Source: Effrenium voratum
Taxonomy: Eukaryota > Sar > Dinophyceae > Suessiales > Symbiodiniaceae
Length of the DNA: 64,000 nt
Direction of reading: 5' to 3'
Assembly (NCBI GenBank): GCA_963377175.1
Contig: CAUJNA010001238.1
Coordinates: 1 to 64,000, forward strand
The notes under the pieces: model-generated
The model's database searches: none
The model's input: the letters and a program-made list of their open reading frames with translations, nothing else
Told to the model about the DNA's origin: nothing
Shown here: piece after piece, positions 1-64,000 of the stretch
Layout of the letters: each line of letters opens with the position of its first letter
Numbering within the stretch: the first letter of the stretch is position 1
Program-made: the position numbers and the translations under genes

Positions 1-232
1 AGCGCAGCTGGGGTACCTGGCGGTGCACGGCCTCCGTCAGCCGGCTCACGTCGTCCAGGTGCCGCTGCCCCTCCGGCGCCTGCCTGCGCTCGCCTAGCCA
101 GTTGTTGAAGGCCCGCGCCTCCTCCAGTTCTCGGTAGCGCTTCAGCAGCAGCGGCTGCAAGTTGTAACTGGGGTACGTCCTGCGGAACCACCGGAGCATC
201 CGCGGCTCGTTGCGGGGCTCTATGGACATCAT
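1..232 (-). CDS. Hypothetical protein, partial (runs off the window edge)
   Basis: This frame opens with two adjacent ATG codons (232-230 and 229-227) and stays open to base 1, giving 77 residues without a stop. The start of the protein is rich in Arg and aromatic residues (RMLRWFRRTYPSYN) and is followed by a helical, charged stretch with RYRELEEARAF. The gene follows the minor capsid and AT-hook genes on the same strand, which suggests membership of the same viral gene block. I recognise no domain. A loose resemblance in helical character to the small protein at 22416-22733 is too weak to claim homology. The C-terminus is outside the window. Confidence 0.4.
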   Translation of the reverse strand, partial: MMSIEPRNEPRMLRWFRRTYPSYNLQPLLLKRYRELEEARAFNNWLGERRQAPEGQRHLDDVSRLTEAVHRQVPQLR

Positions 233-270
233 GCTTTTATACCAGTACGCTTGCGCCTGTGGTCAGCCGG

Positions 271-614
271 TCATAAGCGGACTGCCTCTCCAGCATGCGC
301 AATGCGCAGGGCGCGCTGCTGCTCTCTTGTGAGCTGAGGCGCCTCCAGTTCAGCCGGCGCCGGTGCCTCAGCCGGTGCCTCAGCCGGTGCCTCAGCCGGT
401 GCCTCAACCGGTGCTGGTGCCTCCGCCGGCGCCGTCTCAAGCGGGGGCGGCTTTGGCTTGCGCTTTGGAGCAGCCGGCTCAGTAGGCACGTCCTGCTTCG
501 GTTTGTTCTTGCTCCCAGGGGGCCTGCCCCGCCGTTTCGGTTCCGGCGGGTGCGGTCTGGCGCCTCTTGCGCCTCTTGCGCCTCCGGCGCCCTGTCGTGT
601 TCGGTCGGCTCCAT
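271..614 (-). pseudogene. AT-hook, Pro/Ala-rich protein with one frameshift
   Basis: The frame starting with ATG at 614 begins MEPTEHDRAPEAQEAQEAPD. Around 545-555 the sensible reading moves to another frame and continues PKRRGRPPGSKNKPK, which contains a textbook AT-hook (RGRP flanked by basic residues, nt about 540-500). A repeated Ala-Glu-Ala-Pro tract follows, encoded by a 12-bp repeat (GCCGGTGCCTCA on the plus strand, 362-400), and the frame ends at 271. An AT-hook binds the minor groove of AT-rich DNA, so a genome-binding or core protein is plausible. It lies 10 bp after the minor capsid gene. The frameshift could be a real lesion or a sequencing error in this GC-rich repeat. The plus strand also shows an open frame here, which I take as a shadow. 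Confidence 0.5.
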
Positions 615-623
615 CCTTTTTAA

Positions 624-1379
624 TTATACGTGGTCAAGATATAACACGAACGACAAAGACGACCCGCGAAGCCGGACGACGTTGCCGTCCAGGTCGGTCA
701 GGCGGAAGCGCATGTGCCTCAGGGTAACCGGGCCCCTGAGGGCCATGAAGTGCCCGTCGTCGGAGCCCGTCTCCACACTGGTGCCCACTCCGCTCTTCAG
801 CGTGATCTTGGAGAGGATGTCGTCGCCCAGGTTGCCCAGCACTCTGCAGGCGTTGGCCAGCTGGGCGCAGCGCAGGTAGACCTCGTTGTGCGCCATCATC
901 CGGACGAACTCAAAGACCTGCTGCCCGCCGGAGACAAAGCTCGGGCCCAGCATGTGGTCCACGCTGAAGGGCTTGGTGGGAGAGGCGGGCGGCGCAGCAG
1001 GGTAGTCCGCGGCGTCAGGGAATTGCTGGCGCAGCTCCAGGTCGTTCAGGATGAGCCGGTTGCCGTCGTAGGCTACGCTCAGACTGTTCGTGGTCTCGCT
1101 ATAGGTGGCGGTGGCAAAGTTGGAGCTGATCCAGGCGGCCAACCGGGCACCAGTGTACGCGCCCTCGGGCAACAACGCCCAGTTCAGCGTGCCCAGCGCG
1201 GCGTCAACCCAGTAGAGGTAGCGGCCCCGGTCCGTGGACAAAAAGCTGTCGGCCAGGCGGATCTTGTAGACGGCGATCCGGGCGTCGCTCTGCAAGTGCA
1301 GGGACTCTCCCAGGTCTACCTCAAAGTCGCTGTCCGAGCCGGCCACTCTCTTGCGGCTGTCCACGTAGATCGTCGTCAT
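624..1379 (-). CDS. Minor capsid (penton-like) protein of a Polinton-like virus
   Basis: The gene encodes 251 residues. I chose the ATG at 1379 because the homologous part starts there (MTTIYVDSRKR) and the upstream in-frame extension has no match. The N-terminus (TIYVDSRKR, then SDFEVDL) matches that of the protein at 25875 (KKIYVDSAYR, then SDFIIEL). The C-terminus (MRFRLTD, then SLSFVLYLDHV) matches RLHFRITTS and ISFSILFQLDN of the same protein. The pattern of beta strands with a conserved YVDS start and a hydrophobic FxI/VxF end is what I expect for the single jelly-roll penton protein of Polinton-like viruses, which forms pentameric vertices. The frame is intact, unlike its AT-rich relative, and lies directly after the packaging ATPase. 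Confidence 0.65.
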   Translation of the reverse strand: MTTIYVDSRKRVAGSDSDFEVDLGESLHLQSDARIAVYKIRLADSFLSTDRGRYLYWVDAALGTLNWALLPEGAYTGARLAAWISSNFATATYSETTNSLSVAYDGNRLILNDLELRQQFPDAADYPAAPPASPTKPFSVDHMLGPSFVSGGQQVFEFVRMMAHNEVYLRCAQLANACRVLGNLGDDILSKITLKSGVGTSVETGSDDGHFMALRGPVTLRHMRFRLTDLDGNVVRLRGSSLSFVLYLDHV

Positions 1380-1458
1380 TCTTTTCTTAAGGAAGCCGCC
1401 CGTTCTGCGGACGACGGGCGGGTGGACGGCTGCGACGGAGGTGCAGCAGGAGATATTC

Positions 1459-2277
1459 TCACACTTCGCGTTGATCAGCGTGGAGCTGGCGAACAGCTTC
1501 TGGCCCAGGAAGCTGAGCGCCGCTCCCATCGGCGACTTTTTCAAGTGCGAAGCGCTCTTCGAAGCGTATGTGGAACATTTCGTTCTTCGGCTTCAGATAG
1601 TAGACGAACAGGAAACTGTAGGGTTCCCGCGTCGCCTGCTCATACAGCCGGTACAGCTGCTCCTTCGGCAGCAGGGCGCTGAGCTCCTCCACCACGGCGT
1701 CCAGCTCGTGCTGGTTGCGCAGCCTCCAGCAGCAGAGGAATTGCATGTTGACCCGCACGGCGGCGCTGATGAGCCTCAGCTTCTGGGAACTCACCCAGGT
1801 GCTGATCTGCGTGTGCCGGCCCCTGATGAACAGCGTATCCAGGGCGCCGTGAGGCTTGTGCAACTGCGGCGTGTCAGCAAAGTCGTCGATGACTACAAGC
1901 ACCTGGTACAGTTTCTTCATTTCCAACTTCTTGGACGCCTCCGTGATCTAGCGCTGCTGCTGGATGATGCGCCGCAGCGCCGCCTCGTCCCACTCGTCCC
2001 AATACGTCTGCTCCCGCTCTGTGTTCACCCCCAGGTCCTCCTCAATGTACTTCTTGACGGGTATCCAGCCGTCGTCTATGTTGACACTCGGGCTGAAGAT
2101 GTAAATTCTCTCAAAGACGCCGCGATACTGCTCCAGGATCAGGCTGATCAGAGCCACGGTTTTGCCCGATTTTGATGGCCCGAGGAAGATGCCGGTGCAC
2201 GGCACCAGGGGCACCACAGGGTCCGAGGCTTGCTTGCTGGTGTACTCGGTCGTGGGGAAAAGCTTGATCTTCCCCAT
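1459..2277 (-). pseudogene. A32-type genome-packaging ATPase, interrupted by an in-frame TAG
   Basis: FtsK/HerA-type ATPases of this family pump viral DNA into the capsid. The ATG at 2277 starts a frame with Walker A GPSKSGKT at residues 33-40, then IYIFSPSVNIDD. After residue 109 there is a TAG at 1950-1948. Reading continues in the same frame with the Walker B strand VLVVIDDFAD, then RGRHTQIS and the C-terminal FHIRFEERF. The homologous gene at 19145 has the same landmarks (GGKT, IFSPSVHND, LIVIDDHADD, TRGRHDA, MFHINFEQAF), which shows the stop lies inside one gene. So either a single point mutation killed it, or the codon is read through. The minor capsid gene follows on the same strand. 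Just upstream of the start lies a 33-bp minisatellite that extends the reading frame without coding evidence. Confidence 0.8.
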
Positions 2278-2326
2278 TCGTCCTTTTGCGTTACTTCCGA
2301 AAATCGAAGCCGGCGAGACTCGGAAC

Positions 2327-2551
2327 AATCCTGCGCCCAGCACAGGATTGACGGGGGCAATCCTGCGCCCAGCACAGGATTGACGGAGGGCAATCCTGCG
2401 CCCAGCACAGGATTGACGGAGGGCAATCCTGCGCCCAGCACAGGATTGACGGAGGGCAATCCTGCGCCCAGCACAGGATTGACGGAGGGCAATCCTGCGC
2501 CCAGCACAGGATTGACGGAGGGCAATCCTGCGCCCAGCACAGGATTGACGG
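2327..2551. repeat. 33-bp minisatellite, seven copies, each with an inverted repeat
   Basis: Seven copies start at about 2327, 2359, 2392, 2425, 2458, 2491 and 2524. Each contains AATCCTG and CAGGATT separated by nine bases, so every unit can fold into a 7-bp stem. Because 33 is a multiple of three and the unit lacks stops, several frames are open across it on both strands. I regard those as non-coding. Confidence 0.9.
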
Positions 2552-2597
2552 CAAGGCGAGGGGCAGGTCAGGCACACAGTGTCACTGAAGAGCAAAG

Positions 2598-2672
2598 CGG
2601 CCATAGCGCAATGGCTAAGGCGTAGACTTCGAAGCCAAGTGGCCCAGGTTCGATTCCAGCCTGGGCCCATGT
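2598..2672 (+). repeat. tRNA-derived sequence (SINE head or tRNA pseudogene)
   Basis: The stretch has both internal RNA polymerase III promoter elements at tRNA-like spacing: a box A (TAGCGCAATGG, 2604-2614) and a perfect box B (GGTTCGATTCC, 2647-2657). The D-arm looks like that of an arginine tRNA, and the central loop could present TCG. The T stem and acceptor stem pair only partly (for example CCAGG against CCAGC), so it cannot be a functional tRNA. The box B region with the CCTGG that follows resembles the SINE at 49106-49255. I see no poly-A tail or target duplication here. Confidence 0.55.
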
Positions 2673-2689
2673 AAATAATCAGAAGGCAG

Positions 2690-3345
2690 CCAGCAGTTGT
2701 CCAAGTTCCTTGTCCAAGTTCGGCGGGGGAACTTGGACAAGTGGCTTTGCAAGAGGAAAACACGTGATAAAATTTGTCCAAGTTCCTTGTCCAAGTTCTT
2801 GTCCAAGTTCAGGTTCCTCCGGAGGAGAATTCTCGTACCCTAATCTTCTGGTTGTCTTGTTATTAAAAAGAGTGGTATAAGTCTCCGAGCAGGAGCGCCC
2901 CGATTCCAGGCAGGCCCCGATTCCAGGCAGGCCCCGATTCCAACTTCGTGGCCCAGGGCGGAAACCCGAACTTGGACAAGAACTTGGACAAGGAACTTGG
3001 ACAAATTTTATCACGTGTTTTGCTCTTGCAGAGCCACTTGTCCAAGTTCGCCCGGGGAACTTGGACAAGGAACTTGGACAACTGCGGGCTGCCGTGTTAC
3101 AAGCTCTCTCAGTATTACCCGATTCCAGGCAGGCCCCGATTCCACAACTTGGCCCAGGGCGGAACTTGGACAAGAACTTGGACAAGGAACTTGGACAAGT
3201 TTTATCACGTGTTTTCCTCTTGCAGAGCCACTTGACCAAGTTCGCCCGGGGAACTTGGACAAGGAACTTGGACAACTGCGGGCTGCCGTGTTACAAGCTC
3301 TCTCAGTATTACGCCCCGATTCCAGGCAGGCCCCGATTCCGTGTG
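2690..3345. repeat. Nested direct and inverted repeats of the TTGTCCAAGTTC motif
   Basis: The 12-bp word TTGTCCAAGTTC occurs many times in one orientation from 2697 to 2815, and as GAACTTGGACAA from about 2968 to 3275. The two parts are inverted copies of a longer unit that includes AAACACGTGATAAAA. The inverted unit is itself repeated in tandem with a period of about 194 bp (GAACTTGGACAAG at 2968 and 3162). A second word, CCCCGATTCCAGGCAGG, punctuates the units. There is no gene in this stretch. Confidence 0.85.
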
Positions 3346-3351
3346 CCTCCG

Positions 3352-3846
3352 CCTCTCTCTTTAGAGGGCGTTTCCCAAATGGATTCTATTCTACCTGAGA
3401 GGCTCCCAGCACTCGTCCGTCCAGCATTTGACCTTGTCCTGCGAAGGATTCGAAGTCTAAAACGCTGCGTGCAGGCGTGTGGCTGCAAAATAATGACCCC
3501 TAGATATGCGCCGCAATTTGGCTCCAGGTTGCATTTCAAGCGATGTCAAGCTTTGCCAAAGGAAACCCCTTTTCCCTTTTTTTTCGGGGACCCCTTTTTT
3601 GGGGACCCCTTGTTTTCTTTTTTTTTGTTTTTTCTTAGCCCTGCAAAGGTTGGCTCGCTTGAAATGCAACCTGGAGCCAAATTGCGGCGCATATCTAGGG
3701 GTCATTATTTTGCAGCCACACGCCTGCACGCATTTGTTTTAGACTTCGAATCCTTCGCAGGACGAGGTCAAATGCTGGACGGACGAGTGCTGGGAGCCTC
3801 TCAGGTAGAATAGAATCCATTTGGAAAACGCCCTCTAAAGAGAGAG
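3352..3846. repeat. Foldback: inverted repeat with arms of about 206 bp
   Basis: Bases 3352-3557 and 3641-3846 are reverse complements with few mismatches. The outer ends are CTCTCTCTTTAGAGGGCG and CGCCCTCTAAAGAGAGAG; the inner ends are at GCATTTCAAGC and GCTTGAAATGC. The spacer of about 83 bp is pyrimidine-rich with GGGGACCCC words. This is the form of a foldback element or MITE, or of a palindromic rearrangement. I see no transposase. Confidence 0.85.
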
Positions 3847-3854
3847 CTCCCTGT

Positions 3855-4072
3855 CGGCGCTTCTGCGCTTCTCTGCGCTTCTGCGCTTCTGCGCTTCTGC
3901 GCTTCTCGGCTTCTGCGATTTATTGCGCTTCTGCGCTTCTCGGCTTCTGCGGTTTATTGCGCTTCTGCGCTTCTGCGCTTCTTGGCTTCTGCGATTTATT
4001 GCGCTTCTGCGCTTCTGCGCTTCTCGGCTTCTGCGGTTTATTGCGCTTCTGCGCTTCGCGGCTTCGCCGCTT
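3855..4072. repeat. Minisatellite built from GCGCTTCTG
   Basis: Short words GCGCTTCTG and CTCGGCTTCTGCG(A/G)TTTATT alternate in a higher-order array. Open frames in it encode only repeats such as RSAEAQK on the minus strand and are not genes. It ends at the sharp change to AT-rich DNA where the first AT-rich viral element begins. Confidence 0.85.
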
Positions 4073-4224
4073 GACACACCCGGGCTGCAACCCAAATCCC
4101 CTTGCAATGAAAATAAATATAATTAGAGAACACACCGCCCCCCAGAAGATTCGCCTCCACAACCGGCTCCAAGCCCGCTAAAACAGAAATGAAGAAAAAA
4201 CAAAATATGAGCACCAGCATTACC

Positions 4225-4340
4225 ATGATTGCAAAGGAATATTGGAGACCAGAAAGAAGAAAAATAGTAATGTATAAAGAAGAATTTATATCTGGTTTTT
4301 CAGAGGAAAAAAAAGAGAAAAGATCCAACTATTTATATAA
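4225..4340 (+). pseudogene. Remnant of the zinc-finger protein gene that precedes the fiber
   Basis: This stretch aligns base by base, with many small indels, to the 3' end of the gene at 26880-27434: GAATATT, GAAAAAATA and the AAGAGAAAAGAT end are recognisable, as is the following TATAACCTA...ATAATAATTATG. The reading frame is destroyed. It shows that the order zinc-finger gene then fiber gene was common to both AT-rich elements before they diverged. Confidence 0.45.
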
Positions 4341-4369
4341 CCTACAATATAATAATTATGTTTTTCTAA

Positions 4370-6634
4370 ATTATTTCATGGGGGGGACGGCTCAAGTAGA
4401 TTGTAGCCAAGAGAATTTAGTATTTTAAATTCACAGAACCATCGCACAAAGATTAAGCAGTGTTTATGCTACAAAACAAGAATTAGCAGACACAGCAGGA
4501 TCATTAGGTGGAGGTTATACAATTGAAGAAGTTGATGCTCTTATTTTAGCACAAAAAATAAGATAGATGCAAACATATCAGCAATATCAGGAATTAATGC
4601 AACATCAACAACAATGTTTGATGAACAAATAAATCAAAATATAGCAATCACAAGCAACCTTAATAATATAACAGCGAAAGGGATATTATTACACCGTCAA
4701 CTTTACTTACTACCGACGATATCAGGCATATAATGTTACAATTTTTTTATACCGTTTGATTTCTACGTGTAATATAATTTAGTTCAAAGAGTTTACTATA
4801 TTAACAGGATCACAATAATACATTGAGAATTCACATGTTTAGTAGTAATTAACATAACCATGTTAGCAACATCGCAATACAAATACAAACGGAACTTGCA
4901 ATATTAAAGAACCACTGTAGGTCCAGTAATATGACATTTTGGTTAATAGCCATCAAAAACTCGCGTTACCTTCTCCTTATATTTCATTAATTGACGCAAA
5001 TACTTAATAACATAAAGGACACGGAAACACAATAACACCCATTCTTACAGATATAGCAGATTTACAAGCAGGAGCGGGCGCTTCTTGGACTACAGCTGAA
5101 AAAACAACTATTCAAGCGGATGTATCAACATTATATACAAACGATACTAATTTATTCAATACTAACACTGCTTACAGTAATACATTTGCTTCAATTATAT
5201 CAGATAATAATATACAAGATGTATTAATAACTCAAAATTCAAACACAATAAATAGTTTAATATCAGCAGATTTACAAAAGTTAGATAAAACAATCACAAC
5301 TGCGCAAACGGTAAACTCTCCATTAATACTTAGTTTATACTAATCCAATTTTTAGAATTCAAGATGCTGTAAGTAACCAACGCTTAGAATTTAAAAGAGG
5401 TTGTCAGTTAGACTCTTACCAGGGGTTAGAAGGCGCTACTCCTTATAGATTATGGTTAGGATGGAATACAGGCGATGTCATTATTGGAAGACCTAATAAT
5501 GCTTCAAGAATTACAATTAATGGTAATGTTCATACTTCATACAATTTTGCTCAAGCGCACGGAACATCATATTTTGAAGGTTCTGTTTATATGAAAGGTA
5601 ATTTATATGTAAATAATGATTTCTCAACAGATATTAAAACTAAAATTGATAATTTAGACAGTGCGTTAACTCCGTATTTAGAAACATACACTCCCTCGGG
5701 AACAGAAGGTTTTTATATTCATCATCCTAATTTTGTTGCTTGTAGTATTGGCGATATTACAAATTCTTCTAACCAATATTTTATGTGCGACGGTGCTGTG
5801 TCAAAAACCATATTCAATAAACCAGTTGATATATTAGGTGATCTATATACAAACGGCGATTTAACAATGGTTTCTGGAAAAAAGATTGAAGTCAATCAAG
5901 TTCAATCAGTATCAGGAAATACTTTATTATTACAAAATTCACCGAGTGGCAATGTTCAATTTGGCAACACATCAAAACTAATAATTGATAATGCTGAAAT
6001 GTATGTCGATACAAATGATTTAATAATTAGGAATAGCAACACTTCAAACTCTATTAATTTGGTTGTTGGATTGTCTGCAACATACGCTGATAATAAAATT
6101 ATTTTGAATAGTGGAAGCAATAGCGAATTGCGAGGCGATTGGACTATTGACGGCGATATGACTTTTGGAATTGCTCATAAAATCAATTTGAGACATTTAA
6201 ATAGTGATGCTGTTTTAAGATTAGAAGCATCAACAACTATTGATAGTTATATTGATGGCACTAAATATTTACAATTGGATGATACTCAATTTTCATCATT
6301 TAACGGATTTAATTTAAGTAGCGATCTTCGTTTAAAAACCGAAATAGAAGATATTGAAGACGATTGTATAGAAACTGTTAAAAATATTAAAGTAAAAACA
6401 TTTATTAAAAATCATAAAACAAAAAAACATGAAATTGGATTTATAGCACAACACTGTCAAGAATTTACTGATTCGAAATTTGGCATTGTGAATGATAATG
6501 GAGATTACTTGACCATGAGTTATGATAAAATGACCGCCGTACTTTGGCGTTCCCTACAAACTATGATTAATCGTGTAGAGTATTTGGAAAATGAAGTTTT
6601 TAAAAAGAAAAAGAAAAAAGACAAGTCTAAATAA
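4370..6634 (+). pseudogene. Fiber-like protein with peptidase S74 chaperone domain, broken copy
   Basis: This is the sister of the fiber gene at 27470. The 5' third (4384-5320) is damaged by frameshifts and by an unrelated insert near 4700-4960, but LQAGAGASW and the coiled, Asn/Thr-rich repeats survive. From 5327 one frame is open to 6634. It has its own central segment (about 5345-5690) unlike the right copy, then a C-terminal region nearly identical to it. The end holds the S74 signature SSDLRLKTEIEDIED (about 6317-6360), whose Ser and Lys are the expected autoproteolytic dyad, and a C-terminal helix with a Lys-rich tail. In phage fibers this domain trimerises the fiber and then cuts itself off. 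The product would be a host-attachment spike. Confidence 0.75.
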
Positions 6635-6690
6635 TATTTATGCGAGAAGTGATATTAAACTTTACAAATAAAAATATATAGTTCTAAAAT

Positions 6691-6715
6691 CTTGTAAAAT
6701 GTATTTAAAGAAATA
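6691..6715 (+). promoter_or_regulatory. Conserved viral promoter-like motif
   Basis: CTTGTAAAAT is followed by GTATTTAAAGAAATA. The core ends exactly 24 nt before the ATG at 6740. The same arrangement recurs upstream of 7400, 9351, 13461, 17968 (minus) and, weaker, 29974 (minus) and 30098. Confidence 0.6.
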
Positions 6716-6739
6716 TAATATAATATAATATATAATACA

Positions 6740-7021
6740 ATGAGTATTAAACCTGAAGATATGACATTAGAGCAAATAAAGGAGCAACTGGCACTATATA
6801 ACAGATTATATTATCAAAGAAGGAGACACGAAAAGGACTTTATGGACACCAAAAGGGCAAGTGCTATAAGATTTCACAGAAGAAAGAAATTAGACAAGAT
6901 GGCCGAAAATGGAGAAATTGATTTAAAAGATATTGATTATGAAAAGAAGCCAGAAGATTTACAGAATACAAAACCAAGAAAATATAAGGCACAAACATAT
7001 AAAATTATAACAGTTGAATAA
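6740..7021 (+). CDS. Small basic protein conserved in both AT-rich elements
   Basis: The gene encodes 93 residues, starting MSIKPEDMTLEQIKEQLALY. It is clearly related to the minus-strand gene at 29711-29974, sharing the patterns DMTLEQIK / DLTLEEIK, YNRLYY and RKKLDKM / RKRLDKM. The first 45 residues are predicted helical with a Tyr-rich centre, followed by a basic stretch, as in a small DNA- or RNA-binding or scaffolding protein. No enzymatic motif is visible. The gene is intact although its neighbours are broken. It has the conserved promoter-like motif 24 nt upstream and a perfect AT-rich hairpin 33 nt downstream. Function unknown. Confidence 0.7.
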   Translation: MSIKPEDMTLEQIKEQLALYNRLYYQRRRHEKDFMDTKRASAIRFHRRKKLDKMAENGEIDLKDIDYEKKPEDLQNTKPRKYKAQTYKIITVE

Positions 7022-7054
7022 ATAATATTTATTAAAATTTAAATATTTTAAATA

Positions 7055-7088
7055 ATATTTATTAAAATTTAAATATTTTAATAAATAT
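7055..7088 (+). terminator. Perfect AT-rich hairpin after the small basic protein gene
   Basis: Two arms of 14 bp (ATATTTATTAAAAT and its complement) enclose the loop TTAAAT. A direct repeat of about 30 bp precedes it (7022-7050 against 7051-7080). Position just after a stop codon suggests a 3'-end signal like the hairpins that set polyadenylation in some giant viruses. That role is an inference. Confidence 0.5.
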
Positions 7089-7108
7089 GTGGTGCGTTTT
7101 TGGGTTTT

Positions 7109-7291
7109 TAGGTTTTGAAACCCCCAGAGCGGGGGATTCGAAAACCCTGACTGGGGGGATTTGCACAAAAATCCTTAAATTAGGTGGTGTTTAGCGGAAA
7201 CCCCCAGAGCGGGGGATTCGAAAACCCTAACCCAGGGGATTCGAAAACCCTAACCCGGGGGATTCGAAAACCCTGACCCGGGGGATTTGAA
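7109..7291. repeat. Short GGGGGATTCGAAAACCCT repeats
   Basis: GGGGGATTCGAAAACCCT and variants occur five times. Twice they are preceded by CCCCCAGAGCGGGGG, itself a small hairpin. The GC-rich words interrupt an otherwise AT-rich intergenic region. No gene is visible here. Confidence 0.7.
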
Positions 7292-7346
7292 ACCATAAAT
7301 TTAGGAAAAATATAAACATATATAGAACTGTTACTATAAAAATATT

Positions 7347-7373
7347 TCTTGTAAAAAAGTATTTAAAGAAATA
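7347..7373 (+). promoter_or_regulatory. Conserved viral promoter-like motif
   Basis: TTCTTGTAAAAAAGT followed by ATTTAAAGAAATA. It ends 26 nt before the ATG at 7400, which is why I prefer that start to the upstream ATGs at 7376 and 7391. Confidence 0.6.
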
Positions 7374-7399
7374 TTATGTATTATAATTATATGTTGAAA

Positions 7400-8174
7400 A
7401 TGTTCAGTGAGATTGAGCAGGAAGAAATAATTAATGAGTTCTTAAATCAGATAAATATAAATGACATTAAAAGAACGATAAATAGAAAAATTGGAATGTG
7501 TAGAGAGTGTAAATTTAATTATAATAATATTCAGTTATATAAAACTAAATTATCAGAAAATATTATTAAACACATATGCAAATATAATTATAAAGAATGT
7601 TATAAATGCAAAAGATTAAAACAGTTGAACACATTTATAAATATTGACACTTGTAATAAGTCAAAAGAATTCATCAAACTAACTGAAATAATTGAAAATG
7701 AAAAGGAGGAAGACACAACTGTTACAACAGACAACATCAAAGATTATTATTTTACAAAATTATATAAATTTCCGACATTCAAATTTATCAAATCCAATTT
7801 ATTAAAGGATGTTAAAGAAAGGCACAACTACACAAGGGACATACACGACAGAATAAAGGACTGTTATGAATTATACTACAAAGGAATTATTAAAACTGTA
7901 AGTGCTGGAGTAGATCATAGTGATACACCAATTTATAAAACAGTTGAAATAATATACATAGAAACATTTTGAATTTTTGGATGAGTATGACATATCAAAA
8001 GACCAGAAGAATAGACGGGACTGTTTTAGATATATTGAAAATAATATTTCGAACACGTTAACCATATTCAAAATAATATTATCACACATTTTCAATAAGC
8101 AAGATAATGCATTCTCCAATATCCTTTTTAATGATGTAGGACAAAATATTTATAAGCACTATACAGAAAAATAA
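7400..8174 (+). pseudogene. Zinc-binding protein, one frameshift
   Basis: From the ATG at 7400 (MFSEIEQEEIINEF) the protein shows two Cys pairs, CRECK near residue 35 and CYKCKRL near residue 70, which probably bind one zinc ion. The stretch between them resembles the small protein at 13461-13709 (CYDCCHF then CENCQEW), so the two are probably paralogues. The frame meets TGA at 7970, but a one-base shift in the run TTTTGAATTTTTGG continues it directly as EFLDEYDISKDQ to a stop at 8174. The two parts are therefore most likely one gene of about 258 residues. The conserved promoter motif precedes it, and the integrase follows. Function unknown. Confidence 0.5.
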
Positions 8175-8197
8175 TAATAAGCGAGAGAGTACAAAAT

Positions 8198-8311
8198 ATG
8201 ATATTTAGTTCATACCCAAGTATCAAAGATATCAAACCGCAGACTAATAGGAGTAACCAAAAACAACAACAGTACGAAGCATATTTAAATAGTGCTGAAG
8301 ATTTTGAATAA
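8198..8311 (+). CDS. Very small ORF before the integrase
   Basis: This frame encodes 37 residues, starting MIFSSYPSIKDIKPQ, with a Gln-rich middle and an acidic end. It sits alone between the zinc protein and the integrase, 28 bp before the integrase start. There is no match in the right element and no recognisable motif, so it may be chance. Confidence 0.25.
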   Translation: MIFSSYPSIKDIKPQTNRSNQKQQQYEAYLNSAEDFE

Positions 8312-8339
8312 AATGTAAAAAAATTTCACCTTTATTAAT

Positions 8340-9191
8340 ATGGCAAATATTAATAAAAATGATATAATTAGTAAAATCTATTATGATAGATCAGGATACG
8401 GAAGTATCACAACAACCTATAAGGATGCTAAACAAAAGGAACAAAGCATAACCTTAAACGATGTTAAAGAGTGGTTTCAACAGAACATAGAACAGAAGAA
8501 GCAATTAAGAGGCAACAATTCATTTATTGCTCCACATCCATATTTTGAATTTCAATTAGATTTATTTTTTTTTATTAATGACATACCCAATCAAAAATTT
8601 AAAGTAGGGATGGTTTTAATTGATATATTTACCAGATACTCTACAGTAATACCTATTAAATCAAAACAACCACCTGACATATTAGCGGGAGTAATGGAAG
8701 GGATGCAGAAAATGAAAGGCACACCAGAAATTATTTATAGCGACGAGGAAGGCAGTTTATATAATAAAACAGTTGAATATTATTTCAATTAAGAAGGAAT
8801 AGAATTATACCGCACAAGAGGACATCCTAATTTTGCAGAACGTTTTATACGCACCTACAAAGATATGTTATATAAAAGGGTTGAAAAAGATGAAAAAGAA
8901 GGAAAGGAAAATATACAATGGATAGATTATAATTTTGAAATATTCATAACTTATAATAATAAAATGGAACATTCAAGCATAGGAATGACACCAGCGGAAG
9001 CATTGAAGGAGAAAAACAATTATAAAGTAAAAATGAACATGGCAACCGAAGCAACCAGAACCCGTAAATACCCTGAAATTAACATAGGTAACGAAGTGAA
9101 GATTTACAGAAAGAAAGCAATAACTGAAAAAGAAAGGAGTAGCAATTGGTTACCTACGAAAATAAAGTTGAAAGGATTGAAAAAAAGTTAG
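8340..9191 (+). pseudogene. RVE-type (retroviral-like) integrase of the left element
   Basis: Polinton integrases insert the linear genome into host DNA with a DDE catalytic triad. Here the first Asp is in QLDLFF, the second in IYSDEEGS, and the Glu in FAERFIRTYKD, in the expected order and spacing. An N-terminal helical region precedes them, and a C-terminal basic beta-rich region (NIGNEVKIYRKKA) follows, as in the Polinton chromo/SH3-like tail. A TAA at 8790-8792 interrupts the frame between the second Asp and the Glu. The next codons continue without shift as EGIELYRTRGHP, matching DEGIQNYKTRGHP of the right copy, so it is a single nonsense change. The right copy (34116) lacks everything after the Glu region, so this copy is the only one showing the C-terminus. 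Confidence 0.8.
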
Positions 9192-9291
9192 GTCAAACTT
9201 ATTTTTATTTGGAACATAACACACGACCATTCTTAAGATTTGAAATTTTAAAAGTTTAAAAAAGTATATAGAATTTTTATTATAAAAAGTT

Positions 9292-9320
9292 TTCTTGTAA
9301 AAAAGTTATTTAAAGAAATA
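9292..9320 (+). promoter_or_regulatory. Conserved viral promoter-like motif
   Basis: TTCTTGTAAAAAAGTT followed by ATTTAAAGAAATA, ending 30 nt before the ATG of the polymerase gene at 9351. Confidence 0.6.
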
Positions 9321-9350
9321 TTTTTATAATATAAATATATAGATTATAGT

Positions 9351-12300
9351 ATGAGTAAGTTTTTACAACGTAATATCAACGAGTTAAATAAACTCAAAAG
9401 AAATTCAACACAGAACGCAAATAATGCAACTAAAAAAAGGGTTGATGAGATCGTTAAACTTTATACTGAAAGGAAGCTATCAAATGTAGCAACTGCAGAA
9501 AATTATATCAAAGGTTTAACATCTACTGATAAAAAGGTTTATGACAAAGCATTTCAAAAATACAAAGATAATATCAAAAAGATCAAGGATACAAAACCAC
9601 TAAATCAAAGAATGACAGAAACAAGATCGAAGAAGGAAGAAGAAGAAGGCAAAGAATATAAGAAAAGAGGAAGGAAGAAGAGAAATACATATTTTGTTAT
9701 GTATGACCTTTATATAATTGGTGATAAGGAGAAAATGAAATCAAAACCCGCTTTTAAAGCATTTGGTAAGTATTATTATCTTTGGAACTATGAGCGATTA
9801 AGTGCTACAGTTCAAATAGTAGGAGAAGAATTTCCTAAGGAATTTATCCGCAAGAGAATTTTGAAAAAAACAGGTGTTTCGATGGATACTGATTTTGGAG
9901 AGACGGAACAAATAAATCCAGAATTTACAAAAATAATAAAAATAATGAAAAACGATGAGGAGTTTGCCAAACACGTGGAACATTTAGAAAATCAGGAATA
10001 TGGCTTAGATGGTATAAAAATATTGTCCGTGGAGATGATGAAAAAATCAAGTAAAAAGTTTGATACATTAGCAGAAAATTTAAGAGATTCATCTAACGTA
10101 TCCATTTACCATACATATATACACACACCTTTAAAGATGAGTGAGGACACTATACAAAAGGCAATTAAACAATGCAATTATATTAAAAATGAATGTTGGA
10201 TAAATTCATTAACTGATTTTTACAGTGATACAATCATGAATGAAAGAACCCGCAACAGACTAACCAGAGATAAAATTATTGAAATCATAGGTAGGAATGA
10301 TTTTAAGGAAGTAGGAGCAACCATTCAAGAAATGGAAGCAGTATTTAAGCAGTTTAATATTCAAGTTAGAATTTTTAATTTTGTAAATGAACTTATTTAC
10401 AACTATAACCCAGAAAAAAAGAAACCATCATATTAAAACATTTTACGCTATGGTGAAAAATAACCATATCTATACATTAAACCACGATTAAGCAAAATAC
10501 AACAAAAACAATTAGTATCAAAACTACCCACTATAAAGGCACACACTGATAAGTTGTATAAATGAAAGAGAGGAACCACCGCAAAACAAAATGATTAAAT
10601 GTATAGATGATATACTTAAAATTAAAACTGATGATAAAACAAAGGAAGTATATTTAGCGCCTGAAAATAATAATTTGGCAGAAATATTTTTCCAGTTGAT
10701 GAATATTGGATATGAACCCAGAATTAAATACACAGGTATTATTGATGAAATTAGAGTCAAATTTAACAAGATAACATATATCATAAAGACTCAAAATTTA
10801 ATTAAATCATCTAGCGATGCTTGGATTGCAGTAAGTAATGAAACTACGTACAACAATATGAATAAAGCAATGTTTAATTTTAATAAATCTCTATTTGTTT
10901 TGTCTCACAAAACTTTTTATAATGACATTGATATAAAAATATTAAATGAAACAAGGACTGTAGCACCTTCGGGATTATTATGGGATAAATTTAGTTTAAT
11001 GCGTAAAACTGAAATCGATGAAAAAAAACGCATTTACAAAAGGTTTCATAGATATTACTGAAGTACCAGTTTTTAATCAGTTTGACAATTGGAAAGAATA
11101 CAATGATGCAGTTAAAATTGATGAACTCCACGATCTAACATTATATTATCTTGAAGTTAAATATCCATGCGTACCAGATGAATGTCGCATGAAAAATATT
11201 AAACATCTTTTGGTTGAACGTTTAAATTTTAAATCAAAAGAAGAAGTTGACGAATTCATACCGACAAAAACGTTACGGGGGAACACAGCGGGCTTAATGT
11301 TTAATAAAAAAAATATAATTTAGTTTATGGGAAGTTTTTGAAAAAGTTTACTAATCAATATAATATTAAAGTATTATAGTATAAACAACCTTCATTTATT
11401 CATAAAACAAAATATAAACATATGGTTAATGAACTTTGGAAAACTGTTATAGATGAAGATGATGAAACAGAAGATAAACTGAGAAAACAATAATAGGAAA
11501 TGTCAATTTTGGATTATTAGAGAAAGGAGGTGCTACCGCTCATCAAAGCATTTTATTTAAGAGTATTGATGAAGCAATCCATTATCAAACAGAATACGGA
11601 GGCAAAATTCATAAGTTGTCACAGCTTCGCTCTGAACGGGTTGATACATCAACCCTTTCACAGCTTCGCCACGAAGAGGGTGAAGAAGAAGGAGATATAA
11701 AAGCATCATATTATATATTAAATTTGAAGGATAAAGCAGTATTAAGAAACGGCTATAGATCGATTAAAGAACTACTCTTGCAACATCATAATTTTGAAAT
11801 GAACCAAGATTTTTACAAATTAATAATCAATAATATTAATGTATGTAGTGTAAAAACCGATGCTTTTGTAATTGATTCATACAATGTAGAGAAAGCAAAG
11901 CAATTATTAGAATTTCATAATGATATAGGAGGTTGGAAGGTTTCAAAACAAGGCGAGGAAATTGATTTTCCTACGGTAAAATATGAAGTTGCTAAGAATG
12001 ATCTAATAAAAATACCAGTTCATGAAAGTAAAACTATTGATATTAAAGATGAATACGACACTGATAACATTATAGAGATTGTTAAACAGAATAACCCTAT
12101 TATGATCAGAGGCGAACTACCGGGCACAGGAAAATCATATATATGTCAAAAAATGGTTGATAAAAAATATAAGGTAATATTTATTTGTCCTACTAATAAA
12201 TTATTACAGGCATTTGAAGGTGAAGCAATGACTATAAATAAGTTTTTTGGAATAAACTACGGCGATGCAAAATTAGAACCATTTGATTTTACAGAATTTG

Positions 12301-13383
12301 ATGTAATCGTATTTGATGAAATTTATTTCAGTAATTTGAATACATATTGGAGAATAAAACAATTCGTAGAGCAGAATAAGCACAACAAAATCATAATAGC
12401 AACAGGAGACACCAAGCAATTAAAACCAGTTTCAAGAGATAACAAATACTCGAGACTATGAATTATATACTGATAATATTATAGATAACATTTTTGAATA
12501 TAATATTTTGTTAAAAGAATGTAAGAGACTTAACACACAGGAAGATAAGGATAAACTAAGAAATATTAAATTTGATATTTTTGAAAATAAATTACCTATT
12601 ATGAAAGTTATTGAAAAATATTTCGAATATATAACTGACATAAGCAATTCTAACAACAACATAGCATTTTTAAATACAACTTGTAAAAATGTCTCAAATG
12701 AAATTAGAAAATTAGAAAATAGAAAAGATGAATACGAAGTAGGCGAATTTTTAACATGTAGGGAATATACTAAAACTAAAACATCAGTGTTTAATGTAAA
12801 TTTCAAATATAAAATAGTTCATATCGGAAGCGATGGAATATTTACATTAAAGAATGTCAAAACCGAAATTTTACAATCCGTAGAAGTTGCTAAAATAAGA
12901 AGCAATTTTATATTTGCATATTGCTCAACTTGTCATTCTGCCCAAGGCAGTAGCATTGATGATACCATAACAATTTTTGATTATAACCTTTTTTTGGTAA
13001 AGAATTATCCAGAATGGATATGGACTGCAATTACAAGGTGTAGAGATTTAAACAAAGTTAAATTTTATAAATATACAAAAGATATTGATGATGTATTTAA
13101 TCAAAAATGTATTATGAGTTATTTTGAAAGGAAAATATTAAATTACAAAGAACAGGACAGGAAAGCAAAAAGAACCATATCTAAAGAAGGTTATGTAAAT
13201 ACACAGTGGTTTTTAGACAATATAAATAATCAATGCAATTACTGCGGATGCGGTTTTTCTATGGATATGAAAAATGGAAATATAATGACAAATCTAACAG
13301 CGCAACGTAAATCAAACGAGTTATCGCACGAACTGAATAATATTATTCCTTACTGTGTTAGGTGCAATTGTAGTTGTAAATGA
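9351..13383 (+). pseudogene. DNA polymerase B / SF1 helicase fusion, left copy, several frameshifts
   Basis: This is the sister of the gene at 30098. Segments in order: a Lys-rich helical N-terminus; a protease-like module with NECWINSL and, after a shift in an A7 run at 10424, KNNHIYTLNHD; polymerase motifs with DLTLYYLE (motif A-like), NVNFGLLEK (motif B-like) and VKTDAFVID (motif C-like); a helicase with Walker A GTGKS, Walker B VIVFDEI, GDTKQL, CHSAQGSS and AITRCRDLNKV; and a C-terminal Cys-rich domain (CNYCGCGF ... CVRCN). Breaks lie at about 10424, 10490, 11021 (an A8 run), 11320-11500 and 12440. The region around 11120-11320 is longer than in the right copy and keeps a more canonical motif A. 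Inactive as it stands unless the shifts are sequencing errors. Confidence 0.75.
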
Positions 13384-13409
13384 TAATAATTTAAATAATA
13401 ATTTAATAT

Positions 13410-13436
13410 TTCTTGTAAAAAGTATTTAAAGAAATA
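13410..13436 (+). promoter_or_regulatory. Conserved viral promoter-like motif
   Basis: TTCTTGTAAAAA followed by GTATTTAAAGAAATA, ending exactly 24 nt before the ATG at 13461, the same distance as at 6740. Confidence 0.6.
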
Positions 13437-13460
13437 AAAACTATATATATTATAATAGAA

Positions 13461-13709
13461 ATGGTTGAAACCGAAATCAATAATTATATCAATAAGAAAT
13501 GCTACGACTGTTGCCACTTCAAAAAAGAAAAAAATGAATTATACAAAATTAATTTACCCAATGGAATAGTGAATAATATTATTGATTATTCTTTGGATGA
13601 AACAGGCGAATGTGAAAATTGTCAGGAATGGAGAAATAATCAAGCTATAATCAATTGTTTGTTGAGAAAAAAAGAAGAAATAATAGAAATGTTGAAGATG
13701 CCATTTTGA
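13461..13709 (+). CDS. Small zinc-binding protein
   Basis: The gene encodes 82 residues. CYDCCHF (residues 14-20) and CENCQEW (about 54-60) form a plausible four-Cys zinc site separated by a hydrophobic beta/helix stretch with LYKINLPNGIVNNII. The same layout is seen in the protein at 7400. The promoter-like motif lies 24 nt upstream. Being intact and well placed, it is probably a real small viral gene. Its role is unknown. Confidence 0.6.
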   Translation: MVETEINNYINKKCYDCCHFKKEKNELYKINLPNGIVNNIIDYSLDETGECENCQEWRNNQAIINCLLRKKEEIIEMLKMPF

Positions 13710-13785
13710 TATTTTTAACTGTGTATAAAATACCACATTATAGTTATGTTAGAATATTTCTGAAAATCAGTAAGAAAAATATGAA

Positions 13786-14001
13786 ATGATTAAAGGTATA
13801 TTGTGGATGTTGACTTGTCATTTTAGGGAAGGGTTTGATGTAAAAGAAGACATTAAAACATATATTGAAGGAAAAAAGTTTAATGTGAAAAATACAGTGA
13901 GAGATATTAATATTATTTTAAAAATAATGCATGAAAGAAGTAAGATATATATACAACTTAGTAGTCATCAATTGAATTATTATCCTGAACTTAAGTTATA
14001 A
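13786..14001 (+). CDS. Hypothetical small protein at the end of the left element
   Basis: The frame encodes 71 residues, starting MIKGILWMLTCHFREGFDVK. Its composition is normal for a viral protein of this element, with a helical C-terminal half. It has no promoter motif, no counterpart in the right element and no recognisable domain. It may be the tail of a lost gene. Confidence 0.3.
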   Translation: MIKGILWMLTCHFREGFDVKEDIKTYIEGKKFNVKNTVRDINIILKIMHERSKIYIQLSSHQLNYYPELKL

Positions 14002-14215
14002 AATTCTATCTACCTAACCTTGCCCATAATATTTCTACAAAATTTATGATAAAAATATTGTAAGATAATTTATCATAATTTTTGGAATAATATTTTTGAA
14101 AATTTATTTTTTGCGAATTTACTTTTTGAAAAATTACTTTTTTTTTGAAAATATAATTTTTTGTCTTCTTTTAAAATTTAGTTTTTGAATTATTCCCCAG
14201 ATAGCTGAAAGCTAT
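14002..14215. other. AT-rich non-coding end of the left element
   Basis: About 200 bp of A/T runs with repeated TTTTTGAAAAATTA-like words and no open frame. A similar texture (TTTTTTTGAAGAAATTTTTTTG) reappears at 16200-16250 on the other side of the satellite block. The satellite may therefore have expanded within viral flank DNA. That is an inference from texture only. Confidence 0.4.
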
Positions 14216-14257
14216 AGGGGTTCTAACTTCTAATAAAGAGGGGAAAGTGATTTGCGA

Positions 14258-15765
14258 GATTGAGGGCCGGGCGCTAGGGGGCATGCAGTTTGAGGTGCTG
14301 GTGGATGCTGCTTTGCGAGCTTGACGGCCGGGTGCTAGGGGGCATGCAGTTTGAGGCGTTGGTGGATGCTGCTTTGCGAGATTGAGGGCCGGGCGCTAGG
14401 GGGCGTGCAGTTTGAGGTGTGGTGGATGCTGCTTTGCGAGAGTGAGGGTCGGGTGCTAGGGGGCATGCAGTTTGAGGTGCTGGTGGATGCTGCTTTGCGA
14501 GCTTGACGGCCGGGTGCTGGGGGGCATGCAGTTTGAGGTGCTGGTGGATGCTGGCCGGGTGCTTGGGGGCATGCAGTTTGAGGTGCGCTTGACTGCCGGC
14601 TGCTAGGAGGCATGCAGTTTGGGGTGCTGGTGGGTGCTGCTTTGCGAGCTTGCCGGGTGCTAGGGGGCATGCGGTTTGGGGCGCTGGTGGATGCTGCTTT
14701 GCGAGATTGAGGGCCGGGTGCTAGGGGGCATGCAGTTTGAGGTGCTGGTGGATGCTGCTTTGCGAGATTGAGGGCCGGGTGCTAGGGGGCATGCAGTTTG
14801 AGGTGCTGGTGGATGCTGCTTTGCGAGCTTGACGGCCGGGCGCTGAGGGCATGCAGTTTGAGGTGCTGGTGGATGCTGCTTTGCGAGCTTGACGGCCCGG
14901 TGCTCGGGGGCATGCAGTTTGAGGCGCTGGTGGATGCTGCTTTGTGAGCTTGACTGCCGGGTGCTAGGGGGCTTTGCGAGCTTGCCGGGTGCTAGGGGGC
15001 ATGCGGTTTGGGGCGCTGGCGGGTGCTGCTTTGCGAGCTTGACGGCCGGGCGCTAGGGGGCATGCAGTTTGGGGCGCTGGTGGGTGCTGCTTTGCGGCCG
15101 TGTGCGAGCTTGACGGCCGGGGGGGGCATGCAGTTTGGGGTGCTGGTGGGTGCTGGTTTGCGAGCTTGACGGCCGGGCGCTAGGGGGCATGCAGTTTGGG
15201 GTGCTGGTAGGCGCTGCTTTGCGAGCTTGACGGCCGGGTGCTAGGGGGCGTGCAGTTTGGGGTGCTGGTGGATGCTGTTTTGCAAGCTTGACGGCCGGGC
15301 GCTATGCAGTTGGGGGTGCTGGTGGGTGCTGCTTTGCGGGTGCTACGGGGCATGCGGTTTGGGGTGCTGGTGGGTGCTGCTTTGCGAGCTTGACGGCCGG
15401 GTGCTAGGGGGCATGCAGTTTAGGGTACTGGCGAGCTTGACGGCCGGGCGCTAGGAGTGTGGGGTGCTGGTGGATGCTGCTTTGCGAGCTTGACGGCCGG
15501 GCGCTAATGCAGTTTGGGGTGCTGGTGGATGTTGACGGCCGGGTGCTAGGGGGCATGCAGTTTGGGGTGCTGGTGGGCGCTGGTTTGCGAGCTTGACGGC
15601 CGGTTCTAGGGGGCATGAAGTTTGGGGCGCTGGTGGGCGCTGCTTTGCGAGCTTGACGGCCGGGTGCTAAGGGGCATGCAGTTTGAGGCGCGGGTGGACG
15701 CTGCTTTGGTTGTACCGGGTGCTAGGGGGCATGTTTGGGGCGCTGGTGGATGCTGTTCGCGTGTA
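14258..15765. repeat. 61-bp satellite array
   Basis: About 24 copies of a 61-bp unit recognisable by GGGGGCATGCAGTTTGAGG and TGCTGCTTTGCGAGCTTGA (for example the CATGCAG words at 14283 and 14344, 61 bp apart). Copies in the second half are less regular, with truncated units. Open frames across it on both strands merely translate the repeat. Confidence 0.9.
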
Positions 15766-15789
15766 ACGGTTCGTGGCTGGTGTATCGTC

Positions 15790-16180
15790 ATGATGTTCCC
15801 ACGTTATGGTGTGTGGGCGTAGTGGCACCGTGTCAACATCAGGATGATGCAGAATTTCATTAAGCTGTCGCAAGATGGTTCGTGGCTGTGGTATCATCAT
15901 GATGCTGCCTTTACCATCAGCATGATGCTGTTCGCATCACCATGATGCTGTCCGCATCATCATGATGCTGTCCGCATCATCATGATGCTGTCCGCATCAT
16001 CATGATGCTGTCGAACTCATCAGGACCTCGTTTTTGCTTGTTCCTGCCGGATTGCTCTCAAAATCACTGATCTCATTTGGACGTTGTCTGCGCGTTTGTT
16101 TCGTGGCTGTGGTGTCATCATGGTCTACATCATCATGATAATGCTGCGTCATGGTTCGTATCCGTGGTGTGCTATCTGGG
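15790..16180. repeat. CATCATGATGCTGTCCG repeats and degenerate flank
   Basis: A 20-bp unit (CATGATGCTGTCCGCATCAT) is repeated in tandem from about 15920 to 16012. Looser copies of CATCATGATG lie on both sides. The word is partly palindromic (CATCATGATG). No gene is visible. Confidence 0.8.
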
Positions 16181-16466
16181 GTCTATGCTGGTGTAATTAG
16201 TTTTTTTGAAGAAATTTTTTTGAACAATATTATTTTTGATTTTTTTTTATGAATGAGCTTAGCCTTGCCCATGCATCCTACCATCAATAACCATATCATA
16301 TGAACCACCCTATACTCCTATTTCCACTCAAGCATCCTAACAATGACAAGAATGATGGAATAGAAAATGAGAAAATGTGACTTTTTTGATGGATTTTGAG
16401 GTTGAGACTGTTATGAAATGTTTTGAGTGGAAATATGCAAAATGAATAAGGATGACGATTTGAGTA

Positions 16467-16582
16467 GTGAAAAAATGGTTGGGGTGGTTGGGGGAGTGGC
16501 GGGGGGGTGGTGGGGTGGTGGGGGGGCGGCGGGGGGGTGGTGGGGGGGCGGTGGGGGGGTGGTGGGGGGGCGGTGGGGGGCC
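16467..16582. repeat. G-rich tract (GGTGGGGGGGCGGTGGGG type)
   Basis: Almost pure G with T and C on the plus strand, in runs of four to eight G. It could form G-quadruplexes and encodes only Gly/Trp or Pro/His runs. It separates the satellite block from the first gene of the right element. Confidence 0.85.
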
Positions 16583-16744
16583 CGGCCTCTCCCGTCCGTC
16601 GGATGGCATTTTTTCCCACCCCCCCTACACTTTTGAGCACTTTTTACACACACCTATCAAATTGCACCATTCAAAACCACCAAATTGAACAACCCTCTAA
16701 GTTAATCATTAGAAAAATAATGTTCTAATGATCAACTTCATTTT

Positions 16745-17224
16745 TTAGTCCAATTTATCACCATCAGCCTGATCAACTTTCTTTCTTCTCAAAGCTGGAT
16801 TATACAAAGGCATTGTCATTTTGAGTTCTTGTATCCTCTCTTGACCTTCTTGATAATATTTGTCCTTGAATTCTTGTGTAGGTGCTTCTTCAACTAATCG
16901 TTCATAATCTGCTTTCAAGTGTTTGAGTATATTATCTTGGTGACAACCTCCAACCAAATGGAAGTCCCAAATTTCTGGGTTCACTCTTCTTTCACAAACA
17001 TGGCAATACAAATATCCATTATTCGCTGTTTTCTCTCTACGCTTCTGATTAATTTCCTCGCGATTTGCTTCAAGATACTGTTTCCGGTATTCTTTCCTCT
17101 TGTCTACAGTTCGTTTGTTGTAGTCTCGTTTTTGATCAGTGCATTTATCACAGTTTTTGAGTCCATACACGAAACTATCTTCACCTTTCTCGTATCTACA
17201 TCTTGAACACAGTTTTTTCTCCAT
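16745..17224 (-). CDS. Cys/His-rich zinc protein with charged coiled segment
   Basis: The gene encodes 159 residues. The N-terminus has CSRCRYEKGEDSF and CDKCTDQKRDYN, a two-knuckle zinc motif like that found before HNH nucleases and in recombination endonuclease VII-like proteins. A long Arg/Lys/Glu helix follows (about residues 35-65), then a second CHVC pair with a His 20 residues further on and another His/Cys (HLVGGCH). This could be a nucleic-acid-binding or nuclease-like protein, but I cannot see a complete HNH catalytic set. It is the leftmost gene of the right element and intact. Confidence 0.55.
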   Translation of the reverse strand: MEKKLCSRCRYEKGEDSFVYGLKNCDKCTDQKRDYNKRTVDKRKEYRKQYLEANREEINQKRREKTANNGYLYCHVCERRVNPEIWDFHLVGGCHQDNILKHLKADYERLVEEAPTQEFKDKYYQEGQERIQELKMTMPLYNPALRRKKVDQADGDKLD

Positions 17225-17441
17225 ACTTTAGTAGGACACCTTGCCTTTAGATGGCTACAACCCTATTTTCAAATAATTATCACTCCCCCGAAAAATGGTT
17301 AACCAATGGAAAAGGGAGAATTAAAACCGTTAACCCAAATCTTGAAAACAATCCCAGTAAAATATGGATGGCAAAATGCGGATGGGAAAGGCCTATGTAG
17401 GAAAGCACCCCCACGGCTTATACGGGAAAATTAAATTAAAA
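17225..17441. other. Intergenic region without a visible gene
   Basis: About 220 bp between the zinc protein start and the palindrome at 17442. No open frame of note and no repeat. It holds the upstream region of the minus-strand gene at 16745-17224, but the conserved TATTTAAAGAAATA motif is absent. Confidence 0.4.
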
Positions 17442-17471
17442 TTACAACATATAAGATCTTATATGTTGTAA
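17442..17471 (-). terminator. Perfect 30-bp palindrome after the F-box-like gene
   Basis: TTACAACATATAAGA is followed immediately by its exact reverse complement, giving 15 bp per arm without loop. It lies 32 bp beyond the stop codon of the gene at 17504-17968. A hairpin-type 3'-end or polyadenylation signal is the simplest reading. A protein-binding palindrome is an alternative. Confidence 0.55.
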
Positions 17472-17503
17472 CTATAGTATAATCAAGAACTGAAACATTC
17501 ATC

Positions 17504-17968
17504 TCAATAATAGCTAGCCGCGCTTTCATTATCGCTAAATTCTTCATCCTCGTCATAGAAGTCTTCCGTGCTTAATATATGATAAAATCGGATATGCCAT
17601 TCTGCCTCTGTTCTGAATGGCATCATTTCCAACAGTGCTCTCATTGCGTCGTAACAACCAATTCTCAAGTGTTTTCTTTTGTCATCAATACTATCAATGA
17701 ACCAGAGCTGTTTAAATTTATTTTCAATATCATATATGTAGGAATAATTATAGAACGCTCTCAATTCTAAATATATTTCATAATGAGATTTGGTATCATC
17801 CAATGCTTCAGTTAAAGTCATTGCCCAGAATGGGCTTCTTTTTACTCTTTCCCAAGTTGGAAAATGGTTTTTAAGAATATCATTATACCTGTAAGGACAT
17901 ATATCATAACAGTGATATGACATAATATTCAATCTAATTTCCAATGGTAGATTATTAATGTCGCACAT
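17504..17968 (-). CDS. F-box-like protein
   Basis: The gene encodes 154 residues. The N-terminus INNLPLEIRLNIMSY fits the start of an F-box (Leu-Pro, then hydrophobic residues and an Ile before a Ser/Tyr). F-box proteins recruit targets to SCF ubiquitin ligases through Skp1, and viruses use them to direct host ubiquitination. The rest is aromatic and helical, with repeated Trp/Phe/Tyr, and ends in an acidic tail (EDFYDEDEEF). No known substrate-binding repeats are visible. The start is supported by the promoter-like motif exactly 24 nt upstream. An ordinary small viral protein with a chance LP-E-I match is the alternative. Confidence 0.5.
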   Translation of the reverse strand: MCDINNLPLEIRLNIMSYHCYDICPYRYNDILKNHFPTWERVKRSPFWAMTLTEALDDTKSHYEIYLELRAFYNYSYIYDIENKFKQLWFIDSIDDKRKHLRIGCYDAMRALLEMMPFRTEAEWHIRFYHILSTEDFYDEDEEFSDNESAASYY

Positions 17969-17992
17969 ACTTTACTTAATATATTAAGGTAA

Positions 17993-18007
17993 TATTTCTT
18001 TAAATAC
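17993..18007 (-). promoter_or_regulatory. Conserved viral promoter-like motif (minus strand)
   Basis: GTATTTAAAGAAATA on the minus strand, identical to the core at 6701 and 13422, with exactly 24 nt to the ATG at 17968. It is the only clear copy in the left half of the right element. Confidence 0.6.
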
Positions 18008-18038
18008 ATTTTCAGGGAAACAGAGAAAATGTTTTCAA

Positions 18039-18311
18039 TCAAGAATAAATCCCTGTATCTTCATCATAGTCGATTTGATAAAATGTCATAGTGGAAGACT
18101 TCGGTTCTTTAATTTCTTTGTTATTAAGTTTGTTTAAATAAATATTTCTTCTATTTTTATATTCACCATTGGTTTGATCTACTTCTTTACTTTGATAACT
18201 GTTTGTTAACGGTTTCTTCTTTTCCATTTCTTGCAAGATTTCTAAAATATTCTTATTCTGTTCTAAAACCTTGTTCAGTTTTTTAACCATCTTTTCTAAT
18301 CCTTCATCCAT
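18039..18311 (-). CDS. Small coiled-coil protein
   Basis: The gene encodes 90 residues. The first 32 (MDEGLEKMVKKLNKVLEQNK onwards) form an amphipathic heptad pattern with Leu/Ile/Met at a and d positions, so a coiled coil is likely. A basic, Asn-rich region follows, then the short ending FYQIDYDEDTGIYS. Function unknown. Intact and in a run of minus-strand genes. Confidence 0.55.
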   Translation of the reverse strand: MDEGLEKMVKKLNKVLEQNKNILEILQEMEKKKPLTNSYQSKEVDQTNGEYKNRRNIYLNKLNNKEIKEPKSSTMTFYQIDYDEDTGIYS

Positions 18312-18389
18312 GTAAATATATATATTATATTATAAAATAAAACTTTTAAAACTAAATGTTTAAATTATGTTAAATCTACTCTTTAAATA

Positions 18390-18755
18390 CTAATTTTTCA
18401 TCATTTGTTTAACAGTTTCCTGAGTTTCCTTATCGCCACTATCGGATGGTGATGCTTGCCGACCCCATTTAAAAGTTATATTATGAACATCTGTTTCTAA
18501 ATTGATACTGTCTTTGGTTTTATCGATATCTATTCGTTTATCGTTTTTACTTAATTTGAAACTTGTCGGAATACACGAACATTTACAGTTTCCTTTCTTT
18601 TGTATTTCTAATTCATTTTTCATTTCTAACATCTTTTTACACATTGGGCAAGCAAACTCAATAACTGATGCTTCTTTAACAATTTCTTCTTTTTCTTCAT
18701 CAGTTGAAGAAACTGTAGTGTCTGTTTTATTCTGTCGGTTTTTCTTTTTTCCCAT
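18390..18755 (-). CDS. Zinc-ribbon-like protein
   Basis: The gene encodes 121 residues. After a basic N-terminus (MGKKKNRQNK) and an acidic stretch comes CPMCKKML with CKCSC 22 residues later, a four-Cys zinc-ribbon arrangement. The C-terminus is charged and probably disordered. Viral zinc ribbons of this size often act as transcription or packaging factors, but nothing here singles one out. The basic start could be a nuclear localisation signal. Confidence 0.5.
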   Translation of the reverse strand: MGKKKNRQNKTDTTVSSTDEEKEEIVKEASVIEFACPMCKKMLEMKNELEIQKKGNCKCSCIPTSFKLSKNDKRIDIDKTKDSINLETDVHNITFKWGRQASPSDSGDKETQETVKQMMKN

Positions 18756-18910
18756 TTATATTAATATTTATATTTTTAATATATTGTATCACAAACTTAA
18801 TTAATTGTAAATAAAATAACATATTCTTTTACATCTATTATCAGTTATTAGTACTTGTTCTATATTCTCCATTTCATCTATTATATTAATATAATCTGTA
18901 TAACTCCTTT

Positions 18911-19093
18911 TCATATTAAATAATAAGATAAATTATTTTTCATTTCTGCCTTTCTCTTCTTGTAAAGTTTTTTCATTGTATCGTCTTTATTCCATCTATA
19001 TTCTACAAATTTCTGATGATGTTTTGAATTTAGATGTTTAAATAAATATTTGTCATCATAAGTTTTACCACAACTGCAATGGTTAATGACCAT
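18911..19093 (-). CDS. Very small zinc-finger protein
   Basis: The gene encodes 60 residues from the ATG at 19093 (MVINHCSCGKTYDDKYLFKH). CSCGK followed by KHLNSKHH is a C-x-C ... H-x4-H finger. The proteins at 19938 (CRCGGF ... HTNSWIH) and 24593 (CHCGKE ... HESNDLNH) share this pattern, so the element carries a small family of such fingers. The frame can be extended upstream by a hydrophobic stretch, but that would overlap the promoter region of the divergent ATPase gene, so I prefer the short form. Confidence 0.5.
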   Translation of the reverse strand: MVINHCSCGKTYDDKYLFKHLNSKHHQKFVEYRWNKDDTMKKLYKKRKAEMKNNLSYYLI

Positions 19094-19144
19094 ATAAATA
19101 ATAAATATAAAATATTTTCTAAATAACTTTGAAATTATTTTATT

Positions 19145-19907
19145 ATGTCTGATGTTCCAATAATAAAACCAATAAACATAACTGAATATGAATTCAAACA
19201 ATCTAAATATGAGCACGTGCCAAAATTACCATTTAGAAGTATTATAGTTGCTTCTTCGACAGGCGGCAAAACGGTCTTGGTTCAGAACCTTATCTTAAAT
19301 GTTTATAGAAATTCATTTGCAAGAATATCTATATTTTCCCCCAGCGTTCATAATGACCCAACCTTTACAGAAGTTAAAAAATATCAGGGATGAATTGCAC
19401 GTGGATGATGAAAAAGAACAAATTTATTTTGATAATTATAATCCAAATGATTTAGAAAATGTAATTGAAAGACAGAAGAAAATAATTAATTATATGAAAT
19501 CTAAAAAGATAAAGAAACTACATTCAATATTAATCGTTATAGACGATCATGCCGACGATCCTAAATTTGTTAGATATAGTAAATTATTACATGGGTTATT
19601 TACAAGAGGTAGGCACGATGCAGTAAGCGTAATTTGTTCAACACAGAAATATACTGCGTTGGCGCCTATCATTCGTTTAAATGCCAGTTCATTATATATT
19701 TTTAGGTTGAAAAATGCCAGTGAATTAATGAGTTTTATTGAAGAAAATAGCGCCATTGTTGACAAACAGCAATTATTAGATATGTATCATCAAGCAGTGA
19801 GTTTTGCTCCATATTCTTTTTTCTACGTGAATATGAATTCAAAAGACATTAACAACATGTTTCATATCAATTTTGAACAGGCATTTCAAATTACAAATGA
19901 TGAATAA
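19145..19907 (+). pseudogene. A32-type genome-packaging ATPase, one frameshift
   Basis: The start MSDVPIIKPINITEYEF leads to Walker A ASSTGGKT (about residues 38-45) and IFSPSVHND. The frame then ends at KKYQG*, but a one-base shift in the run GTTAAAAAATATC (about 19376-19381) continues it as IRDELHVDDEKEQ. Walker B LIVIDDHADD, the TRGRHDA loop and the C-terminal NMFHINFEQAF follow. About 253 residues in total is normal for Polinton-like packaging ATPases. It drives translocation of the viral genome into the capsid. It is transcribed divergently from the small gene at 18911-19093, with only 51 bp between the two starts. Its GC-rich relative is at 1459-2277. Confidence 0.85.
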
Positions 19908-19937
19908 AGATATTCTAATTTAATAGAATATAATAAT

Positions 19938-20171
19938 ATGCTAATGAAACTATGTAGATGTGGTGGATTTTATCGTAGAGGTAATTACAATTTTCATACT
20001 AATTCTTGGATACATAAACTTTATAAAGTGTTAAAAAGACGACCGACAGACGAGGAATTATTAAGATTTCAAAATAACTTTGTTGATGAAGAAGATTTAA
20101 TAGATGATATGTGTAGCAATGCCTCAACAAAATTACCAGAAGATGAAATGACAGATTATGATAGTAATTAA
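19938..20171 (+). CDS. Small zinc-finger protein with acidic tail
   Basis: The gene encodes 77 residues, starting 30 bp after the ATPase stop on the same strand, so the two may be co-transcribed. CRCGGFYRRGNYNFHTNSWIH gives the C-x-C ... H-x4-H pattern shared with 18911 and 24593. The C-terminal half is acidic (FVDEEDLIDDM). Function unknown. Confidence 0.55.
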   Translation: MLMKLCRCGGFYRRGNYNFHTNSWIHKLYKVLKRRPTDEELLRFQNNFVDEEDLIDDMCSNASTKLPEDEMTDYDSN

Positions 20172-20196
20172 TAATATTAATGTATGTTGATATTAT
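20171..20196. terminator. Hairpin between convergent genes
   Basis: ATAATAT and ATATTAT form a 7-bp stem with a 12-nt loop, exactly in the 29-bp gap between the ends of the convergent genes 19938-20171 and 20201-20428. A shared bidirectional 3'-end signal is plausible. Confidence 0.35.
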
Positions 20197-20200
20197 CAAT

Positions 20201-20428
20201 TTAGAATAAGGAATAGCTACATAAATTCAAGGCAGGAAATTTATAATATGTTTTATCTTTTTTACATTCATTAACTTTTTCTAATTTATTTATTATTGCT
20301 TTCAATGAATTTATTTGTAGAATATCAATTCTTGACATTTCACTTATCGTATTTACATCTATATCTTTTATTACTTTAATAGCCTCTTCATCATCAATTT
20401 CTACTGGTTTTGATTTACTTGAACCCAT
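20201..20428 (-). CDS. Small protein with possible N-myristoylation site
   Basis: The gene encodes 75 residues, beginning MGSSKSKPVEID. Gly at position 2 followed by small residues, Ser at position 6 and Lys at 7 matches the classical N-myristoylation consensus. The rest is helical and acidic to neutral, ending CSYSLF. A lipid-anchored protein at the host membrane, or inside an enveloped stage, is possible. The evidence is the consensus alone. Confidence 0.45.
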   Translation of the reverse strand: MGSSKSKPVEIDDEEAIKVIKDIDVNTISEMSRIDILQINSLKAIINKLEKVNECKKDKTYYKFPALNLCSYSLF

Positions 20429-20439
20429 TATATATAATA

Positions 20440-21258
20440 TTATTTAGATTTTAATTTTTCAAAATTATATTTTTGTTTTTCTTCTCCGTCTTCTTCTTCT
20501 TCGTCTTCAGTTGGTGCTGGTATTTCTGTTGGACTTTCAGATGAAGAACTATGAACAGTAATAGGTGGCGAACTATGAACACTAATAGCTTCATTTGATG
20601 AATTGCTACTGCTACCTTGTGCATTTCCTGCTGTTATTTGATTAACTAAATCTGCGATATTTATTGTTGTTGCAATTGCGCTATGTGATAAGTTTAATAT
20701 TATATCTGCTACTGTAGCGCCGTTGTGTAGCATTATTTCTATCATTTTTGTCAGTTTGAATCTTTTTTCTTCTTCATCGCTGTCATCCTCGTCTGGTGGT
20801 TTCTTTGGCGGTGGTTCTGGTGGTTTGTTGTTGTCGAGCATTTTAGTAAAGGCTGACACCATTGTGTCGCGTTGGTTTTTCAGTGTTTGTGTTGCTTGCG
20901 CTCTTGTTGGTTCATGTCTTTTGTATGTGTTGTGCCAAAAGTTTTTAAGCATTATTTTAAACATATTATCTTGGTTTTCCTTTACCTTAAACGCTTCAAA
21001 TGTCATATTTAATTGTTGATTTGCATCATTATATAACTTTTCTTGAGTCTCTCTGGTTTCTGTGGCGACTGTATCTGTATTGGTTGCAATGTCAATAAAT
21101 TCTCTCGGTATGCCCTTTTTCATCATTTTCGGTGGTTGTGTTGTTGTTGGTGTGTTTGGTTTTGTTAGGTTATGCATTGAAAAACTGTCGTCGTGATCAT
21201 AATTATCATTGAACTTCTGCTTCTTTCTTTTCAGTATATTTTTAGTTAATATTATCAT
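20440..21258 (-). CDS. Low-complexity protein with Pro- and Ser-rich segments
   Basis: The gene encodes 272 residues. The order is: a basic N-terminus (KRKKQK), a Thr/Pro-rich linker, a helical core (about residues 75-135), a PPEPPPKKPPDEDD segment, a more hydrophobic helix (TKMIEIMLHNGATVADIIL, about 170-190), and a Ser-rich and then acidic tail (EDEEEEDGEEKQ). This looks like a structural or scaffold protein of the particle, perhaps of the core, but I do not recognise a family. It lies just downstream of another long disordered protein on the same strand. Confidence 0.5.
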   Translation of the reverse strand: MIILTKNILKRKKQKFNDNYDHDDSFSMHNLTKPNTPTTTQPPKMMKKGIPREFIDIATNTDTVATETRETQEKLYNDANQQLNMTFEAFKVKENQDNMFKIMLKNFWHNTYKRHEPTRAQATQTLKNQRDTMVSAFTKMLDNNKPPEPPPKKPPDEDDSDEEEKRFKLTKMIEIMLHNGATVADIILNLSHSAIATTINIADLVNQITAGNAQGSSSNSSNEAISVHSSPPITVHSSSSESPTEIPAPTEDEEEEDGEEKQKYNFEKLKSK

Positions 21259-21281
21259 TATTATTATTATTATTTATATTT

Positions 21282-22292
21282 TTATTTCTTACCTTTACCC
21301 TTAAAACTTGCCTTGAGTTCTTCTATTCTACCTCTGCTTAAATTTGCTATCCATCCGCCATTATCAATAGTGTCTAAAATCATATCCACTAAATATTCTT
21401 TGTATGTTCTCGCCTTGCCTCTTCCTTTTTGTTTCAATTCTTCTTGTATTTCGCTTTCTTCTGGCACTTGAATTCCTCTTAAATAAAACTGAAATTTAAT
21501 ATCATTTACTGTTAAATTAGGGTTGTCTTTCCAGTAAGCGGGACTAATAGTATTATCTATTGTTGTTTTAAATAATGGCGTCATTGGCAATGGTGGTGGT
21601 TGTTGGGGTGTTGCACTTGATGCTCCTGTTGCTTGTTGAACTGGTGTCGCGTCAAAATTGTCATCTACTGCTTGAGGTGATTGTTCAACATCTTCTACGT
21701 GCATTGTTTGCTGGTCGTCTGCTACTGCTCCACCTGCTGGTGCTTGTCGTGGTTCTGTTGGCGCTGATTGTCTGTTTGCCACCATTTTACGAAATAATGT
21801 CCCGCCCATCTCTCTTAAATTTGATGCCATCGCTCTGCCTACTTCTTCCGCTTTCCGCTTTGTTGCAGTTGCTATATCTTGTAATTGTGTATCTACCATT
21901 GCCTCGTGTTGTCTTGTCGTTTGTTGTGGTGTTGAAAAATCATATTCGTCTGCTATTGCTTGGTCGTTTGTATGCTGCGGTGTATCTGTATCCATCTTAT
22001 GAACTGCATAAGTGTGTCCGTTTCTGTGTGCTTCCCGTCTCATCATTATCTCTCTCATTTGCCTGTCTAATATTCTCATTTGTTGGTCTTTCAATAATTC
22101 TAAGTGGTCGCTTCCATCAAAAAAACTGCCTTGAGGACTTGCTTTAAAAAAGGTAGCATCTCTGTTTGGTAGTTTTCCCGTTATTAAATCATTTTCGCCA
22201 ATTAGACCTACAATTTCTTCATAAGTGGGGCGTCGTTTCAATCCAAATTTTGCATATGGATTTATTAATTCTAAACTTGCTGTAGTTGCCAT
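21282..22292 (-). CDS. Unrecognised 336-aa protein of the capsid gene block
   Basis: The N-terminal 80 residues look folded and well conserved in character (NPYAKFGLKRRPTYEEIVGL, then FFKASPQGSFFDG). Next comes a Met/Arg-rich helix (QQMRILDRQMREIMMRR), a long Gln/Pro/Thr-rich disordered middle and a folded C-terminus with SPAYWKDNPNLTVNDIKFQF and a basic end. The C-terminal part has a helix-loop arrangement that could be SAP- or DNA-binding-like (VNDIKFQFYLRGIQVP), a tentative reading. It lies between MCP and the 272-aa protein on the same strand, so a virion or core role is likely. Confidence 0.5.
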   Translation of the reverse strand: MATTASLELINPYAKFGLKRRPTYEEIVGLIGENDLITGKLPNRDATFFKASPQGSFFDGSDHLELLKDQQMRILDRQMREIMMRREAHRNGHTYAVHKMDTDTPQHTNDQAIADEYDFSTPQQTTRQHEAMVDTQLQDIATATKRKAEEVGRAMASNLREMGGTLFRKMVANRQSAPTEPRQAPAGGAVADDQQTMHVEDVEQSPQAVDDNFDATPVQQATGASSATPQQPPPLPMTPLFKTTIDNTISPAYWKDNPNLTVNDIKFQFYLRGIQVPEESEIQEELKQKGRGKARTYKEYLVDMILDTIDNGGWIANLSRGRIEELKASFKGKGKK

Positions 22293-22321
22293 ATTGATAT
22301 AATATTAATTAGAAAATATTG

Positions 22322-22399
22322 TTAATAATATTTTTGTGAAACATATTATTAATAATAAGATGTTATTGTTAATAATATTTTTGTGAAAAATATTATTAA
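22322..22399 (-). terminator. Two tandem AT-rich hairpins after the 22416-22733 gene
   Basis: Bases 22369-22399 form a perfect hairpin with 14-bp arms (TTAATAATATTTTT) and loop GTG. Bases 22322-22352 form a related one with 10-bp arms. They are a duplicated unit and lie 17 bp beyond the stop codon of the upstream minus-strand gene. They resemble the 3' hairpins at 7055 and 17442. Confidence 0.5.
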
Positions 22400-22415
22400 T
22401 CTATATCAATATATT

Positions 22416-22733
22416 TTAAGTAAATATTAACTTTTTTGTATCTTCATACCATTTATTTAAATGTTCTTTTGTTGCGTGTGGTAAGTTAGGACGATATAAT
22501 TCGCCCATCATTCTATCCAGCTCATTTACATAGTTTGCTCTCTTGTTTCCTTCGTCAATCTTTTTCCTTAATGCTACTGATGCTTCTTGTGAGTTTCTTA
22601 ACTTCATTTGTTCATGTAGGTGTTTTAGATATTCTGTATCTTTTAGATCAAATGGACTATATTTAATTTGTGAGGATTGTAAAAATACTTTACCTTTATT
22701 TTTCTTATTATTTATTTTGTGGAATTTATACAT
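22416..22733 (-). CDS. Small basic helical protein
   Basis: The gene encodes 105 residues from the ATG at 22733 (MYKFHKINNKKNKGKVF). This start avoids overlap with the MCP gene and has the more natural sequence. The protein has a basic N-terminus, then a long charged helix (EQMKLRNSQEASVALRKK) and an ending HLNKWYEDTKKL. No domain recognised. It follows MCP directly on the same strand, so a minor virion or assembly protein is a reasonable guess. Confidence 0.5.
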   Translation of the reverse strand: MYKFHKINNKKNKGKVFLQSSQIKYSPFDLKDTEYLKHLHEQMKLRNSQEASVALRKKIDEGNKRANYVNELDRMMGELYRPNLPHATKEHLNKWYEDTKKLIFT

Positions 22734-22758
22734 TATATATTTATCATAGATTTTAATT

Positions 22759-24339
22759 TTAATCATAGAGCAGACTTCCGGATTCGCGTAATTCCAGAAC
22801 AGACTCCGAAATCATATGCACAAACACCTCGCGCACATCTTCATCAGTTGTTAGTGCTCTATTACTTCCTTTCAGTTTGAATACTAACAGACCACCCATC
22901 TTTGTATTCTGTCCAGTAAAATTAGTGTCTGCCATTTTCTCAAACGAAATCCCAATAACGAACTTGTCTTCTCTGTAGCGTTTATATGAAATGCTAAAGG
23001 CATCTTGGTCAGGGTTCAAATAGTGTAATGTTCGTCTTAAATAATATGCAGTTTCTGCCATTGATTGACATTCAAACTCTGGATATTTTTATTATTAATT
23101 TGTAATTGCCACGTTAAGTTTAAATCTGAATTTTGAAAGCCCTTTCCTTGGTATGTCGCGCGATCAGCTCCATCTGGATCAGGACCATCAAAAATACGAG
23201 AATTAATCATCGGATTGTAAAAATAATTCCATCGCTTGTAAATGTAGTTGTCTTGTCTGTAATAATCAGTATTTTGTGGGTCAGTTCCTGCTCTTGGTGG
23301 GCGATATAGTGTAATGAAACAACCATTCAATTTAGAAGCGGGTTTAACAATGTTCATATTAATTTCATTTCCTCCCGCGTTGAATGATTGTGTCATAGTG
23401 TGATACATTGGAAATACTAATTTTAAACTTTGACCTTCTAACAAATGTTTCACTATATTATTGTTAACCGTGTTGTCCAATTGTATTACCTCAGCTCTAA
23501 TGATTACGTTATTTAATTCCCACTGTGTTGAGGTCTCCAGTTGTGAAATAATAACCTTTGGCATCATTTTGAGTGTTGGCATCAGTTACGGTAAAAGGCG
23601 TAACTACTGGTATATGTTCATCTGATACAATTGTAAATTCCAGTTCAATTGGAGCATAACGAAGAGGTAAATAATAATTGCTTTCTAACAGTCCGCATAC
23701 TGGTTTATGTCCTAACCTCATATAACCATTAGCGCCGGGAATTCCTGCTACTGAATGGCGAGTATATCGCGATGTTAAGTCTCCCCAATTGTTATGGTCT
23801 TTTGTAGTTGAAACTGCAACTGCCTCAGGGTCGGCAGTGGGATTGGTTCGTGTATTGACATCAATGAATTCTGCCAATCCAGTAGCATATGTGTGTCGCC
23901 AGTCATCATCCCAACGAGGATTGGCGCCCCCCTCTAAATCGTCCATATCTCTGGCATCTTGACTTTTAAAAGAATTATACAATTCGCAATGTCTATTATA
24001 TTCAATAATATCCTGAACTTGCTGACCTCCAACAGTGCATCTGTAACGACTGAAGAAGGATGATAAATTACCTAACGGTCGTAAAAAATGACTTCGTGTT
24101 CCGTCGGTGTTTTGAAGATTGGCAAATAAACGAATAGAAGATAAATCAATATATGTGTTGTCTTCACCTGTTATATGAAATCTAATATTTTTGTTTCCTG
24201 CATTTGGATTATAGACATTGCTACCTGATGGAAAATAATTAACGTGTCGTCGGTATGTGATATATTGTGCTGTTTCTGGAAGTCCAAAATTTAGCGAGTT
24301 AATCATTGTAGTTTCTGATTCGGCGATTATATTATCCAT
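22759..24339 (-). pseudogene. Major capsid protein (double jelly-roll type), two frameshifts
   Basis: Three consecutive reading frames make one protein of about 525 residues: 24339 to about 23530, about 23530 to 23060, and about 23055 to 22759. The first begins MDNIIAESETTMINSLNFGL and has long beta-strand segments (IRFHITGEDNTYIDLSSIRL, then FFSRYRCTVGGQQVQD). The second holds LEGQSLKLVFPMYHT and CFITLYRPPRAG. The third ends with DKFVIGISFEKMADTNFTG and RALTTDEDVREVFVHM. The conserved C-terminal block and the size are those of Polinton-like major capsid proteins, which trimerise into capsomers. Both breaks are one-base shifts, at about 23530 and 23050. A double error in assembly would hide an intact gene. 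Confidence 0.75.
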
Positions 24340-24377
24340 TACTTATATATGATAAACTTAGATTTTATTTTTTATTT

Positions 24378-24584
24378 TTATATTTTCTTGTGTGGAAGCA
24401 TTGCAGTAGAATTATTTGAAGTTGTATTTTTTATAGTATTCATTAAAAAATTGTTTTTTGTATCAACTATATCTTTTATAGTATCATAATCTAAATTCTT
24501 ATATTGTTTATCGTATTTTGGCGGTTCTTTTGTCAGTTTCTTCTCTAATGGAATTTTGTTTTGTTTGTCTTTGTTTCTATACAT
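24378..24584 (-). CDS. Small Lys-rich protein
   Basis: The gene encodes 68 residues, starting MYRNKDKQNKIPLEKKL, and is highly basic in the first half. It lies 38 bp upstream of the MCP start on the same strand. No domain. It may be a core or DNA-condensing peptide by composition, but this is only a composition argument. Confidence 0.4.
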   Translation of the reverse strand: MYRNKDKQNKIPLEKKLTKEPPKYDKQYKNLDYDTIKDIVDTKNNFLMNTIKNTTSNNSTAMLPHKKI

Positions 24585-24592
24585 TATTAATA

Positions 24593-25036
24593 TTATTGAG
24601 ATAATGTTAGTTCATTTACACGCTTTATACAATCTTCTAATTCGTCTCTATACTTATACAAATAACTTAAATCATCTTCATCTAATGGAATTTTCTTTTC
24701 TTCTTGTTCTTTTAAAAAGTCGGTATAATCAACTCTACTATAATCTGTATAATGTGTTTTGTTATTTTCTGGATGTAATTTTAAGTAATCATTTTCATAA
24801 TTAATAATTTCACTATACATGCCTATTATAAGTCCTTCAATATTACCTTTTCTGTAGTATAAATGATTTAAATCATTGCTTTCGTGCTCTTCCTTATCTT
24901 TATTTAACACTTCCTTGCCACAATGACATTCGTATTTACTATTTGATATTTTGTATTCTTTCTCTTTCTCTCGCTCTATCAATCTTTCATAAGCATATTC
25001 AACATCATTGTCCCATTTCTCAGCATCAATACTCAT
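24593..25036 (-). CDS. Zinc-finger protein, acidic
   Basis: The gene encodes 147 residues. YECHCGKEV near residue 35 with EEHESNDLNH following gives the C-x-C ... H-x5/6-H finger seen in the small proteins at 18911 and 19938. The N-terminal helix is strongly charged (ERLIEREKEKEYK). The C-terminal half is acidic with many Tyr and ends in a helix (LEDCIKRVNELTLSQ). Unknown role. Only 8 bp separate it from the next gene on the same strand, so the two are probably co-transcribed. Confidence 0.5.
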   Translation of the reverse strand: MSIDAEKWDNDVEYAYERLIEREKEKEYKISNSKYECHCGKEVLNKDKEEHESNDLNHLYYRKGNIEGLIIGMYSEIINYENDYLKLHPENNKTHYTDYSRVDYTDFLKEQEEKKIPLDEDDLSYLYKYRDELEDCIKRVNELTLSQ

Positions 25037-25069
25037 ATATAAGTTATATATATATATACATTTATTTAT

Positions 25070-25845
25070 TTATTGTTCTGGTGTTGAATTAGGATTAAAC
25101 CCGTTTGAAACTGCCGTAGTAGGATTAATTTCAGTCATACCTTGTCCTTCCCAATTATTGAAACTGTGTTTATCTAATAAGTTGTTGCTTTCTATTTCTC
25201 CAGTTATTGCTGCGTCATCAAACATTGCTATAGGATCTCCGCGATTTCTAAATCGTAAGTATCGCGGGTTTTTCTGTTGATTACTTCCTGATACAAAAGG
25301 TGATGAATAAACAGTAGTAGCATATTTGTTTCCGTGTCTATTGTTAATTTCTTGAACAACGGATGAGCCGAGGGAATGGCCGACCAGTCTATTAACATCT
25401 GATTTTTCCTTAATTCTTCCATTGCGTCTTTATATCTTTCGCTTAATTGAACATTATGAGTAGGAATAAAAAACAAATCTGCAATTACATCATTGACTTT
25501 GTGATTTAGTCCCGTTTTAGCACCAGTACCACCAATATTTAAAGTGTTGCCTATTCTTGCTATTCCATGTATATTTGAATACGCGGCGTCTAACCCTTTA
25601 ACATCATCAATTTTATTTTGAACATTAATTTCTTCAGCATATCGTGTTTTATGTTTCATTATCTGCTTATCAAAATGTTTATTGAAACCTCCTACTTTGT
25701 CTTCCAATTTCTTTTTATGGTTAAAAAATACATCTTCTATTAAATCCTTACCTGTGGTATAAGCTTTATCACTTGCTACGCCTGCCATCATTTGCGTAGG
25801 CGTCCTGCCTTCAATAGCACCTAATAATAATTGTCTTCCTATCAT
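25070..25845 (-). pseudogene. Lipase-like alpha/beta hydrolase, one frameshift
   Basis: From the ATG at 25845 (MIGRQLLLGAIEGRTPTQMM) the frame encodes about 145 plausible residues ending RYKDAMEELRK. At a five-T run (25402-25406; AAAAA in the coding strand) the sense moves to another frame. That frame at once reads SDVNRLVGHSLGSSVVQEIN, containing GHSLG (25367-25381), the nucleophile elbow of class 3 lipases. It continues with NRGDPIAMFDD (candidate catalytic Asp) and LLDKHSFNNW (candidate His), and stops at 25070. Ser, Asp, His order and the GHSLG motif fit a lipase or esterase acting on host membrane lipids during entry or release. The in-frame alternative without the shift loses all these motifs, so the shifted reading is preferred. 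Confidence 0.65.
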
Positions 25846-25874
25846 AATAATAATAATTATATAATATATTTCTA

Positions 25875-26723
25875 GTGTATATTATATTTATGAGTGATAG
25901 ATTAACATATAAAAAAATCTATGTTGATAGTGCCTACAGATTACCAGAAAGCAATTCTACCAGCGACTTTATTATAGAACTTGACCAAAACTTTGAAATT
26001 CCACCAAGAACAAAAATGTTCGTGACAGAGTGTTCATTCAGCACTCCGTTTTATACAACAGAGAAAGGGTTTTACGAACGCTTCTATATTATGTTATATA
26101 ATAGTTCAAATGTCTTATTAAGAAGGTGAAATTTATTACGCCAACCAATTATCATTTAAGATACAATCAGAATTAAACGCGGCATTTAATGATATTGCAC
26201 CTGACTTATTCTTAACAGTATACGGACAAAGCGAGAGAAAGATGGAGCTTAAATTAAATGACCCTCTAACTTACAAAATCAAAATACCTACAGATGAAGA
26301 ATTAGAAACTTATGTAAATGGCGAATGGAACAGAGGACAGTTTGAATATGACAATTTAAGACCAAAATCTATTAATTATTTATTAAGTAATTATATTGCC
26401 TATGATCCTGCGTCATCTTGGTTAAGTGGATACTTTAATTTAGTTCCTTTCAGAATATATACATAAATTGTCCTCAATTAAGCGATTATAAATATTCAGC
26501 ACCTAACAATTTCAGCAGTTCAGTAATTAAAAAAGTTCAAATCAATCAACAACTTGGCGGAGTTATAACAGATTTTACAGCGCCCATATATGCAGATTTT
26601 ATTGACGTAGGCGGTAAAAATATTAAGAGACTACACTTTAGAATAACAACTTCAAGAAACGAATTAATTGATTTTCACGGCGTTCCCATTTCTTTTAGCA
26701 TTCTCTTTCAATTAGATAACTAA
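25875..26723 (+). pseudogene. Minor capsid (penton-like) protein, two frameshifts
   Basis: The start MSDRLTYKKIYVDSAYRLPE corresponds to TIYVDSRKR of the protein at 624-1379. Frame one ends at 26129; a shift near 26125 leads into GEIYYANQLSFKIQSELNAA. Another near 26460 leads to NCPQLSDYKY and the C-terminal RLHFRITTSRNELIDF and ISFSILFQLDN, stop at 26723. About 282 residues is the expected size for the single jelly-roll vertex protein. It is divergent from the lipase-like gene (29 bp between the starts), as MCP-region genes often share control regions. The two shifts are the only lesions seen. Confidence 0.7.
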
Positions 26724-26736
26724 ATAAACCCCTAAA

Positions 26737-26879
26737 AATTAATATTAATAATATTAAAAATATCAAATTAATAATATTAAAAATATCAAATTAATAATAT
26801 TAAATTATTAATATTTCTCAATTTGTCCATATAGACAAAATATATAAAACATATAGACAAAATATATAATATATTATAT
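26737..26879. repeat. AT-rich intergenic repeats before the zinc-finger gene
   Basis: AATTAATAATATTAAAAATATC-type words are repeated three times in tandem (about 26737-26800). They are followed by two copies of CATATAGACAAAATATATAA (26828-26870) directly before the ATG at 26880. The latter may be part of that gene's promoter. The TATTTAAAGAAATA motif is absent. Confidence 0.6.
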
Positions 26880-27434
26880 ATGTCAGAAGTCGAACCTGAA
26901 ATTACTAATACAATTGAAGCAGACGCACCAGTAAATGAATTACCACCAATTGAAGAAGAAGAAGCACCAAAGGCAGAACCAACAATAGAACCAACACAAG
27001 AAATAAAACATGTAGAACCTCTTAAAAACAACTCAAAAACTCAAGCACGCAATGAAAAGAAAATAACCTGTCCAAAATGTGCCAAAACTTTAACATTAAA
27101 ATCATACAGATACAGCCACGAACGCAATTGCCAAGGACCATTAGAATCTAAACCCATAAAGCCTAAACCCAAAGCAGTTCCAATAGCAAAACCTCAAAGG
27201 ATAGATCATGAAGTAGCGTACAACGAAGAAAATCAACAACCGCAACCGCAACAAAATAATATAATAGCGAACACACCACCCCCAAGAAGAATGCAACCAC
27301 AACCGCCTCCAAACCCGCTACAAAATATAGCACAGCATTACCAATTATTGCAAAATGAATATTTGAGACAGAAGCGAGAAAAATATACTGCATTAGATAA
27401 GAATATATTTGGTTCAAGAAGAAAGAAAAGATGA
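26880..27434 (+). CDS. Zinc-finger protein with Pro/Gln-rich linker
   Basis: The gene encodes 184 residues. An acidic, Pro-rich N-terminus (about 45 residues) leads to CPKCAKTLTLKSYRYSHERN with a Cys shortly after: a C2HC-type finger. A Pro/Gln-rich disordered segment follows, then a helical end and the basic tail FGSRRKKR. A very similar layout (acidic/Pro-rich, finger or AT-hook, Pro-rich) is seen at 271-614, but without sequence identity that I would trust. It lies just upstream of the fiber gene, and a degraded copy of its 3' end lies before the left fiber pseudogene at 4225-4340. Confidence 0.6.
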   Translation: MSEVEPEITNTIEADAPVNELPPIEEEEAPKAEPTIEPTQEIKHVEPLKNNSKTQARNEKKITCPKCAKTLTLKSYRYSHERNCQGPLESKPIKPKPKAVPIAKPQRIDHEVAYNEENQQPQPQQNNIIANTPPPRRMQPQPPPNPLQNIAQHYQLLQNEYLRQKREKYTALDKNIFGSRRKKR

Positions 27435-27469
27435 AATATAATTATTATATAACCTATTATATAATAATT

Positions 27470-29595
27470 ATGTTTTCAACATTATCACTAGACGGCTCAA
27501 GTAGAATTGTAGCAAGTGAATTAGTATTAATAAATTCAACAGAACCATCGACATTGAGCAGTGTTTATGCTACAAAACAAGAATTAGCAGACACAGCAGG
27601 ATCATTAGGTGGAGGTTATACAATTGAAGAAGTTGATGTTCTTATTTTCGCACAGAAAAATAAGATAGATGCCAATATTTTAGATATTACTGAATTAAAC
27701 GCAACATCAACAACTATGTTTAATGAACAAGTAAATCAAAACGCAACAATTACAAGCAACTTTAATAATATAACAGCACACGGATTAACCATAACTTCAA
27801 TACTACCGACTATATCAGCAAATACAATTAAACTTGATTCTAATTTTAATAACATTAGTTCGAATACACATTTAATCAGTAATTTAAATGCTACAATAAC
27901 ATCGCATATATCATTAATTGACACAAACATTAATAACATAACAGGACACGGAAACACAATAACAACCATTCTTACAGATATAGCAGATTTACAAGCAGGA
28001 GCGGGAGCTTCTTGGACTACAGCTGAAAAAACAACTATTCAAGCAGATGTATCAACATTATATACAAACGATACTAATTTATTCAATACTAACACTGCTT
28101 ACAGTAATACATTTGCTTCAATTATATCAGATAATAATATACAAGATGTATTAATAACTCAAAATTCAAACACAATAAACAGTTTAATATCAGCAGATTT
28201 ACAAAAGTTAGATAAAATAGACACTAACGCTCAATCAGTAGCAGGCGCTGTTAATTTTAGCGATAATGCAACCTTACATAGTGATTTGAATATGCTTACT
28301 ACTGGTTCTATAATATGTAATAAGTTTAGCTGTACCCCTTCACCAAATTTAGGACTACAAATGACTTTTCAAATGTTTAATCGTGAATTTAATATTAATA
28401 GAGATGGTAGAATGTGGATGTCAAGCTCAGGAGGCGTTTGGGAAACGCAAATCGGAGATGCTAATGTTGGTCGTGTATGGATAAAAGATCGATTCGGTTT
28501 AGGGGCAGTTGGCGTTGTTAATTATGTTTTAAATTGTGCTGGGCAAGCTCGATTTACAAGCGCTGTCCAGTTTATAGGAACAGACAGTGCAATAAGTCTT
28601 AACAATGGTTCATATTTAAATTTTAATAATAATGGTTCAATACGAAGATATACACCAGATGCTACAGAAGGTTTATATATGGTGCATAATAATTTTGTTG
28701 CTGTTAGTGTTGGCGATATTACTAATTCTTCTAATCAATATTTTATGTGCGACGGTGCTGTATCAAAAACCATATTCAATAAACCAGTTGATGTATTAGG
28801 TGATGTATATACAAATGGCGATTTAACAATGGTTTCTGGTAAAAAGATTGAAGTCAATCAAGTTCAGTCTGTATCAGGAAATACTTTATTATTACAAAAT
28901 TCACCGAGTGGCAATGTTCAGTTTGGCAACACATCAAAACTAATAATTGATAATGCTGAAATGTATGTCGATACAAATGATTTAATAATTAGGAATAGCA
29001 ACACTTCAAACTCTATTAATTTGGTTGTTGGATTATCTACAACATATGCTGATAATAAAATTATTTTGAATAGTGGAAGTAATAGCGAATTACGAGGCGA
29101 CTGGACTATTGACGGTGATATGACTTTTGGAATTGCTCATAAAATCAATTTGAGACATTTAAATAGTGATGCTGTTTTAAGATTAGAAGCATCAACAACT
29201 ATTGATAGTTATATTGATGGCACTAAATATTTACAATTGGATGATACTCAATTTTCATCATTTAACGGATTTAATTTAAGTAGCGATAAGAGACTGAAAG
29301 ATAATATAGAAGATGTAGAAGATGATACTGTAAATATGGTAAAAAACATTAAGATTAAAACATTTGTTAAGAATCAAAAACCAGAAAAACTGAATTAGGA
29401 TGGATTGCTCAAGATGTTCAACAATACACATATCCGAAATATAATATTGTAAATGATTCGGGAGAATACTTAACGATGTGTTATGATCGTATGGCTTGTA
29501 TTAGTTGGGATGCTTTATCAAAACTAATCGATCGTGTAGAGTATTTGGAAAATGAAGTTTTTAAAAAGAAAAAGAAAAAAGACAAGTCGAAATAA
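27470..29595 (+). pseudogene. Fiber-like protein with peptidase S74 chaperone domain
   Basis: The start MFSTLSLDGSSRIVASELVL is followed by a long Asn/Thr/Ile-rich coiled region of phage-fiber type (repeats such as NNITGHGNTITTIL). Next comes a central beta-rich segment unique to this copy (about 28235-28670), then a region almost identical to the left copy, with SSDKRLKDNIEDVED at about 29278. Ser and Lys in this motif are the autocleavage dyad of intramolecular chaperones. The frame stops at 29398. A one-base shift in GAAAAAC (29385-29389) restores ELGWIAQDVQQY, and the C-terminal helix with FKKKKKKDKSK ends at 29595, as in the left copy. A trimeric receptor-binding spike of about 708 residues is the likely product. 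Confidence 0.8.
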
Positions 29596-29648
29596 TATAA
29601 TATGATCCAAGACATGGAGAAACGATTTAGAATTAAAGTTATTAAAAA

Positions 29649-29665
29649 ATGATTAATTTAATCAT
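29649..29665. terminator. Palindrome between convergent genes
   Basis: ATGATTAATTTAATCAT: arms of eight bases around one T, in the 115-bp gap between the ends of the convergent fiber gene and the gene at 29711-29974. Possibly a 3'-end signal of both. Confidence 0.35.
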
Positions 29666-29710
29666 AATCAGTGATTAAATAAACCAATTATTCTACACCA
29701 CTCGGCATTT

Positions 29711-29974
29711 TCAGCCCGTAATCTTCAAATTTGTATTTTCTCGGGAAGCCAGTTTTTGTTTTGGTTTTTGTTCTTCGGGCGCCATTTCAATGCCACTCTC
29801 TTTAATCATTTTATCTAATCTTTTTCTATGTGCGGTGTTTAGAGCATTTTGCCTTTTTTTGGCTTTGTATGCTTCATCGTCTCTGACTTTATAATAATAG
29901 AGTCGGTTGTAATACGCCAGCATTGTTTTTATTTCTTCCAGTGTCAAGTCGTCGGGGTGTTTGTCTGTGATCAT
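29711..29974 (-). CDS. Small basic protein conserved in both AT-rich elements
   Basis: The gene encodes 87 residues, starting MITDKHPDDLTLEEIKTMLA. It is related along its first 65 residues to the protein at 6740-7021: DLTLEEIK, YYNRLYYYK and HRKRLDKMIKESG correspond to DMTLEQIK, LYNRLYYQR and FHRRKKLDKMAENG. The tails differ. In the left element the gene is on the plus strand, here on the minus strand, so a local inversion separates the two lineages. A weaker form of the promoter motif lies 20 nt upstream. Function unknown; conservation in two otherwise decaying elements argues that it matters. Confidence 0.7.
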   Translation of the reverse strand: MITDKHPDDLTLEEIKTMLAYYNRLYYYKVRDDEAYKAKKRQNALNTAHRKRLDKMIKESGIEMAPEEQKPKQKLASRENTNLKITG

Positions 29975-29994
29975 TACTATAATATTCTATGTAA

Positions 29995-30008
29995 CATTTC
30001 TTTAAGAC
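29995..30008 (-). promoter_or_regulatory. Variant of the viral promoter-like motif (minus strand)
   Basis: GTCTTAAAGAAATG on the minus strand, preceded by ATAAAAT, 20 nt before the ATG at 29974. It differs at a few positions from GTATTTAAAGAAATA. Confidence 0.45.
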
Positions 30009-30097
30009 ATTTTATAGGAAATTGATTTAAATATGAATTCTTCCTTAAATTACACCTAAAGAAAAATAATATTAATAATTAATATCTAAATTACTTT

Positions 30098-33000
30098 ATG
30101 TCATTGTCAAAAACTATAAGAAATAACATCAGGTCATTAAATTCAAGAATTGATAGGTTGGCAGGCGATACCAAGGAAAAAGCCACCGAATTGAGAGATC
30201 TATATGAACAGCGAAAAATTGCACAGTTTAGCACCGCATCAACTATTATTGATGGGTTTATCAATGCCACCACCCCAAAGGAAAAAAAGAAATGGGACAA
30301 AAAATACGACGATGTGATCCAAAACAACCGTATAAATCTACCGTTGAGTGTTAGGATGAAACGAAGCACTGTAACTAACATTGTAAAGCAGTCTAAGGCG
30401 AACGATGAATCGTGGACATTAGACGTCATGCTTTACCGCGAAGGTGTTAGGGAAGGTGACAACAAAAAGCCGGCTTTCACATACAAAACAGAATACGGAG
30501 AACTCAAATATTACCCCATAACAAAGGACGGTAAGGAGAGAACATACACCGTTAACACCAGCACAAATATAGACGAGTCTGTAGGCAAACGAATTGTAAA
30601 AACCTAGGATTATGATCTATTCAGAAAGTTCATTGTAACACTTGCCCAAGATCCAGAATTTGAAACAATGCTAAATATTATGGGTGGGTATGTTGGCGTT
30701 GATCAGAAAAAAACAATCGAGATCAACAAGAAGAAGAGGTTAACCAAGAAGACTAACGCTGTGGCTTACAACGTAGAGACGGGGTATATTGGCGCCTTGA
30801 AGATCTTGAGGGCCAGAAAGGTGGAAGGTGGACAGCCTAGTAATCCACGACAAGCCAACCTGAGAAGATCGGAAAACATCAGTATGTATAATACTTACAT
30901 GTATACCGAATTGGATACATCGAAAGAAACATTTATGGAAGCAATCCAGAAAGGTAATTATGTAGACAATCAATGTTGGTTGAATACACTCACTGATTAT
31001 TATAAAGATACCCTAATGAACAACAAGAAGAAAGAACCAATGTCGCGAGGGATGATACTAAAACTAATAAATAAAACAGAACAGGAATTCACAGAGTCGG
31101 GGGCGTCAATTGATGACATGATCCCGGTATTTATAAAATACAGAATGCGAGTGAGAATAATAGACCAACTGGGCAAAATCATTTATTCTTATTCACCAGA
31201 GATGTTTGACCGCAACATCAGAGCCTTTTATGCAAGGGTCAAAAATAATCATTTCTACACACTGAATAATAATATCAAAAGATTGGAACAAAAACAAAAT
31301 ACTGATGATGCATTTGTAGTAAAGGCACGGCCCGACTATCATATAAGTGATAGAGAGAAGCCATCGATTTGCAAAATGTTTTCTACTATTGATGACATTT
31401 TTGAAATGGTTAAGGCAACAACTGCAAACAGAACCGACAAACAGGAAAAGCACTTTTTAGATTTAGTTCATAGAGAGAATGATCTAAATAAATTATTTTG
31501 CGATTTCAAAAATATCGGGTATGAATGCAAGATTGTTCACAAAGCAGGGACTATTTCAGAATTGAGGGCGGGCTTCAATAATGTATATCTAAACATTAGG
31601 TCACAGTGTCTGATAGACGACCAGGTCAATAGTGACATCACGGTAGACAGAGAAACGGTTTACAACAATATGACTGAAGCGATGTTTACATTCAAAAAGA
31701 AATTATTCAATCCAAATCACAAGTCTTATTACAGTCCTACCGATATACAAGTTTTAAATAGTTATAGAACCATCGTCCCACAAGGCGAGTTATTCAAGGG
31801 CTTGGATAAATTGGATGTTCCAAAACAGGAGATCGACATGAACAAAGCGTTTACAGATGCATTTAATACGATTACCAGAATAGGAGTTTTTAATCAGTTT
31901 GATAATTGGAAAGCTTACAATAGTAAATGTAAGATCAAGGATGTAAATATATATTTGGTAAAAGCAGAACTGACACATCGCAATCTGTTTTTTAATAATG
32001 ATACTAATATAGTTTATGGTATGTTTCTTAAGCATTTTACGCCACTTGTTGCATCTGGCGAGTTGTCCATTACTCACTACAAACAGCCACATTTCGTCCA
32101 CAAGGTAGATAATAAAATGTTGGTTGAGGAACTCTGGGGAAAGCGAATAAGCGAAAATATTGAAGAAGACAAGGCAATTAAAAAAATAATAGCCAACTCG
32201 ATTTTTGGCTTGTTGGAAAAAAGTAAGAACAGTAGTCAGAGATCATTCGTTTTTAATGATCTCAATGAGGCGATCAGCCTTCAGGCAGATGCAGGGGGGA
32301 AGTTAAACATGATGAGCAGGAATACTGCCAAGTGGGTTGAGGAATTTGATGATAATGGCATGTGGTGCCGTGATAGAGAAGTATCTGAACAAAACGACAA
32401 TTTATATTATATTCTGAATGTGGTTGATAGGTGCGAGTTGTCCAATGGGTTTCGTTTTATTAAAGAAATGCTTTTGCAGTATCATAATTTCAAAATGCAA
32501 TGCGCGTATCAAAAATTGACAGAGAACAATGTTAAGGTATTGAGTGTCAAATGCGACGCTTTTGTCGTGGACTGTTCGGGTTTTAATAAGTTTGGTTTGA
32601 GAAAGACTCAGCAGTTGCTAGATTTTCACGATGGGATCGGTGGGTGGAAATTAGCCAAGACTCACGATGAGATCCATCATACAGGAAAGCAGTTGTATGA
32701 ACAGAAGAAGTGTGAATATGTTGATATCCCGATTGTCAAAAGTAAGAGAGTTAACATCATTAATGAGTATGATGAAAATGAATTGGTTGAACTTGTTGAG
32801 AAATATAGGTGCTTGATGATTAAGGCTAAATTCGCAGGAGCGGGCAAGTCCACCATCTGCAAGAACATGGAGAGACTCAAGGGTTATAAAGTGTTGTTCG
32901 TGGTTCCTACCAATAATCTGGGTTTGGAGTGCGAAGTGGAAAGCGTCACTGTAAATAAATTCTTCAGTATAGCAGTCAATGACGAGAAGCTAGATAAATA

Positions 33001-34083
33001 CGATCATTCGATGTTTGATGTCATTGTGTTTGATGAGATTTGTTTTAATAATACCTTTGTATTGGCAAAAATTAAGGGCTTTGTAGAGCAACATAGGGCT
33101 AATAAAATCATATTAGCTACTGGTGACGCCAAGCAATTGAGCCCCATAAAAGCACTGACTAACACTAAGAAACACGAGATTTATATGAATGAATGTATTG
33201 ATAGCATTTTTCCTCATCATTTGTTTTTGGAAGAGTGCAAGCGATTGAAGACTCAGGAGGACAAGGATAAACTTAAAAGCATTTATGCCGACATCTTTGA
33301 GCATGAGTTGTCTCTACATGATGTCATCAATAAGTATTTTAAATATACTGATGACATCACAGGAACAGAAAGCAATGTCGCATATTTAAATAACACTTGT
33401 AGAGAGGTTTCAAGGCAGATCAGAAAACGACAGGGCAAACAAAGTGAGTTTGAAGTCGGCGAGATCATGATATGCAGAGAGTATAGGAAGACAAAAACCT
33501 ATAAGTTAAATGTGAATTTTAGGTATGAGATAATTAATATTTCCGATCCTTGGATTACCATTGCTAATATCAAAACACGAGAAGAGATTACATTACATAT
33601 TGGTATCTTGAGAAGTCATTTTATCTTTGCCTTCTGTTATACTTGTCATTCTGTTCAGGGGTGTTCCATTGATGACGATGTCACCATTTTTGATTGGAAC
33701 CATCATCTGATAACTCGCGAGTGGCTTTGGACGGGAATCACTCGGGCAAGGGATTTAAACAAAGTAAAATTTTACACATACAGAAGTGATTTAAATGAAG
33801 AGTTTAACGCAAAATGCATTATGAATTACTTTGATAGAAAGGTGTTAGCACACAAGGGTGTATTCCAAAAGAAAATTATGTAGATGCCGAATGGTTGAAG
33901 GACAATGTCAACGGAAAGTGTGCAAATTGTGGCTGTGGCTTCGTGTTGTCAATGGATTCTGGCAATATAAACTCTAATTTGACATGTCAAAGGTTGTGCA
34001 ATGATCTTCCCCATACAAAGGATAATGTCATTGCCTTCTGTGCTTCTTGTAATAGATGCTTCAGTGATAAAATAACATATTGA
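30098..34083 (+). pseudogene. Protease-like / DNA polymerase B / SF1 helicase / zinc fusion protein
   Basis: One gene of about 1,328 codons with only two lesions: an in-frame TAG at 30605-30607 and a one-base shift near 33850. Domains in order: a helical basic N-terminus; a module with NQCWLNTLTDYYKD and KNNHFYTLN, resembling an OTU/papain-type Cys-His pair; polymerase motifs NIYLVKA (A-like), KKIIANSIFGLLEK (B-like) and VKCDAFVVD (C-like); a helicase with GAGKST, VIVFDEI, ATGDAKQLSPI, CHSVQGCS and GITRARDLNKV, typical of SF1B (Pif1/RecD-like); and a Cys-rich end CANCGCGF ... CASCN of HNH or treble-clef type. It would copy the viral genome, probably by protein priming, and unwind it in one chain. 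The unbroken 1071-residue frame from 30668 argues that it was recently functional. Confidence 0.75.
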
Positions 34084-34115
34084 TATTTATTTTATAGTAT
34101 TATATATATATATAT

Positions 34116-34691
34116 ATGAGTGAAAAAGACAAGATAATCAGTGAGATCTACTACGATCAGGCTGGGTTTGGTAGCATCGCCACCACTTACAAAGATGCAA
34201 AAAAGAAAGATGCATCCATAACAATGCAAGATGTCAAGGAGTGGTTTCAAGAGAACGTGGAACGGAAAAAACAACTGTCTGGATACAATTCGTTTATTGC
34301 CCCTGATATCAACTTTGAATATCAATTGGATCTGTTTTTTATATCAAAAATGATTTAGACAATCAAAAATATAGGATAGGCTTATTGCTTATTGATGTAT
34401 TTTCCCGCAAAGCCGTGGTGGTGCCTATTGCATCCAAGCAACCTGCCGACATCACGGCTGGGATCATGGAGGCATTAAACAAAATGGGAGGGGAACCCAA
34501 ATTAATTTATTCGGATGACGAGGGGAGTCTCAATACCCAAGATCTTGTCGATTTTTTCAAGGACGAAGGGATCCAAAACTATAAAACACGAGGGCACCCC
34601 CATTTCGCCGAGCGTTTCATTCGCACGTTCAAGGACATGCTTTTCAAGAGGGTTGATGCAGACGAGAAAAAGGGAAAGGTTAATATACAAT
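34116..34691 (+). pseudogene. RVE-type integrase, frameshifted and truncated by satellite DNA
   Basis: The start MSEKDKIISEIYYDQAGFGS matches the left integrase. QLDLFF (first Asp) is followed by a stop, but a shift in the T6 run at 34335-34340 restores NDLDNQKYRIGLLLIDVFSR. LIYSDDEGS (second Asp) and FAERFIRTFKD (Glu) are present. Homology to the left copy ends at AATATACAATG (34691): where the left gene goes on with GGATAGATTATAAT, this one runs into the 48-bp satellite. The C-terminal target-binding tail and the viral terminus are therefore missing, so this element can no longer integrate by itself. The cut is a clean junction, as expected from recombination or end-joining rather than gradual decay. 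Confidence 0.8.
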
Positions 34692-37415
34692 GCTCGTGAG
34701 AGGCCGAAACCGCTCCCGAGCGAGACGGGCGCGGGGGACGCTCGTGACGCCCCCGAGCGAGACGGGCCTTAAACCGCCCCCGAGCGAGACTGGCGCGGCG
34801 GACGCTCGTGACAAGCGGAAACCGCCCGCGAGCGAGACTGGCGCTGGGGACGCTTGTCGTGAGAGGCCGAAACCGCCCCCGAGCGAGACGGTCGCGGGGG
34901 ACGCTAGTGACAGGCCGAAACCGCCCCCGAGCGAGACCTGCGCGGTGGACGCTCGTGACATGCGGAAACCGCCCGCGAGCGAGACTGGCGCGGTGGACGC
35001 TTGTGACAAGCGGAAATCGCCCCCCGAGCGAGACTGGCGCGGGGCTCGTGACAGGCCGAAACCGCCCCCGAGCGAGACGGGCGCGGGGGACGCTTGTGAC
35101 AGGCCGAAACCGCCCCCGAGAGCGAGACGGGCGCGGGACACTCGTGACAGGCCGAAACCGCCCCCGAGCGAGACTGGCGCGGTGGACGCTCGTGACAAGC
35201 GGAAACCGCCCGCGAGCGAGACTGGCGCGGGGGACGCTTGTGAGAGGCCGAAACCGCCTCCGAGCGAGACGGGCACGGGGGACGCTCGTGACAGGCCGAA
35301 ACCGCCCCCGAGCGAGACTGGCGCGGTGGACGCTGGTGACATGCGGAAACCGCCCGCGAGCGAGACTGGCGCGGTGGACGCTCGTGACAAGCGGAAACCG
35401 CCCCCGAGCAAGACGGGTGCAAGGGACGCTCGTGACAGGCCGAAACCGCCCCCGAGCGAGACGGGCGCGGGGGACGCTCGTGACAGGCCGAAACCGCTCC
35501 CGAGCGAGACTGGCACGGCGGACGCTCGTGACATGCGGAAACGCCCGCGAGCGAGACTGGCGCGGTGGACGCTCGTGACATGCGGAAATTTAACCGCCCT
35601 CAAGCGAGACTGGCGCGGTGGACGCTCGTGACATGCGGAAACTGCCCGCGAGCGAGACTGGTGCGTTGGACGCTTGTGACATGCGGAAACCGCCCGCGAG
35701 CGAGACTGGCCGCTCGTGACATGCGGAAACCGCCCTCGAGCGAGACTGGCGCGGTGGACGCTCGTGACATGCGGAAACCGCCCGCTGGCGCGGTGGACGC
35801 TCGTGACATGCGGAAACCGCCCTGGAGCGGTGGACGCTCGTGACATGCGGAAACCGCCCGTGAGCGAGACTGGCGCGGTGGACGCTCGTGACATGCGGAA
35901 ACCGCCCGCGAGCGAGACTGGCGCAGTGGACGCTCGTGACATGCGGAAACCGCCCGCGAGCGAGACTGGCGCGGTGGACGCTCGTGACATGCGGAAACCG
36001 CCCGCGAGCGAGACTGGCGCGGTGGACGCTCGTGACATGCGGAAACCGCCCGCGAGCGAGACTGGCGCGGTGGACGCTCGTGACATGCGGAAACCGCCCG
36101 CGAGCGAGACTGGCGCGGTGGACGCCCATGACAGGCGCAAACGGCATGCGAGGCGCGGTGGACGCTCGTGGACCGCCCGCGAGCGAGACTGGCGCGGTGG
36201 ACGCTCGTGACAGGCGGAAACCGCCCGCGAGCGAGACTGGCGCGGTGGACGCTCGTGAGATGCTCGTGACAGGCGGAAACCGCCCGCGAGCGAGACTGGC
36301 GCAGTGGACTCTCGTGACAGGCGGAAACCGCCCGTGAGCCAGACTGGAGCGGTGGACGCACGTGACATGCGGAAACTGCCCCCGAGCGAGACTGGCGCGG
36401 GGGACGCTCGTGTCGTGACATGCGGAAACCGGCGCGGTGGAGGCTCGTGACATGCGGAAGCCGCCCCCGAGCGAGACTGGCGCGGTGGACGCTTGTGACA
36501 TGCGGAAACCGCCCGCGAGCGAGACTGGCGCGGTGGACGCTCGTGACACGCGGAAACCGCCCGGGAGCGAGACTGGCGCGGTGGACGCTCGTGACATGCG
36601 GAAACCGCCCGCGAGCGAGACTGGCGCGGTGGACGCTCGTGACATGCGGAAACCGCCCGCGAGCGAGACTGGCGCTGGACGCTCGTGACATGCGGAAACC
36701 GCCCGCGAGCGAGACTGGCGCGGTGGACGCTCGTGACATGCGGAAACCGCCCGCGAGCGAGACTGGCGCGGTGGACGCTCGTGACATGCGGAAACCGCCC
36801 GCGAGCGAGACTGGCGCGGTGGACGCTCGTGACATGCGGAAACCGCCTGCGAGCGAGACTGGCACGGTGGACGCTTGTGACATTCGGAAACCGCCCGCGA
36901 GCGAGGCTGGCGCGGACGCTCGTGACATGCGGAAACCGCCCGCGAGCGAGACTGGCGCGGTGGACGCTCGTGACAGGCGGAAACCGCCCGCAAGCAAGAC
37001 TGGCGCGGTGGACGCTCGTGACCTGCGGAAACCGCCCGCGAGCGAGACTGGCGCGGTGGACGCTCGTGACATGCGGAAACCGCCTGCGAGCGAGACTGGC
37101 GCAGTGGACGCTCGTGAAAGGCGGACGAGCGAGACTGGCGCGGTGGACGCTCGTGACCCTCGGAAACCGCCCGCGAGCGAGACTGGCGCAGTGGACGCTC
37201 GTGACATGCGGAAACCGCCCGCGAGCGAGACTGGCGCGGTGGACGCTCGTGACATGCGGAAATCACTCGCGGGCAAGACTGGCGCGGTGGACGCTCGCAT
37301 GCGGAAACCGCCCGCGAGCAAGACTGGCACGGTGGACGCTCGTGACACTCCGGCGAGCAAGACTGGCGCGGTGGACGCTCGTGACATGCGGCAACCGCCA
37401 CGTGCGCGGCTCCAT
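34692..37415. repeat. 48-bp satellite array, about 55 units
   Basis: The unit contains GCGAGCGAGACTGGCGCGG, TGGACGCTCGTGACATG and CGGAAACCGCCC. It is 48 bp, so 16 codons, and lacks stop codons in most frames. This produces very long open frames on both strands (up to about 700 codons on the minus strand) that translate only the repeat. Copies in the first third are more variable (GGCCGAAACCGCCCCCGAG variant), those from 35880 on nearly uniform. The array joins the truncated integrase at 34691. Confidence 0.95.
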
Positions 37416-38640
37416 GTGAACAGCCCGGCGCTACCTGACCCGAACAAACGGTGCCAATGTGTTTCTAGGACGAACCCTCTCTTCAGAAGCTGTAGCCTCT
37501 TGGGGTTCGCCCTACTTATTTGGAAGCAGCCTGGAAGCACGTTGACATGAATATGCTGAGAACACTCGGCCCAAACAAAATTTAAAGGGCGCATGAACAT
37601 CCGAACAGCTGACCCCGGTCTACGCAGATCGTGGTAACACTGTGTCTCAGACTTATTTCGGACAAGTGACCGAGGCTTGTCCACACCGAGCCCCCCGCAA
37701 AAACGCAGCGCCGGCCCCGTCTCCACACACCTGCGGCGAATCCACCCAAATTGCCATCCACACGCGTGCGCGGCCCTTTCCACAAAGTCACCAGTTGCAA
37801 TTTGTTGCGAATGGGAAAATAGGTGGAGAAACTAACGAATCCGAGCAAGCTTACCAAGCAAGTTTGTGAAGGCCACGTGCACGGCTCCATGTGAACAGCC
37901 CGGCGTTCCAGGTGCGCCAACATTGTCATTTTTGCCGCACACCTGACCCAAACAAATGGTGCCAATGTGTTTCTAGGACGAACCCTCTCTTCAGAAGCTG
38001 TAGCCTCTTGGGGTTCGCTCACTTATTTGGAAGCAGCCTGGAAGCACGTTGACATGAATATGCTGAGCACACTCGGCCCAAACAAAAGGGCGCATGAACA
38101 TCCGAACAGCTGACCCCGGTCTACGCAGATCGTGCTAACACTGTGTCTCAGACTTGTTTCAGACAGGCGTCAGACCCACCAAGTGACCCGAGCCCCCCGC
38201 AAAAGCGCAGCGCCGGCCCCGTCTCCACACACCTGCGGCGAATCCACCCAACTTGCCATCCACACGCATCCGATCGACAACGTGCGCGGCCCTGTCCACA
38301 AAGTCACCAGTTGCAATTCGTTGCGAATGGGAAAATAGGTGTAAAACTAACGAATCCAAGCAAGCTTACGAAGCAAGTTTGTGAAGGCCACGTGCGCGGC
38401 TCCATGTGAACAGCCCGGCGTTCCAGGTGCGCCAAGATTGTCCTTTTTGCCACACACCTGACCCGAACAAATGGCGCCAATGTGTTTCTAGAACGAACCC
38501 TCTCTTCAGAGTCTGTGGCCTCTTGGGGTTCGCCCTACTTATTTGGAAGCAGCCTGGAAGCACGTTGACATGAATATGCTGAGCACACTCGGCCCAAACT
38601 CTACTCAGATCGTGTTGTAACACTGTGTCTCAGACTTGTT
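37398..38640. repeat. Tandem repeat of about 0.5 kb, two full and one partial copy
   Basis: CACGTGCGCGGCTCCATGTG marks the unit starts at about 37399, 37873 (one mismatch) and 38390. Each unit goes on with the words GAACAGCCCGGCG, CCTCTCTTCAGA and TTGGAAGCAGCCTGGAAGCA. Open frames within it are short and differ between copies, so no gene is supported. Confidence 0.85.
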
Positions 38641-39060
38641 TCAGATGGGTGTAGAGCGAGCTTATGCCTTGCTTCCAATTTGGGAGTGGTAGTTTGTGCG
38701 GATCCATTTTCGGATTTCTGCGATTGGTTCTTCATGATGAATCGGATGACTTCGTGCCTTCCATGTAGCGCGGGGCCTGTCATGTTTCGCCCGTGCCTTT
38801 GCCTGTTTCTCTGCGCTTGAGTCGCGGTTGCTCCCCTTCTTCATCTGTTTTGGGGTTGATTTCCCAACTGTGAACAACTTAAATCTTGGTTTGCCTTCGG
38901 ACCCTTGAGCCGGAAAACAACGGGATCCACGTGCCATGGGGAGTGAGGCTGGTTTGCTTTTGGGTCCCCGGGCTCCTCTTGTTTTTTACCCCCTCCCCCC
39001 CTTCGCGCCAGGAGCCAGACGGCGCGCCCGAGGTGTAACATTCACGCCTGGGCCGCCGCC
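38641..39060. other. Host DNA without a clear gene
   Basis: About 420 bp of mixed composition. A minus-strand open frame (38662-38937) is rich in Lys/Arg and has no recognisable motif. Nothing else is visible before the Helitron-like relic. Confidence 0.4.
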
Positions 39061-40420
39061 ATGCAGCGGCGCGTGGAGGCGCAGTTCCGGCGCGACTGGA
39101 CCTTCGGGTTTGCGGTCTGGAACTACTTGTTCCGGACCGCGGTCAACTTGCAGAAGAACGCTTACATGTTCTCCGCGCCCAGCGCCGACGGCGGCAGCTA
39201 CCAGTCCTTGAAGCCCGAGGACATCGTCGCGGGCGTCCGGGAGATCGCATCCCGCTTGCGGGGAACCTACACGGACATCAACGGCGAGGAGAAGCCCGTC
39301 CAAGGCGACTTGACCAAGCTGCGCTTTGCAAACTTGAAGCCCGCCGCCCGCAAGATCCTGGCGAACGTCGAGGCCCGGGACCCACGAGGTGCGCAAGACC
39401 ATGCGCCTCCAGACCCACGCTTATCGCGTCTGCTTCGGGACCTCGATCTTCTTGACTTTCTCGCCTTCGGAGCGAGACACCGCCCTGATGCTGCGCCTGG
39501 CGCGTGTGCGAGCGGGATGGCGCGAAGAAGTTCCAGGCCCGCGGCCTGCCGGCGCTGGACGAAGAGTTCTGCCGGCTGAGCCCCGAGGCCTTGGCGGAGA
39601 ACCTGCCGAACTACGAGGACAGGCGCGCGCTGCTGGCCGGAGGGCTTCAGGACTTTCGGCGCAAAAGGGGGTGGGGGAGAAACCGCGCTGCTTCGACTTC
39701 CGGCCCCAGGACGCTGGTGCTCCTGACGCTGCGCCACCTCTTGGGGGTCAGGTTCTGCCCGCGCTGCCCGAACTGCGCGACTTCGGGGCAGCCTTGCAGC
39801 GACGCGTTCGGGAGCAACGCCGTGGCTGGCGGCGGCGTGCTGGGCAGAGTTGACGCTCCATCGAGTGTCAAAAGAGCGGAGCCCTTGATGCCCACATGCA
39901 AGTGTCGTCCAGCGCCGCCATCAGCGCGGGTCGCTGGCCGGCCTCCTTGACTTGGGTAAGCCCGAACCTTGCTGCAAAGGTATGCTTCCTACACTGCCCA
40001 TGTCCGGCGCTCCGTCTACTGCGACCCGGAGGGCTGGGAGCGCGATCGGGCCGCCGAGGCCTACCAGGCGAGCCGCCGGCTGCGGCCCGAGGAGTGGACG
40101 CGGCGACACTTGGCGGAGGACGTGGAGCAGCTGCAGCAGCGCAAGCAACATCATGTGCATCTCCCTGCCGGCCCAGGCAGCAAGCGGCGGCCCCTGGCCC
40201 ACTGCCGCAACCCCAAGGATCCGACGAGGCGCAAGAGCGGTTTCCCCCGCGACCGCCAGTTGATTCTGGGCCGAACGGCTCTGGTCTGCCGCAGCTTGGC
40301 CGAGCAGCTGGTCAAGGGCAAGCGGAGTTCTTTGGGCCTGCAGTGGGGCCCGGTCAACGACCCGAACCTCGCCGTGGGCGCGAATCGCCAGCGGCGCTGC
40401 CCAAAGTGCAGGACCAAGTG
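39061..40420 (+). pseudogene. Helitron-like replicase relic (Rep/HUH region), several frameshifts
   Basis: The pieces read in order but in changing frames: FRRDWTFGFAVWNYLFRT and VNLQKNAYMFS (39061 on); LQTHAYRVCFGTSIFLTFSP (about 39408); CERDGAKKFQARGLP (39507); FCPRCPNC with FGSNAVAGGG (about 39750); QKSGALDAHMQV (39869); and LAEDVEQLQQRKQHHVHLP (about 40110). I recognise this series from a multicopy dinoflagellate protein family related to Helitron replication initiators, where GALHAHMQV would be the HUH nuclease motif. Here the first His codon reads GAT (Asp, 39887-39889). A rolling-circle transposase relic is the best reading. The Pif1-like helicase half is absent. Family assignment is from memory and needs a profile search. 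Confidence 0.45.
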
Positions 40421-40429
40421 ATTGCGGGG

Positions 40430-41110
40430 CGCAGAGCCGGCAAAAATGGGCGAGTTCGGGCGCTGGGGGCCGGGGTTCGGGTTTTGCGTTTCGGGCTTTC
40501 AGGTTTAGGTTTCGGGGCGCCCGGCTTCGAAGGTTGGAGTTGGGCTTTGGGGCTCGGGGCTCTGAGGTTTGCGTTTCGGGGTTTTGTGTCTCGGGGCGCG
40601 AGTTTCCGGGGAGTGAGGGGGACGGCCCGGAGATCGGTTTATCTCAAAAGGCTGCCTGCTGGCCCGCTCCTTGGTCGAAGTAAGACCGCTTTGGGTCACG
40701 GGGAGCCTCGAAGACCGGTCATGAGTCAAATTGAATTGCTATTGGGCGCCAGGCTTTGGCCGCGCAAGGTTTGGGGTTTGGGGGTGAAGGCTGAAGGTTC
40801 ACAAGGCTTCAAGGGTTCAGGCTTCAGGCTTCAGGGTTCTGGCCAGGCTTCAGGTTGTTTGGGCGGGGGTCAGGGTTCAGGTTCGGGGGCCGTATTATCA
40901 ACGCCAATGGCCATTTCATCAAGAGCAATTTGGACAGGCTGCTTTTATCACGCCCCAATGGCCGTTTTATCAAGGGCAATAGACGTTTTAACAAGCTAAG
41001 GCAGCCCGTAGACCATTTTATCGCCCGTAGACCATTTTATCGGTTCTAAGAGCCGTTTTATCAAGCCAAGGCAGCCCGTAGACCACTTTATCTAAAAAAG
41101 CTTAGGGTCG
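40430..41110. repeat. Degenerate repeats: GGGTTCAGGCTTC and GCCGTTTTATCAAG types
   Basis: Two repetitive textures follow one another: G/T-rich words around TTCAGG and TTCGGG up to about 40890, then copies of CCATTTTATC / GCCGTTTTATCAAG. The latter are related to the GATAAAACGGCCATTGGCC repeats at 42330 and 45017. No gene is supported. Confidence 0.65.
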
Positions 41111-42060
41111 ACCCCCCCCTATAGAGGAAAGTGGTTTGCTCCTTTACATCTTCCTGAGTCGATTTGAATTTGTGTTGGGCGCCAAGCTGTGTTGGCGGAC
41201 CCTAAACCCTAAATTCTCTCTTCAATGGAGATTCAAACCTTAATGCATCAGTGGCCCTGAAATTGACGGGGTCTCGTTGGACTCCTCTTCTCCGAAGGAG
41301 GATTCTGTCCTTTGGGGAAGGAAGGTCTCAGGAATTGCTTTGGTTCTGTCCAGCTCAAAAACCTTCCTTGGCTTTCTCCCCGAAGAGGATTCTGTTCTTT
41401 GGGAAGGGAAAGGTCTTAGGAAATGCCTTGGCTCTGTCCCGGGCTTCTTCACTTTGTCCTGGGCCAGCTCCAAAAGCTGTTATTTAGCTCCTTTCTGGGT
41501 TTGGCCAGCCTCATATGGCGCAATACAAAAATTGCAACTCCAGCTTGAAAGGAAGAGATCTGGTCAGTTGGCTCCTGGCCTTCGCCCGGCCATAAACTGT
41601 TCGTGCGGCGCAACGTAAAGATCTGGTCATTTAGGTGAAATGTAGAGATCTGGTGAGTTGCCTCCTTTCCGGGCTTCGCTAGCCGCTGATAAACTGTTCA
41701 TACGGCGCAGTGTAAAAACAGCCAGCCAAGCTCAAAATGTAAAGATCTGGTCATTTGGCTGCTTTCTGGGCTGGGCCAGCCGCTGATGAATTGTTCATAT
41801 GGCGCAATTTAAAGACTGGCCCTCCAAGCTCGAGCAGTAGAGATCTGGCCATTTGTTGCTGTTCGAAGAGTTTATCTTGCGGAGCAGGATACAATTAGCG
41901 ACCGGGCTTGCGATGACTTCCAGAGTTGAGGAGTTTATCGCTCGCAACCCCCGTCTTGAAATTTGGAGAAACCGAAGAACTCGCCTATGTTGTGGGTAAC
42001 CAGTCTGGGTGGGTGGGAAAGCCAACAAGACTTTTCTCAATCCATTTGATATACCCTCTA
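41111..42060. repeat. Dispersed repeat with CAGCCGCTGATAAAC words
   Basis: The blocks GAGGATTCTGT...GGGAAAGGTCT and CCAGCCGCTGATAAACTGTTCATACGG recur several times here and again at about 46880-47070. Short telomere-like bits (CCCTAAACCCTAAATTC, about 41200) are included. No gene is supported. Confidence 0.6.
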
Positions 42061-43640
42061 GACCCTAAACCCTAAACCCTAAACCCTAAACTTAAAGCTC
42101 GCGACGACTGACCGCTTGCTTAGAGCGACATGGAGTCGTGAGCGCACGGCGCGCTTAGCGCCCGGGCAAGAGCTCCGAGCTATTGCCAATAAAGCGCCAG
42201 CATGCAGCTGCCCCAAGGGCCTCCCTTCTCTTGGGACCGTGCCTACAGGCACAAAATATGCGAAGCAATATTTTAACCTAGGTCCAAGACCCTAACCTGG
42301 CCTTGAAGACCGCGTCGAAGCTCTCCTTGATAAAACGGCCATCGGCCTTGATAAAACGGCCATTGGCCTTGCGATTTGCCATGTACCTTGACAATTAGCA
42401 TTGATAAAATGGCCATTGGCCTTTGTAAACTTGATAAAATTGCCATTGAAGCGGCCGTCCGGGCTGGAAATGGCTTGGCCCGGCCGCTGATAACTCTTTA
42501 GACGGGGTCATATGAATCTGCCCATCCGTAGCCCAAATCAGGAGACCTGGCCATTGGGCTGCCCCTCGGCAAAAAATCCTTGATAACATCAAAGGGTCTG
42601 CCCTTTCGGCCTAGCGACAAACCTGTTCCGGCCGTTTTCCTTGCAAAGCTTTTCCTTATAAGGCAATCACAAAATCGTTGAAGCCGTGGCCTGCGCTATG
42701 GCCCCCAACGCTCGCGACAAAATCGCAGAAGCCGCGCCCTGAGCGATGGCCCCTAACTGATCCGTCGCTGCCGCTTTGCGCTGCGCTTCCAACGCAGCCA
42801 GCGAGCGGACAACGGCTTGTTGCCAGCCTGTGCGCCAGCAAACGGCCGTCAGCTCGTTGCCGACCTCTTGCTTGCCTTCGAAGCAGATCGCCCGCGCGTC
42901 GCATCCTTTCCGCGCGCGACTGCCCCAGAGCAAAGCTTTGGTCCAACCGTCGCAGCTGCGCCCTCAAGCGGAGAACGTATCTGCAACTCCTAGCGTTGAA
43001 ATCGCTGCAGCCTTGGCCTCAACTATGGCCCATCGCTCAAAGTTGTTACAGCCGTCGGCCCCTCGCCGGCCTCAAGCAGACACGAAGAGCGCGTGTGGCT
43101 CCCAAGCGCGCGCAACTTTGGGTTCAAGCCAGTGCAGCTGCAACTTTCACGCGGCAAACGCTTCTGCGACTCAGCTCGCTCCAGCTGCAGCGCTCGGCTA
43201 GCGCTAGCGAGGAAATCGCTGCAGCCTTCGCTTGAACTATCCTCCGCCGCTTGCTCGCGGCGAAATTGCCACAGCCAGCCGTCGACCCCTCGCCGGCCTG
43301 CGCGAGCCTCGCGCAGCTGCGACACACGCGCCCACGTCTCCTTAGGATGCGGTGTCAATCGGCCAAGCAACGTGGCCGCCGCGCGCGACTCTAGGAGCTC
43401 AAGCCGTCGCAGATTGAGGATGCGAACTTCAAGCGTTTGCGCTTTTGCGCGATCAAGCGCTTCCCGTATCACTCGCCCGCCGGGGTCCAAATTAAAACCC
43501 TAAACCCTAAAAGATTTGTCTCTGGGCGGTATTGGGGTGGGTTGAAGCAGCCGCCTCGGCGCGCCGCCCCGCGACCCTCTCTGGGTCGAGGCGCGCCGCT
43601 TCCGAGAGCAAACCCTAAACCCTAAACCTAAACCGTAAAC
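42060..43640. repeat. Segmental duplication unit A, bounded by CCCTAAA repeats
   Basis: The unit starts with (CCCTAAA)4 at 42063-42091, goes on with CTTAAAGCTCGCGACGACTG, contains GATAAAACGGCC words and a GC-rich block (GAAATCGCTGCAGCC type), then AAGATTTGTCTCTGGGCGG, and ends in CCCTAAA copies near 43612-43650. Unit B at 44710-46465 repeats it in the same order and orientation. Long open frames exist on both strands but change between the two copies, so I call no gene. Confidence 0.8.
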
Positions 43641-43689
43641 CCTAAACCTCTATTCTCTACTCTAGTATATTTATTTAAATGTTTGCCCT

Positions 43690-44175
43690 ACAACGTAAGA
43701 CTTTCTTTTTAGTTCTGCGCGTGTCCCGCAAGCTTCTAAATCGGTTTCGTTGTTCAAATCCAAGTTCGGGGCCAAAATCGCAAATTTTGCACCGCACTAA
43801 ACTTGCGCGCTTTAGCCCTCTTGGCCCCGGCTGAACCGCGGGCGCGCCGGGGCCCCGCCGCGGGGCTGGTGGCCCGGTGGTCGCGCGTCCGTCTTTGAAG
43901 CGGGTGGCCCCGGGCTCGGTTCCTCCCTGGCGCGCGCTTTGCGCTGAGTCGGCGCGCGCTCTGAAAGCTTTCTTTTCAATTCTCTGTATTTCTAAATCTG
44001 TTTTGCGCCTCGAAGCCAAGTTCAGGCAGATATTGCGCGCGCTAAACTTGCGCGCTTTCTGGGTCAGGCCCTCGTGCCCGCGCGTGGGCCGCGGGCGCGG
44101 CGGGCCCCGCCGCAGCTTCGCGCGTCCGCGGGTGGTCCCGGGCTCGTTTCCTCCTGCGCGCGCGTGTTTTTCGTG
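43690..44175. repeat. Tandem duplication of a GC-rich block of about 0.27 kb
   Basis: TTTCTTTTTAGTTCTGCGCG...CTAAATCGGTTT (about 43700) and TTTCTTTTCAATTCTCTGTA...CTAAATCTGTTT (about 43968) begin two related copies, both running through AAACTTGCGCGCTTT and GTGGCCCCGGGCTCG-like ends. A 223-codon minus-strand frame spans both and mirrors the duplication. I do not consider it a gene. Confidence 0.6.
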
Positions 44176-44709
44176 GCCCCGTCGTTGTTTCGGGCTGCCG
44201 CAACGTTTTTCGTGGCCGCGCCGTGGTTTTCCACTTCCGGCAATCAAGAAGGCGCGGCAGCCTTTCGTCATCATTACGCTTGATCCGCTCTCTGAGCACT
44301 TTCGCGGTCGAAACGCTCTTGGCTTTGCGCGGCGCAGAACTTCCAAGCTGGCGGGGCGTTGCAGCTAAACGCGAACTCGAAATCATCGCCAAGCCGTTGG
44401 GGCTGCTTCATGAAGCGCTTCTCAGCGGACGTAGTTTCCTGCGCACAGAAACTCGCAGCTACTCTCTGCCCTTGCAACGTATTGCTTGCCGCCTGCCAAT
44501 TTGTCTTGTTCGCTGCTCGCCGATTTTTGCAGTTCGTCACCTACTTCGTCGGTCGCGCTGCGCGCGCGCCCTCTCGCCGCTTTGCTTTCGCTGCGTTCGA
44601 TGTGTTGAGTTGCGCTGGTGTGGAAGCTGACTCTTGGTAGCGGGCCTGGGTGGGTGGGATTGAGATCGAAACTTTTGATTGACGTTGCTATGAAGATTTC
44701 CATGTCTCA

Positions 44710-46465
44710 AATCCTGTGAACCCTAAACCCTAAACCCTAAACCCTAAACCCTAAACCCTAAACCCTAAACCCTAAACTTAAAGCTCGCGACGACTGACCG
44801 CTCGCTTAGAGCGACATGGAGTCGTGAGCGCACGGCGCGCTTAGCGCCCGGGCAAGAGCTCCGAGCTATTGCCGATAAAGCGCCAGCAGCTATGCAGCTG
44901 CCCCAAGGGCCTCCCTTCTCTTGGGACCGTGCCTGCAGGCACATAATATGCGAAGCAATATTATATTACCCTAAAACCTAGGTCCTAGACCCTAACCTGG
45001 CTCTAAAGTTGCGCCCTTGATAAAACGGCCATTGGCCTTGATAAAACGGCCATTGGCTTTGACGCAATGCCCGCCATTGGCCTTGATAAAACGGCCATCG
45101 GCGGCCATTGCCTTCGCGCCCCTTGATAAAACGGCCATTGGCCTTGATAAAATGGCCATTGGCATTGACGCAACGCCCGTGGGCCTTGATGAAATGGCTA
45201 TCGGCCTTGATAAAACGGCCATCGGCCTGGCCAGCGCCCTTCACGACATGGCATTGGCTTTAATACGGCCGTTGGTTTTGACTGGAAATGGCTTGGCCCG
45301 CCTGCTGATAAATTCTTTACATGAGTCTGGCCATGCAAAAAATCCTTAAAGAAGTGGCCATTGGCCTCGCATTGCCGTTCTTGATACACGTGCCATCGCT
45401 TGTGGGGCCGGCTTTCAATCCAAAGCTTTTCCTCACAAGGCAAGGCTTTGTCCCAGCGCGCCCGCGACGAACTCGCTGAAGCCGTGGCCTGCGCTATGGC
45501 CCCCAACGCTCGCGATGAAATCGCAGAAGCCGTGCTCTGAACGATGGCCCCTAACTGCCCCGTTGACGCAGCCGCGCGCTGCGCTTCCAACGCAGCCAGC
45601 GAACAGACGACGGCTTTTTCTGTGTTCTTACGAAGGCGCAGCCCGCGGCGAGTCAACCAAGCAACGTGGCCAGCGCGCGCGACTGCCCCAGAGCAAGGCT
45701 CCAGCCGTCGCAGCTGCGCCTTCAAGCGCCTTCAAGCGCAGGATGTATCTGCAACTCCTAGCGATGAAATCGCTGCAGCCGTGGCCTTCACTATGGCCAA
45801 ACGCTTGCTCGAAGTCGTTACAGCCGTCGGCTCCGCGCCGGTCTTTGCAAGCCTCAAGCAGAGCAGCTTCGCGTCTCCGTGCGAAGACCCCTTGCGAAGC
45901 TAAGAGTCGCGACCGCGGCAGTCGAGCGCAGTGAAGCTTTGGGCTCAAGCCGGCGCAGCTGCAACTTTGACAAGCGTTTCTGCGACTCAACTTGATCCAG
46001 CTGCAGCGCTCGACTAGTGCCAGCGAAAATCGCTGCAGCCTTCGCCTGAACTATCCCCCGCCGCTGCTAGCGGCAAAATCGCCGCAGCCAGCTGCGCAAG
46101 CCTCAAGCATCTGCGTTACAAGCGCCCGCGTCTTAGGAAATGGTGCGAATAACGTGCCCGGCGCTTGCAACTCTTTCGTCGCAGAATAAAGATGCGAATT
46201 TCAAGCGTTTGCGCTGCGGGCTTGTTGTCTTCGCGCGATCAAGCGCTTCCCTTTATCACTCGCCCTGCCGGGCTCCAAAATCAAACCCTAAACCCCAAAA
46301 GATTTGTCTCTGGGCGGTATTGGGGTGGGTTGAAGCAGCCGCCTCGGCGCGCCGCCCCGCGACCCTCTGGGTCGAGGCGCGCCGAGGGCAAACCCTAAAC
46401 CCTAAACCCTAAACCCTAAACCCTAAACCCTAAACCCGAAACCCTAAACCCTAAACCACCCTAAA
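44710..46465. repeat. Segmental duplication unit B, bounded by CCCTAAA arrays
   Basis: This is the second copy of unit A: (CCCTAAA)9 at about 44710-44775, then the same CTTAAAGCTCGCGACGACTG start, more GATAAAACGGCCATTGGCC copies than unit A, the same GC-rich block, AAGATTTGTCTCTGGGCGG at about 46298, and a final CCCTAAA array at 46392-46465. The arrays are interstitial telomere-type repeats of the TTTAGGG class. Confidence 0.8.
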
Positions 46466-47780
46466 CTCTTTCCAAGTACTACTTTCAATGGGAATTTCTC
46501 TTTCCAAGCACTACTTGCAATAGGAATTTCTCTTTCCAAGTCGCCTTGCCAAAAAACAGCGCCAGAGTTGAATTTTTATAGGGAATCCCTATAAAGTGCT
46601 GCAGGGGTCAACAAAAATTGCAAAATTTGCACCCACATCAAAGTAGCTACTAAACCCTAAACCATCTCTTCTATGAATATTTAAACCTTCATGGGGCCGT
46701 GGAACCAGAATTTTCCCCCCCCCTTTGGGCTCCATTTTTGTCCATCCCTGGCTGGGCAATCCCTGATCCCTGGCCTCTGGGAGCTTCCTGGAGCTCTCAA
46801 CATAGCCAATCTCCGCTTTAGGTAGCAAAATAGCTTTCCGTGGGCTCTCCCAGAAAAGGATTTCTATTCAAGGTCTCAGGAACCCTTCTTCTCCTCCCAG
46901 AAAAGCTTCTGTTTGCGGGAAAGGAAAGGTCTTAGGAATTGCTGTTGCTTTTGTCCAGCCTCACACCCCAAATCCAGCCGCTGATAAACTATTCATACGG
47001 CGCAAGTCTGGGCCATTCGCCTTCTTTCTGGCCTTGGCCAGCCGCTGATAAACCGTTCATATCTACGCTGGCTGCTGGCTGCCGGCGAAAAATATTAGCC
47101 ATTTTTCTCAGCGCCAAGAGCGAGCGCTGCTATCTCCGGCCTGGCGCGGCGAACTCTCCACGCAGCCTCCCTCTTCTCTCGTCTTGCGATATCTTGCGAT
47201 GGAGCCCGAAAAAAGGCCATGCGATCGAGGAGAGCCTACAGCAGTTGCCCCCCAGGCTTTGTTGCACTAGTTGAGAGCGGGGCAGCCCTGTAGCGCCCTT
47301 TAAGTTAGTACCCGCTTTCCGTGCCAGATGGCTCTCCAACAGCTCTGCCTTGCTCGCCGCCGAAAGTGCAGCGAAGAAGCTGCAGCTGCCGCGCTGCGCC
47401 CAACCTTCAAATTTCAGGGGATTTGCATCGTGAGCTGGCATAAGACACCCAGCGCTGCCACTGCGCAGTGAACTCGGCTCTGGGAAAGATGGGGAGAAAC
47501 TCTCAATTTCCTGTACAGTGCCTCTTCCCTTTTTCTCGCACAAACACCTGGCTCTAGTCTATTGCACACCTCTCGCCCCGAAGCTGTGACCCTCTGAAAG
47601 GCCAACGCCCCCAGCAGAAAGAGCAAGATGCTGTTCATCTGGCTCGCACCCAAGCAGGCTGGATCGCAAGATTTCAAAAGCAGGATGAGTGATGAGTCCA
47701 ATATTACCATGGATTCAAACCACCATGAAAACAATTGGCATACAACCATCATTGTTTAGGTACGGATTGTCATCACCCAA
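46466..47780. other. Repeat-derived host DNA without a clear gene
   Basis: It contains TTTCTCTTTCCAAG repeats (46490-46540), a copy of the 41.2-41.8 kb dispersed repeat, and unique GC-rich DNA. Open frames here are under 140 codons and show no motif. Confidence 0.45.
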
Positions 47781-47781
47781 G

Positions 47782-47782
<1 letters not shown>

Positions 47783-47827
<45 letters not shown>
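47783..47827. repeat. (GTT)n microsatellite
   Basis: An uninterrupted GTT run of about 15 units, followed by a T7 stretch. Confidence 0.95.
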
Positions 47828-47829
<2 letters not shown>

Positions 47830-48239
47830 TTTTATGGGGGCTGAGTCTAGGGTGGTGAGATCTTCCGATCAGCCAGAACCCCTCAAAAATCACTCGGCTT
47901 CTTCGTGCTCCTCGCGGCCCCACTGGATCACCCCGTTATCCTGGCTGGCCGGCGCCTCTTGGAACAGATCTGGAAAGCGCAGCCGCACCATCTCAGCCAC
48001 ATTGCCCTGGTAGAAGATGTGCGTCTTGTCCGCCATACACCTACGCTTGGGAGACCCAGCGCTCGGAGTCCAGCTGTGCCCGCGCTCATGAAAAACAACA
48101 TCATAGGAATGTTTGCTATCTCAGGCGAGGCGCTCTAAACCGCACTGCAACGCCACGTTTCGCGCCCAGTCCGCGTGCGCCTTTGTGCGCACCATGGGAC
48201 GCCCGAGAAGACTCCTGAGAAGACGGACAATGCAGGCGG

Positions 48240-49089
48240 CCTGGGTGGCAATGGCAAAGCTGACAAGGCTTGCAAGGGCTTCGCAAGCCCTCGAAAAGTC
48301 ACACCAGGAGGTGCAGAGGCTGCAGCTTGTACTTTAGTGGTGAGGGCATGGCTGCTGCCCAGGCTTTCTGCCACCGGGATAAGCTGAAGCTGGACCAGCT
48401 TGCAAGGCTGGCCAAAGTCCAGGGGAAGAAGCAGTGGATGAGCGAAGTGCGGGCGGACGAGGAGAAAGTTCAAAAGGTGCTTGCAGAAACCGCGAGCTCC
48501 TGGCGACGTGGACAATGCTGGCACTGCAGCAAGAAGAAGGCCCTTTCAAGTTTTCAGCTAAAACATTTATGGCATTTGTAGTGGCGCATTCACTTTGGCC
48601 ACAATTGATCAGACTTGCAGGTGAGCGCTGGTGTTCTGTTCGAGTCCCTCGAGAAGCTCGTGGCCACTTCCAGGGTGAAGTTCGAGTCAGCAATAAAGTT
48701 CATGACCGAAGACCGCTACATCAAGTACAGCGAGAAGATCACAGAGGGAGAGGGCCGGCAACGGCGCAGTGGAATGAGTGGAAGGCTCGCACTCAGGCTG
48801 ATCCAGAGTGCGCAGACCCTTGCATGACATAAAAGGGAAGGGCCAGACGCTCCGGATCGCCATTCCCACGGCGGACACGGTCACTTATAGCAATATCTAC
48901 CGGACGAAGGAGTGCCAGATCAAGGAAAAAGAGCAAAAGGGACCGCTGTCTGAGCTCCAGCTGGCTGCGAAGAAGAAGAACTTGCCCCTGCCCTCAGGCA
49001 TTTTTTCGGCTTTGATTGCGCCCAGCCAGCGCAATTTGAAATTGGTTGAGTGGCCCAGGTTCTGCAACACCGACAAGTTCGGCTCAGTA
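48240..49089 (+). pseudogene. Decayed copy of a dinoflagellate multicopy gene
   Basis: The pieces, in shifting frames, are CSLYFSGEGMAAAQAFCHRD and KLDQLARLAKVQGKKQWMSE (about 48325-48440), then EEKVQKVLAE. A later segment with FMTEDRYIKYSEKITEGEG (about 48690) continues in another frame as ATAQWNEWKARTQADPE, followed by IPTADTVTYSNIYRTKEC (about 48865). The run of a Cys/His-containing start, a helical LARLAKxQGK segment and QWNEWK matches my memory of a large dinoflagellate-specific protein family, probably mobile or retroposed. The SINE at 49106 was inserted at its 3' side. Not functional as written. Confidence 0.4.
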
Positions 49090-49271
49090 GGCGATGACCA
49101 GCATGTAGACGACGCCGTGGTAAGATGGTAAAGGCGTTGGTCTCCGGACCAACGTCAGACAGTCGCCGGGGTTCGATTCCACCCTGGTACACGGATAAGT
49201 CTCAAGTCAGCCGACCGATGCCACTAGGCCCAAGGCGGAGGGTGAAAAAAAAAAAGGCGATGACCAGCATG
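49090..49271 (+). mobile_element. tRNA-derived SINE with perfect 16-bp target-site duplication
   Basis: The element proper is 49106-49255 (150 bp). It starts with a tRNA-like region holding a box A-like word (TGGTAAGATGG, 49118-49128), an anticodon-arm-like hairpin (TTGGTCTCCGGACCAA) and a perfect box B (GGTTCGATTCC, 49170-49180). It ends in an 11-base A tail (49245-49255). It is flanked by identical copies of GGCGATGACCAGCATG at 49090-49105 and 49256-49271. Such duplications with an A tail are the hallmark of target-primed reverse transcription by a LINE. Perfect duplications indicate a fairly recent insertion. Confidence 0.9.
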
Positions 49272-51475
49272 CTCGAAAGTGGCTGGCCGGATGGTGCGGG
49301 CTTCTGGCCAAGGCACGGCTGGCAACGCCTTTACTGGCATTAACTTGATGTGGACCGGAGACTCTGGATGCTCAGGCAGAGATTGGTGTGCCTGTGGCCA
49401 GGTGTCACAATCACAGTCAAAATGTTTTTGGATTTTGGTCAGATTCCTTTGACGAAGTTTTAAAATAGTTGGCTTGCGCAGAAGCCATTGTCCAAGCCAG
49501 CGGAGGCCAATGCAGACAAGGAGGAGTCTGGCAATGATGAAGAAGACGGCGGGCGCGCTATGAGCAACGTTTGGCGAAGCGAGCAAGTAAGGGAGCAGCA
49601 AAGACCCGCTGCCCGGCTCCAAACCAGCCGATCTTCAAGCAGGGCGTGGCCGCAGCCGCCAAGATCCCGTCTTTCAGTGCAAGCGCTGTGCTGGCAGGCA
49701 ATGACATCTTGCCTTCTCCGGACAAGCCCTTCCTGTTGAAACTGATGAACATGGGTCCCAGCTTCTGGAGGCGCAGTGTTGTCAGCGTGGTCAGCAGTTT
49801 GCCCATGTTTTTTGCAGTTTAACATGTCAGCAGAAAGACCTCTTTTTGCCACCGCCCCGCCAGCCAGCCCGGCAACAGCCTTCTTCAGCTCCTTTAGCCC
49901 GCGCTAACAGCGCCAAGCAACTCGGTCAACGGCTTGCGCTGCTCTGCCCGCATCTTCACCATGTCCTTAAGAGCCTGGCTGGTCTGGCATTGCCAATACT
50001 CTTGTACAGCTCTTGATCTTGCGACGCAGGTCAGGTTCTTAAAGCTTGCGCTTGGAGGGGCGTTCTAAACTTGCGTCTGCCACGCAGTCGGGATCCATCT
50101 CCTGCTGATGCACCAACTTGCCCCGCCAAGGCAGTTTTTTTTGTCACACACGCGCCTTGGGGCATTAAGCCATCGGTCACGAGAACGACTAAACAATCAT
50201 CGAAAGTGAGACGGGTGAGACCGAGAGGGACAAAGTGCTGGTGAAAAGAGCCAAACAAAGGAAAGGACCGAAAACACAACGCGGCAGACCACGAAGCAAC
50301 ACAACGAGGAACCAAACGAAAAACCTTTCCCCAGCCGAGCAGAACGGAAAGAGACGAGCCAACGCGGCAGTTAAAAGGGAGAGCGTGAAACATAGTTCCA
50401 GAAGACACTGACTACACCGAGGAGCTATGCCTGTGAAGCATGAGCACATTAAAAATGGGAACATGCGCGCTCCAGCGCAGGGGGCACATTTGCGCATCGT
50501 TAACCCCCACACGTGGCCACACGGCCGGAGCAACGAGCGCAATGTTCCAAAAATTTGGCAAAGCAACACACGGAAGAAGAAGGCAAAAAGGGCCAAGCAA
50601 GGGCCAGCAAAAGGCGAGCATGCAGTAAATTAAATTGTGCACAGGCATCACCCGGAGCACAGAGGCAGAAAGAGGCCGTGCAACGAATTACCCTCTCACT
50701 GACATCGAGCGGAGTTGCTATGGCCAGGCAAGTGTGACGGGCGTCACAGGCCTGGCCATCAAGCATTGCACACAAGACAAGGGGTGAGCGTGCAATGCAC
50801 CATCAAGTTTGCACTATATGCTACGCAATTTCCGCAGGGGCAGCGATGATCCCAACCGATAGTGAGGATGGGAGCCAAGCGCTGAAGCATTTTTACAAGT
50901 GCGTAGGTACACCGTGGCAAAATGCATAAGCGGGAAGCAGAAGCCCAAGGAGATCTGGCAGTGCCAAATATACCAGAGGCATTCTGTCCCATCGCGTAGG
51001 CGTCACGTTCGCACCACTGACAGGGGAATCCCTGTCACAGTGTACGTGAGCATGGCAAACCCGACTAGGCACCATGTCTGTCACAAGAGCGTACCTAGCG
51101 GAGTAGCGACTATTCAAGTGCAGGTATGATGCCTATAGGCATGGAGATTAGTCACAGATTAGAGGGCGGCTCAAACTTAGGTGGGTGCATATTCATCGAG
51201 AAGCAAAAGCACCCGCCACAGGGACATCTTTCCAGGAATGTTTTAAGCTAGGACTACGACCGTCCAGAGGGTGTCACGCCTAGGAGCATAAAACAGGCGA
51301 GCGGGTAAGAGGCCAGCAGGCCTTGCCAAGCAAAGCACATCAAGGACCTCAGGGCTCATTGAAGGGAGAGAGGAGCCTCCAATCTGCAACCTTACATCGA
51401 CATGTTGGTCTATGGGTTGATGCACTCACTCTGCAATGCAGAGCGATAGCAATATTCAAGCGGGATAACTAAGTA
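49272..51475. other. Host DNA without a supported gene
   Basis: About 2.2 kb of mixed composition. Open frames on both strands are under 140 codons, overlap each other and show no motif. Nothing repetitive stands out. Confidence 0.45.
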
Positions 51476-52070
51476 GGGTGCTAGGGTTTGGGGTGCGCTT
51501 CAATGCATGTCTTGCCAGATTATGGCACTGCAGGGTGGGCCAAGTGTAGTAGCACAGAACCATTTACCAAGCAACAATGCAAGTGTGCAGTGCCGCTGGC
51601 GCCAAGAACGGCTGGGAGAACCACGAGATTGGGCAGTGCCCAATACACTTGGAAGCTCCCACCTCAGGCCACAAAGGAAACGCACCAAAGTGACGACAAT
51701 ATTCGTCATGGAAGGTGTCGCCTGGCAACCAAACAAACGAGCGGCCAAGAGGCCAAGCGACAACGGGGGGAGGGCCCAATAACCGCTACGCTCATGAATG
51801 AAAAGGGGGCACCTCCCTCTACATCCTGCTGCGAGATAGGTTGTCGGAAGAAACGCGCGCACACTCTGTCATGCAGAGCGAGCAATAGGCAGCGGGAGTA
51901 CTGAGTAGGGTATTAGGATTTAGGGTGCACACTTCCCATTCACCAGGCAATAATGCGAGTGTGCAGTGCCGCTGGCACGAAGAACGACAGGGAGAACCAC
52001 GAGATTGGGCAATGCCCAATACACTTGGAAGCTCCCGTCTCATGCAGCACAAGGAAATGTACCGAATTGG
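51476..52070. repeat. Tandem duplication of about 0.2 kb with 0.43-kb spacing
   Basis: AAGTGTGCAGTGCCGCTGGC at about 51580 recurs with one mismatch (GAGTGTGCAGTGCCGCTGGC) at about 51957. Both copies go on with GAGAACCACGAGATTGGGCA and CCCAATACACTTGGAAGCTC, and both are preceded by TAGGGTGCTAGGGTTTGGGG or TAGGGTATTAGGATTTAGGG. No gene is supported. Confidence 0.75.
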
Positions 52071-52208
52071 TGATGCAGGAGAGAATGGCATGGGGTGATA
52101 GTTTTAAGGATGCACCGGGTCGCCATGACCCACCATGGCACGCACGAGCTGCCTAGGCAGATCGGTGGCCGATGAGCGGGGAGATGGCGACCAAATCCGT
52201 GCGTCCCA

Positions 52209-52553
52209 TTAATGGAGGCGCAACGTGCTGCGGACTGTGTTGGTGAGCGCATTGAAAGCACTAAGCGATGGCGCGTCCAAGAAATCGTCCACACTCCTGG
52301 AAGTTTTAGTTCCCTTGCTGCGGAGCTCCTGCAGTGTCATGCCCGAGGCCTGAACTTGAAAGGCATCAACCGACGGAAGTATTATCTCCGCGGTATCGGC
52401 ATCAAGCACGGGCGGGGTTGCAAGAACGGCAGACCTCCAACGGTGGGAAGAGACATGTGCCCTACGCGCAAAGTCCGCAAAGGACTGGCCTGCGGCAGGG
52501 AACGGGATCCACACATCCGTCCGGATTACACTACTAGGTTCGAGGGCCCCCAC
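52209..52553 (-). CDS. Hypothetical ORF downstream of the KptA-like gene
   Basis: The frame encodes 114 residues with natural composition (SFADFARRAHVSSHRW, DADTAEIILPSVDAFQVQ). It could be a further 3' part of the KptA-like gene after another frame change or intron. No domain is visible, and chance cannot be excluded. Confidence 0.25.
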   Translation of the reverse strand: MGALEPSSVIRTDVWIPFPAAGQSFADFARRAHVSSHRWRSAVLATPPVLDADTAEIILPSVDAFQVQASGMTLQELRSKGTKTSRSVDDFLDAPSLSAFNALTNTVRSTLRLH

Positions 52554-52740
52554 CAGGCCGCAGTAGTCTTGACAGTCAAAGGGGAAGGCCTGCCGACTTC
52601 TAAGCTGTTGAGCGCCACTCCGCCTCCACTGGCCGAGGCAGTGGTGTCGGCGTCACAAAGATACGCCATAGCTGCGACTGGGATATGAACTTTCAGCCTA
52701 TGCAGAGGCCAATCGCCTGGGCCGGAACGTCCAAACCGTG

Positions 52741-54240
52741 CTACCTGTTTTTTGTGGCGAGGGACTCAGTACCTGTCTCCAGCTCCTCAAGGGTGTCATG
52801 CATTTGAAGGAGCTGAGCGTGCTGTCTGGTAGCTATGGTGAGAGCCGCGTTCCAGAATTGCGGCTGGGCCAAGCGATCCAGCATAAGCTGCCGGACACGA
52901 GGATGCGCATCCTCTCTGCCTAGCGGCTCGAAGACGGAGGCGAGAGCGGTGGCCAGACACAGGAGCCACGAGCGCAGGAAGCGCAGTTTTTCCTCACTTC
53001 CCAAGGCAGGGGCGTCCGGACTCAGTCTGCGGAGGGCGAGCGTGTTGCGCACAGCATGCAGCCCTGCCTTGGTGGCCGGGTCAGGAGAGGACTTCCTTAG
53101 CAGCGGCCATATCGGGGACCAGCACGAGAGCAGCAACTGCCTCGTCTAGGCTCTCCAGCACTGCCGGATCGAGGTCTTCCTCAATTTCCGCATCGTCCTG
53201 CAGGCCGCGCCCGACCGGACCATTTTCCGGCTCCGGAGCAAAGGCTGACACAAAGCCGAGCCGAGCCGCATCCTCGTCAGTGGCGGGTAGGCACTCATGG
53301 AATTCCTGCGCGGAGCTGGCTACACTGATGGCTTCCTCCAGGAGCGGTTCGGCCTCGATATCGGGCTCAATGCACTCTGCTTCATTGTCCGTATCAACTT
53401 CGATCAACGGCGCATTCCTGAGGTGCAGGGCATTCAAGGCGTCATTGATCTCATCAGGCGCCAACATCCTTTCGAGCGGGACCGTCGTCAACTTGCATGG
53501 CCTCCTGCCCAGCATCCTCGCCCTGGGGTACCCAGTGGGTCCCACCAGGACGAGAAGCCGAGGCGGTGTGGTCTGCACCGTCATCCGACATGCTCGTGGC
53601 CTCAGTGGCCGAAGTCTCCCCACCTTGTCCAGCCTCCTGTGAGGCCTCCACGGCAGCAGTAAGGTATTCAAGGGCATCTTGCAGTTCCTCCTTAGTGCGC
53701 ACAGTCACTCGAGGCACATCGTCGGGCGCGGCCTCCGCGGTGGAAACCTCCATCGGAGTTGCCTGTGACCGGGAGGAGCCCTGCACGATTGTGTCCGTGA
53801 CGTCCTTACCGGTGAAGGCATCATATACGGCAGAAATGTAGGAGGGGTGAATGCCTTGCACTTCCTGGCCATCAGTGAGGGTGTAGGCAACCCCGGAGGT
53901 GAGCACAGTCTCACCACCCGCAATGTATAGCGCCACCCCTGCATGAAGGCACTTCACAAGGTCAACTGCGATGGCGAATGGCCGATGGCCCCGGGCCTCC
54001 ACAAAACCCTGTGTGTTAAGCGGGTAGGTGGTCAAGTGGATGTGAGTACGCTTGCCACCCATCAAGGCGCCCGGAAGCAGCCCCATCGAAAGGATGGACT
54101 CGGCGCTGACCCAAGTCGTGCAATGGAGTGCTATACTACGCCGGATGGCCTCATCATGCCGCATCAAGGGGAGATGGCGGGTAGGATCGAGGACGGCTGT
54201 GTGGAATGCTTGATTCCGAAGCGTGCCTTGCTGTGTGTAC
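52741..54240 (-). pseudogene. KptA-like RNA 2'-phosphotransferase (C-terminal half) with acidic/helical tail
   Basis: Tpt1/KptA enzymes remove a splice-junction 2'-phosphate using NAD+. Here RSIALHCTTWVSAESILSMG (about 54135), GGKRTHIHLTTY, PFAIAVDLVKCLHAGVALYI and GETVLTSG match the C-terminal half of the family: HGT-like turn, the last catalytic Arg before the HxHL strand, and the final beta strands. The N-terminal half with Arg-His and Arg-x3-GHS is not seen upstream in this frame, so it is lost or lies in an upstream exon. Downstream, sense jumps frame near 53490 (to LAPDEINDALNAL) and near 53095 (to PDPATKAGLHAVRNTL), giving an acidic, then helical tail to 52741. An open ATG start is not defined; 54240 is where the frame becomes readable. 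Confidence 0.55.
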
Positions 54241-54299
54241 TGACGAAGTCAGCGACGGCAGCTACTTGGATGAGCCGCGAAATTGTTAGAAGATAATAC

Positions 54300-54640
54300 T
54301 GGTTATCTGTTTTAATAACACGTTGCTATCTTTTTGTAACCTACATGCAACCTAGTTGCAAATCCTACGAAGTGCTAGCAACTTCTACTAACCAGTGTAC
54401 AACATAGTAGGGCTTAGCAAAAAAAAAGATATGTGCTAGCAAGTTCTATAGAAGTTAGCAGCAGTTGTACTTGAATTATAACCGTTTAGCTAAATTTGAA
54501 GCCTGGTTTAGCATGTGGTTAGCTAACCACTTAGCAAACTTGCTAAACACTTATAACTCTTTGGATTGCTTGAAATATTGCTCATGCACCACCAGTTTTT
54601 TCATGCTTGCTTGTCTCACATCAGCATGCCATCATGACTG
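54300..54640. other. AT-richer spacer with TTAGCTAACCAC words
   Basis: The stretch is rich in TTAGC/GCTAA words (for example GGTTAGCTAACC) and contains no open frame. It may hold the promoter region of the gene beginning near 54.7-54.9 kb, but I see no recognisable element. Confidence 0.4.
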
Positions 54641-54862
54641 ACTGCACATGCAATCAACTTGTAGACCTTGCATGCTTGCTCCAACACAATCAAGATTATC
54701 GCTTGCATGCTTTGACATTGTAATGATGGCAAGCCACTTGTGCTCTCAAATCCAATCCACTATGTTGTCAATGTCACCAGGATGTGCTTTCTTGAGTGCT
54801 CCATGTTGCTCGTGTCGCAGCTGCTTTGCCCAAGCGAATTGTTATCATCGAGTGTGCGCAGG

Positions 54863-57042
54863 ATGTTAACAAGAAATGTGAAAGACAAGGTGGATGCCTT
54901 GCTGGCTGATGATGAGATTGGGCCTCTTGCAAAGGTCCAAAAGCTCAGGGCTACTCTTCTTGATGCAGGTGTTGCATACACTACAACATGCCCCTGTACC
55001 AATTTCATTGTGCACCCTCAAAACCGGGGCACCACAGGTGTGCAGCCGTACAATATGCATCGCAAAGGCGCTGCAATTTTGAGAGCTGGGGCTGATATGT
55101 CATTACTCACAAACTCGTTTGCAATGGAGGTGTCTTCACATGCTGCAAAACGGGCTGAGCAAATGTCATTCAACGAGAAGTTGGTGTCAAGTGCAAATGG
55201 GCTCATGAGTCCTGTGAGCGGCACAGAGAGATTCATGACTTTGAGTTCTTCTCACACATGCCAATTCATCAAGAGCCTCATTGCTGGTTGCAAGACAAAC
55301 CAAAAGGAGGTTGGGGATTCCACAGGCCATTTGTCACTTCATATGTGGAGGCATGACAGCCAGCTGCAAACCATGGCCCAACAAGGTTGGGAGTGGGTTG
55401 TGCTACCATCTTATTTGGAAGACGCCTACCCTATGCTTGCAGCACTTATCCAAAGCTCTTTGAACCTTGCCAATGAGGTGTTCGAGTGTCAAAGTGAGCT
55501 TGAACTTGCTTGCTCTGTTGCGGAGGCTGCCACCTTCAAGATTCAGAACTCTGTTCCTTTCAACTGGGAGGATGTGGCTGTTGCCACTTGCAATGGAGGC
55601 CAAATCAAATCATATGCCAAGCACATTGGGAGATTTGTCAAATTGTATTCAGGCTGGGCTTGCATCTTGATTTGCGCCACATGAAAATCATTCAGCATGG
55701 CACTGCAATTTGCAAATGGGGTTGGTCTTTACACATGCTTGTCCCTTGTGTCCCTGCAGGAGGTGAAGGAGCACCGCTTATTCACTGGCTGTCAAGCTTC
55801 ACCAAGGAGTTCGGGGAGTCATTGGCATTGGGCCAGGAATTCATGGTCTCTGTGACAGAGACCCACATCAGCAGTGTCAACTTGTTCCCAATGGTGAGAA
55901 TTGGCATGATTGCAACAAACTTGACAGCACCACCTAGCAGGGTCATTGATGGGCATGCAAGGCTGGTAACCAAATCTGACATTGAGAAACTCAGAAGCAA
56001 GAAAATGAGTGACAAGATCAACCAGGTTGAGGAAGCCCTTGAAGCTGCATGGCATGAATCCTGCAAGTCCAAAAATGAGAGCTTCAAGGCATTTGGAAGA
56101 ATGATGATCAGGTCATCACTGTTGTTGCTTCAAAAAGAGAAGTCGGGAAGGGAGAAGGCTGTCTACACTTTGGATGAGATCAAGAGCATGTTCAAGCAGG
56201 ACTTGCAAGGCCAAGCCGAAGCTGCAGTGGAAGCACCATCAAGCAGCTCAAAACCAGATGATTCTCATGCAGTGGCCCTGAAGGATGCCAAGAACCCGTA
56301 CTTCCTTGCATCAAAAACCATGGAGCTTGCCACAGGAAAGCACTATATTCACAAGGATTTCCCTGACAAGATTTGGGTATGTGTGGCAAGCAGTGACCAA
56401 GGCATGGAACTCAAATTCACACACCACTTGTCCGGCCAGGTGTGCGCCCTGAACGTTCGTCCTGAGGAGATTCATGAGAAGTTGAAAATCACAAAGACAT
56501 CATCCCCTCACATCTTGGACCCTCAGATTGCTGCTACGTTGTTTCCATCATCTACATGCGAGGATGAAGCTACCAAAGCAGCAATGTGGCTCTGGCTCCA
56601 TGACAATTACAGTGAGCATGACACTGATGAGACCATGGTGCTATTCCAAGACATGCCCAAGATGGCAATGTTTGCATGTGAGAACATCAAGAAAGGTGGC
56701 CTGACCTTGCTGCCAGCTACAGACAAAGTTGGGAACATTGTCAAAGAACGCCCTTTGTCCAAAGAGTGTGCTCAGCTGAAAGCAAAAAATGGTTCCATTT
56801 GGTTTATTTTGCCACCCAAAGGAGTGAAATGCAAGGATGATTCCTACAGTGGTGTACTAGCCCCATATTGGCTTGTCAAAGAAGACCCCACTGGGAAATT
56901 TGGTCAAATGGAGAAGAGAATGATCAAGTTCAAGGACCATGAGGTGGAGTGCTTCACCAACACTGATCCAATTTTGAAACATGATATGATTGCCTTGAAG
57001 TTAGGGAAGGGGCAGCCTGCAAAGAAGCAAAAGACTTCATGA
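54863..57042 (+). CDS. Large dinoflagellate-type protein with one GC-AG intron
   Basis: Exon 1 (54863-55652) starts MLTRNVKDKVDALLADDEIG. A 107-bp intron (55653-55759) begins GC and ends AG, and its removal joins KLYS directly to GGEGAPLIHWLSSF with an intact codon. Exon 2 (55760-57042) runs to a stop after PAKKQKTS. The spliced protein has about 690 residues without breaks. It belongs, as far as I recall, to a multicopy dinoflagellate family (pattern LAKVQKLRATLLDAGVAY ... GEGAPLIHWL ... LFPMVRIGMIATNLT). It is alpha-helical, lacks obvious enzymatic motifs, and has a Lys-rich end that may be a nuclear signal. Upstream exons are possible: GTGCGCAG just before 54861 looks like an acceptor. Function unknown. 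Confidence 0.6.
55653..55759 (+). other. GC-AG intron
   Basis: The donor is ...TTCAG|GCTGGG and the acceptor CCTGCAG|GAGG. The exon side carries a G at both borders, and the intron contains an in-frame stop in the upstream exon's frame. Splicing restores a continuous, family-like reading frame. GC donors and repeated AGG at borders are characteristic of dinoflagellate genes. Confidence 0.7.
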
Positions 57043-57188
57043 GTCACCCATGCATGGCCCATGGCTAGATATGTTAAGCAATGCTTGGCTGTATGACATG
57101 CTCAACAATTAGTTCTGTTTCTTGTTTTGTGCCATGAGGGTGCTGCAGGCTCTATACACAGACAGGAAGAAGGCGTGGCTACATTGCA

Positions 57189-57932
57189 GTGGAAAAGCAT
57201 CAAGTCTTGCTGTCACCAGTTTGCATGAGTGTGTTTTACTATACAATCACCTCATGCAAGTACCAGCTCATTGTGAACCATGACATGAGCAGTGTGAAAG
57301 TTGCCTTGCTGCAGCCATATGCATATCATTGTGTTGCTAGACTTTGTGTGCTGGACAAAGCCATGGCTACCCTGAGCACGCTGCATGTGATCAAGCTTGG
57401 TTCTCAAAGCTGGACTGCGCCTGAGAGCTTGATCCATCAAGACAGCAATGACCAACTGTGGCTGCAGATCTCTTGCACTAACTCTGGGCTTTGCAAGCTG
57501 CTTTGTCAATCAGATGTGCCTGCTCACCCAAACATGAAGAGTTGTCCTGGCATTCAGTTGCTCTTGGAGAAGAGGAGTGAGATTGTGAATGACATCAAGC
57601 ACCAAGGGAAACCTGAGAAGAAACTGTTTGATTCAGTTCGAGGCCCTCCCAAAAAGCGAGCTAAACTGCTTGAGACCCCATCCAAGCTTGATATTACAGT
57701 AGAAGGTGTTACTGTCTCTGTAAAATGGCCTAAGAAGTCAACTGATGATTTGCAGATCCTCCTTGATGAAAGAACCATCACCGTGTTTGCAGATTTCTTG
57801 CAAAGCAAGGGTGTACAGTTTGAGCATCTTGCAGGCCTGTTTTGGGCAGCTCAAGCTCAGCATGCAAAAGCACTGCAGCGCATGGCCAACAACTGTATGG
57901 AAGCTTGTATCAAAACTGCAGCACATGTTTAG
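57189..57932 (+). CDS. Hypothetical host protein
   Basis: The gene encodes 247 residues. After an uncertain first 50 residues (which may be non-coding or belong to an exon border) comes a well-behaved protein: LDKAMATLSTLHVIKLGSQS, CKLLCQSDVPAHPNMKSC, then a basic PPKKRAKL motif that could be a nuclear localisation signal, a beta-rich part (ITVEGVTVSVKWPKK) and a helical end. It follows the 690-residue gene by 146 bp on the same strand, and its composition matches it, as in unidirectional dinoflagellate gene clusters. No family name recognised. Confidence 0.45.
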   Translation: MEKHQVLLSPVCMSVFYYTITSCKYQLIVNHDMSSVKVALLQPYAYHCVARLCVLDKAMATLSTLHVIKLGSQSWTAPESLIHQDSNDQLWLQISCTNSGLCKLLCQSDVPAHPNMKSCPGIQLLLEKRSEIVNDIKHQGKPEKKLFDSVRGPPKKRAKLLETPSKLDITVEGVTVSVKWPKKSTDDLQILLDERTITVFADFLQSKGVQFEHLAGLFWAAQAQHAKALQRMANNCMEACIKTAAHV

Positions 57933-57961
57933 CAAGCTTGCATGCACACAGGGTTCACCAC

Positions 57962-58411
57962 ATGGCAGCCATGAGCAGCCAAGCGCCTATGAACAAGATG
58001 ATGGAGAAGCTGATGGACAAGCCTGCCCATCACAGGTGGCTTGCTTGCCAGTGCATCATGCTGGACAAGAACATCGTGGTCAAGACCTCTTCCAGCTTTG
58101 GGCACTTGCCACAGCCACCACCGCCACCGCCGCCTCAGTGCAAAAAGAGGCCACGCCCACCACCTGAGGGACCTGCACCTCCCAAGGTTGCCAAGACACA
58201 ACATGGGGAAACCGATGAAATGGTGGATGTGGAGGTGGAGGAGTCTCCAGAGGACAAGGAGGCTGCAGATGAGAAGAAAGCCAAGGAGGCAGACAAGGAG
58301 AAGGAGGTGGTGAAGGAGAAAGAGATGGTGAAGGAGAAAGAGAGCGAGCATGGGGAAGGACTCATGCAGGACGACCCCAAGGTGCTGGAGATGAACCTTG
58401 TCAAATGTTAA
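57962..58411 (+). CDS. Low-complexity Pro- and Lys/Glu-rich protein
   Basis: The gene encodes 149 residues from the ATG at 57962 (MAAMSSQAPMNKMMEKLMDK). It has a short helical start, a poly-Pro segment (PQPPPPPPPQ) followed by the basic KKRPRPPP, then an acidic part and a repetitive charged helix (KEKEVVKEKEMVKEKE). It looks like a disordered nuclear or linker protein. It may be an exon of a larger gene with its neighbours, since the spacing is short and the strand is the same. Confidence 0.4.
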   Translation: MAAMSSQAPMNKMMEKLMDKPAHHRWLACQCIMLDKNIVVKTSSSFGHLPQPPPPPPPQCKKRPRPPPEGPAPPKVAKTQHGETDEMVDVEVEESPEDKEAADEKKAKEADKEKEVVKEKEMVKEKESEHGEGLMQDDPKVLEMNLVKC

Positions 58412-58419
58412 CATCTACT

Positions 58420-59138
58420 TTGCTGCTGCATGTTGACAAACTAGCATACCCAATTTCAAAGCCACATGCATCAACATTGAAACAGATTTGGAAAACACTG
58501 AACCATGTTTGTCTTTTGGCGATGGTGACTCATGAGTGGAAACATTGGATGTGTGCACAATTTCAGCCAAGGATGGAGCTTCTGAGAGGAAGGTACTGGA
58601 GGATTGGCCTTTTGAATGGGCACTCTTTCTGGAAGGGCGAGTCATCTGGCCAGATGAATAGCCCAAAGGTGGTTGCCTTCTTGTGGTTCAGTCAGCATCA
58701 GCAGGCATGGTTCTTCAGCAACATGGCCATGGATGAGAACATGGTGGAGGAGACATGTATTGGGAGGAGTTTGGCAAGCTCACCATCTATGCCACCTGCA
58801 CGGCCGAGCACAAGGGCACTGAGATGTTCCCAGGGCATGTGGTTGCTCCACACGACAGCAACCTGAGGGTCCCTTACAAAGCTTGGTGCTACTTGCAATG
58901 GCTTGAGCAAACCAACATGAGCTGGGCAGAAGACTATGCAATCCTGGACAAGAAGATGAAGGAGCTTGAGGCCCAGAAGAACCAGCAGCAGCCATCGGGA
59001 TCCACCCAGAACCCAAGCCAGGCCTTCACGAAGAAGCAGGCCAGCTTCATGATGAAGTTGGTGGCCCTGATCACGGCCTACAGGATGGAGGACTGGGCAC
59101 GAGCAGAGTACCTCATCAGCAGGCCCCACGGTTGCTGA
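58420..59138 (+). pseudogene. Host gene segment with a frame change (WEEFGKLTIYATC protein)
   Basis: One frame gives LKQIWKTLNHVCLLAM and KVVAFLWFSQHQQAWFFSNM, then NMVEETC. At that point the sense jumps one base and goes on as YWEEFGKLTIYATCTAEHKG, VPYKAWCYLQWLEQTNMSWA and a helical end to 59138. The jump near 58757 has no splice-like borders, so it is either a frameshift or a sequencing error. It is probably the 3' end of the gene group beginning at 54.8 kb. I recall the WEEFGKxTIYATC pattern from dinoflagellate multicopy genes; function unknown. Confidence 0.4.
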
Positions 59139-59239
59139 AAACATTGCATTGGTTGAACACACACCACATGTGTCATCAGTTCTTGGTGCAATGACTGATT
59201 CACACAATCCATGACATAGTGAGTAGTTTCAAACAACAT

Positions 59240-59675
59240 TGATTTCAATAGTTGGCATGCTTGCTTCTACCACTCACCAACTCATTGGCTTTGCGCAAAG
59301 CAACACAAGCTTGCTTGTCAGGTTCATCTACAAGGACAACATTAAGGAGCTCATCGACGAGCACACGCAGGTGATGCAAGAACATGGGAGGGACAACAAG
59401 TACAACTATTAGGTTGCCCCCCCATGGCATGCGCCAACCGACTGCCCGCAATGACCATGTGCCATGTGCCAATGGGAAACACACTCATCACCACCACACA
59501 ATTAACAATACAGTCAGACATTGGTACCATTGGCGCAATTATGGTGCTTACATGTTTGCTGTACAATGTGATGAAAGTTGGATGCCAACTATTACCACAC
59601 ATGCAGCCACGTGTGAAAATACATCAACCATGATGAAATTTCAAACAGTTATGACCCTCACCTATGTAATGCATC
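59240..59675. other. Host DNA without a clear gene
   Basis: CA-rich DNA with several overlapping short frames on both strands and no motif. Confidence 0.4.
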
Positions 59676-59681
59676 CACATG

Positions 59682-59830
59682 CCTGAATTGGGATTCCCAA
59701 TTTAGAGCCTAAGGATTAGACCCCTGAATTGGGATTCCCAATTCAGCCCCCCATATTTTAGATTGCAAATTGGGAATCCCAATTCAGCCCCCCAAATTGT
59801 AGATTGTGAATTGGGAATCCCAATTTAGGA
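59682..59830. repeat. Four copies of the palindrome AATTGGGATTCCCAATT
   Basis: AATTGGGATTCCCAATT or its complement form AATTGGGAATCCCAATT occurs four times, spaced by about 30-40 bp and linked by CAGCCCCCCA(T/A)ATTxTAGATTG. The arrangement resembles the sub-terminal repeats of a small non-autonomous DNA transposon, but no clear element ends or target duplication are visible. Confidence 0.75.
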
Positions 59831-61372
59831 GCATACATGTTTACATGATGGTTGTGGACCTTGCCTGTCACATGTGGCTGATGTGTGCATCACAGAGTAG
59901 CGCTCGTCTGTGCAAATATGGCACTATTTTTGGAACCCAAACTGATGTGACAAATGTAATGTTGACACGAACCATGCCATGTGGCAAAGACTGTGTTGCT
60001 TCATGGTGCCACATTGCATAGAACCTGGTCATGTTTTTGCAGTCTTGGAATGATGAAATCATCATCGTATTTGACACATCTTCCCGGAAAAAAGAGAACT
60101 AGTTGTGTGGGCAGGTGGGTGGACTGCTTGCATGATCCTGTCTTCCATGAGTTGCAAGCAATGGCATGTTGGATTGAACACTTGGACATGGTTGCTTGAC
60201 ATTGTATTTCACCACCTTGTCTGCAGCTTCTGGCTTCACAAGATTTGACTTCTGCAATTGTTACTGATGACATCCTGCTGTAGCTGCTGCCAAATGGGTA
60301 GGTACTATGCATACACATGGCTTGTTCACCAAGTTCATCCTGACACAATGATGTCATTGGCAGAGCAGGACTTGCAGGACGACATGTTCAGCACGAGGTT
60401 TGTCAAGAGACGGCAAGGTGACGTCCCGTGGGACGCTATGCACCGAACCCTCAAGCTTCAATACCAACCACGTAGAAAGGTGTATACGGACGATGCCGTT
60501 ATAGCCGAACCCGTGTAAACGTTGTAAGGAAGAAGGAATGATAGTTACAACAGTGGTCCTGACGAATGCAGCGCAAGCAGTTGTTTTGCTCTTAATGCCG
60601 ATCACGTAGGTGTGCAGTCACACATCAGATCTTGAACCTCAATTGTGTCTTGAGCCAAATGGCGATCAATGGAACTTGGGAAGCAACACCAACAAGGACC
60701 TCAGAACAGCTACCCAATTTCGGCACGGGGCCTAGAGGGTTTTAACATCCCCCATTTGGGTCGCTTTGTTCATCATGCGGTCCAAACACCACAAAACGTT
60801 CCACTGGCCACGGCTTCAACTACGAAATCGTGTCGTGCATTCTTTTACTTGCTATCACTACACCGTTCATTCGCTGTGAAACATGCCGGGTTCGATTGTA
60901 CGAAAAGTGAAACATTCATCCTCCAATCGAAGCACACATCCATATGCAGGTGTATATACTACACTGTGGCCACTTCACTTGACCGCCAGTGAACATTCCA
61001 GCTGCCGCATTTGCGCATCGCGCAGCTGTCATCCATAAATGGGTTGGCCACAAAAGTCCACCAGACGCGCCCGCTTGTGATCGGTCCGCATATCTCCGGC
61101 AAAGAAACATCGGTGAGTAATCAATGCAAATCGTAGCCATTCCAGATACCATGGACAATACATAAATAATGAAAAGATGTCATCTATAAGGTAATAGTTC
61201 CATCCATGAATATCCAGAGCGTCATAGTCATCGGAATATGTAACCATGTACACACCCAATCATCTTGGACACATGAATATAAATCATGACATAAGTCGTT
61301 CCACCGAAACAGTGTCGATGTGACGCAAGTAACAGATGGGGACTGACCCACATCGTACCGCAATCAGCATCT
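59831..61372. other. Host DNA without a supported gene
   Basis: About 1.5 kb containing only frames under 120 codons on both strands. A plus-strand frame around 60330-60510 (FVKRRQGDVPWDAMHRTLKL) has a natural look but no support. Confidence 0.4.
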
Positions 61373-64000
61373 TCACGAAGCATACCTGTCCCCAATGGAC
61401 AGCCTATGGGTACGTCGGCGGAACTCCTCGTCCAAGTTCTTCTGGGCTTCTCGTGCCCGGACACACTTCTTGTTGTAGTCCTCTGGCAACCAGTGCCCTT
61501 TCCGAAGGCACCAATCCAGCAGGGGTGTGTCGCATTTGTTCGGGTCGATGGCCGAGATGATGGCGCTCACGTTGACCGCGTAACCATGCTTGCCAAGGTT
61601 TAGGCCATCCCTCACGAATGATATATACTTGCAGTTGAAAGCTAGTGCAAAACATCTGAAAATAATATCACCCACCGGGTGCACTCGGTCCTTGACCAGG
61701 AGCTTCATTTCTTCCTTGGTGACATCGAGGATTCTTGCTGCAATCCACAGCTTGTAGAATGTGTATAGTCCCTCGCATTTGTTCACCATCATACGAATAT
61801 ATTCGTCACGCTCCTCAACCGATCGGAAGGCTCTTGTCCGAACATTCTCCGATTGAGAAATCTTCGTTATTGTTGATGGCAAAAGTATACCTTCCTGATC
61901 GTGCTCAGTGATGTTGGGGTACCTCTTGAAATCATTGTGATAAGGGCAGCCCGGATTCCCTTCGAGTCCGGCATTCATCGTTCTCTCCTCACCACCTTCA
62001 AACATCCCCCACATCTTGGACAGCTGGAGTGCGATAAATCCTGCCATGTACTGAGCCTCACGCGGCTCGTCAAGGCAGATCGCCATCCGTTGGGAACTTA
62101 TAATGTCCCGTGACGTCAGATCGGTGTCGCGGTAATGCCAACCGCCGTCTTCTTCTTCTGACGCATAGCCGGATGTATATCCTTGCGTGTCCATGTCGTC
62201 ATCTTCTCCCGGAACTTCCTCCGCTTCGTCCTCATCCTCCTGTGCTGCCGCATCGTGGTTAGCTTCTTCCTGTGCACGCCTGGCATCTCCAGAGACGTTG
62301 GGGTTTTGGTTGTCCTCCTCGTCATCGGATTTGATGTGAATGTAGTATCTTCCGATGGAGATCAGTTGTGCCTCGCACTCCAGGCATAAGCAGAAGCAGG
62401 TGGGGATCGCGGTCGCACATGATGGACATATCCGGCACCTCAGTCCTTCCCATGTCTCGTCATTCAGGATGACGACTTTGCTGATTTCGTCCCGGACCTC
62501 GTTGACCTGTGCATTGAACTCTTCCATCTTGTTGTTTCGATAGAGTTCGCAGGCACGATTAACCATGTCAACGATGTAGTGCAGATTATCGGCACCTGTC
62601 TCAGTCTCCGGCATCCTCTCGCTGATCTTTGCAACGTTCTGAAGGAACATCGCAGCCGACTCTTGAGAAGAGTTGACAAAGCCAGGGCAGATCTCGTTCT
62701 CCACGCACTTCGAGTACGCCCTCTTGATGTCAGCGTACTCCAGGCGTTTCCCTCCGTTGCTTTTGCCAATCCAAATGGACTTGACCTCATAGAACGGGAT
62801 CACGTCAAGACCATGAAAGTCCCATTAGCCGCGACTCCAGCCCCATACCGCGCGAGGGTTGCACTGGGAATATAGATGATCGCAATCGGATCCCCTCTCC
62901 TCACGTTCCGTAGCGTTGTCTTCGTCGCCACGTTCATCTCATCCCATGGAGCAAACGCCCCGAAGTGCAGTGCTAGCCTGTTACCGCCATCGATTCCGCC
63001 GGGGACTAGCCCACAGCGTACGATGCCTGGCAGGTTTTCCACATACGTCACATGGAATGCTCCTCCGAGAGTATCACCCATTCTTGCGGAATACCTATTC
63101 GCCAGTGCGGATGAGCTCATGAATCCAAAATCACTGTGACCGGTTGTGACTCGGATGCACCAAGGTCTGTACCATCCATCGCATCTGTTGAACATCCTGT
63201 CGATGTCGTCCCGATCCACGCCAGCCTTGGTCATTTCCTCCCTGGCTGCCCTCGTGTCGTTCGGGTTCATGATGCTCGGAAACCTTGCTGCCAGAACCTG
63301 GAATCTCGATTTCTTGCTTCCGGATTCCTGCCACTTGATCACCTCCATGATGCCCATGTATCGTTTCGCTCTCGTGGTGTATGGTGGGAATATGTCGTTG
63401 TTCCGGTCGTCAATGACAGCATCAATGTCGACCCATCCACCCTCGTCGCACCTGAAAGCACTTCCTCGGCAATTGCCGATCTTGTGTCGAAGGACTCTGC
63501 ATAGGTCGTGAGATAGCTGGTTTGCTTGGTCCCTTGTAGTAAATACCGAGCGATCATCACCAATCCTGCATAGTGGAGCACCGTCGAAAGGAGCAATGCA
63601 GAAGTTGACACTCTTGCCAAGTTGCATCACGTCCACTTGCTCAAGGATTGCACCTCTGGGAAAGTACCTGGGGTCAACAATAGACGCGTATGCCCGTGGC
63701 ATATGCACGTCAATCATGTCGCCGTACTTCGGGATGTAGCACGGGATGGTGTCGCTTCCCATCTCAAGCGTCTTCTTGAATGTCCTGCTGTCCCCGCACG
63801 GGTTGTATGTGAGGTCGACGCCACCACATTGTAGCTCTCCTCCCTCAGCCGTGTCAGCCATCTCCACCAAATTAATAGTGTAGCTGTACATCTCAATTGT
63901 TTCTTTCCCTGCTTGTCCCCCTTTCTTTCTTTCCTTGGACGTTGATGAGGACGGTTCCTCCGTATCCCCCATGTCTTCATCAGATGAAACAGGGTCACTG
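61373..64000 (-). pseudogene. KptA-like RNA 2'-phosphotransferase fused to a Cys-rich domain; one frameshift, open at the window edge
   Basis: The frame is open from base 63999 (before the Met at 63972), so the N-terminus may lie outside. Numbering from that Met, VLRHKIG gives Arg162-His163, IRVTTGHS gives Arg274, and GGNRLALHF gives Arg332: the complete Arg-His-Arg-Arg tetrad of Tpt1/KptA, which transfers a 2'-phosphate from RNA to NAD+. FHVTYVENLPGIVRCGLVPG is the family's HGT-like region. The frame stops at 62800. A one-base shift near 62810-62820 continues as GLDVIPFYEVKSIWIG and runs about 470 residues through a Cys cluster (CRICPSC ... CFCLCLEC), an acidic region and a helical C-terminus to 61373. 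Larger than stand-alone KptA (about 200 residues). Confidence 0.65.

Follow-up and report, generated by a model that had tools for sequence, protein, structure and literature searches.

Two incomplete virus-like elements in an AT-rich stretch

The window studied here is a 64,000-nucleotide stretch of Effrenium voratum DNA (contig CAUJNA010001238.1, positions 1 to 64,000). Its AT-rich part runs between about 4.1 and 34.7 kb, encloses two incomplete elements and is split at 14.25-15.75 kb by a GC-rich tandem array with a 61-bp unit; outside that array its 2-kb blocks have 26-38% GC. The genes of interest are the following, where P numbers denote relatives found in protein searches.

8319..9191, + strand: left rve-type integrase in two ORFs (8319-8792, 8793-9191), weak Pfam matches (rve 0.042, rve_3 0.0052)
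9330..10436, + strand: left element, N-terminal domains followed by the initial half of the Cys/His module, with an M at 9351
10537..11323, + strand: left element, Cys/His module to past motif A in two overlapping frames (10537-11061, 11000-11323), 89% and 75% identity to P0006
11478..12461, + strand: left element, polymerase motifs B and C and first helicase half, PHROG 325 Dda-like helicase at 1e-12
12424..13383, + strand: left element, second helicase half and zinc-binding tail in one frame, PHROG 325 at 3.5e-11, PHROG 1035 at 2.1e-7, 96.5% identity to P0006
19133..19907, + strand: A32-like packaging ATPase in two overlapping frames, Pox_A32 at 3.7e-6 (above the curated cut-off), P-loop piece at 0.012
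22759..24342, - strand: major-capsid-like gene in three frames (24342-23509, 23585-23037, 23088-22759)
30098..30607, + strand: right element, N-terminus of the fusion protein with a helical bundle and the beginning of an alpha/beta domain, located where a terminal-protein domain is expected
30608..33883, + strand: right element, 1091-codon core ORF (counted between stops) that encodes linker, Cys/His module, polymerase and helicase of the fusion protein
30932..31297, + strand: Cys/His module at the vOTU protease position, outer limits approximate
31355..32695, + strand: family B polymerase region, probably of the protein-primed type
32756..33790, + strand: SF1B helicase (S1H) of the RecD2/Pif1/Dda type
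33838..34083, + strand: C-terminal zinc-binding, EndoVII/HNH-like tail in a frame different from the core, phrog_1035 endonuclease VII at 2.5e-4
34098..34699, + strand: right rve-type integrase in two overlapping frames directly downstream of the fusion gene, PF00665 at 1.8e-5 (below the curated cut-off)

A packaging ATPase of the A32/FtsK type, by which polinton-like viruses (PLVs) are recognised, is present in the right element. The minus-strand gene, also of the right element, is one that we take to be capsid-like. Its first piece has 214 relatives at E <= 1e-3, and the second and third pieces were recognised by eye in an alignment with 13 of the 120 listed capsid relatives (A6); Pfam has no match to this family, and PDB searches brought up nothing relevant. 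The left and right integrase pieces are 51-76% identical to each other. Relative to the fusion gene, the integrase is located upstream in the left element and downstream in the right element as well as in the metagenomic contig L001. The right integrase ends at about 34.7 kb, at the start of a GC-rich satellite (34771-37399) that begins just past its cut-off and contains about 56 copies of a 48-bp unit; the long open frames on both strands of this array are simple repeats. No terminal inverted repeats of at least 40 nt were found at the element ends when positions 3500-35000 were scanned, the right end being cut by the satellite.

Anatomy of the right fusion gene

A first-pass annotation of this DNA had described a single gene at 30098-34083. 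Its core is open as claimed, with an uninterrupted 1071-codon ATG ORF at 30668-33883 inside the core ORF; every motif quoted was found in the sequence, and polymerase and helicase share one open frame and were folded as one chain. The whole span, however, is not one frame. The N-terminal part belongs to an ORF at 30083-30607 that lies directly upstream of the core in the same frame and is closed by an in-frame stop at 30605-30607, and the tail is off-frame. The N-terminal part aligns with the N-terminus of relatives, for example with residues 4-166 of P0012 (32% identity), and relatives including P0001 and P0003 carry tail and helicase within the same chain. The single-chain architecture is therefore real, though the window copy is broken. 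Both copies in the window are broken and probably inactive.

The gene does not begin with the Cys/His module, as had been assumed: the Cys (codon 30974-30976; the His codon is at 31250-31252) is residue 123 of the core ORF, and about 170 more residues lie upstream. Within the polymerase region, the motif A Asp codon is at 31835, motif B at 32180-32209 and motif C at 32546-32557, where the first Asp is replaced by Lys. A treble-clef-like end had also been proposed, and the Cys cluster was recovered, although in a frame that differs from the core. The predicted treble-clef nature of the tail is supported by the endonuclease VII profile matches in both copies; the Pfam HNH match (0.14) was under the cut-off.

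The left copy and a possible exchange of a fibre cassette

In the left element, the module order is the same as on the right, as the first-pass annotation had stated for 9351-13383, but the gene is split into five ORF pieces (9330-13383). Piece by piece, the protein identity between the left and right copies is 27-56%; the piece at 11478..12461, for instance, is 44% identical to the right copy and 85% to P0006. Among the 120 listed relatives, the four later pieces of the left copy are 75-97% identical to P0006, and its first piece is closest to P0007 (52%), while the right copy shares 97% identity with P0001 across 765 residues. Since the copies differ to this extent and each is closer to different relatives, they look like neighbouring members of two lineages rather than products of a recent duplication.

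A structure model of the first left ORF (pTM 0.44) contains a helical bundle (10-112) and an alpha/beta domain (118-237), so that variable globular domains with an alpha/beta middle domain are present N-terminal to the vOTU position. The structural search with these N-terminal domains gave no convincing known fold.

The fibre-like genes with an S74 chaperone domain, at 5056-6632 (S74 at 3e-9) and 27983-29593 (E 6.7e-4, just under the cut-off), are mosaic between the two elements. Near-identical DNA stretches (5056-5295 versus 27983-28222, 234/240 bases; 5733-6332 versus 28695-29294, 574/600) flank a middle part (~5296-5678) in which 167 of 375 aligned bases are the same; in the 240 bases after 6332, at the S74 domain, 160 of 239 agree. 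Such near-identity, set against replication proteins that are 27-56% identical, suggests that a fibre cassette was exchanged.

Fold and profile evidence

In the structure model of the core protein, the region 250-696 matched phi29 polymerase and the helicase follows at 717-1061. These fold matches support the identity of the two modules as a family B polymerase and an SF1B helicase. Because the match starts at residue 3 of phi29 polymerase, a remnant of the exonuclease fold may be present. The top structural match in BFVD carries no name. For the Cys/His module, no Pfam OTU match was obtained at E <= 10, and the structural lists were filled by helicase and polymerase.

Profile methods did not recognise the polymerase region: searches with Pfam, PHROGs, PDB phmmer and PDB profiles returned no match to it, and hhalign comparisons of three sub-ranges with the phi29, PRD1 and Cp-1 polymerases were not significant (P 0.095-0.13; one reversed and six shuffled controls, P 0.23-0.76). 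The whole-profile hhalign comparison picks the wrong region. The best local alignment, not significant alone, places SVKCDA of the window on YCDTDS and IGGWK on LGYWA; the motif register given above agrees with this phi29 alignment.

A widespread family with a conserved but altered palm

A search of 5.8 billion proteins returned 5188 candidates, 148 of which are relatives at E <= 1e-3. Of these, 120 were listed and 28 were not; the comparisons cover relatives among the 120. Many of the listed relatives align across 90-99% of the query and many are 1250-1350 residues long; large sequence clusters stand behind some of them (191 for P0001, 325 for P0063). Given 148 relatives, many of the listed ones near full-length, a chance fusion is excluded, and the union of the modules is ancestral, as had been argued earlier from the two copies. 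One 993-residue relative (P0101) carries an S74 chaperone domain (PF13884), possibly a further fusion or a gene-model error. Four IMG/VR scans with fusion and capsid queries recovered a single contig, L001 (36% identity), whose fusion is spread over several ORFs and is followed after 2.1 kb by an rve integrase; neither P0075 as a single-sequence query nor the capsid queries had a match there. When 39 family members were compared with Pfam, 30 families were matched and little but the helicase was recognised, with no PolB or OTU family among the 25 shown.

A phage origin of the whole fusion, suggested by PHROG 325 (986 positions), was considered and rejected. With the window ORF as tblastn query, all 11 phage records were confined to the helicase (query 740-1049). 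With P0075, 8 of 12 records were so confined and 4 start at residue 776, just before motif C; the one of these four that was inspected, a RecD-like protein of 645 residues, has only about 150 of them ahead of the match and is thereby too short to hold the fusion.

Conservation was read from alignments of listed relatives picked by eye for length and spread (A2, 86 of 120; A1, 38; A3, 47; A5, 9). In the 87-row alignment, the Cys and His of the protease-like module are invariant in ungapped rows (68/68 and 73/73), and no acidic pair of the Exo type is conserved. The palm could be catalytically dead, in which case the protein would be a replicative helicase with a polymerase remnant acting as scaffold or primer-binding part, and another polymerase would copy the genome. 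A 2016 paper reportedly read the polymerase as inactivated, and the first motif-C Asp is indeed Lys in 86 of the 87 rows, while motif B departs from the usual pattern, with Ile or Val at the Ser position in 81 rows (Gly is kept in 87, Asn in 79). On the other hand, the motif A Asp is present in all 87 rows and the other motif-C Asp in 85, which is hard to explain at a dead site, and a second polymerase was not found among the ORFs scanned, a part of those in the window. Moreover, a 2024 description states that Mavirus, pipolin and some plasmid PolBs without the same Asp are active (PMC11071308). We consider a dead palm distinctly unlikely.

Assignment to the Tlr1-like helicases

We assign the gene, with a probability of roughly 0.85, to the replication proteins of integrated and here decaying PLVs, of the Tlr1-like helicase (pPolB-S1H) kind, because the module layout is shared together with the signature of an intact motif A and a lost first motif-C Asp; the assignment is made against the published description of the group rather than a tree including Tlr1, TvV-S1 and transpovirons. 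In that description, Tlr1-like helicases of PLVs and transpovirons consist of variable N-terminal domains or a TP, vOTU, PALM and S1H, with a C-terminal GIY-YIG or HNH module in some members, and the palm is of the protein-primed type with TPR1 and TPR2; the first motif-C Asp is lost and the enzyme is argued to be active nevertheless, and an exonuclease domain is said to be lacking (PMC11071308). Likewise, the SF1 helicase of the window protein is C-terminal to the PolB palm in one chain, motifs A and B are kept while the first motif-C Asp is replaced, and the tail has EndoVII-type profile matches. As far as the accounts of Tlr1 and the transpovirons extend, module order and motif A/C state agree with the window protein, and Tlr1 shares the rve integrase with the window elements (PMC11071308; PMC3671162). 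The tails differ, since that of Tlr1 is GIY-YIG and that of the window is EndoVII/HNH-like, with Gln at the presumed Asp position in most of the readable tails. The first-pass annotation had seen a new architecture of a distinct dinoflagellate virus lineage, a claim that it let depend on no named virus group having it already; the layout was in fact published for Tlr1-like helicases (PMC11071308). What is new is a further member, in a decayed small DNA virus within GC-rich host DNA. In the literature searched, no paper linking Tlr1-like helicases to dinoflagellates was found, and no title or abstract opening describes the exact family.

Related fusions have been described in other protist viruses. 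HNH-helicase fusions are reported from Rhodomonas, Cryptomonas and Symbiodinium PLVs, and the HNH-helicase gene of R. lacustris cluster C1 lies immediately upstream of an rve integrase, like that of the right element, whereas the gap in L001 is 2.1 kb (PMC12220804). The passages describing them place the HNH 'N-terminally' and list the proteins among the helicases, with no mention of a protease or palm (PMC12220804). Polinton/Maverick pPolBs (TP-vOTU-EXO-PALM) resemble the window protein in their terminal-protein and vOTU positions and palm type, but in the scheme given for them the helicase is absent from the chain and an exonuclease domain is present (PMC11071308).

The OmPLV Helicase SF1-pPolB of Oxyrrhis marina, a dinoflagellate, likewise unites an SF1 helicase with a protein-primed PolB, in a very large protein encoded by an integrated element (PMC12721341). 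According to its description, the helicase is N-terminal, the exonuclease motifs are complete, and a tyrosine recombinase, but no rve integrase, was detected in the element (PMC12721341). In the window protein the polymerase (250-696) precedes the helicase (717-1061), the family conserves no acidic pair of the Exo type, and the elements here carry an rve integrase; membership in the OmPLV type is refuted by the reversed module order and has next to no chance of being correct. A Rep-helicase of the Helitron/Helentron type with an OTU domain would also combine a Cys protease with a Pif1-like helicase, but is hardly credible given the phi29 polymerase match of region 250-696, the lack of any Rep/HUH or Helitron Pfam match in the fusion pieces at E <= 1 or among the 25 families shown of the 30 matched by 39 members, and the packaging and capsid-like genes close by.

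A possible mode of action

With the gene placed among the Tlr1-like helicases, we infer the function of the protein as a whole from its anatomy, that is from the observed modules, their order and conservation, and the polymerase and helicase folds. The N-terminal domains, judged by position, would serve as terminal protein and prime DNA synthesis at the termini of a linear genome, and the vOTU-like Cys/His protease would then cut the primer part off the enzyme. The palm would extend the DNA using one motif-A Asp and one motif-C Asp, while the SF1B helicase in the same chain would open the duplex ahead, replacing an active proofreading exonuclease. The zinc-binding tail, derived from an EndoVII/HNH nuclease, may now only bind DNA, and the adjoining rve integrase would insert the product into the host genome. 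A putative self-contained replisome, as proposed earlier, is plausible. The full version, in which a large and largely unannotated clade of integrated viruses uses one chain for self-priming, primer cleavage, unwinding and synthesis with one motif-C Asp, has no working exonuclease and keeps an ex-nuclease tail, deprived of its presumed catalytic Asp, as a DNA-holding clamp, is tentative and rather doubtful. If true, it would explain the 'helicase fused to an unknown domain' of protist integrated viruses seemingly without a polymerase; helicases of this kind and a capsid group of dinoflagellates have been reported (PMC10120064). At least for the window protein, the fold match shows what precedes the helicase: a Cys/His module followed by a PolB palm. 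Annotators can use the 87-row alignment as a profile, and the near-full-length natural relatives offer biochemists a way to ask if DNA can be polymerised by a palm that keeps a single motif-C Asp.

The nuclease-like tail and minor observations

The tail pattern could be classified in 68 of the 120 listed relatives, the other 52 tails being unreadable by it. Of the readable tails, 66 have Gln and 2 have Asp just ahead of the Arg in the ...TAxR... motif. The corresponding Asp of LDR-type HNH nucleases is presumed to act in catalysis. Most of the readable tails, which have Gln instead, may therefore retain the zinc fold but no longer cut. The two Asp-bearing relatives are divergent, and the IMG/VR relative L001 likewise reads Asp.

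Searches of the window for tRNAs and Rfam families found nothing, nor did the spliced-leader pattern, which leaves the dinoflagellate virus lineage of the first-pass annotation a putative one. In the GC-rich flank, internal telomere-like 7-base repeats (AAACCCT, AACCCTA, CTAAACC) were observed at 44719-44777, 46390-46457, 43610-43649 and 42058-42091. On the host side, a minus-strand ORF at 62803-63972 contains a Tpt1/KptA RNA 2'-phosphotransferase domain (E 5.2e-8).
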